From Asparagopsis taxiformis (Eukaryota; Rhodophyta; Florideophyceae; Bonnemaisoniales; Bonnemaisoniaceae), in NCBI GenBank assembly GCA_030407315.1, contig JALQPE010000933.1, forward strand, positions 1 to 64,000: a stretch of 64,000 nt of DNA, written 5' to 3'. The notes beneath the pieces are model-generated. The model worked only from the letters and a program-made list of their open reading frames with translations, was not told the origin of the DNA and did no database searches. The position numbers and the translations under genes are program-made. Within the stretch, counting starts at the first letter, position 1. Each line of letters starts with the position of its first letter. Positions 1 through 64,000 of the stretch are shown piece after piece.

Positions 1-474
1 CCGCGCGACACGCGTCTGTTCCAGAATGGCAAATTCCATGCCAATGCGAACGTGACCGTGATCGACGGACTGCATGTCTCAATGCTATGCATAGCATTTG
101 CCGATGATTCACTCGCCCTCCACCCGTATGCACAGAACCAAGCTGCCACAGAGGCAAACCGCTTGCGCTGGGTTACTCAGCCTCTGGATGTGTACTACCT
201 TCGCCGCAAGGACAACAGTGATCTCCAGCCTCATGAGATCATCCACAAGAGTGCAGAGTCGAACCATACGACTGGGACGCAACTGACGGAGCGCTCCCTG
301 GTTCGAATCTTGTCGTCCATCCAGCAGTTCATCCGTACGATTGCTGTTGCAAAACGTGGAAAAACGCTGGCGACTTGCGTGAGTCTGATGTCATCCGAAC
401 ATGTTCGAGCGCAGTTTCATGGGGATGATGAATTCAACGAACACGGCCCGGCGGTGGACGCGTTTGGGCTATAG
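1..474 (+). pseudogene. ParB-like domain fragment, 5' end outside window
   Basis: The frame is open from base 1 and ends at a TAG near 472, so the start lies outside the window. It contains I-D-G-L-H at about 60-75, the position of the D-G-x-H-R signature of ParB/Srx-like folds, although the R is replaced by V. About 50 residues later a block with the spacing D-x3-L-x3-E-I-I-x3-A/S-x3-N can be aligned by eye with the same block of the ParB-like gene at 7022-8164 (M-E-D-V-L-x3-S-x3-N). This makes a ParB-like protein plausible. It lies 1.2 kb upstream of the oxygenase frame on the same strand and may be its N-terminal part. The stop at 474 is followed by further fragments in other frames, so I treat it as broken. 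It could also be one exon of an intron-containing gene. Confidence 0.4.
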
Positions 475-477
475 CAA

Positions 478-1657
478 CGCTGAAGCATCCTGTTCTCGAC
501 GAAGTGTTGCGTGAGCTGAACAATCCGAGCGCCGAGCGCCGAACAACGAGATTGGGATAACGCACCTGGACCACAAGATAGTGCGCGAGTTGCTGGAAGA
601 AACTTTTGTCTTCGTCTTGCGTGGTCTTTCGGAGTACTTGAACCCTGCTCATGGCGGACGTCCGGATGGACGCTTTGACGTGAACGACTTTTATACATAC
701 GTCCGTCGCGTGACTGCAATAGCAAATTCTCTGTACGCTGCGTTTGGCGCCCAAAGAGTATTATGCGCAAGTCATTTCTGAGCACAGAGATGGCAATTGG
801 GTCGGTTAAGCAGCCGAAGGAGTTGCAATGGCATCTCACCAATGCCATTGCAATGTATAGAGGGACGACCGGAGCAGTGAGGTTCGAATGCGACGGAGAA
901 CCACGCGTTTACAGGATTTGGAAACGAACTTGAAAGAGTTTTTCAATCCGACATTGAAGAAGAAGACTAAGGCTCGACGCAACGCCGCCCTTCTGCTGCC
1001 AATGTGAGACTCACTCACAAGAAGCAGCGGAATGTCGAACATGAGCCTGCTTCGCATGGCATCCGCCGCCGTTCACAGCGACTTCGCTCGACGGGGAGCA
1101 CACGCCTCGAGGAAGGAAGAGCCGGTTGTGGTACAACAATCCGCCGGGGAAGAAGAGCAGGCCGTTGTTGATAAACCCACCGATCAACAACAAGCCACTG
1201 CTTCCGGTGATGAGGTTGACGGAAGACTCCGCCCGTTCCCCCGATTCTGCCGTTGAGATTGTCCCCCAAGATAACCAACGTGCTGGTGCGACTCCCTCCA
1301 ACCAAGAATCTGTCCATACCGCTTCGGACGAGAAGACAAACAGGGTGCAGACGAGGGCCAAGTCGAAAGCAGGGGGTCCGCGAAGTGACAATTACATTCA
1401 CTGTTCCGGAAGGAGTGGAAGTCGATGAAGACGGTTACATCGTTCGTGACTCTCCTTCTGAGACGACCTCCTCTTCGACGACCGTATGCCGTCTCTTCTC
1501 TGACGATTTCGAAGACCGAGCCGAAGGGCATCATCTGGCGCAGCGTCCCGCGGATGTCATCGCATCGGTGAGGGTTGGCTGTCTGCCCCCGATTGAGCTC
1601 AGGTTGTTATTGGAGAGTGTGGAAATCGATGAGGAGGGCAGAGAGGTGAGGTATTGA
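478..1657 (+). pseudogene. Degenerate coding stretch between ParB-like and oxygenase parts
   Basis: No single frame stays open, but short pieces have protein-like composition. 581-781 starts R-E-L-L-E-E-T-F-V-F-V-L. A piece around 1100-1240 is rich in E, Q and D. 1385-1657 reads V-T-I-T-F-T-V-P-E-G-V-E-V-D-E-D and ends E-I-D-E-E-G-R-E-V. The pieces lie in different frames in consistent order between the ParB-like fragment and the oxygenase, as expected for a decayed linker of one gene. I recognise no domain here. Unrecognised introns are the alternative. Confidence 0.3.
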
Positions 1658-3030
1658 AGCAAGTGGCGATGGACCCTGTGTTTGAGGGGCTGCATATTCC
1701 GGAAGAACATCGGGCTCGTGTGCTATTCGAAATCGATCACGTCTATCCGATGTTCTTCGCAGCGTGGAAGATGGCTGCCAAGGCGATGTGTGAGCCTACA
1801 TCGACGTTTCTACCCTCGAGGCTGGACTTCGCTCAGGTTGCGCGAATGTCTACAAGCTGGAAGGATTCGTATGAGGCCGGCACTGGTATGGCGTACTTCC
1901 ACAATTGCCGAACGGAAATCAACGAGCGAGGGTATACGGTGATGCACAATTTCGCGGATGTAAGCTACCTAGATGCGTCGGACAAGTTCCCATTTGACTT
2001 GGGTCTCATGGAAGAAATTCCTAACCAGGAATTGTTTCGGTACTTTTTGGGAACGTGGGAGGGGGAGCAGGTGCACAAGGACCCTGGGAACCGGCAGCTG
2101 TGGAGTCCCATTGTCAATACGGGGGACGATGAAACAGACGAGAAGAACCGGAATGAGGGGAGGGCTCGCTTCACGTCTACGCGCCACTGCCTGGTTGACT
2201 ATGCCGAGAACGATGAGACGCATATCGACCGGTTCAAGTTTGTGACGCGGCGAGCCCTGCTGGATGTGTGGTTTGGGAATCCTTGTCCGGCTGACAGGGC
2301 TGGAGGAGTGCGGTTTACCGGGAGAAAAACTTGTCATGCCGGCATCTGGGGGACGGTTTTTGATAACGGGAAAGGGGTGTCCTCGGCAGGTCCCACACAA
2401 TGATTTCCCTGTTCCTCCTCGCGACCGCAAAGATCAACTTCCGGTTACTTTGTTATTGCCAACGGAGATGACCCATTCCCTATCTGGGTGTGTCCAGGGT
2501 CCCACAAGTACGTCTTTTCCAAAGCGCTGGAATTAGATATGTACGCCAAGACGATGAAGCTGAAGAAGGTAATCGTTCCGCCACGTTCAGTCTTCATCGG
2601 TCACGGCCATGTACAACATGCCGGGGCAGGGCATGTCGACAGAGTTGTGTCACACACGACAACGAGGTATCACACGTATTTCAGGAATGCGTCGTATCCG
2701 ATTCCCGACAATGTTTCGTTTGGTTTCATCAGGCGGTTGGGATTCGAAGAAGAAGTCATCGCCAATGCTCCGCGCCGGTCTGCAAGGCAAAGTCAACCGG
2801 CACCTGTCAATGTTCGCCACAAGACAGTTGTTCCCATCCCGGTCAAGAAAGATGGTAGGCCGAAGACAGGGCAGCTCCGAATGATGCGGATGAAGACGAC
2901 AGAACCTCGCAAGGATGTAATGCACACACCGAGTGTGGCCCCGGTAGTGCCTCTTCTGCCGGGACAACCTGGATATCTAGTTCACTATCATAGTGAGGAC
3001 GAAGAGGAAGAACAGTTTTCCGACGGCTAG
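1654..3030 (+). pseudogene. 2-oxoglutarate/Fe(II)-dependent oxygenase-like gene, frameshifted
   Basis: The region reads in frame 1 (1654 to about 2280), then frame 2 (about 2285-2440), then frame 1 again to the TAG at 3028-3030, which means two compensating frameshifts. It carries the signature of a double-stranded beta-helix dioxygenase. An H-N-D (HxD) iron-ligand pair lies at 2396-2404, a P-G-S-H-K-Y block at about 2497, a distal iron-ligand H within V-Q-H-A-G-A-G at about 2617, and an R in R-Y-H-T-Y-F at 2665, in the place of the 2-oxoglutarate-binding arginine. An upstream block with R-G-Y-T-V-M fits the usual N-terminal core strand. The C-terminal tail is basic, then acidic (E/D run before the stop), with no membrane segment. 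The family hydroxylates small molecules, protein side chains or nucleic-acid bases; the substrate cannot be told here. Frame changes suggest a pseudogene unless short introns were missed. Confidence 0.55.
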
Positions 3031-3199
3031 ATATCTTAACAACAACTACTTTAGCAAACAATTATCGAGAATATAATCATCTCCTTTATCACTTTCAATC
3101 TATGAACCTACTATAATGCACTTCCGTTCCATGCTTTCAAACTAGATTGTCCATTCCCTAGTGGGTTGGAGCATGATTCCAGGACGATTCCCTCACATC
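3031..3199. other. AT-rich spacer, nothing recognised
   Basis: This short AT-rich stretch follows the oxygenase stop codon. It may hold 3' untranslated sequence. I see no gene in it. Confidence 0.3.
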
Positions 3200-5215
3200 T
3201 CTAGACTCGATGGTCTATGCTAGAAATAGCAGAACAATTGGGTTTATACGTGCTTCATCGCCAACTTGCTTCTGGTAATGGCTGGACGTGCACGATACAC
3301 GATCAACCTGAAATGGACGTCCGGTGGATGTCCAACTCAGATGCATTCCTGGCCGGCCCAGAAATTCTACATTTCGGGGCTCAAAAAAATATTGCAAAAA
3401 ACATCGATTTGGGCGGTCGATTGTGCCGTACGGCACACCCCCATCTCAAAAACATGTTCACATGTGCATGTTTTTGAGAATAGCCCAAATTTTAATTCAA
3501 ATCAGGGTGTCTAATTTGGCCACAACGGCCCCAGGCACCGGAACCGCCGCCCCGAGCGGGGTCATCACTGGCTTCTGTAAGCACTAACTGTAAGGCTAAA
3601 TGGCGCCTAACGATGGGTCGATTCCAGGCTTCAAGCCTAAGTTATGCTAGGGTGACATCGTTTCCCCTGTTTCATCATGGTCCTGCCTTACTCCTCCACG
3701 ACAAACACTACTCACCCATCACGTTACTCGTATTCCGTGCACTTTGTATGAGTAGTGAACTCGCCTGCTTAGTTGCTGCAATGCGTGGATGTAGGCAGCA
3801 CACGACCAACCTGAAATGGACGTCCGGTGGATGTCCATCTCAGATGCACTGCTGGCCAGCCCAGAAATTCTACAATTTCGGGCACAAAAAATCTTGCAAA
3901 AATCAACGATTTGGGCGGGTCGATTGTGCCGTACGGCACACCCCCATCTCAAAAACATGTTCACATGTGCATGTTTTTGAGAATAGCCCAAATTTTAATT
4001 CAAATCAGGGTGTCTAATTTGGCCACAACGGCCCCAGGCACCGGCCACCGGCCCGATCGGGGCTATCACTGGCTTCTGTAAGCACCAACTGTAAGGCTAA
4101 ATGGCGTCTGACGAAGGGTCAATTTCAGGCTCAATACGCCAGGGACAGGTCTTGGTCCTTGTTCCATCATGGTCCCGCCCCGCTCTCTCACGACCAACCT
4201 GAAATGGACGTCCGGTGGATGTCCAGCTCGATTGCATTGCTGGCCAGCCCAGAAATTCTAAAATTTCGGGCACAGAAAAATTGCAAAAAACATCGATTTG
4301 GGCGGTCGATTGTGCCGTACGGCACACCCCCATCTCAAAAACATGTTCACATGTGCATGTTTTTGAGAATAGCCCAAATTTTAATTCAAATCAGGGTGTC
4401 TAATTTGGCCACAACGGCCCCAGGAACCGACCGCCGCCCCGAGCGGGGTCATCACTGGCTTCTGTAAGCACTAACTGTGAGGCTAAATGGCGCCGAAAGA
4501 TGGGTCGATTCCAGGCTTCAAGCCTAAGTTATGCTAGGTACGCATCTTCTTCCGTGTTTCATAATGGTCCCGCCTTACTCCCTCAACACAAACACTACTC
4601 ACCTATCACGTTACTCATATTCCGTGTACTTTGTATTAGTAGTGAACCCGCTGGCTTAGTTTCTGCAATGCGTGGATGTAGGCAGCACACGACCAACCTG
4701 AAATGGACGTCCGGTGGATGTCCAGCTCAGATGCACTGCTGGCCAGCCCAGAAATTCTAAAATTTCGGGCACAAAAAAATTGTAAAAAATCAACGATTTG
4801 GGCGGTCGATTGTGCCGTACGGCACACCCCCATCTCAAAAACATGTTCACATGTGCATGTTTTTGAGAATAGCCCAAATTTTAATTCAAATCAGGGTGTC
4901 TAATTTGGCCACAACGGCCCCAGGAACCGACCGCCGGCCCCGATCGGGGCTATCACTGGCGTCTGTAAGCACCAACTGTAAGCCGGAGCCGGCTGCCGCC
5001 CCGATCGGGGCTATCACTGGCTTCTATTAGCACCAACTGTAAGCCAAAATCGCGTCTCACGAAGGGTCGATTTCAGGCTCAACACGTCAGGGAAAGGTCT
5101 TGGTCCTTGTTTCATCATGGTCCCGCCCCACCCTCTCGCGACCAACCTGAAATGGACGTCCGGTGGATGTCCAGCTCGATTGCATTGCTGGCCAGCCCAG
5201 AAATTCTAAAATTTC
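3200..5215. repeat. Tandem array of five 390-500 bp units
   Basis: The same block begins (CAACCTGAAATGGACGTCC) at about 3304, 3807, 4195, 4695 and 5143, giving spacings of 503, 388, 500 and 448. Units of two lengths alternate. The first four contain the 14 bp palindrome GTGCCGTACGGCAC and an inverted repeat with CTCAAAAACATG and CATGTTTTTGAG arms. The fifth unit is cut short at about 5215. The ORFs of 60-130 codons in the array recur only because the DNA is repeated, and their frames are not kept apart by synonymous changes. I read this as a satellite-like array or a tandemly amplified non-autonomous element, not as genes. Confidence 0.85.
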
Positions 5216-5540
5216 CGAAAAATCAATTTGGTGGCCCAGCATCTCCTGTGCCGAAAATTCCCGCACTCAGTTCTGATATACGTCTAGACGTGTTTCCCAC
5301 TTGTACGCATCAGGGAAGGCGTCACGGAAGGTTGACACTACGCTACTTGTGTACCGCGTCGTCTGAAATAGCGAGTAGTGTTTGTTGTATAGTTGTGGAG
5401 TATGCGTCTAGTGGTTTGTAAAGCTTGCAGAACGGGATAGGGATGTGGGTGGCCCTATTTTATGAATACATGAGTACCAATATTCAGGGTTGACAAAGCG
5501 GAAAGGCATAGGCTCATACATGTTTGAGATTGCATAGTAG
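5216..5540. other. Intergenic, nothing recognised
   Basis: Unique-looking AT/GC-balanced DNA between the repeat array and the G-rich tract. I see no ORF with protein-like composition and no repeat. Confidence 0.3.
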
Positions 5541-6262
5541 AGAAAATATTTTCATCGAAATTTACATGGAGCTGATGGAGGTTTTAAGGATGAGGTATGA
5601 GAGGAAGAAAATTCTTCTGTGGTATGAGGATGTGTTCTGTGGGGGGATGGAATCTTGGGATGGTACAGGGGGAGGTGGAAATGTACGGAGTGCGGGTTTA
5701 GAATGGATTGTGATTCGGAGAGGAGTGCCGACAAGCATATTATGGGGATTGGGGAGACGCTGCGGGGTGTTGGGGTAGTGAGGGCGGAGGAGGTGTTTAG
5801 GTGGGACCGTAGGAGGGTGCGGTTGAAGGCGCCGAGAGGAGGGGTTTTTAGGAAAGTGAGGAGAAAGAAGGGGAGGGGGTGGCGTCTGTTCTGGCTGTGG
5901 TGAGTGGGGATGTGATGGAGAAGAAGGGGGTTATTGTATTTGGGGAGGGAGGGGAGTGGGAGGAAGGGTGCGAAGTGGGGGGTTGATATGTGTTTCAGAG
6001 CGGGGAGGTTTCTGGGGATACGGCGGGGGAGCCACCCCGCAGTGCGGGAGCGTGGGCCGGTGGTGGTGGTGTATACGGTATCGAAGATGCGGATGGCGTG
6101 GGGGCATGGAGCAGCTGAGGGAGGGAGGGGTGGAGCAGGTCGGGTACGGGATGGGGAGTGAGAGGTTTTGGAAGAGTAAGCTGCAGGGGAAGTTTGTGTA
6201 GAGGGCGAAGGAGAGGGGTTGAGGGTAGAGGAGAGAGGGTACTGAAGAACAATACGTTTCAA
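5541..6262 (+). pseudogene. G-rich tract with possible zinc-finger gene remnant
   Basis: The plus strand is strongly purine-rich with many GGGG runs. One frame near 5670-5850 reads W-K-C-T-E-C-G-F-R-M followed by S-A-D-K-H-I-M-G, a C-x2-C then H arrangement like a C2H2 finger, and then R-W-D-R-R-R-V-R-L-K. Other short pieces downstream (V-I-V-F-G-E-G-G-E-W near 5930; G-P-V-V-V-V-Y-T-V-S near 6055) look protein-like but lie in different frames. This may be a decayed gene. The long minus-strand ORF here is proline/serine-rich because of the base skew and is probably spurious. Confidence 0.25.
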
Positions 6263-6564
6263 AGGTGATGGGGGAGAGCATGGTCGAGGAGATAGGGGGT
6301 GTTTTGCCCTATTCTGAGGTAGTATGAGGACTGGTTATACGAAATCTGTACGGTAGAGCAGAAAAGTAGGTATGGAATGGAGGTGTGCACCGTGGAAGCG
6401 GGGATAGGTATCTGAAAATGCGTGCTAGAGTGGTATTGGGGGTGTTTGAGGTACAGTACGGGGGAGGTGAGCACCAACAGGAAGGGGGTGTGAGCGAGAG
6501 GATGAAAAAATTAAAGACGAAATTGGAGTCGACCGACAAGGAAAAATAGAGTGGTCGCCGTGAT

Positions 6565-6850
6565 GGATGCGGACATCCATGTCGAGCACGGCGGCAGAAA
6601 TTTCTGGGGTCGAAATTTTTGAATTTCTGAACCGGCGCCCGTCCTAGGTGGACATAGACATGGCGGAAGTCCATCCCGAGGGGGACATCCGTGGTACTAG
6701 AAACAATGAATGTCGCCCTAGTAATACTAGACGTACTAGACCGCATGGACGTCCGGTTCTAGGCGGACATCCAAAAATACTGGAGAACATGGACGTCCGC
6801 CTAGTAATACTAGGTGTACTAGAGGTTGTGGACGTCCGCGTCCATTTCCG
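6565..6850. repeat. Cluster of GGACGTCC / TACTAG words
   Basis: GGACGTCC or GGACATCC occurs repeatedly, interleaved with CTAGTAATACTAG-type words. The same words make up the array at 60326-61005 and the start of each unit at 3200-5215. This looks like a dispersed species-specific repeat family. No coding content is visible. Confidence 0.65.
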
Positions 6851-7021
6851 AGAACACAGACGTGTGATGGTGACTTCGGAGGAGTGGCTGATGCCACAGG
6901 GGCAGGAGCAGGAACGCTCCCTGCTGCTTTCTCGCTCTCCTTCCCCACATCTTTTGCGCCTTGACTGGCCGCAGTGGCAAGCACTGCATCGCCAGATGCT
7001 CCGGGAGGAGGGGGCGGAGTC

Positions 7022-8164
7022 TCACGATCCGGTGCAATGTTGAAACGTTGCAGGATGACGGTTTCGGAAATCTTCTCGGCGACGCTCGTGGTTCTTCTCC
7101 TGTTTCGGCACAGGTTCTTCTTCATATTGAACCATGCGCTTGAACACGGATTTCCAGGTCGGGATCATGTCCGTTCCATCCGGTTCGAGGTCCTCCAGGT
7201 CTGCCAGCTCGTCCGTAGTCATCCCAACCTTGGGTGCGACTTCACGGATTACCAGGTAGAAATCTCTGATGTAATTGAGATACACCCTGAGCTGGAGACC
7301 TGGGATGCGACCAAAGGACTGGAGCAATTTCACAGAGCGGTAGTGAATGCACCTTACCATCAGCTCACTGGCACGGTCCTCAGCCTTCGTGAACGCGGTG
7401 TCCTTCAGCACTAGAAGGCTGATTCCAACCTCATTTTCCTTCCTACCAGAGGCCATCTTGTACGCCTCGTACGTGCGTGGTGAACGTCTCATGTTCAGAG
7501 CCACATTGACGATAGACGTCACCGTACTCTTCCTGAGTATGCCACTGAAGTGACGCTGGAAGAACCAGTTACACAGCTGCGAAGCTGTCATACTGGAGAG
7601 TTTCCTTTCCCCTTCCTTCGTGTACTTCAAGTTGCAGTTGTATATGCTGATGATAGCATGAATACGGTCGCGGATGGTGGTCGGTAAAACCGTGTGCACC
7701 AGTTCGTTCAGCCGCTGACTCAGGTAGAGCACGTCTTCCATCGTCATGGCTTGTCCATCTGGCCTGAACGCTTCCTGAACAGGAACGCTGTCCACAATAG
7801 AAGCCAAACGTTAAACTCTTTCCGCTTTGGCTCGGACAAGAGCGCCACGACGATGGAGACCATCCGCGATGTAGAAGCGTGTTTCGTCGGACTCGTGGGC
7901 TAGACCAACGACAGTCACGGAGCCCACGGAAGAGGTCTGAAAGCCTTCAAGAACCATCTTCTGAAACAACACATCTACATGCGACTCATCAACCTCGCGC
8001 GATGTTTCTTCCGTGACATGAATGTCCGCAATCGGAAGTGTCATCTGCCGGAACTCGTAGTTCGCAAGCGTGCTACCAGCCCCGGGCATCGCGGGGACTG
8101 TCAGCTCCCGAGCTGGAGCGCGGGAAGATGCAGCTGCGAGACGAGAGCGTTGACGATGAGACAT
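7022..8164 (-). pseudogene. ParB-like protein gene with one in-frame stop
   Basis: Two minus-strand stretches, 8164-7811 and 7810-7022, lie in the same frame and are separated only by a TAA at 7813-7811. The best start is the ATG at 8164 with A at -3. Residues of the first part form a ParB-like N-terminal domain: I-A-D-I-H-V-T-E, then a strand/helix pair, then F-Y-I-A-D-G-L-H-R-R-G-A-L, carrying the D-G-x-H-R-R signature that in ParB binds and hydrolyses CTP. The second part is helical and ends in a basic R/K/E-rich segment. A further piece in a neighbouring frame (about 7125-6860: V-A-E-K-I-S-E-T-V-I-L, then a proline/alanine tail) looks like the original C-terminus after a frameshift. A CAA-to-TAA change would explain the stop. 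Programmed readthrough is possible but less likely given the frameshift. Confidence 0.55.
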
Positions 8165-8199
8165 GTTTGTGGGTGGGATAAACAAGCTCTTGAACTCTG

Positions 8200-8620
8200 A
8201 ACGGTGTATAGAGGTGAAGTGGGCACGAAAAGGGCAGGGAGTGAAGAGAAAGAGAGGGCACGGGAGAGCAAGGATTGAAGAGAGAGAGAGAGGGATGGGA
8301 CACTGTCACTGTGGGGAGACAGATGGATGCAAAGCGGGAGAAGCAGAGAGAGATGCGAAGAGCGAAGCTTGGAAAGCAGGGGGAGTTGGGCTGAAGCAGG
8401 GAGATGCACGATCTGAATTGCCTTTGAGGTGCTGGAGTACTACAAGGAGTAGTAGATGAGTAGCAGAGGAGAGTGACAGGAAATCGTGTAGACGTAACGT
8501 TTGGAAGGTTAACTGAAGGGGTGCGAATAAATTCGCGCCCATGCGCCAAAAGACTCACCGGTTGCGTTCAAATCAATCAGTACCCAATGAACAGTCGTGA
8601 AAAGAGTACAAGAAGGGGCG
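8200..8620. other. Purine-rich upstream flank, nothing recognised
   Basis: This lies upstream of the minus-strand ParB-like gene. It is A/G-rich on the plus strand with a GAGAGAGA run near 8280. It could hold the promoter of that gene. I see no clear TATA element or ORF. Confidence 0.3.
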
Positions 8621-9480
8621 TGAAATTAGGTAATTTTTGAGCCCAAAAAATTACCAAATTTTAGACCCGTCCGGCGCCCACCTGTTCCAGATTTGGACAA
8701 CCGCTCCTGCCCCAGGCTACGTCAAGTTCATGCATTCCATGCTTTACTGATGTTTCTAAACATTCCAAATGCTACGCTTCTTCGCTGGGTGGTCGTTGAC
8801 GAACATTAATGCGCCGTCAATTGACGGCGCATTGCAGCTCTGTTCAAAACCGAACCGGTATTACCATGACGTGCATCTATGTCCGTCTACTTCTCTCCTC
8901 ATACAATCCTGAACATCTAGTCATCGTGATGCATCGAGACAGTTGTGCACCAATAGTCGATAAACATAATTGCACCGAACTATAGAAGGTGCTGCCCACG
9001 TGGTGCTTACTCGTGGTGGTGTGTGTTCCATGGCATATGGTCGCTGGTACAAAGTAGGACGGAGTACGAGCCATACGGTCACTACGAGTGGGGCATAAAA
9101 TTTGGTAATTTTTTGGGCTTAAAAATTATCAAATTTTAGACTAGTCTGGCGACCGTCTGCACCAGATTTGGACAACCGCTCCTGCTCCACATTTCGTCTA
9201 GTCGTCGCATTCGATGCTTTAATGATGTATGTTTCTGAATATTCCGACGGTGTTCGTCGTAGTACATTGAGACTGTTGTGCACCAGCAGTCCAGAAACGT
9301 ATTTGAAAGGAACTATAGAAGGTGCTGCCCACGTGGTGCTGACTGATGGTGGTGAGTGTTTCATGGAATATGGACGGGAGCACAAAGCAGGGCGGTGTAC
9401 GAGCCATACGGTCACTACGAGTGGGGCATAAAATTTGGTAATTTTTTGGGCTCAAAAATTACCAAATTTTAGACTAGTCT
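8621..9480. repeat. Three copies of a palindromic AT-rich motif in a direct repeat
   Basis: The inverted repeat TTTGGTAATTTTT ... AAAATTACCAAA occurs around 8626-8662, 9101-9136 and 9434-9470. The first two copies are followed by related sequence containing CCAGATTTGGACAACCGCTCCTG, and the intervals share AACTATAGAAGGTGCTGCCCACGTGGTGCT. Spacings are about 475 and 333 bp, so this is a diverged tandem repeat. It lies upstream of the transposase frame at 9917 and might be subterminal repeats of that transposon. Confidence 0.75.
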
Positions 9481-9550
9481 GGAACTTCTCCGTGCCACTC
9501 CATGGAGTATAGTGTATGCACTGAGTGCTCTGTCTGCAGTTGCGAAGCTG

Positions 9551-9612
9551 CAAGAAACACTGTCGAGTAGTGAAGGAGAGGCATCTCCTTTACTACTTGA
9601 CAGTGTTTCTTG
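9551..9612. repeat. 62 nt near-perfect hairpin
   Basis: Two 29 nt arms are separated by a 4 nt loop (GGCA). The only two mismatches would be G:U pairs if the plus strand were transcribed. The size resembles a short-hairpin precursor. It lies about 300 bp upstream of the transposase frame. There is no evidence of expression. Confidence 0.8.
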
Positions 9613-9916
9613 CTAAGTCAACACTATAGGATGAATTACGATTCTGGTAAAAACTATGTCATTCTTTGAAGTTTTCAGTCTTCATGTGTACTCATCAGTA
9701 CTTTGCCCTATTTCCTGGCTTCCATGGAAATAGAGAACATGTTCTCTGCAACGACTGTAACGGTCAGCTCTGAGATCTCCCCTTCCAATTTCGTTCTTCT
9801 ACAGATTGATAGACTATAGAGATTTGTATCCTCATAATATAGAGCCGTCCGGCGTTTACCTCCCTTCCAAACAGCTGTTTGCAGCTAGGTGCTACCTCAA
9901 TCCAGGTTATCGAGAT
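9613..9916. other. Upstream region of the CACTA-like transposase
   Basis: AT-rich DNA. The downstream frame is open from about 9806, but the first ATG with a sensible context is at 9917. No terminal inverted repeat was found by eye. Confidence 0.3.
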
Positions 9917-12900
9917 ATGGCTAGACCGAGAAAGTCTAGGAATGGCCCGAGGCTCTGTTTCAACTATGTAGCCCCTGTCCGCAATCGGACTAGACGCTCG
10001 ACATCCAGAACAGTCTCAAATCCTTTTGCCGTTCAGGAAATGGACTGCAATACACCAGAGACCCATCATCCTCGCCCGGCAACAGAGTATGGTAGCACTT
10101 CGAACCCTCCCCATGCTCCCATAGCTACCAATTCCCAGACCCCATATCCAGATCCAGTCCTCCCTTCCTCGTCTTCACAGGATATCTTCAGACCTGGGAG
10201 CAATTCTGTGGATACCACCCTCCCTTTGACGTACGCCAATAGTGGGCAGCAGAACAATATACTCAAGTATACTTCTGGAACAATTGTTCCAGAAGTTCAA
10301 AAAGCTTGTGTTACTCCTAGCGACGATGATATTGTACTATCCTCCGGCAGAGACCCCGTCACTTCTGCTGCGACAGTTCCTAAACTGTGCCATCCCGCTG
10401 CTTCCGACCATCATGAGAACGTCAGCGCAACAAACGACTCCGATTCGGATGACAACGACCTGTTTCTACAGGAGGAGGCAGAAGCGAAGCTCCTAATCTC
10501 TTCTCCCTTTATCATGAACACGTCCAATCCAGACAAAGCTCGCAATTACATGACAGAATGGACAACGTTGTACGCTGTCGCCAAACTGACAGGGTCGACG
10601 AAATGCACCGCAGCAAACCTTCAGGAAGATCGCGTGTTGTTCGATTTCGCTAGACAAGGTTCCACGAACAAACACGTTCAGCGAAGTCTACCCCATTATT
10701 CGACAATTATGCGGAAGGTAAGACCGTGGCTGTTCTTCAACGCATGGTTACGTTCGGAAACCGTATACTTCCCTGTAAACGCAGAGCGTAGTGCAGCTCG
10801 TGTTGCCTCTTCTGCAATTCTACGAAGAAGCAAGGTCGAACAAAACAAAGCTAGTCAATCAGCACCTGTACTTATCGTTCCACCAAGCGAATATGCACGA
10901 GCAGACATTACTGCACCACATATATTCGACCTTGCGTGGCGTGATAACACACAATTGGATGCTTCTGACTCGGATGACATACTAAGTTTACATGGTAACG
11001 TGTGCAAGTCGAAGCTAGGAAAATTCAGAGAGTACTCCTTGAAAGGACAAAACTACACGATGAGGGCGGAGGCGGTAAAAGACGGCTTTCTCGTTTCTCC
11101 TTTCGGTGGTAGTATTGTGGAACTGCATGTCACATCAGGGCAGCACGCCTCTTCTCTAGATCCTACTCTCAGTTCCCTTTTCCAACATGAATCACTATCT
11201 TCCAGCCATGAGTAGTTCAAAGCTATCACATCTTCTTTATGGATAAATTCCGGTGCCACATTTCATAGTAGGCTTTCGGTCTCCCCGCATTCATATGGGT
11301 CCGCCTTCATCCTTCAGAAAGAGTCGTTCCGGGAATATGCTCGGCCGGGTGATCACCTGACAGTTTTATCACCCAGTCCTGAGTGTAACCCTACTCAAAA
11401 TTGTGGTATACAGTTCTTCATTGGGCTTGTCGTCAGCTCTCCCGGACCGCCAGGCCCATCACAAAAACTGCTCTTTCTCGTCAACTCTGAAGGGCATTAC
11501 AAAGTTGTCGGCGGAACTCGTGCAATCAATAATGTCAAGTTATTGAAACCAGGCACGAGCCCCAGCCCCTTTCATCCTACACATCTCCGTGGGGTTCTCA
11601 GCTGCGGTACCACATACTACGTCTATCCATTTCTTTTATACTGCGATGACTTCAATGAAGCCTCTGGTAAGAAAGGGAGTGCTGGAGGATGCTATATGCT
11701 CCCAATGGGTCTTCCGCTGGACTGTCGCCGGAACAGTTCTGCTGTGCGCGTTATCGGTGTCACAGGTCCTGGTGTTAGTACAAACCATATCCTTCGACAT
11801 ATCTCTAGAGACATTATTCAAGGATATACGTCGGGGTTTCGTGATGTCGATCCAGACGGCAATGAATATCTAATTTTCCTGGACTTTATTGGTTTCGTAT
11901 CGGATTATCCTGCCTGTTCTCATGTGCTGGATGTCATGGGGCACAACGCAGACTGCCCATGCCATTTGTGTTTCTTTGTAAGAGGGGGGAAATATGGGAA
12001 GAACTCGCAGTTTGGCTACGACACCCGTTTACATTCGAGCTCTGATACACACTTTCGCACATCCGAGCGAACAGCTGCTGTTCAGTCATCGGAAAGTTCT
12101 GCAAACATCTTGAAGTATCTGGGTTTGAGAACAGTGCAAAATATCACAGACACTCCATTGCATCTCATTGAAAGACTACTTCATGGAGCTAGGTCCAAAG
12201 GGCTGGTTCCAACCGGGACACCACTCGGAAACGATGGTCTACGAATCCCTGTCGTGCCTGCTATTCTGGACCCATACCGTTCGACGTTTGTTGGAATTGA
12301 CCATCTCCTCCATGGACTGGCAAAGGATGCTCTGGACAATGCTTTTTCAAGCTTGCCTAATGATGGTGTGAGAAGGCTGGCCGACAGGTTCATGGTGGAT
12401 GCCCTCCGTGTATTGGGCCTCGCAAATCAGAACAGGATATATAACTTCAACGCAGGTGAAACTCATACAATGGGAATCTCGGACAGATTTGCAGTTCTCC
12501 TCGTCGCCGAACACTGCTTCAGGTCTTCTCTGAAATTCCAATCGCAGACTACAAGGTCATCCGAAGGTAGCGGTTCAAGGTCACTCCAGGCTTCTGAAGA
12601 GCAACGCCATCTGTCCCTAGAACTTGTTCGTCTCCTGTCCTCTATATCTGCAGCTACATACTTCCTACCACGAAAAAATATCGACGGTTCTGAGGCAGTA
12701 AAGAGAGCTACAGGGAATTCTGCGCACAACGGTCTCCGTCGTCTGCAGCAGCTATCGAAAGAATATGCTACTCTAGTGGATGACCTGCTCAAGACTGTTC
12801 CTACCAGACAGCGGAGCACAGCGGTCTCGAAGAAACGGAAGATGCAGACAGAAGGTATAGTAACGAATGATAATGACCACATTGAGATGGAAAACAAGAC

Positions 12901-13972
12901 TGCTGGATTCCGGGCAAGGAAGATTCTTGACAATAAGCCAAACTTGCACCGTCTCATTGAGGCATTTGAACACACTGTTCCTTCTGCTCTGCTCGGACAC
13001 GCTCGCCAGGTAGCTGAGCTATCATTCGAAGCAACACATCAACAAATGAAACGAGGTCTAGAGCATTCCGGAGGTGCTGACAGACAGTTGGGTGCTATGT
13101 TAGCGGCACTCGGAAACTATTGGAAAGGAAGCCTCCATCTTGCTTTGAAAAGTTTCTCCAATTCTACTCCAGCATCTGTGGAGAGACAACGTTCTAAACG
13201 GTTTCTCCTTCGTGTTCTATTCGGACGGGAGCACTGTAAATCCATGGAGAACCTCCCGGCTAGTACGCTGCATGACCTCTGTCAAGAACCCCTTCTCGAA
13301 CATTTGAATAGGTCTTCTTTACCATTCTTCTCTTCTCCATATTCATATTACTCGTGGACAGGAGTTCCCTCTTCATTACCACAGCAGGATTTTTCCTGTG
13401 GGCAGAATTCGGATGCAGTCATGCTTCGTGGAAAACCATGCAAGGGAGCACGTCTCAGTTCTGCCCACCCTGCCTGTGCAGCTTCGCCCTCTGCTGCGTC
13501 TCGGGACTTTTCAAAGCCACAAGAAATAGCTTCTGGCTGTGTAGTACAAGCTTGCTACTCAGCTTCCCCGTCTTCTAGAATTCTACAGAAGACCTGTTCG
13601 CCTTCTTTTTGGGCTGTTACCACCGTGTTTGACCTGACTATTGATGGAAACATTGCTTCACCGGGAAACGTTTGCATACACGAATCTCACTACGAAAACC
13701 TGTCTCCACCACACGCTATTGTTCTTCCAGTTATCAAGCAGAAGTCCTCCCCCACTACGTTTGCTCCGAACACCGATTCCGGCTCCTGGTTTCTCCCTCT
13801 CACTTCAGGGGTTCGTAAGGTTGGTCTCCTCCACAATTGTAGCCCTTCATTATGTTCTGTGGAGCAAGGCACTTCGAATGGAGGAATTACGCATGGAGGT
13901 CCTTCGTTTATGGATAGTGGTTCCTTCTCTATATTTGCAAGAGAAGATGGATATCCGCCAAGGACTGCATAA
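9917..13972 (+). pseudogene. CACTA/TNP2-like transposase frame with one in-frame TAG
   Basis: One frame runs from ATG 9917 to the TAA at 13970 and is broken only by a TAG at 11213-11215. The N-terminal part starts A-R-P-R-K-S-R, an AT-hook-like basic patch, and is then S/T/P-rich with an acidic S-D-S-D-D-N-D stretch. The part after the stop holds a block near 11640-11990 with C-D-D-F-N-E-A-S-G-K, then I-x-G-F-V-S-D-Y-P-A-C, then D-x-M-G-H-N-A-D-C-P-C-H-L-C. This spacing resembles the RNase-H-like core of TNP2/Transposase_21 enzymes (DFPA ... GKxACPxC), which cut at transposon ends. A possible third acidic residue lies in E-L-S-F-E-A-T-H-Q-Q near 13020. The single stop with no other lesion points to recent inactivation (CAG to TAG), readthrough, or two proteins. 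The family assignment is by motif only. Confidence 0.5.
10271..10296. repeat. 26 bp perfect palindrome
   Basis: The arms ACTTCTGGAACAA and TTGTTCCAGAAGT meet without a spacer. The palindrome lies inside the N-terminal part of the transposase frame, so it could be a self-recognition site or chance. Confidence 0.85.
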
Positions 13973-14270
13973 TACTCTAGGGTCTAGTACATAAGCTTCT
14001 CTACCATATTACTTCCCGTAAACAAACTTCCTCATATTGTAGCCTTTCCGTCACATACATCCACCTTGACATTGGCCATACTTATGTCCCTTGTCCCAAA
14101 AACTGTCAGACACTATGTTATATTTTATGTAACCATCTCTAATTCCTCGTCTATACCCCATTCATGCTTCTTCCAGAGCTTATCCATTCCTTGAACTACC
14201 TCAAGCCTGAACCAGCTTCATCAGGGCGGGACGTACCACAATAAAATTAAAGGCAAATTAAGTTTTTTTA
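13973..14270. other. Downstream flank, nothing recognised
   Basis: AT-rich sequence after the transposase stop. A TIR matching the left flank was looked for and not seen. Confidence 0.3.
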
Positions 14271-14375
14271 CTGCAGTAAAAACTGATCTACCAAATGCAT
14301 CTTCCTAGATCACTTCTTACTGCAGTAAAAAGTGATCTACCAAATGCATCTTCCTAGATCACTTTTTACTGCAGT
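14271..14375. repeat. 49 bp tandem repeat of palindromic units
   Basis: CTGCAGTAAAAA begins at 14271, 14320 and 14369 (period 49). Within a unit TGCAGTAAAAAGTGATCTA is mirrored by TAGATCACTTTTTACTGCA, so each unit can fold back. It may mark a transposon end. Confidence 0.85.
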
Positions 14376-14463
14376 AACTAGTCATTTTTTCTAATTTTTC
14401 ATCATTGGCTCCTCAGCCTGCAATACACGTTTCCGCTCACAAGCGTGCAGCTGCACGCCAGCT

Positions 14464-14503
14464 GTAATGAAATAGAACACTACCTAGTGTTCTATTTCAT
14501 TAC
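14464..14503. repeat. 40 nt hairpin with perfect 19 bp arms
   Basis: GTAATGAAATAGAACACTA is followed by CC and its exact reverse complement. The arms are AT-rich and no T-run follows, so it is not a standard terminator. Confidence 0.9.
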
Positions 14504-14719
14504 GTATTCATGACGAGTCCATCTCGAGTCCATGACGTGTCCATGACGTGTTCATAGATCATCGATGATTTGTTTCTGATTTGTCAGTACGAAAAGCGCG
14601 CGCTTTCTCACTACGCAAGTGAAATACGCGACCTCTGGGCTCACTCTGCAGCAGTATTTAAGCCTTGCGTCACGCCGGGCAACATCGCCAGCACCTGTCG
14701 CTCGGAGCACACCACCTAC

Positions 14720-14790
14720 GCAGGATGGGGCGGCGGAGTGCAATCACATCCCTACGGATGTGATTGTGCCCCGCCGCCTCCATCCTACGA
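14720..14790. repeat. Long imperfect hairpin
   Basis: An arm from CAGGATGGGGCGGCGG to CAATCACATCC pairs, with small bulges, with GGATGTGATTG to CCGCCGCCTCCATCCT around a CTAC loop. The inner 11 bp pair perfectly. Confidence 0.7.
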
Positions 14791-14799
14791 TAAGGTTTT

Positions 14800-16320
14800 C
14801 CTGCTCATTTAGTCTTTTAGCCATTCCTCCCATTCTCTTTTTCTGCGGTTCTTCGTTGTTCTTCTGCTAACATACTTTTCTGCCTTTCCTACTTTCTGTT
14901 TCGTCGTTCTCCAGGGCTACTGTCATTACTACGTTTTCTCACTTCTAATCGAGCTTTTGGCATACCGTTTCCAGCACTAACCACTGTGTCATCCACTTCT
15001 TTCCATCTATGTGCCAGCAGAAGTTTCTGGGTTCTCTACAATCCGCTTACTCAAGCTCTGGCTCCACTATCAACGGTATGTTCTCTCGCTTCTAACCATA
15101 CTTCTAGCGTTGATGAAGTTACATTCCTAGCACGAACCATTGATTCATCTATTCTTTTCCTTCCAGGTGCCAACAGAAATTTCTGGCTTCCCCTCATCTC
15201 TCTTTTCATGCCTATATGTATTTGTAGTTACTTTATGTAGAGCTAGTGTTTTGCCGTTTAGTATCTGCCATGGTGGCATAGTTCATAGTTCCGTAGTGCA
15301 GTGTACAGATGATCTTCATGTCGTTAAACTTTTGGCGTTAGCTGCCCATTTACCTATTCCATATCCACTACACCATATCGTAAATCTTGCGTACCCGCTA
15401 CTGGCTGCAACCTAGTCTAATTCATTGTCCCTATGCCGATTTCCATTCTACCTAGATATCGTTTCAGTCAGACCTATCCGTCCTGCAGTTTCTCCGCAAA
15501 AGTGCGATGTGCCGCCCGTTCTACCTTTCAGTTTCTACCCAGAGCGCCCACCGGTGCAACTACTCTACCCAGTGGACATGGACCACGCCCACCCGACGGT
15601 ACAACTACTCTACCCAGTGAACATGGTCCACGCCAACCCGACGGTACAATCACTACATCCAGTGGAAGTGAACCGTACCCATTACAGTGCTCCACGGTGG
15701 AATAATACCAGTGTCACGAGCAGGTGTTATAATAGAATATATCCGGGCTTTACACAGTACTGTAGTTTGGAAACTAACCGCGCTTTGACTTGGGCCGCAC
15801 ATGCCCAGTCAATGGTCCCTTTCTAAATTATCGTTTGGCCAGTTCCACAAGTCAGCTTGGTCACGTCCCATGAGCAAAAAGTCACCTACTCTGGAATTAT
15901 TCCAATGAATACAATAATCATACTTTGGTCACCGTCCATTCAGCGAGTGCTGCTTACGCCTGGTTTCAGACACCGGACCGTCACGGTGTGCCCATTATAT
16001 TTTATAGTTTATTTCTACGAATCGCTCTGCACCTTCCACCACATATCGCAGTCACGGTGCACCCCATATCTAACTATACCCATATACAGTACTGGTTCCA
16101 TTCCAACAGTCCGTGCCTGCGTGACTTGGCCCGTTCTAGTCAACCCGCCGTCCTGCTCATATATGGACGTGGTTCATTTCCATCCCTACGTGTCCTTCCG
16201 TACATGGTTCAGCCATCACCTCACGGCCACACCATAGTTCTGCTTGGTTCCTGCCTACTGTAAAACAAAATCGCCGTGCTGGTCTCAGCCCATGATTTTT
16301 TACATTTTTTTCGATGGGCC
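14800..16320. other. Pyrimidine-rich intergenic DNA with a 45 bp repeat
   Basis: Plus-strand C/T-rich DNA. A 45 bp unit (starting GTGCAACTACTCTACCC) repeats at 15554, 15599 and 15644 in a frame open from 15425 to 15826, giving a 15-residue repeat V-Q-L-L-Y-P-V. I do not recognise a protein and the frame may be chance. Two copies of a short CTTTCC...GTGCCARCAGAARTTTCTGG block lie near 14998 and 15160. Confidence 0.3.
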
Positions 16321-18111
16321 TTATCCAAACGTTGGGGATGGGCGTTCCGCTAAAATATGGTGACTAGTTCTACTGTACAATACGGCATTTTCCATGGAAT
16401 ATTCTCTATTTTTGCTTATCCTGTGGAGGCCGTTCGACACGTCGTCGTCGTGAGCCCACGAGGCTCGTTCGTCATCGTGACTCGTTTCCACCTCGAGTGG
16501 TGTGTCGTCAGCGGGAGTCGTCACGTAGACTCCGCTGCGGCCATTACGCTGGCCATTTCGTTCGTTCGCCCACGGGCGGGGGTCACGTCGGTCATTACGA
16601 AAGTCGCCGCGGCGCCTGTCGAAGGGCCTCCCCCCGTCACGATTGGGGTTTCGGAGTATCGTAGGCGGCGTGCCGTACCTCCGCGGGGTCACGTTCCCTC
16701 GCTCATCAGGTCGTTCCTGGTTACGTTTGGCCATTCGTTGGCGGAAGTACTCAGCCTGACGTGGGTTGCTCTTCACGTGGAAGAGGTAGTACTTGTACGC
16801 GAAAAAGATCCGTTGATCTGGCGTCAGACGCGGACACGTAAACGTCGAGTGGCCATCTTCGCGGCATGACCAACACGATAGCGTCCAGTAATCATTCGGG
16901 ATTACGGAATGCGCCAATTGCGTCTGCTCGCTCGTGAGCTTCGGCACGTCCTCGCATGGACGGTTCAATCGAGCTTCGAGCTCGTCCAGCTTTTTGTTTG
17001 CCGTTTTCGTATCGTTGGGCGGCGGCTCGTTCGTGAAGAGGATTGCCTCTAAATTCTCGGCAACGTGATCCGCAGCGAGCGACACGTCGTCATCATCCCT
17101 CGCGGGGATATTCGAGTTACCATCGTGGTAACTGGGTTCGCTAGCCCGTTCATTACGTAAGTACGCGGACTCATCGTAGTCCGCGAACTTCCTCGACTCG
17201 TGGTCGGGAATAGCCAACGTAGGCTTCACCGGAAACCGCACTTTCGGTTTCGCGGCTGACGCGACAGCTGCCGTACGTGCACGGAAGGTCGTTCCTTCGG
17301 CCGTCGCCAATCGTCTCACAACGGTGAGGTCGTTCCTCTCCCGTTCGGGGAGTGACCGGAGTCGTTCCGTCACTGCTGCCCGAGTCGAGGGCAGCAAACC
17401 ACGTACGTAGTGGAGAACGAGGATTCGATCCGTAAACACGTAGTTGCACGCCCGCGTGGCAGTATCGAGTCTATCAGCGTACTGATTCTCGTCCTCGTTA
17501 GGACTCAGCGTGATCATCGTGACCTTTTCGTAGGCCTCCTGCAGCATGTCGTCTTGGAGGTATCGTTTCATCAACCCGTTGATTACGTGAGGCCACGAAA
17601 ACCTCTTCGTCGGATCAGTCGTGATCACGCCAGTCGTACACTGGGAATCGTAGAAACGTCGGGCGTCCCCTTCGAGGAAGAAGTGCAGCGCACGTACTGC
17701 CACTCCCTCCCACACTCCGAGTGTGCTGAACCCATCACGTATTTGGGCGAGGAATCCGAGCAACGTAATCGGATTCCGGCCGGAGAACGGCGTTAACGTA
17801 GGGAATAGTCCCTCCAGCTCACGTTTGAGCTTATGTACGCTTTGACTCTCGTTCACGTAGAGATGTTCACGTATATCGTTAAGTCGGTACATGCAGTACG
17901 ATACCACGTTCGCAAATGCGTCGAGCATTGTCGTGTGCTCTGCCAACGCGTGGCAAACGGGTCCGAGGGCGTTCCCTGGTAAGCGTACCGCGTCGGCACG
18001 TTCGTTTTCGTGGACTCGCGTGTCCGTCGTGCCGAACGTACCCAGCCACGGAATGTACGTCTCACGTGGCGGGGGAGCTCTCGTATCGAATTGCGCAGCT
18101 CGTGCTGCGTC
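16321..18111 (-). pseudogene. gag: Ty3/gypsy Gag, N-terminus cut by a copia LTR
   Basis: An uninterrupted minus-strand frame of about 595 codons. It holds a retrotransposon gag-type helical capsid region (W-E-G-V-A-V-R-A-L-H-F-F-L-E-G-D-A-R-R-F-Y-D-like block near 17660, L-x-R-Y near 17560) and a CCHC zinc knuckle C-W-S-C-R-E-D-G-H-S-T-F-T-C near 16850. The C-terminal third is R/N/D-rich, as in nucleocapsid regions that bind element RNA. The first codons abut the copia LTR at 18112, so the true start is missing. No protease or reverse transcriptase follows on the minus strand, so this is a fragment. The other gypsy piece in the window (57067-57507) points the opposite way. Confidence 0.75.
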
Positions 18112-18586
18112 TGTGAAAATCAAAATGGTCGCTTACCAGCGTTTACTAAAAATTGCGAGCTCACCAGATTATTTCTACTACTGGCGAGATGCGCCAACGG
18201 TGAGTCGGACAGACTGTTCTTGGTTTGTCCAGACAGTCTGTCGTTGCCATCACCACCTGCCAATCTGGTACACGTGTGATTTCTATCATGCCATCGCCAC
18301 GTGTACATATATCATAACATTTTTCCCAGTGCCAGGACCTCAACTCGTCCTAGCATTTCTAATTACTAATTTGAATTATGACAAACAAATTAAAACTTCT
18401 GAGGCTAGTTACTCCGTAATGGAGTGTCGTAGGAGCCCCGGAGAAGTTGCTACCCGACTAATTCGGTGACGCTGAATACGATGAGATAGGTTTCGGAGCG
18501 CTCAGAACACTCCTTCATAGAGAAATCGAGAGTCAAAGTTTTCTCACGGAATTAGGCCTTCGAGGCCTATTCGCAGTGATTCAACA
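18112..18586 (-). repeat. 3' LTR of copia A (475 bp)
   Basis: Begins TGTTGAATC and ends TTTTCACA on the minus strand. A polypurine tract (plus-strand CTCCCCCTCTTTGG, 18587-18600) abuts it, which identifies it as the 3' LTR. U3 carries paired CACGTG boxes and GACAG/CTGTC words. Confidence 0.9.
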
Positions 18587-18601
18587 CTCCCCCTCTTTGG
18601 C

Positions 18602-19179
18602 TTACTCGATTGATGACAGTGCTGACACACCCATAAGTTCTCGGAGCTTCATGAACTGAACGCGTTGCAGAGGCTTATTCAGCAGGTCGGCTATCATTTC
18701 AGATGTTGGGCAGTAGTCAATTGCAAACATCTCCTTCAGTAGACAATCTCGGACGAAATGATATTGAATGTCGATATGTTTGGTTCGAGTTCCCGATGCG
18801 TCATTCTTGGCCATCTTGATTGAGCCTTGGTTATCGACATTGATGAGAATCGGATCTGCGGAGCTCTTCCCGCTGCCGAAACCAACTATATTGCTGAGCC
18901 AAATAGCCTCCTTTACAGCAGAACTCAGGGCCATGTATTCAGCCTTGGAGGAAGACTGAGCTACACAGCTTTGCTTGCGAGACTTCCAGCTCACAGCTGC
19001 GTCAGCCATCATGAAGACGTAGCCGCTGGTAGATTTCCGATTTATTGTGCAGCCTCCCCAATCTGAGTCGCTAAATCCTACCGGTGATAGATCCTCTGAG
19101 GCCTTGTAAAGTACCCCAAAACCTTTAGTACCTGAAACATATCGTAGAACGCGCTTCACACCTACCGAGAGAGATTTGG
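18602..19179 (-). pseudogene. pol: Copia A pol, RNase H end
   Basis: The frame covers R-V-L-R-Y-V-S-G-T, S-D-S-D-W-G-G-C-T, the S-S-S-K-A-E-Y-M-A-L block, D-N-Q-G-S-I-K-M and H-I-D-I-Q-Y-H, the RNase H domain that degrades RNA in RNA:DNA hybrids. It breaks off at 19179 where the TIR transposon begins and resumes at 32126. The extra N-terminal residues of the open frame beyond 19179 are transposon TIR sequence. Confidence 0.85.
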
Positions 19180-19225
19180 AACACTGGTTTTTGTCTGTAC
19201 AGAACGTACTTTCGAAATCAGAATC
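19180..19225. repeat. Left terminal inverted repeat
   Basis: 46 bp. It matches the reverse complement of 32080-32125 with two mismatches. The 4 bp TTGG target duplication precedes it. Confidence 0.9.
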
Positions 19226-19318
19226 GGGTTTTTTCATAATGATTGAATAGGGGATATGACAAGTGTCATATTGATTGAAGCTATGTCAAGTTGATTGAAT
19301 TTTATTTTGTCTTAGTGG
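19226..19318. promoter_or_regulatory. Left subterminal TTGATTGAA repeats
   Basis: ATGATTGAA, ATTGATTGAA and GTTGATTGAA occur near 19238, 19273 and 19290. Their reverse complements occur near the right end (about 32037-32065). The position and inverted orientation suggest transposase-binding sites. Confidence 0.5.
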
Positions 19319-21781
19319 TTACCTCAGCATTGATGCTAGCCCAGCTCGGATTTCTTTTTCTACTCCTACTCTAATTCTTTTATTCGTGAGTGACGCGAAT
19401 TCAGCAATGACGGTGTCGACTGAAATAGTACTCTCCCATGGTACCGCCCTATTACGCTTTCGTATCACTGCAGGGCGATACTTCCCGGTCCATACATTCC
19501 CCTTATCGTAGACCTCGTACCACCGAACTGATAATCTTTTGATAACCCCTTCACCGTTTTCCTCACAAGCTTTTATCTGCCCCAACCAAAACGGCATATC
19601 GGTTGTACAACCTTCTCCGTTTACGGATACAAAGCGATTTACAGAATAAGGGAGGTCAGTCAACGGAGCCGAACATGCGTTCGAAATTTCGTCCTCCTCA
19701 TGTAGAACCAATCTATTCGAAACTTGATTGCGGTACACTCCGTTCAGCTCGAAGCACTCATGTAGGTTCCAGTGAAAAGGGTCATCCCTATTCGAATATA
19801 CCTGTTCAATCAATGCATGCAATTGCATCATCTTTGACGTACTATTAACTCTGGTTTCCTCTGCTCGAAGTCTTAACATGACTTCGTCTCGATCCGGCGG
19901 ACTTTTCAACACTGTGGGAGGAACTACTTTGAGATCCGGTGGTACCAATGTGAAGCCCTTTAGACCCAGTGTGATTGTTGGGAGGGGCTCCCATTCATCG
20001 TCGCAGGAGAGCTTGACGTTGCATGCCGTGTTGTACCAGCCAGTACGACGATCCGAACTTTCAGAGCGGAAAAACTTGAAGTACCTGTACTTTGAAAATG
20101 CATGCACCTTTCCAATCGAATTTTCGTTCGTGCAAAGGCCAGAGAAATTTGCGACGTGATTCATACGACAAACAGATGGCTCCGGTGTGTAAGAAAGCCG
20201 TAGCTCCCCAATTAGATCGTCCATGGTAGCTGCATTATAGCAATGAAACCTCCGCGAGGTGCAACTGAACGCTTGGTCAATATCAGCATGAGTGTGCCCA
20301 ATTGGTAGGAACGAAACTTGAACTTCAAGGAAAACACCCCATGCGACAAGGCACTCCAGATAGCAGAACAGAAACCTATTCTTGTTCTCTCTTGTGCAAT
20401 TATCAACTTGCACGAATAGTGTCCCTTGCAGTTTTGATCCCATAGCTTTCCTTGTAAGAGTCCTGTGTAGCGCCTCAATGATGTGGTTAGCGCCGGATTC
20501 GAACTCACCAGTCATCGTGTAGAGCGAAAGGTGCTTCTGAACTCCATGCTCGAGAACGCCTATTAATTTCACTTTCAAGCTATGGCCCACGGCTGCTTTC
20601 GTATTGACAATGAAATGAGGTAGGCCGTAGCTGGACTGGTCAGCCCCGTCGACAATCAATGATGTGAATCTTGATGGAAATAGCGCCGCCTGCTCACACT
20701 TCTTCTGGTACTCCCTTCGCTCCCGTGATACCATTCCAATATGCAGTTTACGGCGCTCAAGAAGTGGTGCAGTGCGAGAAGAATCAGTTCCGATCCTTTC
20801 CAGATGATCCCGTAGGTATTCACACTCTGAACATTTCATAAATCTGTGGATTCTCCTGACCTTGATATGACTGCAGTACTTTTTCCAAGTTGTGTAAAAG
20901 TAACTCAAAGTGGGAAATGCCTTCCCGGGATACAGAACGTCGTACTGATCACAAAACATTTCGTATACAGGTCTCTTCTGAAAGAGAGGTAGGTGTTTCT
21001 CTGCTCTGTCTGGCATATCATCGGCAGTAGAAGATGCGAAACGGTCGAGGAAACAGATGATTGCATCCCTCTGTGGTGAAGCAGCATCTCTTCTCGCACC
21101 TTTGAACAGGACTGAGGTTCCTTCTTCAGCAGATTTTTTAACTGAGCTCTGGAGATGTCGCGAAAACTTGAAGGAATACTCGAGGAAGCGATAACAAACG
21201 GGCCTTCCTGAGAAATAGTACACTTTCTTGTTGGCCTGTAGCATGCTCAGTAAATATTTCCGCCGTTCTTCCCTCTTCCATAGAAGGACTCTTCCTGCTT
21301 CGTGACGCAAGAATACGATATCGGTTTTCCAGAAGCACCTCTTCTCACAACACGTTTTTTTCCGAATGTCCATAGCTGAGAGAGAGTTGATGAATTTTTT
21401 TCTCTTTTGCCGCATTGTACTCATCGCAGATTGAGACGGAACAGCTGCTATGTGATCAGAAGTAGCGCATTCTCCATTTCGAAGTCTAGAAAATGGCCTC
21501 TTCAGTTTTTTTACAGGCTTGGAGATGGGCGAGGTTGAAATGTTATTTGTTTCGTTACCAAAATCGGAACTCTCCTCGGAGTGACTGTGTGCAGTGTTAT
21601 TCTGCGTGCCGTTGCCGGGACAAGAACCAGGTCTCGAGAGAACAGCGTTGTACCATGAGGTGCTTCCTGTGCTTTGGTACTCGATGAAAGGAGTACCACA
21701 TGGAGATGTATCGCTCACGTGACGAGAAGATAACGAGCGCAACATATGTTCTTCACTCGACTGCTCTTCACTCGACTGCAT
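19319..21781 (-). CDS. Transposase candidate, DUF7869-like
   Basis: An intact frame of 820 codons from the ATG at 21781 (the frame is open a further 12 codons upstream without ATG). The N-terminus is S/E-rich, followed by K-K-T-C-C-E-K-R-C-F-W (about residues 142-150), a likely zinc cluster, and a helical region ending in a K-C-S-E-C pair (about 316-320). The core has L-I-V-D-G-A-D-Q (D378/D381), Q-V-D-N-C-T-R-E-N-K-N-R (D460) and G-H-T-H-A-D-I-D-Q (D500/D502). This order and these motifs match the DUF7869 type of RNase-H-fold proteins, with the acidic residues as candidate catalytic triad for strand transfer. The C-terminal 110 residues (P-F-W-L-G-Q-I ... V-R-W-Y-E-V-Y) resemble a BAH/Tudor-like module. 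Being the only intact integrase-fold gene between the TIRs, it is the best candidate for the mobilising enzyme. Family assignment is by motif. Confidence 0.65.
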   Translation of the reverse strand: MQSSEEQSSEEHMLRSLSSRHVSDTSPCGTPFIEYQSTGSTSWYNAVLSRPGSCPGNGTQNNTAHSHSEESSDFGNETNNISTSPISKPVKKLKRPFSRLRNGECATSDHIAAVPSQSAMSTMRQKRKKFINSLSAMDIRKKTCCEKRCFWKTDIVFLRHEAGRVLLWKREERRKYLLSMLQANKKVYYFSGRPVCYRFLEYSFKFSRHLQSSVKKSAEEGTSVLFKGARRDAASPQRDAIICFLDRFASSTADDMPDRAEKHLPLFQKRPVYEMFCDQYDVLYPGKAFPTLSYFYTTWKKYCSHIKVRRIHRFMKCSECEYLRDHLERIGTDSSRTAPLLERRKLHIGMVSRERREYQKKCEQAALFPSRFTSLIVDGADQSSYGLPHFIVNTKAAVGHSLKVKLIGVLEHGVQKHLSLYTMTGEFESGANHIIEALHRTLTRKAMGSKLQGTLFVQVDNCTRENKNRFLFCYLECLVAWGVFLEVQVSFLPIGHTHADIDQAFSCTSRRFHCYNAATMDDLIGELRLSYTPEPSVCRMNHVANFSGLCTNENSIGKVHAFSKYRYFKFFRSESSDRRTGWYNTACNVKLSCDDEWEPLPTITLGLKGFTLVPPDLKVVPPTVLKSPPDRDEVMLRLRAEETRVNSTSKMMQLHALIEQVYSNRDDPFHWNLHECFELNGVYRNQVSNRLVLHEEDEISNACSAPLTDLPYSVNRFVSVNGEGCTTDMPFWLGQIKACEENGEGVIKRLSVRWYEVYDKGNVWTGKYRPAVIRKRNRAVPWESTISVDTVIAEFASLTNKRIRVGVEKEIRAGLASMLR

Positions 21782-21991
21782 GAGGTAATAGAAATGGAAA
21801 CAAATGGATTTCTGCAAAATGACTCAGTGGACTTCAGCTCGATTTCGCATGATACTAACGGGCAGCGACGGTCAGTATCCGCCGCCGGAACCAAATAATG
21901 AAATCTGGTTCCTCTAATCCGGATTAACTAGCACCAATGGATCATGAAAAATGATTTGTCATTGACAAAGTGTCTGGATATCGATGGAATA
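21782..21991. other. Spacer between transposase and methyltransferase genes
   Basis: About 210 bp between two minus-strand genes. It would hold the 5' region of the transposase gene. No clear promoter motif seen. Confidence 0.3.
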
Positions 21992-24952
21992 CTATTTCGA
22001 CTCGGGAAAACTTTGAGTTCGTTTCGGTTCCATGCTGAAAATATCCCAAGCGAATATTCCAAGCAGTCCCTTCAACGTTTCCGGAGGGGGCTCCACACCA
22101 CCGTAACAGTAAGGATAGGTTCGGTCTCCGGAACCCTCTCTCAGTTCGAATTTGTAGCACGAAACGAGTTTCTCTCCCTTCTTTTCGAATCTAGAAAGGG
22201 GGATATTGTGAATAGTAGTTTGAAATTGATCACCAGTAGACAATGGACGAAGCAAAGTTGCTTCTCCCACCGTTTTCCCAGATAAGCACAAATTGACAAT
22301 ATCCCCGCCTCGGAATATGTGGTCTGGCCGATCATCACGCTCACTTTCCGCTTGGCAATTTCTGTCGTCCTTCCGTTCCTGAAATCCTTCTTTGTCGAGA
22401 CCAGAACCCAATTCCTGGTTGGGAACAGATTCCTGGGAAGAGCGTATAGTGTCCTCCACGCATTCTCCTGTTTTCCGCCTCTTAGACCTTCGAATAGGTT
22501 TGATTTCTTGGTTGTATAATATTTCAGCTACAGAACGGAGTCTCTCGTACGCTAAACGAAAAGTGTTGGCACTGGCCTCAATTATCACGCACGAACGAGC
22601 AGTTCTCATGGCTGCAATGGCGGTTGTTAATGTACCCCCGTAAGCATCGATGACAGAACCACGTTCCGGACAGAACGTATTGATTACTTCCGAAAGCAAA
22701 CTGATATTCTTTTCTTCTGTCAGAACTGGTGACTTTGTTCCTGGAGTGAGGAGCTTGTCCTTCGGAACAGGAACTCCAGCAATTGCAGCGAACTTTCGTT
22801 TCGTGTCAGTTGAGATGAAGTGATACGGGCTACGAAGGTCAGGTTTGAACCCATCTGTTCGGATTCCCGGAGCTCTTGCGAAAGCGGCAAATTCACAAGC
22901 ATTCTGTGGAAACGTATCGCCTCGGTGATGCTGAATAGTACTCGTATCCTTCATAATAACAAAAGGGTAGTCCGGACATTCAAAGCCTGCATTTCGGAGC
23001 TCATCAGTGAGGAGGGGAAAGTTCCGAACAGAAACGAAACAGAAGAACCAGCCCCCAGGCTTCAAAACCCTTCTTGAAAACTGGCATAGATCCTTGATAT
23101 CTTTGTCGGAAATAAAGTTATCGTAAGGTGAATTACGAAGCGATCTGGATCTAGGTGTACCGTACGGAGGATCAGTTAGCATCATATCTAGAAGTGGTTG
23201 TTCATCTGTCCAGAACTCCTTATCGAACTCTTGCCATTTCATCTGGTGGCAGGTTATCTTCATTTCGGATACGTATTCGATGTTTTCATGTTTGCCAGCC
23301 CCAAGGGAGTTTCGCTTTGCGCGTAGGTTCAGTCTCTCAGAGTTGACACTTTGAGTTTCTGCAACTTTCTCCAGTGTTTTCGGTGCTGACTCACGTTTCG
23401 AACTTTTTTTTGCTTCAGTACCCATTCCGACTGCGTCTTGGACAGAGCCAGTAGTAACCTGACTGAACTTAGGCTCTTCTCCAACATTTTCCTGCTTATT
23501 TAATTCCTGCACTTCGCACGGGGGTGGACCGTGGATCAGGTCAACATCGTCTCCCGCGCGGGAATTAGGGTTGGGATCTCCGGATGTCCTTTCATCTTGC
23601 CGAAAATCGGTCTCCTTCTCTTTAGAATCCTGGTCCGGTTCTTTGTTTCGACTTTCGGCATATTTCTTCTCTTTCAAGGGGGCTATCTGTGGACAAACTT
23701 TCCTGTACTGGTTCAGGAGTGAATTCAGAACGTCATGGTCATTGCCGAGGTTTTCTGTGACTTCGGCATCAAACTTTGTAGTGCGAAGCAAGTTTTTTTT
23801 CGTTGCCTCCATTTCAGGAGGCCATGTACTATCTTCATGTAGACTTTCAAATTTGCGAGCCTCTTTCATTGCTGCACACGTGAGTTCGAACTGCTGTACT
23901 GTTATCTTGTATGAAATCGGTTTAAACTTGTTCAATTTGGAAAGATCTCGCATTCTATACAATGTGCAAACTTGAATTTCCTCAGCATCTGGTCCAAAAG
24001 CGTTCATAAACTTCGTCGCCGACTTCAGGGAAGTAATGTTAATAAAGTTCCGATATACTCTGGTTTCCACTGTAGATATCTTTGAATCACCTCCTCGACG
24101 AACGTCTTTGGTACCAGAAATGGATCCTACAAGATCAGGGAACTCTGAATTCATTATCAAACCGATCTCATCCACCACCTTGTCGGGTAGTCGAAGAGCA
24201 GTGGCAGCAGTTTGTCTGATGGTATTGTCCTTCAAGTGTGTGGAGCCGTCGTATGCTGCTGCTACTTGCTTGGCCGAGGGTTTCCGGGATGACATGCTCT
24301 GTAATCTCTCAGCCTCCTCCTTCATGCCATGAAGCATATCATAGAAAGTGGTTTCGATGTAAAAGTTCGAGTTATGCTTTCGATTCTGGTGTCTCCCGAG
24401 CTGCTTCAGTACATGAATAGACTGCCCCCCATCAAGAATTGCGACTGGCCATAAGAACGAGTCCCACCTTTCTGGTATTTCTTGCATCAGCTCTTGTATT
24501 GCCGTAAGTCTGTGCATCCCGTCGACGACACCGTACCAGACTGAGCGGCTTTCTACTTTCTCTTTCGCTTTCGATTCGCTAAGGAGCTCTCCATCCGAGC
24601 CAGTTTGGGATTTGAAGAAATCCAGCACGTGTCTTTTCAACGACCCTGTCAGCTCGACAACGATGGCATTGTCGGAACCGGCTACAAAGCCATCTACACC
24701 ATCTGTTCCATCACACGCCGAATCATATTTCATCGATCCAGTGAATATCAGTTTCATTCGTTCCACACCAGACCGCACGATATTCCGAACAGCAGTAAGC
24801 GGTATACACCCGCGGGGGTCGACACGGGTATTCATTGATCCTTCCATGACATCCCCGAATAGAACTTCAACTGAGTCTTGAAATCTTCCGGAACGAAGTT
24901 CCTTTCCATGCCCGGAAGTTTTCGCTCCAGGTCTTGTGCTTGGCTTCTTCAT
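21992..24952 (-). CDS. ParB-like / adenine-type DNA methyltransferase fusion
   Basis: Intact frame of 986 codons from ATG 24952. Residues about 95-175 form a ParB-like module with V-V-D-G-M-H-R-L-T-A-I (DGMHR at 144-148). A helical region follows, then a charged linker (about 425-550). The methyltransferase domain carries D-P-P-Y-G (594-598, motif IV), an F-C-F-V strand after L-K-P-G-G-W, K-S-P-V-L (740-744, a KP-like motif X) and S-V-I-D-A-Y-G-G-T-L-T-T (766-777, motif I, normally DPFxGSGTT). Motif IV before motif I is the beta-class order, and DPPY usually marks N6-adenine enzymes; N4-cytosine is less likely. A basic R-R-S-K-R-R-K patch (about 824-830) could be a nuclear signal. Such ParB-methyltransferase fusions are familiar in phage and bacterial elements. 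Here the gene sits inside a eukaryotic TIR element next to the transposase. Confidence 0.75.
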   Translation of the reverse strand: MKKPSTRPGAKTSGHGKELRSGRFQDSVEVLFGDVMEGSMNTRVDPRGCIPLTAVRNIVRSGVERMKLIFTGSMKYDSACDGTDGVDGFVAGSDNAIVVELTGSLKRHVLDFFKSQTGSDGELLSESKAKEKVESRSVWYGVVDGMHRLTAIQELMQEIPERWDSFLWPVAILDGGQSIHVLKQLGRHQNRKHNSNFYIETTFYDMLHGMKEEAERLQSMSSRKPSAKQVAAAYDGSTHLKDNTIRQTAATALRLPDKVVDEIGLIMNSEFPDLVGSISGTKDVRRGGDSKISTVETRVYRNFINITSLKSATKFMNAFGPDAEEIQVCTLYRMRDLSKLNKFKPISYKITVQQFELTCAAMKEARKFESLHEDSTWPPEMEATKKNLLRTTKFDAEVTENLGNDHDVLNSLLNQYRKVCPQIAPLKEKKYAESRNKEPDQDSKEKETDFRQDERTSGDPNPNSRAGDDVDLIHGPPPCEVQELNKQENVGEEPKFSQVTTGSVQDAVGMGTEAKKSSKRESAPKTLEKVAETQSVNSERLNLRAKRNSLGAGKHENIEYVSEMKITCHQMKWQEFDKEFWTDEQPLLDMMLTDPPYGTPRSRSLRNSPYDNFISDKDIKDLCQFSRRVLKPGGWFFCFVSVRNFPLLTDELRNAGFECPDYPFVIMKDTSTIQHHRGDTFPQNACEFAAFARAPGIRTDGFKPDLRSPYHFISTDTKRKFAAIAGVPVPKDKLLTPGTKSPVLTEEKNISLLSEVINTFCPERGSVIDAYGGTLTTAIAAMRTARSCVIIEASANTFRLAYERLRSVAEILYNQEIKPIRRSKRRKTGECVEDTIRSSQESVPNQELGSGLDKEGFQERKDDRNCQAESERDDRPDHIFRGGDIVNLCLSGKTVGEATLLRPLSTGDQFQTTIHNIPLSRFEKKGEKLVSCYKFELREGSGDRTYPYCYGGVEPPPETLKGLLGIFAWDIFSMEPKRTQSFPESK

Positions 24953-26213
24953 TGTTTAGGTACAGAATGCCTGCAGATGTCAAGAGGAAATGGAAATAAA
25001 TGGGGGTCCTGATATCCGGTACGAATCCAGTTCAGCCTACCCTTAGAGCGGAGAAAGAAAGGCCGGAGAGGTCCAGAACGAAAGAATGTTCTAGCAGCAG
25101 AAGACGGGAGCTTTCCAGTCACTCCAGGCAATGAACGAAAGTGAAAAAAGAACCCCTGGACATACAATAGAACCCACAGTGTATATCTGATGGAAGCTCA
25201 TTAGGCCAAATCAGTCTTTGTCACGTGCTACGATCGTCGGCGCCAAGTCACTCTTAGATCTGATGTGCAGGGGGGCTGCAGCTCACATAGGTTTCTAGTT
25301 GTTATGCCGGGACGGCCCTAAATTTGTTATCAGTAATGGGAAATTACTATTTCGTTATGCAGTTGGGCCAGTCCCATCCAATTACAAATCATATGACGGG
25401 ATTTTATTTCGTATTTTGGTTCTTGAGCCGATTTCGTACGTTTTCCTGTTCTGATTGATGTCCAAGATCATCACAGCCAAGTTGCTGTATGCCAAATGAT
25501 TTCTTGACACGTTTGCGTACCATTTCCAGGGTTTTTCTGTGTTACAGCTTGTAGAAGCAATGTACGTAGTATCCATATTGCGGGATAGGTCTTTCAGTGA
25601 GTGCACGATTCATAGCTATGGTTCGCATTCGAAAAAATTTTGTTTCTGATCGTTCCAAAGTATACCTTCAACTATCAACAACTGCTGCCTTTACCGCTAC
25701 CCTCACCATGACTTTTGGTGCGAACCAAAATATCAGTTCGTTCAGCATCATATCTGTCCACAGTCTATTCGAAACCACTCAACTTATCCAAGTTGTGCCA
25801 CCAGATGCGATACCTCATTTCGAAACTGGCTACTTGAACTTCAGAGCCATATTGAAGGCTTGAACTACATAGATTACTTCCTAATTTTCTATTGATGTCA
25901 CGAACACTTTGAAGATGAAAGGTTGAATGCAGTTCACCGAACAGGATAATCAACATTGTTTGCGGCATTTCCTACTCACACCCATATAGAATTTCCTGAT
26001 ATAGAACAGTGTTACCACTTGGAACCTTATGTTCCAGCTCGTTGGAACTGTTCAGTTCACGACCTGTCGTGGAACTGCTCAGATGTGGTGTCGAAAAGAC
26101 ATTTTGTCAGAACTATTCAAATGTATGCCATTCGACTGATCAGTCATCAGCAAAGCGCTGCACAGTCGGCAGCCACATGGCAACCGAACTTGATCAGAAG
26201 TTCGTTCCGAAGT
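24953..26213. other. 1.26 kb intergenic region between divergent genes
   Basis: It separates the minus-strand methyltransferase from the plus-strand gene at 26276 and probably contains both promoters. I see no ORF with protein-like composition and no long repeat. Confidence 0.4.
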
Positions 26214-26225
26214 CTATAAATATAG
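26214..26225 (+). promoter_or_regulatory. TATA box
   Basis: CTATAAATATAG lies about 60 bp upstream of the ATG at 26276, the right distance for a core promoter with a short 5' leader. Confidence 0.6.
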
Positions 26226-26275
26226 TGTTCTGCGTTCATACTTGGATTCTGTTTCACTTCACTATCCTATCAACC

Positions 26276-27298
26276 ATGGACGCGCCCTTCAAGAAGCGCA
26301 ATTTACAGCATGCAACGCACCACCAACCACCGTCTCCGTCACCATCCCGGCCAGCCTCGTCTCGTACTCAGCGCTACAGCGCTAGAGCAGCGAAGATCGC
26401 TGAGTTGAATGCGGCTGGAAAACTGGGTTCCTTTAAATGCTGTGATAATCGGGCATGTTTTGCTGTTGTCGATGGGGACAAGCTGTCCGAAGATACGAAA
26501 GCAATGTCAGTGAGCACTACTGCTGTTCGCAACAAGTATTTGCGTTCGCTCTATGACTGTGTGTCCGAGATGTATACGTATAATGGAAGGGTCGTGTGCT
26601 ATGAGTTTCTAACCAAGTCATTCGGGTTCTCCAGGGAGATGCAGTGGTCTAACAAAAAATTTCTAATGCGGGCTTATCAGATGCTGGTGGTCAAGGGAAT
26701 CGTGAAGATTTTGGACGGTGATTCTACGCGCCGAGGAGCTCACAGAGTGGAAAATTTAGATGGAACGGATACTGGCGGACTCGCGGAATTGCAGGAAACC
26801 GGGCAAAGCGGTGCAGATGGGAGGGGGACAAGCGGTACAAAAAGTGACGGAATTGGACGTCGGGACGTGGCTTCAGGTGTAAATCAGGAAATGGCAGAGC
26901 AAGGACATCAGAAAATGGATGCGCGCGCGCACGACGAGGACCAAGACAACTCCACGGACACCACCATGCGCCCCTCTCTCCCGTTACCCGAAAAAAATGG
27001 GTTTGTGGTCATCCGTGGTAATGAGTGTACTCCTGAAGAGCCATTCTGGGTCGGAAAGGTACAGAGCGTAAGGAAGAGAGGGGCGGGCGTCACAAAGCTG
27101 CGCATACACTGGTTTCAGAAGGAAGGAGATGCATTCGAAAGCCGCTACAAGCCTTGCTTTGTATTGAATACACCTACTCCCTGGTGTGACTTCGTCGATC
27201 CAAGCTCGGTGATTGCCACATTCCCCTCTATCCCCGAAATGCGCTTACCAAAAAGTATTTTTCAGTACTTGAAACTACATTCCCAGTGCCTCCGTTAG
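26276..27298 (+). CDS. Core-less paralogue of the transposon's transposase
   Basis: 340 codons. The ATG at 26276 has an ideal context (CAACCATGG) and a TATA box 60 bp upstream. The frame is open further upstream but without support. Residues about 45-160 align by eye with the N-terminal part of the 19319-21781 protein: C-C-D-N-R-A-C-F against C-C-E-K-R-C-F, R-N-K-Y-L-R-S-L against R-R-K-Y-L-L-S-M, and Y-N-G-R-V-V-C-Y-E-F-L against F-S-G-R-P-V-C-Y-R-F-L. The last 100 residues align with its C-terminus (P-F-W-V-G-K-V against P-F-W-L-G-Q-I; I-H-W-F against V-R-W-Y). The whole central domain with the acidic triad is replaced by about 80 G/D/E-rich residues. It would keep putative DNA- and chromatin-binding parts but could not catalyse transposition. 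A regulator or repressor is the natural inference; a silencing-independent host gene is possible. Confidence 0.65.
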   Translation: MDAPFKKRNLQHATHHQPPSPSPSRPASSRTQRYSARAAKIAELNAAGKLGSFKCCDNRACFAVVDGDKLSEDTKAMSVSTTAVRNKYLRSLYDCVSEMYTYNGRVVCYEFLTKSFGFSREMQWSNKKFLMRAYQMLVVKGIVKILDGDSTRRGAHRVENLDGTDTGGLAELQETGQSGADGRGTSGTKSDGIGRRDVASGVNQEMAEQGHQKMDARAHDEDQDNSTDTTMRPSLPLPEKNGFVVIRGNECTPEEPFWVGKVQSVRKRGAGVTKLRIHWFQKEGDAFESRYKPCFVLNTPTPWCDFVDPSSVIATFPSIPEMRLPKSIFQYLKLHSQCLR

Positions 27299-27381
27299 TC
27301 TCACCGTAAAAGAGTTTTCCAAAGTTACTTTGCAACACTCATTGTCAGCCTGTCTTTCGTGAGCTCACGGAGGCGCCGGAA

Positions 27382-27700
27382 GAGACATCCACGCCATGGC
27401 ATCTCAGGTATACACATGTGCAAAATCGTTGTGCACATTACGCTCAAATACAACAAAAACACAGCCACTTATTCGCGGGACATCCACGCTATGGCGTCTC
27501 AGGTACACACATGTGCACAATCATAGTGCAAATTACGCTCAAAGAATGCAACAAACACACAGCCACTTATTGGCGGAAATCCACGCCATGGCGTCTCAGA
27601 TACACACATAGCGTCTCAGGTGCACACATGTGCACAATCATTGTGCACATGACGCTCGAAGAGTGCAACACAAAGACAGCAACTTATTCGCGGGAGGTAC
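27382..27700. repeat. Tandem repeat, about 95 bp, three to four copies
   Basis: CATCCACGCYATGGCRTCTCAGGTA recurs near 27387, 27481 and 27578, each followed by CACATGTGCACAATCATTGTGCACAT-like palindromic sequence. A truncated unit follows at about 27609. Confidence 0.8.
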
Positions 27701-28470
27701 GGCGTGTGAGGTACAACATTTCACGGAGCGATGTGCTTCAATTTGAAGCACAACAGGTCGGTACAAAATTTTGAGTCATAATTTTGAATTGTGACATCTG
27801 ATCAAATTTGTACCCGCGGCCGGCGGCTTTCTACTGGAAGCACGCCGGCCATTTCACTGCCAGATAGTATGTTCTGTAAGCCGTGCATCCATGACCCTCC
27901 AAGGCCTTCAAATCGTTCCCTCTCCCGTCCGTCTCCCAAATCCTCTGTGTCCAGCACCATGTGTGTGATGAAGACATGGTTGCCATCTCCTCCAGGACAT
28001 TTTGTACTACCTGCATCTGTGCATCTCCCTTCCCGCTTTCGTCGCGAGGGCGGTTCAGGTTACTGTCATCAGGTTGGGCGTTGTTTTCAATTTTTAGACG
28101 ACCGGAACAATTGTTCTTTCCTTTTTTTTGGGACGAACACCAATATGAAAGAGAAAGTTCGATTTGGACAAGGCCGATGCGTTCAGGGCAATCAGGAACT
28201 GACGAAAAAGAAGCGCACAATTGATCTACACAATAACATTGCGACTGCTCTGCTCGATCAGGTTAAAGATCGTTGATTGGATGTCACTTTCAGGTGGAGG
28301 AGGAGGTGCTTGCCCGTCCAGGAAATTTCGATGTGGAACGCATTCTAGCGTGAATACGTGATGCCAGGGGTTCAAAAAGGGGGAAAGAGTATCTCGTAGA
28401 TGATGCAGTCACCCTGGATGATCCAGACTCTTGAATCTCCGTATCCGATGCTTTGCCGCCCCTCCCCCAA
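27701..28470. other. Unassigned stretch with a possible minus-strand relic
   Basis: A minus-strand frame from 28220 to 27831 is open for 129 codons and has fairly protein-like composition (acidic/polar start, then aromatic-rich end), but I recognise no domain and no good start. The 19 bp palindrome GTGCTTCAATTTGAAGCAC lies near 27736. I cannot support a gene. Confidence 0.25.
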
Positions 28471-29185
28471 CAATATGCACCTTGCCGAGACAACCGCTAT
28501 CAATGCGCACGAGAGGCCCGCATGAAAGCAGCCGTGGGAAGCACTTGCGGGGGCCATAGAAGATTCAGTCAAGATCAGTGCACGTCGACTGTGCCGAATG
28601 GCATTCGGTTAATATCGATTAAGTGACTCGAGTGATGAAAGAAGAGTACGGTTCCACTGGCAGATTTTGCGCAACAATATGCACCTTGCCTAGACAACCT
28701 CTATCAATGCGCACGAGAAGCCCTCATGAAAGCAGCCGTGGCTGTTCCGACTGCTGGCAGCAGTACCCTTCAATGACGGAGCAGAGTACATTGTCTAAAT
28801 CTCCAACAGCCTATTCTCTCAATGCTGCAATCGTGGCAGAAGCGAAAAAAGGTATTACTGACCCTGGACTGAAGCTGTACCATCCTCTGGTTGACCCAGT
28901 TCCGCTGCCAACATTGGAGACTACTGACGCGAGGCAACCTACTTCATCCACAAGAGCTTCAACCAATACATTAAATCAAGAGGAGGCAAAGAATGGTTCA
29001 AGTACTCGAGTAAGAACTCCAAGCGCATGAGATCAATCAGAGGGCGACAAGCAGCTCGAGCTACCTCCACAGACACGGTTCCACTGGCAGATTTTGCGCG
29101 CGCAAATTTGTTGCGCAACAATATGCACCTTGCCGAGAAAACCTCTATCAATGCGCACGAGAAGCCCTCATGAAAGCAGCCGTGG
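28471..29185 (+). repeat. Triplicated segment of the NLR gene start
   Basis: A segment reading CAACAATATGCACCTTGCC through ATGAAAGCAGCCGTGG occurs near 28470-28535, 28670-28745 and 29105-29185. The first copy is joined directly to GAAGCACTTGCGGGGGCCATAGAAGATTCA, a piece whose parental copy is at about 29873. It therefore looks like an internally deleted duplicate. Frames are broken in the first two copies. Confidence 0.75.
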
Positions 29186-31415
29186 CTGTTCCGCCTGCTG
29201 TTAATGAACTAGTTCGAACGACGACTGTCGCACTGGTAGGGCCGCATGGTGTCGGGAAAACCACCCTGGCGACTGCTTTGGTAGAAGATGTCGAGCTTTG
29301 TCATAGCTCCGCAGATGGTTTGGCTTGGATACAACTCGGTCCAGATATCAACGATAAGGAGCTTTCAGACCAGATTATTCATTGCGTAGAAACGATTATC
29401 GCTGGGGACTTTCGAAGCTCGGTTCGAAGTTGCAGCTCCCTTCAGTCTGTTGTTTCGGAAGCTTCTCGCTTGTTGCAATATGTATCTGCCCTCATTGTAA
29501 TTGATGATGTCTCAGGCCCCCGCGCACAGCATGCTCGCTCAGCATGCTTTTGATATAGTCATTTGAGCTCTAGGCTGCTCCAGCGTCACGTTTTATACGG
29601 CTCCAGTAGATGCTGATGAAGCCACTGGTGATTCTCTATCCCTGTATCATGTCACATGTGTTCCCAAGCTATTTGTTCAACCTCTGGATCCTAATAGCCA
29701 AGAGTCCCACCTTATCTTTCGGAGTTGGCTACGCCCCACCAAGTCAGACGGAAATCGGGAGAGTATGGGAACATTTGTTCGAGAACAGGCAGTTATCGTT
29801 GCAGCTTGCCACGGGATCCCTCTGGCTCTAGCGATGACTGCAGGCTTTCTGTCCAAGTTTCAAGGAACATGGGAAGCACTTGCGGGGGCCATAGAAGATT
29901 CACCATCTGGTGAAGAGACGATCGAAAGAATAATGCGTATTTTGCAATCGCGTGGAGGCAGCAGGTTCTTGTCTCAACTTCGTGCAATCGCAACTCTTCC
30001 GCATGGTGTTTGGGTATCTCTTTCCACGTTGGCTGACCTGCATCATTGGCACATATTAAACGGAGATGCAATTACGAAACTCAATAGCTCAATTTGCGAC
30101 TTTCAGTGGATCACACAACGGCTTCAGAGGGATGGCTTACTTGGAGTAGTTACGGAATTTAGCTTGGCGGTTTCTGCTAAAGAAGGTCGATGGAACAACA
30201 CCGAAGCGGAAAGTTTACAACTCATCTTGACTGCTATTTTAGATACAGCCAAGCTGAGAAAGTACGAGGGCCTTTAGGAAACTGCAATGCCTACTTTTCT
30301 TGTCTCTAGATGAAACAGCCAGGCGCCCATGGCTATGGCCAATCCCTGCCGTAAATTCCCGTATTCCGCCCTCATTCATAGTACCAATGTCCACCGACTC
30401 CCTCGATAGTAGTGCTCCAAGTGCGTACTTCAGCTGCCTTGCTGCGACCGCGTCCGGAAAAGCTGTCTGCGGCGACAGACTTGGGAATATCAACGTTTAC
30501 GACCCGTCTACCGCGAAAAAGATTGTTTAATGGACTGCATCAGAAACTGGAGGCAACCGCAACAGCAGGGGCGTAGGCGCGCTTGCCACAGCGCAAGATT
30601 ATGTTATCTCCGGCCATTTTGGGGGAATGGTATTCTTGAGGTCGATCCGATCTGGAGAGACAAAAGCTCTTCAGAACACTTGAGATCGAAGTGACAACAT
30701 TACGTCCATATCTGCTTTGGAAAATGGAACAGTGGCAGTGGGATCACAAAAGGGATGCCTGTATGTGTTGAGAAAAGTTCTGCAACAGGGATCTTCAGTT
30801 CTAAAGTTTGACTTGGAAGGCCATTGTGATGATGTGACGAGCTTGTACATTTTCCCGGATGGACGGCGTATTGCAAGCAGTAGTTATGATGGATATGCGG
30901 CGATCTTGCACTTGAGTTCGAATGGGTATCGACGAATTTCACTGAATGGACACAAACCGGATGTGGGACATAAGGAGAATTACATCACCAACTTTGCATC
31001 CATTTCGGCAGGAAAGCGGCTTTTGTCCGCATGTCGCGGAGGAGCAGTGAGTGCATGGGATGCAACGAACGGGGATTGCTTGTGGACACAGCGATGCGGA
31101 TTTGAATTCAGTCGAAGTTTGTCGTTACAGGCTTATGGAATAGAACATTTTGCATCGGAAATGACGGACAGTGTGGAGGGGATGAATATGTTGAAAATTG
31201 GATTCCCATACGTTGTGACAAGAGGAAAAGGACCGTGCGAGCTGCAGGTGATAGCAGCTGGAGGAGAAGGGGATACGCTGACGACAATTACGACTGAGCA
31301 GGCCATATCCACTTGGCTGGAGGTGTGGCAACCAGCGAGTCAGCGCATTTTCGTTGCCGTCTCGTATTCTGACGGGCATATTTCCTCGTTTCAGCTTGTA
31401 ACATCATTGAAGTGA
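29108..31415 (+). pseudogene. NB-ARC / WD40 (NLR-type) gene relic
   Basis: Order of parts: about 29108-29170 helical lead-in; P-loop G-P-H-G-V-G-K-T-T near 29242 (Walker A); L-I-V-I-D-D-V-S near 29490 (Walker B/kinase-2); after a frameshift, L-D-P-N-S-Q-E-S-H-L-I-F (RNBS-like) near 29690 and C-H-G-I-P-L-A-L near 29809 (the GxPLA motif); then helical sequence to about 30275; then, after another frameshift, about five WD40 blades (for example C-G-D-R-L-G-N-I-N-V-Y-D near 30470, G-H-C-D-D-V-T-S-L near 30820). Such NB-ARC plus WD40 proteins (APAF-1-like STAND ATPases) act as oligomerising sensors of cell death or defence. Lesions: a 13 bp duplication with frameshift near 29540, in-frame TGA near 29565, TAA at 30528, TGA at 30681. 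The gene is dead or needs heavy recoding. Confidence 0.65.
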
Positions 31416-32079
31416 TCGATAACTTAACTGAAGTGCTTGAAGTATTGCATACGTTTTAGGTTTAAATCTCTAGCAACTGAATCCGCTAAGCGCTCCGCAC
31501 TAGTCATCATCTAGCTTTTAACTTGCAAACTAATAAACTACAAAGGCTGCGGTTCGCCCGAACTATCTCCATGATGCACCTTCCTTCTGTACTGCTCACA
31601 TGAACCATCAATCTTGCTGTTCTTGCTGTGGATACATGGGGAGGGATGAGGATGGAGGAATAAGTGGTTGAGGTGCAAGAGAAGGCGTGGACGGTAACCG
31701 ACATGTATCTATCTATGAGATGAGATGCACCAACGCGGCAAGCAAATATGACAAAAAGAAACACGGTGCACATATAGTTTTTTTATAAAATAAATACAGA
31801 TAATGTTATCAAATATGAACTCTAGTATGGCCCGATTGTTTTGGAAACGACGAATACAGTTCAAGCGCAACTTTCAAGGCAGAAGCGAGCAAATTGTCAA
31901 CAGGCTGTCAGGATTGTATACGAGCTAGGCTACGACAGGCTGTAAGACAAACAATTTGGGCTGGGCAGTGATAAACTTGGAACTGTCTGCGCAATTCCAG
32001 CCAATCAGTCAATATGTTTATCTCATTGGCCACAATTCAATCAACTCCAGAGTAATCAATCAACATCGAAAAATTTGCA
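31416..32079. other. Right non-coding end of the TIR transposon
   Basis: AT-rich, without a credible ORF. Near the end it holds inverted copies of the left subterminal words (TTCAATCAACTCC, AATCAATCAACA). Confidence 0.5.
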
Positions 32080-32125
32080 GATTCTGGTTTCGAAAGTACG
32101 TTCTGTACAGACGAAAACCAGTGTT
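32080..32125. repeat. Right terminal inverted repeat
   Basis: Ends CCAGTGTT and is followed by TTGG. Pairs with 19180-19225. Confidence 0.9.
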
Positions 32126-32997
32126 TTGGTTGGAGTCTCGACGAACTGAGCAAGTCTTCCGACTGCAAACGCGATGTCAGGACGAGTTCCCACAGCTAGA
32201 TACATTAGGCTTCCAATGGCTTTGCGGTAGAGCGTGGAGTCAATTGCCTCTGTTTCGGTATCCCCAATCGAGATCTGAGCTTGCATTGGAGTTGTAACAG
32301 GGCTGGAGTTTTCCATTCCGAATCGTTCCAATACCTTTTCGGCGTATCGGGTTTGATTCAAGTGCAACAGCCCTCTGGAAGGGTCCCGTACAATTTCTAG
32401 TCCAAGGCACACTCGAGCTCTGCCACAGTCTTTCATCTCGAAGCGTTTGCAGAACTCTTCCTTTAGTTCGTCCAATAAGTCTCTGCTGCTAGAGGCCAGC
32501 AACAAATCATCCACGTAAAGTGCAATGATCATCATAGAATCCTTACTGTTCCTAACATAGAAGCATGGATCGTACGGGGAGCTCTGGAATGTGAGTTCAG
32601 ATATGAGAAACTCGTCAATTTTAGCGTGCCACTGCCTTGGAGCCTGTTTGAGGCCGTAAAGTGCTTTCTGAAGTTTACAGACATGGTTGGGATACGCTGG
32701 ACTCACAAATCCCTCAGGCTGCTCCATGTATATTTCTTGTTCGAGGTCACCATAGAGAAAGGCTGTCTTCACATCCATCTGATCGCAGAAAAGATCGTGA
32801 TGAACAGTCAGAGCGAAGAACATGCGTAGAGTACAGAACTTGACAACAGGTGCGTATGTTTCGGCATAGTCAATGCCATATTTCTGCTCGAATCCTCGCG
32901 TCGCGAGCCGAGCTTTATGCTTTATTGAGTGCTCTCCGTTGTCGTTGATGACATCTTTGCGTTTGAAGACCCATTTTGTAGAAAGAAGGTTGACAGC
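32126..32997 (-). pseudogene. pol: Copia A pol, reverse transcriptase part
   Basis: Continues from 52515 across the copia B insertion. It includes M-D-V-K-T-A-F-L-Y-G-D-L, L-K-Q-A-P-R-Q-W-H and the catalytic Y-V-D-D of copia reverse transcriptase, then L-Y-R-K-A-I-G-S-L-M-Y. It ends where the TIR transposon was inserted (32125). The sequence is very close to the corresponding part of element C (44827-45600). Confidence 0.85.
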
Positions 32998-33485
32998 TGT
33001 TGAAACGAATTGGTCGCTTTCCGAGCGTTTACTGAATCTGCGAGCTCACTACATAATTTGTATTCTCGCCGAGGTGCGCCGGCGGTGCTAAGGACAGCCT
33101 GTTCAAGGCTGCTCCAGACAGACTGTCACTGACAGTCTGTCCTAGCAAGCACCCGCTGCCAATCTGGTACACGTGGGCTTCTCTATCATATCATCCACAC
33201 GTGTACACTTATCATAACATTTTCCCTCTGCCATGATGGCAACCCATCTTGGCATTTCTAATTACGAATTGAAACTATGACAAACAAATTGAAACTTCAG
33301 ACGCTAATATCTCCATGAAGAAAGGTCGTAGAAGCTTCGGAGAAGTTGCTACCCGACTAATTCGGGCACGCTGAACACGATGAGATAGGTTTCAGAGCGC
33401 TCAGACCACTCCTTCATAGAGAAATCGAGGGTCAAAGTTTTCTCACGTAATTGAGCCCCTCAGGGCCAATTCCAGTGCTTCAACA
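32998..33485 (-). repeat. 3' LTR of copia B (488 bp)
   Basis: Minus strand TGTTGAAGC...TTTCAACA. The polypurine tract (plus CTCCCCCTCTTTG) adjoins at 33486. Confidence 0.92.
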
Positions 33486-33487
33486 CT

Positions 33488-36400
33488 CCCCCTCTTTGAC
33501 CTTCTCGATTAATGATTTGGTAGTTACCCCCATAAGTTCACGAAGCTTGACGAACTGAATCCTTTGCAGAGGCTTAGTGAGGACATCCGCTACCATATCA
33601 GATGTTGGACAGTAGTCGATATCGAACATTCCTTCGAGGAGGCAATCCCGGACAAAGTGATACCGAATGTCGATATGCTTTGTGCGGGTTCCAGAAGCAT
33701 CGTTCCTAGCCATTTTGATAGATCCTTGATTATCCACATTGATGAGGATAGGATCTGCAGGATTTGTACTGCTGCTGAAACCAACGATGTTTCTCAGCCA
33801 GATTGCCTCCTTCACTGCTGCACTGAGAGCCATGTATTCGGCTTCTGAGGAAGACTGGGCTACACAGCCTTGCTTACGAGACTTCCAGCTCACCGCTCCT
33901 CCAGCCATCTTGAAGACATAGCCACTGGTCGACTTCCGGTTGATAGTACAACCGCCCCAGTCCGAGTCGCTGTACCCGACTGGTGCAAGTGTTGCTGTAG
34001 CTTTATACATCACGCCAAAGTCCCGTGTACCAGCGATGTAGCGTAGGACACGTTTAACGGCTACCCAGAGAGCTTTTGTCGGGGCCTCAACGAACTGTGC
34101 AAGTCTCCCAACGGCAAATGCGATGTCAGGGCGAGTTCCCACCGCTAGGTACATCAAGCTGCCAATTGCTCTGCGATAGAGCGTAGAGTCGATGGGCTCA
34201 GTTTCTGTATCCGCGACGGAGATCTGAGCTTGCATTGGCGTAACAACCGGACTTGCATTTTCCATTCCAAACCGTTCCAATACCTTCTCAGCGTAGCGGG
34301 ACTGATTCAAGTGTAGCAGTCCTTTCGAGGTGTTGCGCGCAATCTCTAGTCCAAGACATACCCGAGCTCTACCACAATCCTTCATCTCGAAACGCTTGCT
34401 GAACTCTGCTTTCAGCTCATCCAACATATCTCTACTGCTTGAAGCAAGAAGAATATCGTCGACGTATAGTGCAATGATGATCATAGAGTCGTCACGATAC
34501 CTGACATAGAAACATGGATCGTACGGAGAGCTCTGGAAGTCGAGCTGTGAAATGAGAAAGTCATCGATCTTAGCATGCCACTGCCTCGGAGCTTGTTTGA
34601 GTCCGTATAGAGCCTTTTGCAGTTTGCAGACATGGTCTGGATGCTTCGAGTCGATGAATCCCTCCGGCTGCTCCATGAAGATGTCCTGCTCGAGATCTCC
34701 GTAGAGAAAGGCTGTTTTGACGTCCATTTGGTCGCAGTGCAAATCGTGGTGGACAGTGAGCGCAAAGAACATGCGAAGGGTACAGAACTGGACAACGGGG
34801 GCATAAGTCTCGGAGTAGTCGATGCCGTACTTCTGCTGGAATCCTCGAGTTACGAGTCGAGCTTTGTGTTTGATCGAGTGCTCACCAGTTTCACTCACAA
34901 CATCTTTGCGTTTGAAGACCCACTTCGAAGTGAGGAGGTTGAGAGCTTCACTGCGGGGACCAGAATCCAGGTGCTATTTGCTTCGAGGGAATCCATCTCG
35001 GACTGAATGGCCTCAATCCAGAGATCTTTTTCCTCCCCCTTGGTCACCTCAGTGAAGGTAAGAAGATGTTCCGGAGTGGTATCAGCAGTAGTGGAGACAA
35101 GGGCAGTTGTTTTCCACCACTCACCCGGAGGTTTACGAGATCGGGAAGATTTACGCGGAGCGTTAAGGAGAGACTCATCAGTAGATGCTGAGGGAGTTGG
35201 TGGAGGAGATTGAGGTTGTGGAGCGTTGGTGTCAGAGTCAGAGTCCGAATGGGATGAAGGAGGAGTATCCTGTTTGGTAGAGAGACCAGACTTGCTGTCT
35301 CCATCCCATGGCTCAGTATTGGACTCAGGAGCAGCATCAACGCTGTTGTAGTCTGTATCAGAAGATGGTAAACGCTTCTTCTGCAGCTCGTCGAACACTA
35401 CGTCTCGCGACACAACGACCTTTTCATTTGCTGTGTCCCATAGTTTGTAGGCTTTCTGGGAGCTTGCGTATCCAAGCATAATTGCTTCCTTTGCCCGCAA
35501 ATCAAGGGTCTGAAGAAGTTTATCAGGCGTTTTGTACCAGCATCTACTTCCGAACGTTCGCATATGAGCAATACTCGGTTTCCTACCATACCAGATCTCA
35601 TACGGAGTATTTCCTGTTGGCAGGGAGCGGCTGGTGACACGGTTACGAATGTAGGCAGCACAGGAGAGTGCTTCTGCCCAGAACTCGAATGGGGTGTTGC
35701 TGTGATGGAGCATGGCACGAATTTGATCTTTGAGGGTTCTGTTCATTCTCTCTGCCACACCATTCTGTTGCGGAGTGTATGCGCAGGTGGTCTGACGTTT
35801 GATTCCTTGGCTGTCGAGGAAGGAGGTAAAGTCGTTTGAGAAGAACTCTCCCCCTCCATCCGAGCGTAGTTGGCGGAGTTTACAACCAGTTTGCGTTTCA
35901 GCAATGCGCAGGAATCTCTGGAAGGAGTCGAAGCAATCGGACTTACGGTGGAGCGGGTATACCGTTAGCCATCGGGACTTGTCATCGATGAATGTCACAA
36001 AGTATCGAGCTCCCCTTTCGAGAGTACTTCCATCGGCCCTGCCAGATCTGTGTGAACCAACTGGAGTAGCTCAGATGCTCTCGTTTCAGAGAGCTTTGGA
36101 ATAGCTGCTCGGGGCATTTTGCCGGTTATGCATCCTTCACATGGGGCACCTGCATCTGATTTCTGAGATTTGATTCGGAGGCCCTTCACGGCAGATAGCT
36201 GTTCCATGCGTGAGATACCGGATTTGTTGACATGCCCGAGCCGCTCGTGCCAGAGCTGTAGCGAGGCCACACAGGCTGTTTGCTGCACATGATCTTTTGG
36301 GGCCTCTGACGAGAAGAGATCAATGGCATAGAGTCCCTTGCTTCTCCGTCCAGTGGCTATCGGTTTGTTGTTCTGAGTCAGGATGACTGTATTGTTATTG

Positions 36401-37188
36401 AACTGCACCGATATGCCTCGAGTAGTGAGGGTGCTGACGGAGATGAGAGAAAATACAAAAGAGGGAACGTGGAGGACGTCACGAAGTATGCACTGTTTTA
36501 TTTCCCCATATAGAGAGATCATTAAACGAACATCACCACGGCCGACTGCCATTGAGGTAGACTTATCTCCCAGAGTTACGGAGAACGGTGTTATTTCCTT
36601 ATAGGAAACAAACATGGAGCGATCGAAGGTCATGTGAGAGGTGGCAGCAGAGTCTATGTACCAAGTTGATGTATGAAGAGATCCAGGAGTAGTTGACATG
36701 AGGCAAACATACTCTTTCTCTTCATCATTATGGAAAGTAGACGCGGAAACAGAGTTTGATGGAGGATTGCCTTCTGAATCGGTGAGAGTAACCATGGCAG
36801 AAGGTTTAGACCGTGCAGGCCGAGAGCGGGATGGACGGCCATACTTTTGCCAACAATACGGTTCAGTGTGGTTGGTACGACCGCAATGAGTGCATTTCTT
36901 TCGGTTACTGCCGGGCTGTTTCCCAGACCTGGATAATAATGCAGCTGAGTCAGAAGAAGAGCTTCCAGGTTTCAAAATAGAAGCTCTACGTTCCTCCTGA
37001 AGAAGGAGACTTCGGACTTTGTCGAAGGTGAATGTAGGATCCTCATCACCTATAGCATCAAGAGCAGTAATGAGTGTCTGGAAGGAAGAAGGAAGGCCAT
37101 TGAGGACAGCCATAGCCATTTCCTTGTCGTCGATGATCACGCCCATAGAGCTGAGGACCGAGGCCATCTGTCGAACACGATTAATGTA
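33488..37188 (-). pseudogene. gag-pol: Copia B gag-pol, main part
   Basis: Reads from the end of gag (Y-I-N-R-V-R-Q-M at 37188) through the zinc knuckle (C-x2-C-x4-H-x4-C, about 36895), protease D-S-A-A-T-S-H (about 36645), the integrase HHCC block and DDE core (H-T-D-L, S-D-G-G-G-E, E-R-M-N-R), reverse transcriptase Y-V-D-D (about 34450) and RNase H to a stop at 33480-33490. Two single-base losses in homopolymers, near 36022 (4 C against 5 in D) and near 34957, shift the frame, giving three overlapping open segments. The N-terminal 126 codons lie at 50216-50592, beyond the element C insertion. Confidence 0.9.
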
Positions 37189-37663
37189 TGTGAGAATCAA
37201 AATGGTCGCTTACCAGTGTTTACTAAAAATTGCGAGCTCACCAGATTATTTCTACTACTGGCGAGATGCGCCAACGGTGAGTCGGACAGCCTGTTCTTGG
37301 TTTGTCCAGACAGTCTGTCGTTGCCATCACCACCTGCCAATCTGGTACACGTGTGATTTCTATCATGCCATCGCCACGTGTACATATATCATAACATTTT
37401 TCCCAGTGCCAGGACCTCAACTCGTCCTAGCATTTCTAATTACTAATTTGAATTATGACAAACAAATTAAAACTTCTGAGGCTAGTTACTCCGTAATGGA
37501 GTGTCGTAGGAGCCCCGGAGAAGTTGCTACCCGACTAATTCGGTGACGCTGAATACGATGAGATAGGTTTCGGAGCGCTCAGAGCACTCCTTCATAGAGA
37601 AATCGAGAGTCAAAGTTTTCTCACGGAATTAGGCCTTCGAGGCCTATTCGCAGTGATTCAACA
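37189..37663 (-). repeat. 3' LTR of copia C
   Basis: Same family as the LTRs of A. Polypurine tract follows at 37664. Carries paired CACGTG boxes in inverted orientation in U3. Confidence 0.93.
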
Positions 37664-37678
37664 CTCCCCCTCTTTGGC

Positions 37679-38294
37679 TTACTCGATTGATGACAGTGCT
37701 GACACACCCATAAGTTCTCGGAGCTTCATGAACTGAACGCGTTGCAGAGGCTTAGTCAGCAGGTCGGCTATCATTTCAGATGTTGGGCAGTAGTCAATTG
37801 CAAACATCTCCTTCAGTAGACAATCTCGGACGAAATGATATTGGATGTCGATATGTTTGGTTCGAGTTCCCGATGCGTCATTCTTGGCCATCTTGATTGA
37901 GCCTTGGTTATCGACATTGATGAGAATCGGATCTGCGGAGCTGTTCCCGCTGCCGAAACCAACTATATTGCTGAGCCAAATAGCCTCCTTTACAGCAGCA
38001 CTCAGGGCCATGTATTCAGCCTCGGAGGAAGACTGAGCTACACAGCTTTGCTTGCGAGACTTCCAGCTCACAGCTGCGCCAGCCATCATGAAGACGTAGC
38101 CGCTGGTAGATTTCCGATTTATTGTGCAGCCTCCCCAATCTGAGTCGCTAAATCCTACCGGTGATAGATCCTCTGAGGCCTTGTAAAGTACCCCAAAACC
38201 TTTAGTACCTGAAACATATCGTAGAACGCGCTTCACAGCTACCCAGAGAGATTTGGTTGGAGTCTCGACGAACTGAGCAAGTCTTCCGACTGCA
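37679..38294 (-). CDS. pol: Copia C pol, RNase H end
   Basis: Continues the frame of 48287-44827 across the D insertion. It includes R-V-L-R-Y-V-S-G-T, S-D-S-D-W-G-G, the S-E-A-E-Y-M-A-L block, D-N-Q-G-S-I and P-L-Q-R-V-Q-F. It is undamaged up to its stop at 37679, 16 bp from the LTR. Confidence 0.9.
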
Positions 38295-38299
38295 AACGC

Positions 38300-38787
38300 T
38301 GTTGATAAGGTTTGGTCGCTTACCGAGCGTTTACTGAATCTGCGAGCTCACTACATAATTTGTATTCTCGCCGAGGTGCGCCGGCGGTGCTAAGGACAGC
38401 CTGTTCAAGGCTGCTCCAGACAGACTGTCACTGACAGTCTGTCCTAGCAAGCACCCGCTGCCAATCTGGTACACGTGGGCTTCTCTATCATATCATCCAC
38501 ACGTGTACACTTATCATAACATTTTCCCTCTGCCATGATGGCAACCCATCCTGGCATTTCTAATTACTAATTGAAACTATGACAAACAAATTGAAACTTC
38601 AGAGGCCAGTTACTCCGTAATGGAGTGTCGTAGGAGCCCCGGAGAAGTTGCTACCCGACTAATTCGGGCACGCTGAATACGATGAGATAGGTTTCAGAGC
38701 GCTCAGACCACTCCTTCTAGGAGAAATCGAGGGTCAAAGTTTTCTCACGGAATTAGGCCTACCAGGCCCATTCTCAGTGAGTCAACA
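38300..38787 (-). repeat. 3' LTR of copia D
   Basis: Preceded on the minus strand by the polypurine tract (plus CTCCCCCTCTTTG, 38788-38800). Contains GACAGTCTGTC-type palindromes and two CACGTG-like boxes. Confidence 0.93.
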
Positions 38788-41700
38788 CTCCCCCTCTTTG
38801 ACCTGCTCGATGGATGAAATATCTGACACGCCGATCATCTATCTCCCGGAGCTTGATAAATTGAACTCGTTGCAGGGGCTTGGTTAACAGATCTGCCGCC
38901 ATATCTGATGTGGGACAGTAGTCAATGCCGAACAACGTCTTGAGTAAGCTGTCTCGGACGAAGTGATACCGAATGTCGATGTGTTTGGTACGAGTTCCTG
39001 AGGCATCGTTCCTAGCCATCTTGATGGAACCTTGGTTGTCGACATTGATTAGGATCGGATCCGCCGAGCTGCTTCCACAGCCAAACCCAACAATATTACT
39101 CAACCAAATAGCTTCCTTCACCGCAGCGCTGAGAGCCATATATTCAGCTTCGGAGGAGGATTGCGCTACACAACTCTGTTTGTGAGATTTCCAGCTCACC
39201 GCTGCTCCAGCCATCATGAACACGTATCCGCTGGTGGATTTCCGATTGATCGTACAACCACCCCAATCTGAGTCACTATATCCGACAGGTGACAGAGGCT
39301 TCGATGCCCTGTACAGCACACCAAGGCTTCGAGTACCAGAAATGTATCTTAGAACACGCTTGACAGCAACCCAGAGAGATTTGGTTGGAGTCTCCACGAA
39401 TTGGGCAAGTCTTCCAACAGCAAATGCGATGTCGGGGCGAGTTCCCACTGCGAGATACATCAAGCTTCCAATGGCTTTGCGGTATAATGTAGAGTCTATG
39501 GCCTCTGTTTCAGTATCACTGATGGAAATCTGAGCCTGCATAGGGGTTGCAGCAGGGCTTGAGTTCTCCATGCCGAATCGTTCCAATACCTTTTCAGCGT
39601 ACCGAGTTTGATTCAAATGAAGTAGTCCTCTAGGTGAGTCCCTTACGATTTCCAGCCCGAGGCACACTCTAGCTTTCCCACAATCTTTCATTTCGAAGCG
39701 TCTACTGAACTCAGCCTTCAGCTCGTTCAACATGTCTCTGCTGCTTGAAGCGATAAGGAGGTCATCAACGTAGAGGGCAATGACTATCATCGAATCTTTA
39801 CGGTACCTCACGTAGAAACATGGGTCGTACGGAGAACTCTGGAATTCTAGTTCTGAAATGAGAAACTCGTCGATCTTTGCGTGCCATTGCCTCGGAGCCT
39901 GTTTTAGTCCATACAAAGCTTTCTGCAGTTTGCAAACATGATTAGGATACTTCGTGTCGACAAAGCCCTCCGGTTGTTCCATGTATATGTCTTGTTCGAG
40001 GTCTCCGTAGAGGAAAGCTGTCTTGACGTCCATTTGATCGCAATGGAGGTCGTGATGGACAGTGAGAGCGAAGAACATGCGAATAGTGCAGAACTTGACA
40101 ACCGGTGCATATGTTTCAGCATAGTCAACACCGTACTTCTGCTGGAATCCCCGAGTTACCAGGCGAGCTTTATGTTTGACCGAGTGCTCACCAGTTTCAC
40201 TGACAACATCTTTGCGTTTGAACACCCATTTGGATGAAAGTAGGTTGACAGCTTCACTGCGAGGGACCAAAATCCAGGTGCGGTTTGTATAAAGGGAATT
40301 CATTTCAGACTGAATGGCACCGATCCAAAGGTCTTTCTCCTCCCCCTTGGTCACCTCAGTGAAGGTGAGGAGGTGTTCTGGAGTAGGATCGGGCGCGGTA
40401 GTGACGAGTGCAGTGGTTTTCCACCACTCACTCGGAGGTTTGCGGGTGCGAGACGATTTACGGGGAGCATTGAGTAACGAGGCATCTTGACTGTAGGATG
40501 GCGTTGGCGGAGGTGATTGAGGTGAAATATGGTCCGAATCTGAACCTGAATGGGAGGAAGAAGATTCATTTCTGGGAGTTCCTCCATAAGGTTTTTCCCT
40601 CATTGGGTCTTGTGAGGTATCTTCTAGACTGACATCAGCTCCAGTAATGTCTAGATGTGACGGTAGTTTCCTCGACCTCGTCTCCTCGAAAATGACATCG
40701 CGAGAGACAACTATTTTCTCATTCGTTAGATCCCACAGTTTATATGCCTTCTGTGATGTTGCATACCCTAGCATGATAGCCTGAACAGCACGAGAATCGA
40801 GCGCTTGGAGATGTGTGTTCGGGAGTTTGTACCAACAAATGCTTCCAAATGTTCGCAGGTGTGCAATGTTTGGCTTCCGCCCATACCATAGCTCATATGG
40901 AGTGGTTCCAGCGGGGAGAGCACGGCTGGTGAGACGATTGCGAATGTAGGCAGCACAAGAAAGTGCTTCCGCCCAGAACTCCAATGGAGTGGAATTGTGG
41001 AGAAGCATGGCCCGCATATGTTCCTTAAGGGTGCGATTCATGCGTTCCGCAACTCCGTTTTGTTGGGGAGTGTAGGCACAGGTAGTTTGACGTTGGATAC
41101 CCCTGTCTTCAAGGAAAGAGCTGAATTCGTTTGAGAAGTACTCTCCCCCTCCGTCTGAGCGTAGTTGACGAAGTTTGCATCCTGTTTGAGTTTCAGTGAG
41201 GCGCAGAAATCGTTGGAATGCATCGAAACAATCCGACTTACGGTGCAGCGGATACACAGTTAGGTAGCGAGACTTATCATCGATGAAGGTCACGAAGTAT
41301 CGAGCTCCCCCTTTCGAACGTATTTCCATTGGCCCTGCCAGATCTGTGTGGATCAGTTGGAGAAGCTCGGAGGCTCTTGTCTCGGAGAATTTTGGGATAG
41401 CAGCACGAGGCATTTTACCAGTAACACACCCTTCACATAGATTTTCAGGTGGGGACTGCTCAGGTTTGATTCGGAGTCCTTTGACCGCTGATGTCTTTGC
41501 CATACGAGAGATTCCGTTTTTGTGAACATGCCCAAGTCGCTCATGCCACAGCTGCAGTGACGCGATGCAAGCTAACTCGAAGGGCTGTTGTTTATTTCTG
41601 GAGGGCATGTAGAGGTCAATTGCATAGAGCCCGTGGCGTCTATGGCCAGTAGCTATTGATTCCCCGTTTTGGGTTAAGAGGACTGCATTGTTCGTGAACT

Positions 41701-42871
41701 GAACTCCAATTCCTCGAGCCGTGAGAGTACTTACGGATATGAGTGAGAATACGAAGGAGGGGACGTGGAGAACGTCCTGGAGTATGCAGATTCTCGCCTT
41801 CCCATTGACAAGGAGTGACAGTTTGACATCGCCACATCCTACTGCTACAGAAGTGGATTTGTCTCCGAGAATCACTTGGAACGGAGTCACGGAACGGTAC
41901 GAGACAAACATTGAACGATCGAAGGTCATGTGTGAGGTAGCAGCGGAGTCGATGTACCATGTAGATGTGATTTGTACCGACTTAGCTGAATCTGAACAGG
42001 CTGACAAAAGGCAGACGTACTCCTTTTCTTCATCATTGCTCGGTTCAGTCTCAGTGGCTACGGCTGCCATAGAGCCAATATTCCCCTGCGCCAGAGACAA
42101 GTTCGGAGAACTGCGTGGTTTATTATTCGAGCGGGAGCGAGATGGTCTTCCATACTTCTGCCAGCAATATGGCTCGGTGTGATTTGTTCGACCGCAATGG
42201 GTACACTTCTTCCGGTTGTTCCCAAACTGTTTTCCAGACTTGGAAAGTAGAGCGGCTGTGTCTGTTGAGGAACTTCCCGGTTTTAAAATAGCTGCCCTGC
42301 GTTCTTCCTGAAGGAGGAGACTGCGAACTTTGTCGAATGTGAAGGTAGGATCTTCATCTCCAATTGCATCAAGAGCGGTTATCAGCGTCTGGAAGGAAGA
42401 TGGGAGGCCATTGAGAACAGCCATAGCCATTTCTTTATCATCAATGTCGACGCCCATTGCTGATAGTACCGTTGCCATTTGTCGAACACGGTTGATGTAT
42501 ACGAGCATCTGTTCACCTGGCTTCATAGTCGCTGTGTAAAAGTCGCGCCTTGCAGCGAGTTTGTTTAGGAGAGTGTGCCTTTGATGCACGTTGCAGATCT
42601 CTTGCCACATTTCTAAGGCAGTCGTGGTGTGTGCAACATTTTTGAGCATTTCATCCGACAAGGTAATTCCGATGGCCATTCGAGCTGACTTGTCTTTGCG
42701 GAGCCATTTTAAGAGCTCTTCTTGGTCTGTCGGACGTCTAGGGCGAAGATTAGGATCAATCATGTCGTCCACCTCGCGGTGACCAAGGATGAGTTCCATC
42801 TTCTGCTTCCATGAGTGGAAGTTTGAATAATCCAGCTTCTCGATGCGGATGCCGGAAGTATTACTCTCCAT
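38774..42871 (-). CDS. gag-pol: Copia D Gag-Pol polyprotein
   Basis: One frame of 1365 codons, so Gag and Pol are made as a single polyprotein, as in Drosophila copia. Domains by residue: capsid 1-200; CCHC knuckle 223-236; protease D-S-A at 308-310; integrase zinc region (H-E-R-L-G-H ... C-E-G-C) about 443-482; integrase triad D510, D573 and E609 with the typical D-x35-E spacing; reverse transcriptase about 880-1120 with Y-V-D-D at 1034-1037; RNase H about 1190-1340. ATG context GCCATGG is strong. Near the C-terminus (after L-R-E) the frame differs from all sister copies and runs 28 residues into the LTR, a small frame change beyond RNase H that may not matter. All catalytic residues seen are intact. 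Confidence 0.95.
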   Translation of the reverse strand: MESNTSGIRIEKLDYSNFHSWKQKMELILGHREVDDMIDPNLRPRRPTDQEELLKWLRKDKSARMAIGITLSDEMLKNVAHTTTALEMWQEICNVHQRHTLLNKLAARRDFYTATMKPGEQMLVYINRVRQMATVLSAMGVDIDDKEMAMAVLNGLPSSFQTLITALDAIGDEDPTFTFDKVRSLLLQEERRAAILKPGSSSTDTAALLSKSGKQFGNNRKKCTHCGRTNHTEPYCWQKYGRPSRSRSNNKPRSSPNLSLAQGNIGSMAAVATETEPSNDEEKEYVCLLSACSDSAKSVQITSTWYIDSAATSHMTFDRSMFVSYRSVTPFQVILGDKSTSVAVGCGDVKLSLLVNGKARICILQDVLHVPSFVFSLISVSTLTARGIGVQFTNNAVLLTQNGESIATGHRRHGLYAIDLYMPSRNKQQPFELACIASLQLWHERLGHVHKNGISRMAKTSAVKGLRIKPEQSPPENLCEGCVTGKMPRAAIPKFSETRASELLQLIHTDLAGPMEIRSKGGARYFVTFIDDKSRYLTVYPLHRKSDCFDAFQRFLRLTETQTGCKLRQLRSDGGGEYFSNEFSSFLEDRGIQRQTTCAYTPQQNGVAERMNRTLKEHMRAMLLHNSTPLEFWAEALSCAAYIRNRLTSRALPAGTTPYELWYGRKPNIAHLRTFGSICWYKLPNTHLQALDSRAVQAIMLGYATSQKAYKLWDLTNEKIVVSRDVIFEETRSRKLPSHLDITGADVSLEDTSQDPMREKPYGGTPRNESSSSHSGSDSDHISPQSPPPTPSYSQDASLLNAPRKSSRTRKPPSEWWKTTALVTTAPDPTPEHLLTFTEVTKGEEKDLWIGAIQSEMNSLYTNRTWILVPRSEAVNLLSSKWVFKRKDVVSETGEHSVKHKARLVTRGFQQKYGVDYAETYAPVVKFCTIRMFFALTVHHDLHCDQMDVKTAFLYGDLEQDIYMEQPEGFVDTKYPNHVCKLQKALYGLKQAPRQWHAKIDEFLISELEFQSSPYDPCFYVRYRKDSMIVIALYVDDLLIASSSRDMLNELKAEFSRRFEMKDCGKARVCLGLEIVRDSPRGLLHLNQTRYAEKVLERFGMENSSPAATPMQAQISISDTETEAIDSTLYRKAIGSLMYLAVGTRPDIAFAVGRLAQFVETPTKSLWVAVKRVLRYISGTRSLGVLYRASKPLSPVGYSDSDWGGCTINRKSTSGYVFMMAGAAVSWKSHKQSCVAQSSSEAEYMALSAAVKEAIWLSNIVGFGCGSSSADPILINVDNQGSIKMARNDASGTRTKHIDIRYHFVRDSLLKTLFGIDYCPTSDMAADLLTKPLQRVQFIKLREIDDRRVRYFIHRAGQRGGVLTH

Positions 42872-43056
42872 GGCTCTGCAGTAAGTCTTATCTGTTCGAC
42901 CCTTCCCAAGTGGACAACCGATAGTCGTCGAGGACCAAGCTGGGATCTATAGGATAGAGACTGTCTAGCTAAGAGCGAAGTGGATGGAGAACAAGAAAGC
43001 AAGGTTTAACGATACGAAATCAGCTAGATTTCTAGTGTCTAGAGGAGAGAGAGAAA

Positions 43057-43472
43057 CTACTTATCGGAGGAAGAAGCTTTGGAAGCTTTGGTGATTTCCA
43101 GGGCCTTCGCAATACTGCGATGGCGGTTGCCGCGAAGATGGTTGTCGAACTCACTCTGAGTCCGGACGATGACACCACAGGGCCTGCAAACTTTTAGAGG
43201 ACCCTCCTTGAGGCGCTCGATGGTTTTCTTGTGTCTGGATCCGTTGAGATGAGCAGCTCTGGACTCAGCGGAATTGAGATATACGTTGCAGTGAGAGCAC
43301 CTGGAACGGTTTGCAGCCTTGTGAGCGGCGTATTTCTTCTTATTGTCCCTTCTTTCGGCGATGCTATACGCCTTTCGGAAAACACGGTCGCGAAGAGACT
43401 CACCGTCGCGTCGAAGCCTCGGAGCTGGCTGCTCGTTATTCGGCTCGATGCGATCCTCGTCACTACTAGACA
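43057..43472 (-). CDS. Copia D ORF0: double U1/JAZ-type zinc-finger protein (exon 2)
   Basis: 138 residues lying between leader and gag. Two fingers of the form C-x2-C-x12-H-x5-H: C59/C62/H75/H81 and C96/C99/H112/H118, the spacing of U1C/matrin/JAZ-type fingers that often bind double-stranded RNA or RNP. The N-terminus is S/D/E-rich, residues 20-50 are very basic, and the C-terminus is K/A/S-rich. There is no ATG in the genomic frame. The first base of the start codon is the last base of exon 1 (43570), joined to TG at 43472-43471 by splicing. The ORF is also present in elements A, B and C. It could bind element RNA or protect it from silencing; that is inference. Confidence 0.8.
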
Positions 43473-43569
43473 CTATGGAGATAGAGAGAGAGAAGATGTT
43501 AGCAGTTATACCGATCAGGACTAAGGTCTAAACCTTGAAATTGACCGAAAGATGACAGGTATAACTTAC
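43473..43569 (-). other. Leader intron of copia D (97 nt)
   Basis: Minus strand: donor GTAAGT, branch-point-like CTAAC about 30 nt before the 3' end, pyrimidine tract, CCATAG acceptor. Splicing joins CAAAA to TGTCTAG and so creates ATG with A at -3. The same arrangement is kept in the three sister elements. Confidence 0.8.
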
Positions 43570-43740
43570 TTTTGAAGATGAATGAGTACGTTAACCAATG
43601 CAGAAGTTTATTGTTGTGTGACTTATTAATGCTATACCGATCAGGACAAGGTTTCTGACTTACAAGAGCAGAACCGAGTTGAGAAAGGTATAGACAAGTC
43701 TTTTATAACGAGCAGTCGATTCCAGTATGTTGGCCTTAAG

Positions 43741-43815
43741 TGGGCCAGTAGCTCAGCGGTTAAGCCGTGCTGTGCAGCGCGGAATCTCGCGGTCGTGCGT
43801 TCGAGTCCCAGCGAG
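43741..43815 (+). other. tRNA-like module in copia D leader
   Basis: TAGCTCAGCGGTTAAG resembles a Pol III A box and CGTTCGAGTCCC a B box, 40 bp apart, antisense to the element. The T stem does not pair properly, so it is not a functional tRNA gene; a tRNA-derived insert is likely. Confidence 0.5.
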
Positions 43816-43972
43816 AACGGGAAGAAATTTTTGTATTTGGCGCGAGATAGCTCCAGCGAATGATCCGATGTGTCCAAGAGATGTCACTTGATGACAGAAT
43901 TTTTGTGTCACGATGGCAGTAGATGTTGTCACTGTGACAGTCAGATGACACGATGGGACGCCGAGGGGAGGC

Positions 43973-44116
43973 GAGACGGACGCCGGGTGGCGAGACGGAC
44001 GCCGGGTGGCGAGACGGACGCCGGGTGGCGAGACGGACGCCGGGTGGCGAGACGGACGCCGGGTGGCGAGGCGAGACGGACGCCGGGTGGCGAGGCGAGA
44101 CGGACGCCGGGTGGCG
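43973..44116. repeat. Leader minisatellite of D, 19 bp x 7
   Basis: GAGACGGACGCCGGGTGGC repeats at 43973, 43992, 44011, 44030 and 44049; the last two units start after 24 bp steps. Not related in sequence to the arrays in the same place in B and C. Confidence 0.92.
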
Positions 44117-44318
44117 AGGAAGACCGCGGCGCCGCAGGAGGGAGCGCGACGAACGCGACGCGCAGGCGAGCGAAAGCGCACGGAGGCGCAGAACGGGAGC
44201 AGGAGGACGCGCAGCAAAGAAGACAAAACGAGAAGAAACAAGGCGAGAAAGGTAAGAGACACGCCAACGGGAAAGAGAGACTCACCGCAGCGCTAGAGAA
44301 TAAGAAACGACCCGAGCG

Positions 44319-44338
44319 AGCGCACTGGGCCCATAACC
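44319..44338 (-). promoter_or_regulatory. Primer binding site of D (initiator tRNA-Met anticodon arm)
   Basis: Directly inside the 5' LTR the plus strand reads CACTGGGCCCATAACC, the anticodon stem-loop of initiator tRNA-Met (anticodon CAT). This is the half-tRNA priming known from Drosophila copia. Confidence 0.85.
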
Positions 44339-44826
44339 TGTTGATAAGGTTTGGTCGCTTACCGAGCGTTTACTGAATCTGCGAGCTCACTACATAATTT
44401 GTATTCTCGCCGAGGTGCGCCGGCGGTGCTAAGGACAGCCTGTTCAAGGCTGCTCCAGACAGACTGTCACTGACAGTCTGTCCTAGCAAGCACCCGCTGC
44501 CAATCTGGTACACGTGGGCTTCTCTATCATATCATCCACACGTGTACACTTATCATAACATTTTCCCTCTGCCATGATGGCAACCCATCCTGGCATTTCT
44601 AATTACTAATTGAAACTATGACAAACAAATTGAAACTTCAGAGGCCAGTTACTCCGTAATGGAGTGTCGTAGGAGCCCCGGAGAAGTTGCTACCCGACTA
44701 ATTCGGGCACGCTGAATACGATGAGATAGGTTTCAGAGCGCTCAGACCACTCCTTCTAGGAGAAATCGAGGGTCAAAGTTTTCTCACGGAATTAGGCCTA
44801 CCAGGCCCATTCTCAGTGAGTCAACA
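44339..44826 (-). repeat. 5' LTR of copia D
   Basis: Identical by eye to 38300-38787; flanked by AACGC. Confidence 0.95.
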
Positions 44827-47800
44827 AACGCGATGTCAGGACGAGTTCCCACAGCTAGATACATTAGGCTTCCAATGGCTTTGCGGTAGAGTGTGGAGTC
44901 AATTGCCTCTGTTTCGGTATCCCCAATCGAGATCTGAGCTTGCATTGGAGTTGTAACAGGGCTGGAGTTTTCCATTCCGAATCGTTCCAATACCTTTTCG
45001 GCGTATCGGGTTTGATTCAAGTGCAACAGCCCTCTGGAAGGGTCTCGTACAATTTCTAGTCCAAGGCACACTCGAGCTCTGCCACAGTCTTTCATCTCGA
45101 AGCGTTTGCAGAACTCTTCCTTTAGTTCGTCCAATAAGTCTCTGCTGCTAGAGGCCAGCAACAAATCATCCACGTAAAGTGCAATGATCATCATAGAATC
45201 CTTACTGTTCCTAACATAGAAGCATGGATCGTACGGGGAGCTCTGGAATGTGAGTTCAGATATGAGAAACTCGTCAATTTTAGCGTGCCACTGCCTTGGA
45301 GCCTGTTTGAGGCCGTAAAGTGCTTTCTGAAGTTTACAGACATGGTTGGGATACGCTGGACTCACAAACCCCTCAGGCTGCTCCATGTATATTTCTTGTT
45401 CGAGGTCACCATAGAGAAAGGCTGTCTTCACATCCATCTGATCGCAGAAAAGATCGTGATGAACAGTCAGAGCGAAGAACATGCGTAGAGTGCAGAACTT
45501 GACAACAGGTGCGTATGTTTCGGCATAGTCAATGCCATATTTCTGCTCGAATCCTCGCGTTACGAGCCGAGCTTTATGCTTTATTGAGTGCTCTCCGTTG
45601 TCGTTGATGATATCTTTGCGTTTGAAGACCCATTTTGAAGAAAGAAGGTTGACAGCTTCACTGCGGGGGACCAGAATCCAAGTGCGATTTGCATGGAGAG
45701 AATCCATTTCGGATTGGATTGCTTCGATCCATAGACCTTTCTCCTCCCCCTTGGTCACCTCAGTGAAGGTGAGGAGGTGTTCTGGAGTGGAATCAGCCGC
45801 AGCAGAAACGATGGCAGTGGTTTTCCACCATTCACCCGGAGGTTTTCGAGCACGGGAAGATTTTCGAGGAGCATTCATAATGGAAACGTCAGGTCCTGAA
45901 GCAGATGTGGGTGGAGGAGATTGTGGCTGTGATGTGATATGTTCAGTAGAGGGACTTGAGGGTGGAGAGGGAGGAGAGTTCTTTTGTGTACGAGAACCTG
46001 GAGAGTTCTCAGATGTGTGGTTCTCAAAAGTCTCATAAGAGAAAGTGTCAAATTCTGTGTAGTCAGACTCCTTAGTCACCGTTTTCGATTTCGTCTCGTC
46101 GAAGATCACATCTCGAGACACTACTATTTTCTCATTTGTAAAGTCCCATAACTTGTATGCTTTCTGTGCTTCTGCGTACCCAAGCATTATCGCTTTGACT
46201 GAACGGTAGTCTAGCGTCTGTAGATGTTTATCTGGAATTTTATACCAGCAATTACTGCCGAACGTGCGCAAGTGCGCGATGTTTGGTTTTCGGCCGTGCC
46301 AGATTTCAAAAGGAGTCGTTCCAGATGGAAGAGAACGACTAGTAATTCGATTACGAATGTAGGCAGCACAAGAGAGTGCCTCTGCCCAGAACTCCAATGG
46401 AGTAGAGTTGTGATGAAGCATGGTTCGAATGTGATCCTTCAGAGTTCGATTCATACGTTCTGCTACGCCGTTCTGTTGTGGAGTGTATGCACAAGTCGTC
46501 TGCCGTTTGATGCCTTTCATTTCAAGGAAAGAGCAGAACTCATTGGAGAAATATTCTCCCCCTCCGTCGGAGCGTAATTGACGAAGTACTCGCCCTGTTT
46601 GTGTTTCAGCCAAGCGCAGAAATCGCTGGAATGCATCGAAGCAATCAGACTTCCGATGCAACGGATAGACAGTGAGCCAACGAGACTTGTCGTCAATGAA
46701 AGTAACGAAATATCGAGCTCCCCCTTTTGAGCGTGGTTCTATAGGCCCTGCTAGGTCTGTGTGAACTAAATCAAGTATCTCAAAGGCTCTCGTCAGAGAA
46801 GATTTCGGGATCGCTACACGAGGCATTTTACCGGTAACGCACCCTTCACACAGATGGGTTTTCGGGGATGAGTCGTTTTTGATTCTGAGTCCATTCACCG
46901 CGGAGATTTGTGCCATTCGAGATATTCCATTTTTGTCGAAGTGGCCTAATCGTTCATGCCATAGTTGCAGGGAAGCAACACAAGCAGATTCTATTCCAAT
47001 ATCCCTTTCTTTAGGAGGAACATTGAGATCGATAGCATAGAGTCCGTTACGTTTGTGTCCGGTGGCTATCGCGCCTCCGTCTTTAGTTAAGATGACTCCA
47101 TTGTTCGTAAACTGTACCGATATTCCACGAGCAGTGAGAGTACTCACTGATATGAGGGAAAAAATAAATGACGGAACATGAAGGACATCTTTAAGTAGGT
47201 AAACTCTTTCTTTCCCGTTTACTAGGATTGAAAGTTTAACATCGCCACATCCCACAGCTAGTGCAGTTGATTTGTCTCCTAGAGTCACACTGAAAGGTTT
47301 TAATTTCTTGTAGGAAACAAACATTGTTCGATCGAACGTCATATGAGAAGTAGCTGCGGAGTCGATGTACCAGGTAGATGCGATGTGTATCTCCTTGAGC
47401 GACTCAGAATATGATGAGAGTAGACAAACATACTCTTTTCCTTCATCATCTTTGTTCTGTTCAGTGTCCATCGCTACGGCAGCCATAGAGGTTAAGTTCG
47501 ACTCTCGTTGAGATATGTGAGCAGAAGTGCGAGGTTTGTTCGAGCGGGAGCGGGGAGGTCGGCCATACTTCTGCCAACAATACGGCTCTGTATGGTTCGT
47601 ACGCCCACAGTGGGTACATTTCTTCCTGTTGATGTTTCCAGAAGGCTTTCCACTTGTGGAAACCAAAGCAGCTGTATCCGAAGACGACCCTCGAGGTTTC
47701 TGGATCGCAGCTCGACGCTCCTCTTGGAGAAGGAGACTGCGTACTTTGTCGAACGTAAAGGTGGGGTCCTCATCCCCGATAGCATCAAGAGCAGTAATAA

Positions 47801-48287
47801 GCGTTTGGAAAGACGAGGGAAGTCCATTGAGAACAGCCATGGCCATTTCTTTATCGTCAATGTTGACACCCATGGAGGTCAATACTGTTGCCATTTGTCG
47901 AACCCGGTTGATATAAACCAGCATTTGCTCACCTGGTCTCATCGTAGCAGTATAGAAGTCCCGCCTCGCGGCTAGTTTGTTGAGCAATGTATGCCTTTGA
48001 TGCACGTTACAAATCTCTTGCCACATTTCTAGAGCAGTAGTGGTGTGTGTAACATTCTTGAGCATCTCGTCGGACAACGTGATTCCGATGGCCATTCGGG
48101 CAGTTTTATCCTTCCGTAGCCATTTCGAAAGCTCTTCTGGGTCTGTAGGGCGAGGAGGACAAAGTTCCGAGTCAATCATTTCGTCTACCTCTCGATGACC
48201 GAGGATGAGTTCCATCTTTTGTTTCCATGAATGGAAGTTGGAGTAGTCCAGCTTCTCTATTCGGATCCCAGATGTATTGCTCTCCAT
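44827..48287 (-). CDS. gag-pol: Copia C Gag-Pol, 5' part
   Basis: Intact frame from ATG 48287 through capsid, CCHC knuckle (C-x2-C-x4-H-x4-C near 47610), protease D-S-A-A (near 47360), integrase (H-T-D-L, S-D-G-G-G-E, E-R-M-N-R) and reverse transcriptase with Y-V-D-D (near 45165). It is interrupted by element D at G-T-R-P-D-I-A-F and continues at 38294. No frameshift or stop was seen, so C was apparently intact when D landed in it. Confidence 0.93.
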
Positions 48288-48470
48288 CGCTCTTTAATAT
48301 ATTTTATCTGTTCGACCTTTCCCAAGTAGACGACTGATAGTCGTCGAGGACCAAGCTGGGGTCTATAGGATAGAAACTTCTAGCTAAGAGCGAAGAAAGA
48401 AGGAGAACAAGTGAACAAGGTTTATGGATGCGAAATCAGCTAGATTCCTAGAGTATAGAAACGAAATTAT

Positions 48471-48892
48471 CTAATCGGAAGTGGAGGAAGAAGCTTTAGA
48501 AGCTTTGGAGATTTTGAGTGCCTTCTCAATTCCTCGATGGCGACGGCCGCGGAGGTGGTTGTCGAATTCACTTTTCGTGCGGACGATGACTCCACACGGT
48601 CGGCAAACCTTTAGACCTCCTTCTTTAAGACGTTCGACTGTCTTTTTATGTCTTGCGCCGTTGTAATGAGCGACCCTCGACTCGGCAGAATTGAGATAAA
48701 CGTTGCAATCTTTGCACCTAGAGCGATTCGCGTCCTTGTGCGCAGCGTACTTCGTCTTGTTATCTCTCCTCTCGGCAATGCTATAAGCCTTCCGGAAGAC
48801 GCGATCGCGGAGAGATTCTCCTTCCCGGCGAAGCCTTGGACGAGGTTCTTCAAGTCGTGGCTGAACACGATCTTCTTCGTCACTGCTAGACA
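48471..48892 (-). CDS. Copia C ORF0 zinc-finger protein (exon 2)
   Basis: About 140 residues, closely similar to the D copy, with both C-x2-C-x12-H-x5-H fingers intact. Intron 48988-48893 (96 nt) has donor GTACGT instead of GTAAGT, branch-like CCTAAC and acceptor CTGCAG. Splicing again joins CAAAA to TG to make the start codon. Confidence 0.78.
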
Positions 48893-49163
48893 CTGCAGGA
48901 GAAGTAAAGGCGAAAGGTTAGGAGTTATACCGATCTTACTAAGGTCTAAACCTTGAAAATGACCGAAAGATGAAAGGTATTAACGTACTTTTGATAGAGT
49001 TGATGAGACGAAAACCAATGTATTTTAGTTGATGTGTAGTGAAGGCTATAATGCTATACCGATCAGGACAAGGTTGCTGACTTACAAGAGCAGAACCGAG
49101 TTGAGAAAGGTTTAGACGAGCCAAGATAGAAGCAGCCGGTAGATCCAATAGGTTGGGCAAAAA

Positions 49164-49235
49164 CAGCCCAGTTGCTCAGTCGTTAATACTGTGCAGACCA
49201 AAAATTATTGGTCGTGCGTTCGAGTCCCCAACGGA
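49164..49235 (+). other. tRNA-like module in copia C leader
   Basis: CAGTTGCTCAGTCGTTAA (A-box-like) and GTGCGTTCGAGTCC (B-box-like). Decayed: T stem unpaired. Confidence 0.45.
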
Positions 49236-49405
49236 ACGCCGTATTACTTTTTTCTTTGAGTTGCCTCAAGTGTCTTGAGATATTCCAAGTATGTCGCAAA
49301 CTGCCAGGATGTCACCTGTAGTGATGACACAGTGTCAATGTGACAGTTATAGTTGACAATTGATGTCAAGATGACAAAAAAGTTTTGTCCGGAGTGCGCC
49401 GAGCG

Positions 49406-49507
49406 GAGCGAGGCGTACAGGCGCCGGGGAGCGAGGCGTACAGGCGCCGGGGAGCGAGGCGTACAGGCGCCGGGGAGCGAGGCGTACAGGCGCCGGGGAG
49501 CGAGGCG
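49406..49507. repeat. Leader minisatellite of C, 23 bp x 4
   Basis: GAGCGAGGCGTACAGGCGCCGGG repeats at 49406, 49429, 49452 and 49475 with a partial fifth unit. The same array is in A (56265-56356). Confidence 0.93.
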
Positions 49508-49720
49508 GAGTGCAACGCGCAGAAAGAAACGAGTAAGAACGCGCGGGAAGAATGGGCAATACGAGCGAGCGAGCGAGAGGAGAAGCACGCAACGAGCGGA
49601 GAGCGTGGGTACCGAGTAACGCAAAATGAACGAGGAGCGAGGGCTGCTGGAAATATATGTTCGCGCGCGCCGGCGAAATTACTCACCACTGCGCCAAAAT
49701 AAAATTGAAACGACCACGAA

Positions 49721-49740
49721 AGCGTGCTGGGCCCATAACC
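49721..49740 (-). promoter_or_regulatory. Primer binding site of C
   Basis: The plus strand GCGTGCTGGGCCCATAACC equals the initiator tRNA-Met region from the end of the D arm to the anticodon loop. Confidence 0.88.
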
Positions 49741-50215
49741 TGTGAGAATCAAAATGGTCGCTTACCAGTGTTTACTAAAAATTGCGAGCTCACCAGATTA
49801 TTTCTACTACTGGCGAGATGCGCCAACGGTGAGTCGGACAGCCTGTTCTTGGTTTGTCCAGACAGTCTGTCGTTGCCATCACCACCTGCCAATCTGGTAC
49901 ACGTGTGATTTCTATCATGCCATCGCCACGTGTACATATATCATAACATTTTTCCCAGTGCCAGGACCTCAACTCGTCCTAGCATTTCTAATTACTAATT
50001 TGAATTATGACAAACAAATTAAAACTTCTGAGGCTAGTTACTCCGTAATGGAGTGTCGTAAGAGCCCCGGAGAAGTTGCTACCCGACTAATTCGGTGACG
50101 CTGAATACAATGAGATAGGTTTCGGAGCGCTCAGAGCACTCCTTCATAGAGAAATCGAGAGTCAAAGTTTTCTCACGGAATTAGGCCTTCGAGGCCTATT
50201 CGCAGTGATTCAACA
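49741..50215 (-). repeat. 5' LTR of copia C
   Basis: 475 bp; flanked by ATGTA at 50216-50220 that matches 37184-37188. Confidence 0.95.
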
Positions 50216-50592
50216 ATGTAGACGAGCATCTGTTCACCGGGCTTCATAGTGGCAGTATAGAAATCACGCCTTGCAGCTAGTTTGTTTAGGAGAGTGTGCC
50301 TTTGGTGCACGTTACAGATCTCCTGCCACATTTCCAGAGCAGTAGTGGTGTGTGAGACGTTCTTGAGCATCTCATCAGACAACGTGATCCCGATGGTCAT
50401 CCGAGCAGTTTTGTCTTTGCGAAGCCACTTGGACAGTGCTTCCTGTTCTGCCGGGCGTGGAGGACGTAGGTCAGGATCGATCATTTCGTCCACCTCGCGG
50501 TGTCCGAGGATGAGCTCCATCTTTTGCTTCCATGAGTGGAAGTTGGAGTAGTCCAGCTTTTCAATGCGAATGCCGGATGAATTGCTCTCCAT
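50216..50592 (-). pseudogene. gag: Copia B gag, N-terminal part
   Basis: ATG at 50592. Reads the capsid start (I-E-K-L-D-Y-S-N-F-H-S-W) to M-L-V-Y-I, where element C interrupts it. It continues in frame at 37188. Confidence 0.9.
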
Positions 50593-50776
50593 GGCTCTGT
50601 ATTATGTCTTATCTGTTCGACCCTTCCCAAGTGGACAACCGATAGTCGTCTAGGACCAAGCTGGGATCTATAGGATAAAGACTTTTAGCTAAGAGCAAGA
50701 TGAGTGGAGAACAAGAAAACAAGGTTTATCAAAGAGAAATCAGCTAGATTTCTATTGTGTCTAGAGAAGAGGAGTA

Positions 50777-51193
50777 CTACTTATCGGAGGAGGAAGAAGC
50801 CTTAGAGGCTTTAGCGGCTTTGAGAGTCTTCTCGATGCCACGGTGGCGACTACCGCGGAGGTGGTTGTCGAACTCGCTCTGGGTGCGAACGATGACACCG
50901 CAGGGCTTGCAGACCTTGAGACCACCTTCCTTGAGGCGTCGATAGTCTTCTTATGTCTAGAGCCGCTGAAGTGTGCGACTCTAGACTCGGCGGAGTTGAG
51001 AAAGACGTTGCAGTGATGGCACCTCGAGCGGTTTGCCTTCTTGTGAGCGGCGTACTTCTTCTTGTTATCCCTCCTTTCGGCGATGCTGTAGGCTTTGCGG
51101 AAGACCGGTCTTGAAGAGACTCCCCCTCGCGACGAAGCCTGGGAGGCTGCTCGTCGGTGCGCGGTTCCACGCGGTCTTCGTCACTGCTAGACA
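50777..51193 (-). pseudogene. Copia B ORF0 zinc-finger gene, frameshifted
   Basis: Same start (splice-created ATG; intron 51290-51194, 97 nt, donor GTAAGT, acceptor CTGCAG) and same end (S-S-D-K stop) as the other copies. Small indels near 51110 and 50938 break the frame, which loses both fingers. Comparison with A, C and D shows the lesion directly. Confidence 0.8.
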
Positions 51194-51470
51194 CTGCAGG
51201 AGAGAGAGAACAAGAGAGTTAGAAGTTATACCGATCAATACTAAGGTCTAAACCTTGAAATAGACCGAAAGGTGAAAGGTATAAACTTACTTGTGGAAAC
51301 AGTTGACAATAAAACCAAACGTTTGATGAGTTTATTCGGTGATATGTAAAGGCTATAACGCTATACCGATCAGGACAAGGTCACTGTCTTACAAGAGCAG
51401 GACCGAGTTGAGAAAGGTATAGACTAGCCAATATAAAAGCAAAGGTCGATTCCACTAATTGGGCCTTGAA

Positions 51471-51550
51471 TGGCCCGGTAGCCGAGTCGGTTGGACGGTC
51501 CACGGCGATGTATAGATCCTTGGTTCAAACCCCAGCAACGCCGCTGGCCA
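51471..51550 (+). other. tRNA-like module in copia B leader
   Basis: GTAGCCGAGTCGGTTGGACGG (A-box-like, D stem pairs) and TTGGTTCAAACCCCAG (B-box-like, T stem pairs mostly). The ends TGGCC and GGCCA could pair as an acceptor stem. This is the best preserved of the four modules. Confidence 0.55.
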
Positions 51551-51708
51551 AACTTTTTTCTTACGCGAACCCCAGATAAAAGAATGATGTCACCTGATGA
51601 CGATGACCCGGAAACGGATGGCAAGATGACAGAGTGTCAGTGTGACACAGTGTGGATGACAGGATGTCAGTGTCAGTGACAGGATGACACAGTGTCGGCG
51701 CGGCGCGG

Positions 51709-51822
51709 CGACAGAGGTGCGGCGCGGCGACAGAGGTGCGCGGCGGCGACAGAGGTGCGCGGCGGCGACAGAGGTGCGCGGCGGCGACAGAGGTGCGCGG
51801 CGGCGACAGAGGTGCGCGGCGA
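51709..51822. repeat. Leader minisatellite of B, 19 bp x 6
   Basis: CGACAGAGGTGCGCGGCGG repeats at 51709, 51728, 51747, 51766, 51785 and 51804. Different sequence from the arrays of C/A and D, though in the same place. Confidence 0.93.
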
Positions 51823-52007
51823 TCGTCGGGGGAGCGTGGAGGAGACGCCCAGGAAGACCGCGGAAGCGCGGGAAGGCGCAGAACGGAAGAAAAGCGAGTA
51901 GACGAAGAGAAGAGAGAACGAGGCGAGAACGAGACGAAATATGTAAGAGAACGCCGACGCAAACGACGCACTTACCAAGCGCTAGAGAATAAGAAACGAC
52001 CCGAGCG

Positions 52008-52027
52008 AGCGCGCTGGGCCCATAACC
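52008..52027 (-). promoter_or_regulatory. Primer binding site of B
   Basis: CGCTGGGCCCATAACC next to the 5' LTR, again matching the initiator tRNA-Met anticodon arm. Confidence 0.85.
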
Positions 52028-52514
52028 TGTTGAAACGAATTGGTCGCTTACCGAGCGTTTACTGAATCTGCGAGCTCACTACATAATTTGTATTCTCGCC
52101 GAGGTGCGCCGGCGGTGCTAAGGACAGCCTGTTCAAGGCTGCTCCAGACAGACTGTCACTGACAGTCTGTCCTAGCAAGCACCCGCTGCCAATCTGGTAC
52201 ACGTGGGCTTCTCTATCATATCATCCACACGTGTACACTTATCATAACATTTTCCCTCTGCCATGATGGCAACCCATCTTGGCATTTCTAATTACGAATT
52301 GAAACTATGACAAACAATTGAAACTTCAGACGCTAATATCTCCATGAAGAAAGGTCGTAGAAGCTTCGGAGAAGTTGCTACCCGACTAATTCGGGCACGC
52401 TGAACACGATGAGATAGGTTTCAGAGCGCTCAGACCACTCCTTCATAGAGAAATCGAGGGTCAAAGTTTTCTCACGTAATTGAGCCCCTCAGGGCCAATT
52501 CCAGTGCTTCAACA
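52028..52514 (-). repeat. 5' LTR of copia B
   Basis: 487 bp; flanked by ACAGC that matches 32993-32997. Confidence 0.95.
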
Positions 52515-55149
52515 ACAGCTTCACTGCGGGGGACCAGAATCCAAGTGCGATTTGCATGGAGAGAATCCATTTCGGATTGGATTGCTTCGATCCATAGACC
52601 TTTCTCCTCCCCTTGGTCACCTCAGTGAAGGTGAGGAGGTGTTCTGGAGTGGAATCAGCCGCAGCAGAAACGATGGCAGTGGTTTTCCACCATTCACCCG
52701 GAGGTTTTCGAGCACGAGAAGATTTTCGAGGAGCATTCATAATGGAAACGTCAGGTCCTGAAGCAGATGTGGGTGGAGGAGATTGTGGCTGTGATGTGAT
52801 ATGTTCAGTAGAGGGACTTGAGGGTGGAGAGGGAGGAGAGTTCTTTTGTGTACGAGAACCTGGAGAGTTCTCAGATGTGTGGTTCTCAAAAGTCTCATAA
52901 GAGAAAGTGTCAAATTCTGTGTAGTCAGACTCCTTAGTCACCTTTTTCGATTTCGTCTCGTCGAAGATCACATCTCGAGACACTACTATTTTCTCATTTG
53001 TAAAGTCCCATAACTTGTATGCTTTCTGTTCTTCTGCGTACCCAAGCATTATCGCTTTGACTGAACGGTAGTCTAGCGTCTGTAGATGTTTATCTGGAAT
53101 TTTATACCAGCAATTACTGCCGAACGTGCGCATGTGTGCGATGTTTGGTTTTCGGCCGTGCCAGATTTCAAAAGGAGTCGTTCCAGATGGAAGAGAACGA
53201 CTAGTAACTCGATTACGAATGTAGGCAGCACAAGAGAGTGCCTCTGCCCAGAACTCCATTGGAGTAGAGTTGTGATGAAGCATGGTTCAAATGTGATCCT
53301 TCAGAGTTCGACTCATACGTTCTGCTACGCCGTTCTGTTGTGGAGTGTATGCACAAGTCGTCTGCCGTTCGATGCCTTTCATTTCAAGGAAAGAGCAGAA
53401 CTCATTGGAGAAATATTCTCCCCCTCCGTCGGAGCGTAATTGACGAAGTACTCGCCCTGTTTGTGTTTCAGCCAAGCGCAGAAATCGCTGGAATGCATCG
53501 AAGCAATCAGACTTCCGATGCAACGGATAGACAGTGAGCCAACGAGACTTGTCGTCAATGAAAGTAACGAAATATCGAGCTCCCCCTTTTGAGCGTGGTT
53601 CTATAGGCCCTGCTAGGTCTGTGTGAACTAAATCAAGTATCTCAAAGGCTCTCGTCAGAGAAGATTTCGGGATCGCTACACGAGGCATTTTACCGGTAAC
53701 GCACCCTTCACACAGATGGGTTTTCGGGGATGAGTCGTTTTTGATTCTGAGTCCATTCACCGCGGAGATTTGTGACATTCGAAAAATCCATTTTTGTCGA
53801 AGTGGCCTAATCGTTCATGCCATAGTTGCAGGGAAGCAACACAAGCAGATTCTATTCCAATATCCCTTTCTTTAGGAGGAACATTGAGATCGATAGCGTA
53901 GAGTCCGTTACGTTTGTGTCCGGTGGCTATCGCGCCTCCGTCTTTAGTTAAGATGACTCCATTGTTCGTAAACTGTACCGATATTCCACGAGCAGTGAGA
54001 GTACTCACTGATATGAGGGAAAAAATAAATGACGGAACATGAAGGACATCTTTATGTAGGTAAACTCTTTCTTTCCCGTTTACTAGGATTGAAAGTTTAA
54101 CATCGCCACATCCCACAGCTAGTGCAGTAGATTTGTCTCCTAGAGTCACATTGAAAGGTTTTAATTTCTTGTAGGAAACAAACATTGTTCGATCGAACGT
54201 CATATGAGAAGTAGCTGCGGAGTCGATGTACCAGGTAGATGCAATGTGTATCTCCTTGAGCGACTCAGAATATGATGAGAGTAGACAAACATACTCTTTT
54301 CCTTCATCATCTTTGTTCTGTTCAGTGTCCATCGCTACGGCAGCCATAGAGGTTAAGTTCGACTCTCGTTGAGATATGTGAGCAGAAGTGCGAGGTTTTT
54401 TCGAGCGGGAGCGGGGAGGTCGGCCATACTTCTGCCAACAATACGACTCTGTATGGTTCGTACGCCCACACTGGATACATTTCTTTCCTGTTGATGTTTC
54501 CAGAAGGCCTTCCACTTGTGGAAACCAAAGCAGCTGTATCCGAAGACGACCCTCGAGGTTTCTGGATCGCAGCTCGACGCTCCTCTTGGAGAAGGAGACT
54601 GCGTACTTTGTCGAACGTAAAGGTGGGGTCCTCATCCCCGATAGCATCAAGAGCAGTAATAAGTGTTTAGAAAGAAGAGGGAAGTCCATTGAGAACAGCC
54701 ATGGCCATTTCTTTATCGTCAATGTTGACACCCATGGAGGTCAATACTGTTGCCATTTGTCGAACCCGGTTGATATAAACCAGCATTTGCTCACCTAGTC
54801 TCATCGTAGCAGTATAGAAGTCCCGCCTCGCGGCTAGTTTGTTGAGCAATGTATGCCTTTGATGCACGTTACAAATCTCTTGCCACATTTCTAGAGCAGT
54901 AGTGGTGTGTGTAACATTCTTGAGCATCTCGTCGGACAACGTGATTCCGATGGCCATTCGGGCAGTTTTATCCTTTCGTAGCCATTTCGAAAGCTCTTCT
55001 GGGTCTGTAGGGCGAGGAGGACAAAGTTCCGAGTCAATCATTTCGTCTACCTCTCGATGACCGAGGATGAGTTCCATCTTTTGTTTCCATGAATGGAAGT
55101 TGGAGTAGTCCAGCTTCTCTATTCGGATCCCAGATGTATTGCTCTCCAT
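52515..55149 (-). pseudogene. gag-pol: Copia A gag-pol, 5' part, decayed
   Basis: Over 95 percent similar by eye to element C, which makes the lesions plain. A TAA at 54669-54667 replaces CAA; a frameshift lies near 54485 beside the zinc knuckle; a small change near 53785 breaks the integrase zinc region; a TGA at 53289-53287 replaces CGA; a 1-nt loss lies near 52612. Domains are still recognisable: capsid, knuckle, protease D-S-A-A near 54215, integrase S-D-G-G-G-E near 53430. It stops where copia B was inserted and continues at 32997. Confidence 0.9.
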
Positions 55150-55329
55150 CGCTCTTTAATATGTTTTATCTGTTCGACCTTTCCCAAGTAGACGACTGAT
55201 AGTCGTCGAGGACCAAGCTGGGGTCTATAGGATAGAAACTTCTAGCTAAGAGCGAAGAAAGGAGAACAAGTGAACAAGGTTTATGGATGCGAAATTAGCT
55301 AGATTCCTAGAGTATAGAAACGAAATTAT

Positions 55330-55751
55330 CTAATCGGAAGTGGAGGAAGAAGCTTTAGAAGCTTTGGAGATTTTGAGTGCCTTCTCAATTCCTCGATGGC
55401 GACGGCCGCGGAGGTGGTTGTCGAATTCACTTTTCGTGCGGACGATGACTCCACACGGTCGGCAAACCTTTAGACCTCCTTCTTTAAGACGTTCGACTGT
55501 CTTTTTATGTCTTGCGCCGTTGTAATGAGCGACCCTCGACTCGGCGGAATTGAGATAAACGTTGCAATCTTTGCACCTAGAGCGATTCGCGTCCTTGTGC
55601 GCAGCGTACTTCGTCTTGTTATCTCTCCTCTCGGCAATGCTATAAGCCTTCCGGAAGACGCGATCGCGGAGAGATTCTCCTTCCCGGCGAAGCCTTGGAC
55701 GAGGTTCTTCAAGTCGTGGCTGAACACGATCTTCTTCGTCACTGCTAGACA
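55330..55751 (-). CDS. Copia A ORF0 zinc-finger protein (exon 2)
   Basis: Almost identical to the C copy and still open although the gag-pol of A is broken. Both C-x2-C-x12-H-x5-H fingers are intact. Intron 55847-55752 (96 nt), donor GTACGT, acceptor CTGCAG; splice-created ATG. Confidence 0.75.
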
Positions 55752-56023
55752 CTGCAGGAGAAGTAAAGGCGAAAGGTTAGGAGTTATACCGATCTTACTA
55801 AGGTCTAAACCTTGAAAATGACCGAAAGATGAAAGGTATTAACGTACTTTTGATAGAGTTGATGAGACGAAAACCAATGTATTTTAGTTGATGTGTAGTG
55901 AAGGCTATAATGCTATACCGATCAGGACAAGGTTGCTGACTTACAAGAGCAGAACCGAGTTGAGAAAGGTTTAGACGAGCCAAGATAGAAGCAGCCGGTA
56001 GATCCAATAGGTTGGGCAAAAAC

Positions 56024-56095
56024 AGCCCAGTTGCTCAGTCGTTAATACTGTGCAGACCAAAAATTATTGGTCGTGCGTTCGAGTCCCCAACGGAA
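56024..56095 (+). other. tRNA-like module in copia A leader
   Basis: Same sequence as in element C (49164-49235). Confidence 0.45.
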
Positions 56096-56264
56096 CGCCG
56101 TATGACTTTTTTCTTTGAGTTGCCTCAAGTGTCTTGAGATATTCCAAGTATGTCGCAAACTGCCAGGATGTCACCTGTAGTGATGACACAGTGTCAATGT
56201 GACAGTTATAGTTGACAATTGATGTCAAGATGACAAAAAAGTTTTGTCCGGAGTGCGCCGAGCG

Positions 56265-56356
56265 GAGCGAGGCGTACAGGCGCCGGGGAGCGAGGCGTAC
56301 AGGCGCCGGGGAGCGAGGCGTACAGGCGCCGGGGAGCGAGGCGTACAGGCGCCGGG
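56265..56356. repeat. Leader minisatellite of A, 23 bp x 4
   Basis: Same unit as in element C, starting at 56265, 56288, 56311 and 56334. Confidence 0.93.
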
Positions 56357-56572
56357 GAGCGAGCAGGAGTGCAACGCGCAGAAAGAAACGAGTAAGAACG
56401 CGCGGGAAGAATGGGCAATACGAGGAAGTGGGCGAGAGGGAAGCACGGAACGAGCGGAGAGCGTGGGTACCGAGTAACGCAAAACGAGTGAGGGCTGCTG
56501 GAAATATATATTCGCGCGCGCCGGCGAAACTACTCACCACTGCGCCAAAATAAAATTGAAACGACCACGAAA

Positions 56573-56591
56573 GCGTGCTGGACCCATAACA
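56573..56591 (-). promoter_or_regulatory. Primer binding site of A, mutated
   Basis: GCGTGCTGGACCCATAACA: two changes from the version in C, next to the 5' LTR. Confidence 0.8.
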
Positions 56592-57066
56592 TGTGATAAT
56601 CAGAATTATCGCTTACCAGTGTTTACTAAAAATTGCGAGCTCACCAGATTATTTCTACTACTGGCGAGATGCGCCAACGGTGAGTCGGACAGACTGTTCT
56701 TGGTTTGTCCAGACAGTCTGTCGTTGCCATCACCACCTGCCAATCTGGTACACGTGTGATTTCTATCATGCCATCGCCACGTGTACATATATCATAACAT
56801 TTTTCCCAGTGCCAGGACCTCAACTCGTCCTAGCATTTCTAATTACTAATTTGAATTATGACAAACAAATTAAAACTTCTGAGTCTAGTTACTCCGTAAT
56901 GGAGTGTCGTAGGAGCCCCGGAGAAGTTGCTACCCGACTAATTCGGTGACGCTGAATACGATGAGATAGGTTTCGGAGCGCTCAGAACACTCCTTCATAG
57001 AGAAATCGAGAGTCAAAGTTTTCTCACGGAATTAGGCCTTCGAGGCCTATTCGCAGTGATTCAACA
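56592..57066 (-). repeat. 5' LTR of copia A
   Basis: 475 bp, same variants as 18112-18586. The right flank is CAGGC inside a gypsy integrase. Confidence 0.92.
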
Positions 57067-57507
57067 CAGGCACGTTATAAACGAAATTTCGACAAACGAG
57101 TCCGTGTCTCGAATCGAAACATCCGCGCGGGAGAATACGTATTCATCGACCCGACGGACGGGACCACGAAGGGCACGAAGCTCGGCAACCACGCGTTGGG
57201 ACCGTTCCGCGTACTACGTAACGACGTACGAACGTTCGTCATCCAACGAGGAGACGTAGTTGAACGTGTCAACTCGGACCGCGTTGCGTATGCGCCAACG
57301 CCGGCGAACGCGCCCCCACCGGAGCCATACGAGGCCACCGAGGCAGACCTCGACAAGAACCACGACCGTCCGGCGTATGTAGTAGACGACCTACTCAACC
57401 ACCGTGTGAACGAGGACGGCACCCTAGACTTCCTCGTGAAGTGGGTCGGGTATCGTAACCCTACGTGGGAGCCCCGCCGGAACGTATCTGAAGAGAGCGT
57501 CTCTTGA
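57067..57507 (+). pseudogene. pol: Ty3/gypsy integrase C-terminus with chromodomain
   Basis: The frame is open from the LTR junction and ends with a TGA at 57505-57507. It starts with R-Y-K-R-N-F-D-K-R-V, typical of the gypsy integrase C-terminal domain, then G-P-F-R-V-L. About 100 residues on comes a chromodomain: V-V-D-D-L-L-N-H-R, F-L-V-K-W-V-G-Y, P-T-W-E-P. In chromoviruses this module directs integration towards marked chromatin. The catalytic core is missing, cut by the copia LTR. It is oriented away from the gypsy Gag at 16321-18111. Confidence 0.88.
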
Positions 57508-59015
57508 TACTTCGCACGCGTGCGACGAGCGACAACATGAAAGGCCACGACGGCCCCCGAAAACGCACACGAGCGTTGGGTTAAGCGCACGCGTACGCGA
57601 CGTTGCACGATGCAACAAACGCTGGCGACGAGCCGCACGAACGAGAAGCGACGGCACAACGAGTGGCCGGGACGTCCACCCTTGCGTTGGGGGGGCGTGA
57701 TGCGTGCTAGAGCCGTCGCTCTTTCCTTTTTCGATACCATACGTTGGTGGAGGCACGAGCGCCAACGAAAAATAGGACGACGAGTCCACGCGCGGACGAT
57801 TCACACGATGTGAAGAGCCACGACTGGCTCGTCAGTGTTGACCGTCCCACGGGCAAAGGTGACGACACCACGGGCCACGGACGGACAACACGTCAGATTT
57901 TTCGCGCGAAAAATTATGATAGGGCCAGCGGGCCATGGACGCACGGTACGAAAAATCGGGCCGGTTACAGTGCGCTAATCCGGCCAAATCTCGGGACACG
58001 CGTGCCCCGAAAATTTCGTAATTTTGGCATGTCACGTGAGCCATCGTACGTCCCCGTGGACAGCCGCTGACAACGAGTCGCATCGACCAACGAGGTCAAC
58101 GCCAACAGCTCGCGAGCTAACGGCAACGTAACGCCGGAAGGCGGAGAAGCGACGTAGGACGGACGCGTCCCCAACGAAGATGGCAACGGCCTCATACGAA
58201 ACTTCAAACACGAAGCGGAACGAAGCTATACGTTAGCCGGCGAACTAGACCAACGGGTCTCAGCGCACGAAGCGCGCGGGAAAAGCGTGCGAAACGACGA
58301 GCCAACGAGGCAGCAACAACGGACGGTGAACCGTTATCGCCATCGTGAGGCACGACGCCGAACACGGTAGCCACGTACGGCAACCACGGAACGACACAAC
58401 GGTGTCCTGCCACGCGGGCATAACGAATGACGCGCGAAAGCGAAAAGCCCGCCGGCTAGTTGAAACGCACGAGCAAACCCGAAAGGCGGGTAGACCACGT
58501 ACGGTCACGAAGGCTAAGACGCGCACGTCCGCGTCGCAAAACGAGTAAGCTAACGAAGCCTAGACTCCGTTCGAATTCGAAGGCGCACGCGCCACCGGCC
58601 ACGTTGGCCAGGATACGAGCGCGTACGCGGACGTCGTAACGATAACGACGTACCTCAACGGGTCGACCCCGCGAAACAAAAATACGAATATGCGACGGCG
58701 TACAAGCTGGTAGTCAACGTAAACGGCACAGCTGAAGGCAACGAGCCGACGAAAAACTGGCTCACGTAACAGCCTCAAACGCCCGCGGGCATGCGAAACG
58801 ACTTCGTCAATCGCGTCCCCGTCGGGTTCGCAAGTCGAATAAACGAAATTACGCAACGGCGTAGACGGCGAGCATTACGTATGCCCAGGTGCACGTCGCA
58901 CCACATAACGGATGAGCTAACGAAACGCTCCTCGGACGCCGCGGCGAAGGACGCCGCCACGCGAAGCGGACTAGCGCAACGATTGCGCCACCGGCTAACG
59001 TGAAGCCGCGGGAAC
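57508..59015. other. CG-rich non-coding DNA, probably gypsy 3' region
   Basis: Very rich in ACG/CGT words, continuing the composition of the gypsy fragment. No ORF has a recognisable product. A palindrome ATTTTTCGCGCGAAAAAT lies near 57898. An LTR could be hidden here, but I cannot fix its ends. Confidence 0.35.
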
Positions 59016-59019
59016 GTGA

Positions 59020-59670
59020 AGCGCGACGGCGCTAACGGTGTTAACGGCTATACGAAAAGCCAAGCCCGCCGGCAAAGACGTTGTCAACGGAACCGCGACG
59101 CACCACGACGCACTGCCGCGTACGCGCAACGGCGTGAAACGTCAAGCCAACTCACGCGCGAGTCGGCCTGACGTTTAACGAATTTTCCGTCCAGCTCATC
59201 GGAGCAAATTAAAATTGGCACCGACGTGCTACGCGCTAAAGAGCTCGAACGCTCAACGGAAATAGACACCCGACGGGGTTATCCGAACGAGAAACGACGG
59301 CGGAAACGAATTCCGAGTTAGTTACAAAATGATAACGCCACTGGCCAACGTGAAGCGCGACGGCGCTAATGACGTCAACGGCTATACGAAATGCCAAGCC
59401 CGCCGGCAACCACGTCGTCAACGGAACCGCAATGTACCGCGACGAATTGCTGCGTACACGCCACGGCGTAGAACGTCAAACCAACTCACGCGCGAGCCGG
59501 TCTGACGTTCGACGAATTTTTCGCCCAGCTCATCGGAGCAAATTAAAATTAGCACCGACGTGCTACGCGCTAAAGAGCTCGAACGCTCAACGGAAATAGA
59601 CACCCGACGGGGTTATCCGAACGAGAAACGACGGCGGAAACGATTTTCGAGTTAGTTACTAAATGATACG
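59020..59670. repeat. Direct duplication of about 335 bp
   Basis: Sequence from GCGACGGCGCTAA (about 59021) to GAGTTAGTTAC (about 59325) recurs from about 59358 to 59660 with scattered differences. No coding content. Confidence 0.85.
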
Positions 59671-60325
59671 CACGCCAACGGGCTCTACGATCGAGGTTAA
59701 CGTACCACTCGCAGTGAAAAGCTGCCGCTACGCGCCGCCGCTTTGTCGAATAGTTACGAATGTTACGAACCTGCCAACGGGCACGCGCCGCCGCGAACGC
59801 GAAAGACGAGCTGCGAAAGCTCTACGCCGCCCAACGGGGTAGACGCCACAACAACAAAAATTGTGGGGAGGGGCTTAACGCACAACCCCTCCCCCGCTGC
59901 AGACGACCTGCCAATACGTAGTACGAAGCTCAACGGAGCCATGCGATTACGCAAAGAAACAAACGAAAGTTTACGAAGCAGCACGATGCTAAAGCCTACG
60001 TGGCCTACGAACTAACCTAGGAACGACCTAGTAGCGACGCGAACGCTTGCCCGCAGGGTCATACGGACCAGGGCCTTCGCCGCGCGGCTATCGTGGCTGC
60101 GTCTGGGCGAACGAGCCCGGCGCGTACGGATCGACGGTCTGCGTCGACCACGGGGGCTCGCTCGCGACGCGACGCTGGATCCCTAGCGTAAGGATCCGCA
60201 GTCCCGTGATTTCGCGTATCCGAAGGGCGCGGAAGCAGGTAGCATGGAGGTACGCCGCTGCCTGACCTACCCGACGGGGTCCCCGAAGCCGCCGCCACTC
60301 GCATAACCGTAACGTCTGTGTTTTC
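59671..60325. other. CG-rich DNA, nothing recognised
   Basis: No frame or repeat I can support. A short minus-strand frame (60304-60059) is R/A-rich and looks like a base-composition effect. Confidence 0.3.
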
Positions 60326-60445
60326 GGAAGTGGACGCGGACGTCCAGTCTCTCTAGTACGGGTCCTAGTCGGCCCCGAGATTTACTAGAACAAATGAACG
60401 TCCGCGTCCAAAAAAAAAATAAAAATTTTTTGGATGCGGACGTCC
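60326..60445. repeat. GGACGTCC leader with an A/T-cored hairpin
   Basis: Several GGACGTCC words. 60396-60445 folds as GAACGTCCGCGTCCAAAAAA against TTTTTTGGATGCGGACGTCC (two mismatches). Adjoins the satellite. Confidence 0.75.
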
Positions 60446-61005
60446 ACTTTCTCTAGTACATATGGCGGAATACTAGGGCCCGACATCCACTTTCTCTAGT
60501 ACATATGGCGGAATACTAGGACCCGACATCCACTTTCTCTAGTACATATGGCGGAATACTAGGACCCGACATCCACTTTCTCTAGTACATATGGCGGAAT
60601 ACTAGGACCCGACATCCACTTTCTCTAGTACATATGGCGGAATACTAGGACCCGACATCCACTTTCTCTAGTACATATGGCGGAATACTAGGACCCGACA
60701 TCCACTTTCTCTAGTACATATGGCGGAATACTAGGACCCGACATCCACTTTCTCTAGTACATATGGCGGAATACTAGGACCCGACATCCACTTTCTCTAG
60801 TACATATGGCGGAATACTAGGACCCGACATCCACTTTCTCTAGTACATATGGCGGAATACTAGGACCCGACATCCACTTTCTCTAGTACATATGGCGGAA
60901 TACTAGGACCCGACATCCACTTTCTCTAGTACATATGGCGGAATACTAGGACCCGACATCCACTTTCTCTAGTACATATGGCGGAATACTAGGACCCGAC
61001 ATCCA
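60438..61005. repeat. 43 bp satellite, 13 units
   Basis: Unit starts follow exactly 43 bp apart from 60438 to 60996, then a partial unit. The unit contains TTTCTCTAGTACATATGGCG and ends AATACTAGGACC; most copies look identical. Not a CRISPR, as there are no unique spacers. Confidence 0.97.
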
Positions 61006-61130
61006 GTATACAATATATCAGCGAAAACCGGGAGGGAAGAAATTACAGCGGATGGTAAATTCAGGGCCCATATCGGACCGTATTTTATTCTCTCATTTAG
61101 GAAACTGCTCGTATACAATACGTCTCTCTA

Positions 61131-61230
61131 GAATAGGGAATACATATCTGGTCAGAATAGGAAATAAATACCCGGTTAGAATAGGAAATAAATACCCGGT
61201 TAGAATAGGAAATACGTATCCAGCCAGAAT
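61131..61230. repeat. 24 bp tandem repeat, about four units
   Basis: TAGAATAGGAAATAAATACC followed by CGGT repeats with variation. Confidence 0.85.
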
Positions 61231-61589
61231 ACAAAATACCTGTCAGCATATCGTCGATCACCCATCTCCCTCACTATCGCGTTCTCCCTACCATCCGAAC
61301 GCCATGCACCACCATCCGCACATACTGCAAGAACCCTCACGACCTAGATTACAAAAAATACGCTCCTTCCCAATACCATCCCCGCTTTCCTCGACACCAC
61401 CCCAGCCCATTAAATCATCAAGACATCAAACACGAACATGGTCAGCAAAATCTTACACCACTTGAAACGCACTCTCACTTCTATCGTATGCCCCAAAATA
61501 TACACATACCAGAAACACCTCACAGCTTCATTCCCCATCTTCCTACATCCCTTCTTCACTCTCCTTCAGTCCTGCCGTTCCTGCTTCAC
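61231..61589. other. AC-rich DNA, nothing recognised
   Basis: C/A-rich plus strand without a supported gene. Confidence 0.3.
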
Positions 61590-62640
61590 CACTCCTGCAT
61601 CACATACACAACATCAGAATCAACCACAACAGTCAGACTCAAAAGCAACGCTTACCACGACAGATATCCTAGAAACTCCCTTACTTACCTCTCCGAGAGG
61701 ATGACTGAATCATCCATCCTACACAAAATACAAACCATGATCCAAAAACCTTGCAATGAATAATCAAAGTCAGCAGTCCATATCTTCGCAAAACAAGTCT
61801 TGGTGCTCAGTAAAACTTACCTTCTGTCATCAACATTCCTGCATCATCTACACAACATCGGAATCAACCACAACAGTCAGACTCAAAACCAACCTTCCAT
61901 CACAGCATACTTTCAAAACTCGCACACTTACCTTCGCTCCACACAATACACACCATGACTCAATAGGCTTCCAATGAAAAATATCGCATCAACGGAAATA
62001 GTCAGACTCAAAACCAACCTTCCCTCGCTGCTTACTTTCAAAACTCGCACACTTACTTTACCTGTTCCATCCTGCACACAATAAAAACCATAAATCACGT
62101 AATCGTGTAGCCAAGAAAAGTAGTCAGCATTCCGCATCTTCGCACAACCGGTCTGGGCGCCCAATGTGACTTACCTTCCGTCATCACTATTCCTCCATCA
62201 CCTACGCAACATCGGATTCAATCGCAACAGTCAGATTGAAAACCAACGTTTCCCTCGCTACATACCCTGAGAACTCGCAAATGTACCTCTCATCCATCCT
62301 ACACACAATACAAACCATGATCCAAAAACCTTGCAATTAACAATAATCATAGTCAGCAGTCCATATCTTCGCAAAGCACATCTTGGCACTCAATGAAACT
62401 TACCTTCCGTCATCAACATTCCTGCATCATCTACACAACATCGGAATCAACCACAACAGTCAGACTCAAAATCAACCTTCCCTCACAGCATACTTTCAAA
62501 ACTTCACGTACCTCTCTTCCATCCTCCGCTCAATACACACCATCAGTCAACAGGCTTCCCATGAAAAATATCGCATCAACGGAAATAGTCAGACTCAAAA
62601 CCCACGCTTCCCTCAACGCATACCCTCGAGGGTAGAGGAT
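61590..62640. repeat. Tandem array with alternating 240 and 350 bp spacing
   Basis: CCTGCATCAYMTACACAACATCRGAATCAACC and the following CACAACAGTCAGACTCAAAA recur near 61598, 61838, 62190 and 62426. Short ORFs here are repeat products. Confidence 0.8.
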
Positions 62641-62649
62641 GGAACGAAG

Positions 62650-62687
62650 GTACGTGCGCGAATCTTGATCAAGATTCGCGCACGTAC
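62650..62687. repeat. 38 bp perfect palindrome
   Basis: GTACGTGCGCGAATCTTGA meets its exact reverse complement with no spacer. Confidence 0.97.
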
Positions 62688-62710
62688 AAAGCAAAGTCGG
62701 TCAAAGAAGA

Positions 62711-62971
62711 TCAGTCGGTGATGAGGGCGGAGTGGAGCCTGCGGCGTCGACCGGACAGCTTTCTGCGTCCGCTTAAGTCTTGCTGTGCATACTCGAAATC
62801 ATCGCCGGCAGTGAGATTGAGTATGGCCCAAGCCATGGTCTCTGATTCCCCGAACAAAGAGATCCGGATCGAGAACAACGAATATAAACATATAATCATA
62901 TATATGAGAATCCATTTGCTTTCCTTACATGATCTGTGGCATATCCGCTGTAAAGCACATTCAGATTCCAC
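62711..62971 (-). other. Short minus-strand frame, product unknown
   Basis: The last 50 codons (S-L-F-G-E-S-E-T-M-A-W-A ... S-G-R-R-K-L) look protein-like, but no start or domain is evident. Possibly a terminal exon; weak. Confidence 0.2.
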
Positions 62972-63284
62972 GAAGTTTGGAAATAAAAAAGTTTATTATT
63001 ACAAATGAATTAATTGAAAATTCATCTCCCAGGGCAGTCGTTCGTCCTTCCATGCACACGTTGCCAGCACGCAATGTGATGTAACAGTTGGAAATGATTG
63101 AACTCTCGGTTAAATTCCACCGTTGGGATGTCAGCTGGAGTGAGCACAAAACTACTACCCAAAAAACTACGAACACGTTACATTCCAAGTCTCGAAAGCA
63201 CCACAAAAATAAAATTGGTCGCATCTGGACGGCACAGTCTCCCCTGTTCAGCTCGCAATCCTCCCTTTTGCGTCAAAACTCGAC
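62972..63284. other. Upstream region of the gene at 63285
   Basis: AT-rich. No clear TATA box close to the ATG. Confidence 0.3.
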
Positions 63285-64000
63285 ATGGAATGCAAGTATG
63301 AAGGGTGCTTCTACTACTGCGTAGATGCTTATGCGCTCGCGCTGCATGAGCGAACGTGTCGCTACCGTTTCAACCCCTCTCCCCAACATTTCAACAACGC
63401 TCGTGTCCCTGCCGTCACCCATGAGCCTGCTCGAAACGGCGACCATGATTCCCCGCAACCCAGCTCCCCAGACCCAGAATCTGGTCGTGCTTCCTCCAGC
63501 GACTCACCCTGTGACGCTTCACTGCCACCAACCTCAACCCCCTCCCGCGCAGACCTCCTCGTGCAATCCCTCGCCGCCAGTCTCACAACCCTCGAGTACA
63601 AGGCCGGCGCTGGCCGCGTGAGCGAAGTCATCACCATCCTACAAGACCCCGCATTCTCCCTAGAAAAGTTCAACAGCGCCGTTCGCACCGTAGAAGAATG
63701 TCGCCACGTTACCGCTTCCATGGTCGAAACACATTTCCGCACCGAAGGTTACAAGAGCCACATCATTCCAGACAAAACTGGTAAGTACTCGGCACAGCTG
63801 TACCTCCGCGACCCAGTCGACATGCTCCGCAGGCAGTTAGCACTGGCTAACGACCAAAATACTCTCTTCCACCCCTCCCCACAGACCGCCCCAGACGGCA
63901 CCGCAATATTTTCTCATCCCCTACACACAGAATTCGCGAAAACGCTGCACCAGGTTACTAGACAGCGCGTGCAGCTCTCGGAAGATCCACAGGTCGTATG
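63285..64000 (+). CDS. Zinc-finger protein, possible Plavaka-like transposase N-terminus (partial)
   Basis: Open from ATG 63285 (CGACATGG) to the end of the window, 238 codons. It starts with C-K-Y-E-G-C, then 14 residues to L-H-E-R-T-C, an atypical C2H2/C2HC finger. A P/S-rich linker follows, then L-L-V-Q-S-L-A-A-S-L, and later L-Y-L-R-D-P-V-D-M-L-R-R-Q-L and F-S-H-P-L-H-T-E-F-A. A finger followed by an R-D-P-x-x-x-L block and a Y/F-S-x-x-x-T-x-x-x-x block is the layout of the N-terminal half of Plavaka-type (CACTA-related) transposases. This is only a pattern match and the catalytic part lies outside the window. Confidence 0.5.
   Translation, partial: MECKYEGCFYYCVDAYALALHERTCRYRFNPSPQHFNNARVPAVTHEPARNGDHDSPQPSSPDPESGRASSSDSPCDASLPPTSTPSRADLLVQSLAASLTTLEYKAGAGRVSEVITILQDPAFSLEKFNSAVRTVEECRHVTASMVETHFRTEGYKSHIIPDKTGKYSAQLYLRDPVDMLRRQLALANDQNTLFHPSPQTAPDGTAIFSHPLHTEFAKTLHQVTRQRVQLSEDPQVV

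What the first reader, a model, noticed from the sequence alone, without database searches (positions are those of the whole stretch)
19180..32125. A 12.9 kb eukaryotic TIR transposon carrying a ParB-methyltransferase, a core-less transposase paralogue and an NLR relic
The 46 bp TIRs, the TTGG duplication and clean re-joining of the host copia sequence define the ends. Between them lies a DUF7869-like integrase-fold gene with three genes not expected in a cut-and-paste element. Modification enzyme, possible regulator and defence-type gene together resemble a cargo-carrying element. I know of no named superfamily with this set.
Basis: partly seen in the sequence, partly recalled or inferred. 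Interest (0 to 1): 0.93.

Follow-up and report, generated by a model that had tools for sequence, protein, structure and literature searches.

The report
Gene-capturing TIR transposon, swappable right end

Summary
The element is real and exactly bounded (19180-32125, 46-bp TIRs, TTGG duplication); an empty copia site lies in the same window. Its family is young: all 40 scored left ends are 98-100% identical; 12 of 16 copies with both flanks read have a perfect 4-bp duplication. In 11 copies compared, the left ~8.5 kb (DUF7869 protein, methyltransferase, core-less transposase paralogue) is ~99% identical, while the right ~4 kb falls into five kinds holding host gene pieces: NB-ARC-WD40, MED13-, PPP5-, DEAD-, RCHY1-like. 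Two source genes were found. The 'NLR relic' is a shuffled copy (main blocks 95-96%) of an uninterrupted host gene. The MED13 copy lacks two segments that are coding in the host, so capture was at DNA level. One cargo sits on two backbones. ParB-methyltransferases in algal transposons are already in print (PMC12477816), as are Sola2 elements with constant 5' and different 3' parts (PMC3627910). Best reading: Sola-like element capturing genes by template-switching gap repair. Superfamily and transposase fold remain unproven: structure prediction never ran.

The parts
19176..19179 (.). target site duplication TTGG, left
19180..19225 (+). left 46-bp TIR; left end 98-100% identical in the 40 scored genome matches, the window itself included
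19319..21823 (-). ORF with DUF7869 (putative transposase; D392, D514, D516 invariant and D474 at 90% or more in 56 aligned sequences); 96-bp in-frame deletion near the 5' end relative to 10 of 10 other copies
21992..24955 (-). 987-aa ORF: conserved N-terminal half (ParB-like by weak evidence), N6/N4 DNA methylase domain with DPPY, C-terminal accessory domain
26000..27298 (+). 432-aa stop-to-stop ORF (373 aa from first Met): N- and C-terminal parts of the transposase without the DUF7869 core
27387..27629 (+). tandem repeat array (95-bp and 20-bp rows) just before the variable part
28402..28759 (+). captured host NB-ARC-WD40 gene, four short out-of-order pieces (reverse complement of L060: 191-326, 998-1030, 1188-1294, 257-344)
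28757..29076 (+). captured piece of the host MED13-like gene (93% to host C2139, 94% to cargo E of copy C1640)
29075..29099 (+). 25-bp piece of the host NB-ARC-WD40 gene (1270-1294), then 16 bp unassigned
29116..31464 (+). captured host NB-ARC-WD40 gene, three blocks (257-1168, 1460-1725, 1782-2937), 95-96% identical, frames broken: the 'NLR relic'
31715..32125 (+). right terminal region, 72-87% alike between kinds A, B, C/D and E (C and D share theirs at 95%)
32080..32125 (-). right 46-bp TIR
32126..32129 (.). target site duplication TTGG, right
38007..38299 (+). paralogous empty site in another copia copy, 289/293 identical across the joined flanks

Best explanation
It is a recently active, probably autonomous cut-and-paste DNA transposon family, most likely of the Sola kind. 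The DUF7869 protein is the transposase that cuts at AACACTGG ends and makes 4-bp duplications (shown: ends, duplications, an empty site; inferred: catalysis). The core-less paralogue keeps the outer domains and probably acts as a competitor or regulator of the transposase (inferred). The ParB-like/methyltransferase protein probably binds and methylates the element's own DNA (inferred; PMC12477816 proposes the same for its element). The right third is a filler zone. After excision the gap is repaired by copying; the copying end jumps to other templates by a few bases of homology, sometimes to host genes and sometimes to other copies of the element (capture and exchange shown; the repair route inferred). 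So one left module is joined to changing right parts. The NLR relic is one such transduplicated host gene.
For: Family, TIRs and 4-bp TSDs. Empty site. C2022 and C1795 are 99.99% identical over the backbone (gaps left out) at different sites (TSDs TCTG and TGAC). All three ORFs open in 4 of 10 fetched copies (C2567, C2022, C1795, C1640). Constant left and variable right in the 11 copies compared, five cargo kinds. Source genes: 961 codons without a stop for NB-ARC-WD40 at C224 and a MED13-like gene at C2139; the host flanks read match none of the five copies compared outside the captured part. Window cargo is shuffled, with 0-3-bp overlaps or 3-16-bp fillers at junctions. MED13 cargo lacks 570 and 409 bp that are open reading frame in the host. 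Cargo D on two backbones: starred branches force 2 changes, 0% of 200 bootstrap trees unite it (sites). D itself is a mosaic: left part like A (98%), right part like C (92-95%). Methyltransferase kept with divergent transposases. Core-less relative P0098.
Against: No structure could be predicted, so the DDE/D fold is not shown; no Sola reference sequence was at hand. Variable sites by codon position (transposase 23/13/28, methyltransferase 14/27/25, core-less 9/6/10) show no clear purifying selection. In the 10 fetched copies the transposase frame is open in 6, the methyltransferase in 5, the core-less in 7. 4 of 16 copies lack a clean TSD (C1701 shifted by one, C2738, C533, C1640). Source genes were sought for two cargo genes only. 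The host MED13 stretch is read in two frames, so it has an unresolved intron or frameshift; the host NB-ARC frame runs to the edge of L060, so its start is not fixed. Left ends below 98% were not sampled.
Confidence: 0.75

Rival explanations
1. Cargo-carrying element: the NLR (and other cargo) is a useful payload acquired to benefit element or host, as in fungal Starships.
For: NB-ARC-WD40 pieces are kept in several copies: window, C2567, C1548, C533; WD40 pieces also at C420 and, partly, C712 next to right ends.
Against: Frames broken and order shuffled; the same slot holds MED13-, PPP5-, DEAD- and RCHY1-like pieces in other copies; the source gene is uninterrupted elsewhere.
Confidence: 0.07
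2. Retro-capture: cargo derives from spliced mRNA copied by a copia-type reverse transcriptase.
For: Several copia copies in the window; captured pieces named by Pfam are mostly in sense orientation towards the right TIR, the PKD piece excepted.
Against: Segments missing from the MED13 cargo are coding in the host, not introns; NLR pieces are out of order and partly repeated. I saw no poly(A) at the junctions printed but did not search for it.
Confidence: 0.08
3. The cargo kinds are independent old lineages with ordinary divergence, and the left part was homogenised by gene conversion; no active capture now.
For: Right terminal regions 72-87% alike between A, B, C/D and E against ~99% for the left part; captured pieces are mostly 4-9% diverged from host, so not new.
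Against: Does not explain how host genes got in; it overlaps with the best explanation on exchange.
Confidence: 0.25
4. The element is an assembly or nesting artefact.
For: 4 of 16 copies have imperfect TSDs; nested TEs occur in some copies.
Against: Clean TSDs in 12 of 16 copies, 11 of 14 sites, and an empty site.
Confidence: 0.01

Closest known systems
Sola1-1_Ec32 of Ectocarpus (PMC12477816, passages seen)
   Same: Giant DNA transposon of an alga with a ParB-like/N4-N6 DNA methyltransferase accessory gene; the authors propose binding and modifying its own DNA
   Different: 21.5 kb; [quoted passage not shown] no captured host gene slot in the passages seen
Sola2-Fanzor elements PPa-1, 4, 5 of Polysphondylium (PMC3627910, passages seen)
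   Same: 98% identical 5' ~7 kb with the transposase, entirely different 3' parts, TIRs and 4-bp TSDs
   Different: 3' parts carry Fanzor1 rather than host gene fragments; TSDs AT-rich there, mixed here; relatedness of the transposases not tested
Pack-TYPE / Pack-MULE elements of plants (PMC8903248, listing only; PMC6431247, passages)
   Same: Host gene fragments carried between TIRs and multiplied
   Different: Those are non-autonomous; here the fragments ride in copies that also hold the transposase gene
Giant EnSpm and ParB-methyltransferase transposons of red algae (Kojima 2013 and Petroll 2025, only seen cited in PMC6431247 and PMC12477816)
   Same: Large red-algal DNA transposons with several accessory genes; ParB-methyltransferases are said to be reported there
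   Different: EnSpm ends begin CACTA with 2-3-bp TSDs (recalled); here AACACTGG ends and 4-bp TSDs
P-element KP-type repressors (recalled, no call)
   Same: Shortened transposase relative keeping outer domains
   Different: Here a separate, divergent gene (30-33% identical), not a deletion derivative

Membership tests
Sola superfamily | 4-bp target site duplication | tested here: met
   12 of 16 copies perfect
Sola superfamily | DDD transposase (recalled from Bao et al. 2009, not read) | tested here: inconclusive
   D392, D514, D516 invariant and D474 at 90% or more in 56 sequences, but no fold: structure prediction did not complete
Sola superfamily | sequence similarity to known Sola transposases | not testable with these tools
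   No Sola reference protein available; DUF7869 occurs in 0 held papers
Algal transposons with ParB-methyltransferase | N4/N6 DNA methyltransferase domain | tested here: met
   PF01555 E=4e-11; DpnA structure 5hek E=4e-12 with the alignment; DPPY motif
Algal transposons with ParB-methyltransferase | ParB-like domain in the same protein | tested here: inconclusive
   Only phrog_2159 E=0.07 and GmrSD_N E=0.19 at residues ~141-206; the region is well conserved
Pack-TYPE elements | host gene fragments between TIRs | tested here: met
   Source genes found for two cargo genes
Pack-TYPE elements | no transposase gene (non-autonomous) | tested here: not met
   Transposase ORF open (832-833 aa from first Met) in 6 of the 10 fetched copies: C2567, C2022, C1795, C663, C2889, C1640; 820 aa in the window copy
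EnSpm/CACTA | CACTA ends and short (2-3 bp) TSD (recalled) | tested here: not met
   AACACTGG ends, 4-bp TSD
Starship-type cargo element | tyrosine recombinase captain gene (recalled) | tested here: not met
   None of the families listed for the 8 window ORFs scanned against Pfam is a recombinase (not every ORF was scanned)

The most novel reading that the evidence does not exclude
These elements are standing gene-shuffling machines: a fixed left module (transposase, own DNA-modifying enzyme, core-less regulator) and a right-hand capture slot into which host genes are copied at DNA level and which is traded between copies, so that an autonomous transposon keeps making new host-gene chimeras. 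The methyltransferase may mark the element's DNA so that excision and templated repair can occur without silencing.
Probability: 0.3. Interest if true: 0.78.

Novelty: new variant of a known kind. Interest (0 to 1): 0.58.

Why it matters
Gene capture by TIR transposons is, as far as I know, best documented for non-autonomous Pack elements of land plants. Here the same outcome is seen in a probable red alga, in copies that still hold the transposase gene, with two source genes, the junctions and exchange between copies readable in one genome. That makes the gap-repair/template-switch model of capture directly testable. It also suggests a function for DUF7869, a Pfam domain of unknown function named in no held paper, and adds a system in which a transposon carries its own adenine- or N4-cytosine-type DNA methyltransferase.

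Tried and rejected
Rejected: NLR as functional defence cargo (broken, shuffled, uninterrupted source gene elsewhere). Rejected: mRNA-derived capture (missing MED13 segments are coding). Rejected: the 96 bp missing from the window copy near the transposase start as an intron (no GT-AG on the coding strand by eye, sequences). Weak or empty: three viral-contig scans confirmed no relative of transposase or methyltransferase; the phage collection gave one 25%-identity methyltransferase match; the PDB profile search with the transposase alignment gave nothing better than E=0.25; NCBIfam and PHROGs gave nothing for transposase or core-less gene; the bacterial-type promoter/terminator scan was uninformative. 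Codon-position counts were too few to show selection. No Pfam name was obtained for the 200-aa C2022 piece that I took for RecQ-like, and only weak coiled-coil matches for the C1701 piece that I took for SMC-like; those two labels are dropped from the report. A ParB-like reading of a protein in L065 got no support. Block coordinates printed as 'window' are one base too low; the report uses element position + 19179.

Limits: 40 of 185 left-end and 40 of 332 right-end candidates were scored. Of 20 further contigs paired in those lists, 10 copies were fetched whole. The transposase alignment A1 holds the window and 55 of 84 relatives; A2 holds the window and 12 of 12 methyltransferase relatives. 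Host taxon is inferred: 10 light-harvesting protein matches; after a multi-domain chain (9vfj) the best PDB match is 7y5e, which I recall as Porphyridium.

Full report
OBSERVATION. The element runs from 19180 to 32125 (12,946 bp), begins AACACTGG and ends CCAGTGTT, and is flanked by TTGG on both sides. The 46-bp TIRs are 96% complementary; with up to 3 mismatches the TIR pattern occurs only at these two places in the window, and in none of 100 shuffles. It sits in a copia element, and another copia copy at 38007-38299 reads through the joined flanks at 289/293 identity with one TTGG: a paralogous empty site.

FAMILY. The window lies in a 141-Mb assembly of 3156 contigs. The 40 scored left-end matches (of 185 candidates; one is the window) are 98-100% identical, and the other 39 start within three bases of the TIR. 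The 40 scored right-end matches (of 332 candidates) range from 87 to 100%. Twenty further contigs show both ends at a fitting distance; I fetched 10 of these copies whole, 12.7-13.7 kb long. Both flanks were read for 16 copies. Twelve show a perfect 4-bp duplication: window TTGG, C2567 and C1548 AATA, C2022 TCTG, C1795 TGAC, C663 TCTA, C2889 ATTC, C519 CTGT, C1683 AACA, C2338 GCGA, C2739 TAGG, C87 ACTA. C1701 is shifted by one base; C2738, C533 and C1640 show none. C2567/C1548 and C2738/C2739 appear to be one site each in two contigs, so 11 of 14 sites are clean. C2022 and C1795 are 99.99% identical over the backbone at different sites, so movement was recent.

CONSTANT LEFT, VARIABLE RIGHT. 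In the 11 copies compared the first ~8.5 kb is 98.9-99.99% identical, gaps left out, and holds three ORFs. All three are open in 4 of the 10 fetched copies (C2567, C2022, C1795, C1640). The right ~4 kb falls into five kinds: A (window, C2567, C1548, C533) NB-ARC and WD40; B (C1701, C2889) DEAD helicase and PPP5-like phosphatase; C (C2022, C1795) and D (C663, C519) RCHY1-like zinc fingers, D also NB-ARC; E (C1640) MED13-like. Pfam supports NB-ARC and WD40 and DEAD, PPP5/Metallophos, RING plus zinc_ribbon_6, MID_MedPIWI and a PKD domain (the RING piece scanned was that of C663). The last ~330-410 bp before the right TIR are 72-87% alike between A, B, C/D and E; C and D share theirs at 95%.

SOURCE GENES. 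The MED13-like piece was found 100% identical over 373 aa in 8 places (26 matches in all). A gene at C2139 matches cargo E in three collinear blocks at 93-96%. The 570 and 409 bp missing from the cargo lie in open reading frame of the host, and each junction is a 1-bp overlap. The host stretch changes frame once, an intron or frameshift that I did not resolve. The captured stretch spans about 160,287-164,311 of C2139, 91-96% identical; outside it the host flanks read match none of five copies. Copy C87 shares the same two gaps, so one capture was multiplied. For cargo A, C224 holds 961 codons without a stop for an NB-ARC-WD40 protein, open to the edge of the stretch read. The window cargo is made of out-of-order, partly repeated blocks of it, the larger ones at 95-96%, plus a 320-bp MED13 piece, joined with 0-3-bp overlaps or 3-16-bp fillers. 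The WD40 query found 10 places, among them C930 and C224 at 96%; C930 and C2290 were not read. This is the 'NLR relic'.

EXCHANGE. C663 and C519 share cargo D (98.6% over 4.9 kb), itself a mosaic of an A-like left part (98%) and a C-like right part (92-95%). On the backbone tree C663 groups with kind A and C519 with kinds C/E; 0% of 200 bootstrap trees unite them and the starred branches force two changes. Diagnostic sites agree.

PROTEINS. The DUF7869 protein has 84 relatives at E<=0.001. In an alignment of the window and 55 of them, DGADQ and GHTHxDxDQ are invariant or nearly so, with D392, D514 and D516 invariant and D474 at 90% or more: a plausible DDD site, not shown by structure. The methyltransferase has 12 relatives. 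Its methylase part matches PF01555 and DpnA structures. The N-terminal half is the most conserved part, and in P0092, P0094, P0095 and P0096 the DPPY motif is altered, so methylation may be dispensable in some lineages. P0086, P0088, P0090 and P0091 are listed with the same source and longest-contig length as transposase relatives P0005, P0009, P0014 and P0016, which suggests the same contigs. The core-less protein matches the transposase at 33% over 130 aa (N) and 30% over 111 aa (C) (profile probability 98.8 for the C part). P0098, 34% identical over 60% and also short, shows that such a gene exists in at least one more, diverged form; its organism is unknown.

MECHANISM. Shown: TIRs, 4-bp duplications, recent spread, DNA-level capture of host genes, exchange of right parts. 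Inferred: DUF7869 as the enzyme, core-less gene as regulator, methylation of its own DNA, and gap repair with template switching as the route. Codon-position counts give no clear sign of selection on the ORFs. Published parallels are Sola1-1_Ec32 with a ParB-methyltransferase (PMC12477816, passages; it cites Iyer 2011 and Petroll 2025 for similar proteins, neither held) and Sola2 elements with nearly identical 5' and different 3' parts (PMC3627910, passages). No held paper names DUF7869. In the listings I saw no title or abstract start that describes this set together with captured host genes; beyond the passages cited I did not read those papers.

VERDICT. A real, well-bounded and informative transposon family. 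Its parts have precedents; their combination with evidence of host-gene capture and exchange in transposase-bearing copies appears new within the literature I could search.

Noticed in passing
window 38300-44824: An LTR-type insertion (TGTTGA...TCAACA, 5-bp repeat AACGC) nested in a copia copy, with a 1390-aa open copia-like polyprotein frame.
   Followed up: partly
L065 (G000:C3112:38000-41500): 9-12.7 kb from a left end of this family, a stretch unlike the five copies compared encodes a SET domain and a protein with the ~100-aa domain found at the C-terminus of the methyltransferase: another large TE or a new cargo.
   Followed up: partly
P0009, residues 17-117: The C-terminal domain of the methyltransferase is fused to the N-terminus of a relative's transposase (36% over 102 aa): a recurring transposon accessory domain for which Pfam gave no match.
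   Followed up: partly
A2 relatives P0092, P0094, P0095, P0096: The catalytic DPPY motif of the methyltransferase is altered (DPSY, EPPD, EPPD, DPGC) while the N-terminal half stays conserved.
   Followed up: no
L013 and L014 (G000:C2291, C1015): Divergent right ends with a changed TIR (...TGTACATATCRAAATCAGTGTT) and, in the 1.2-1.5 kb seen, interiors unlike the known kinds: probable sister families.
   Followed up: partly
L048, L052 (G000:C2308, C3005): MED13 cargo stops at the same point in both; in L048 the sequence beyond begins CACTACGG with many small inverted repeats: a nested, perhaps EnSpm-like element.
   Followed up: no
L060 (G000:C224:93900-97300): Host gene with 961 codons without a stop for an NB-ARC-WD40 (APAF1-like) protein, in an alga with red-type light-harvesting genes.
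   Followed up: partly
L059 (G000:C533, matches from 20,318): A second, internally deleted element end with MED13 cargo lies within about 1 kb of the left end of the C533 copy.
   Followed up: no
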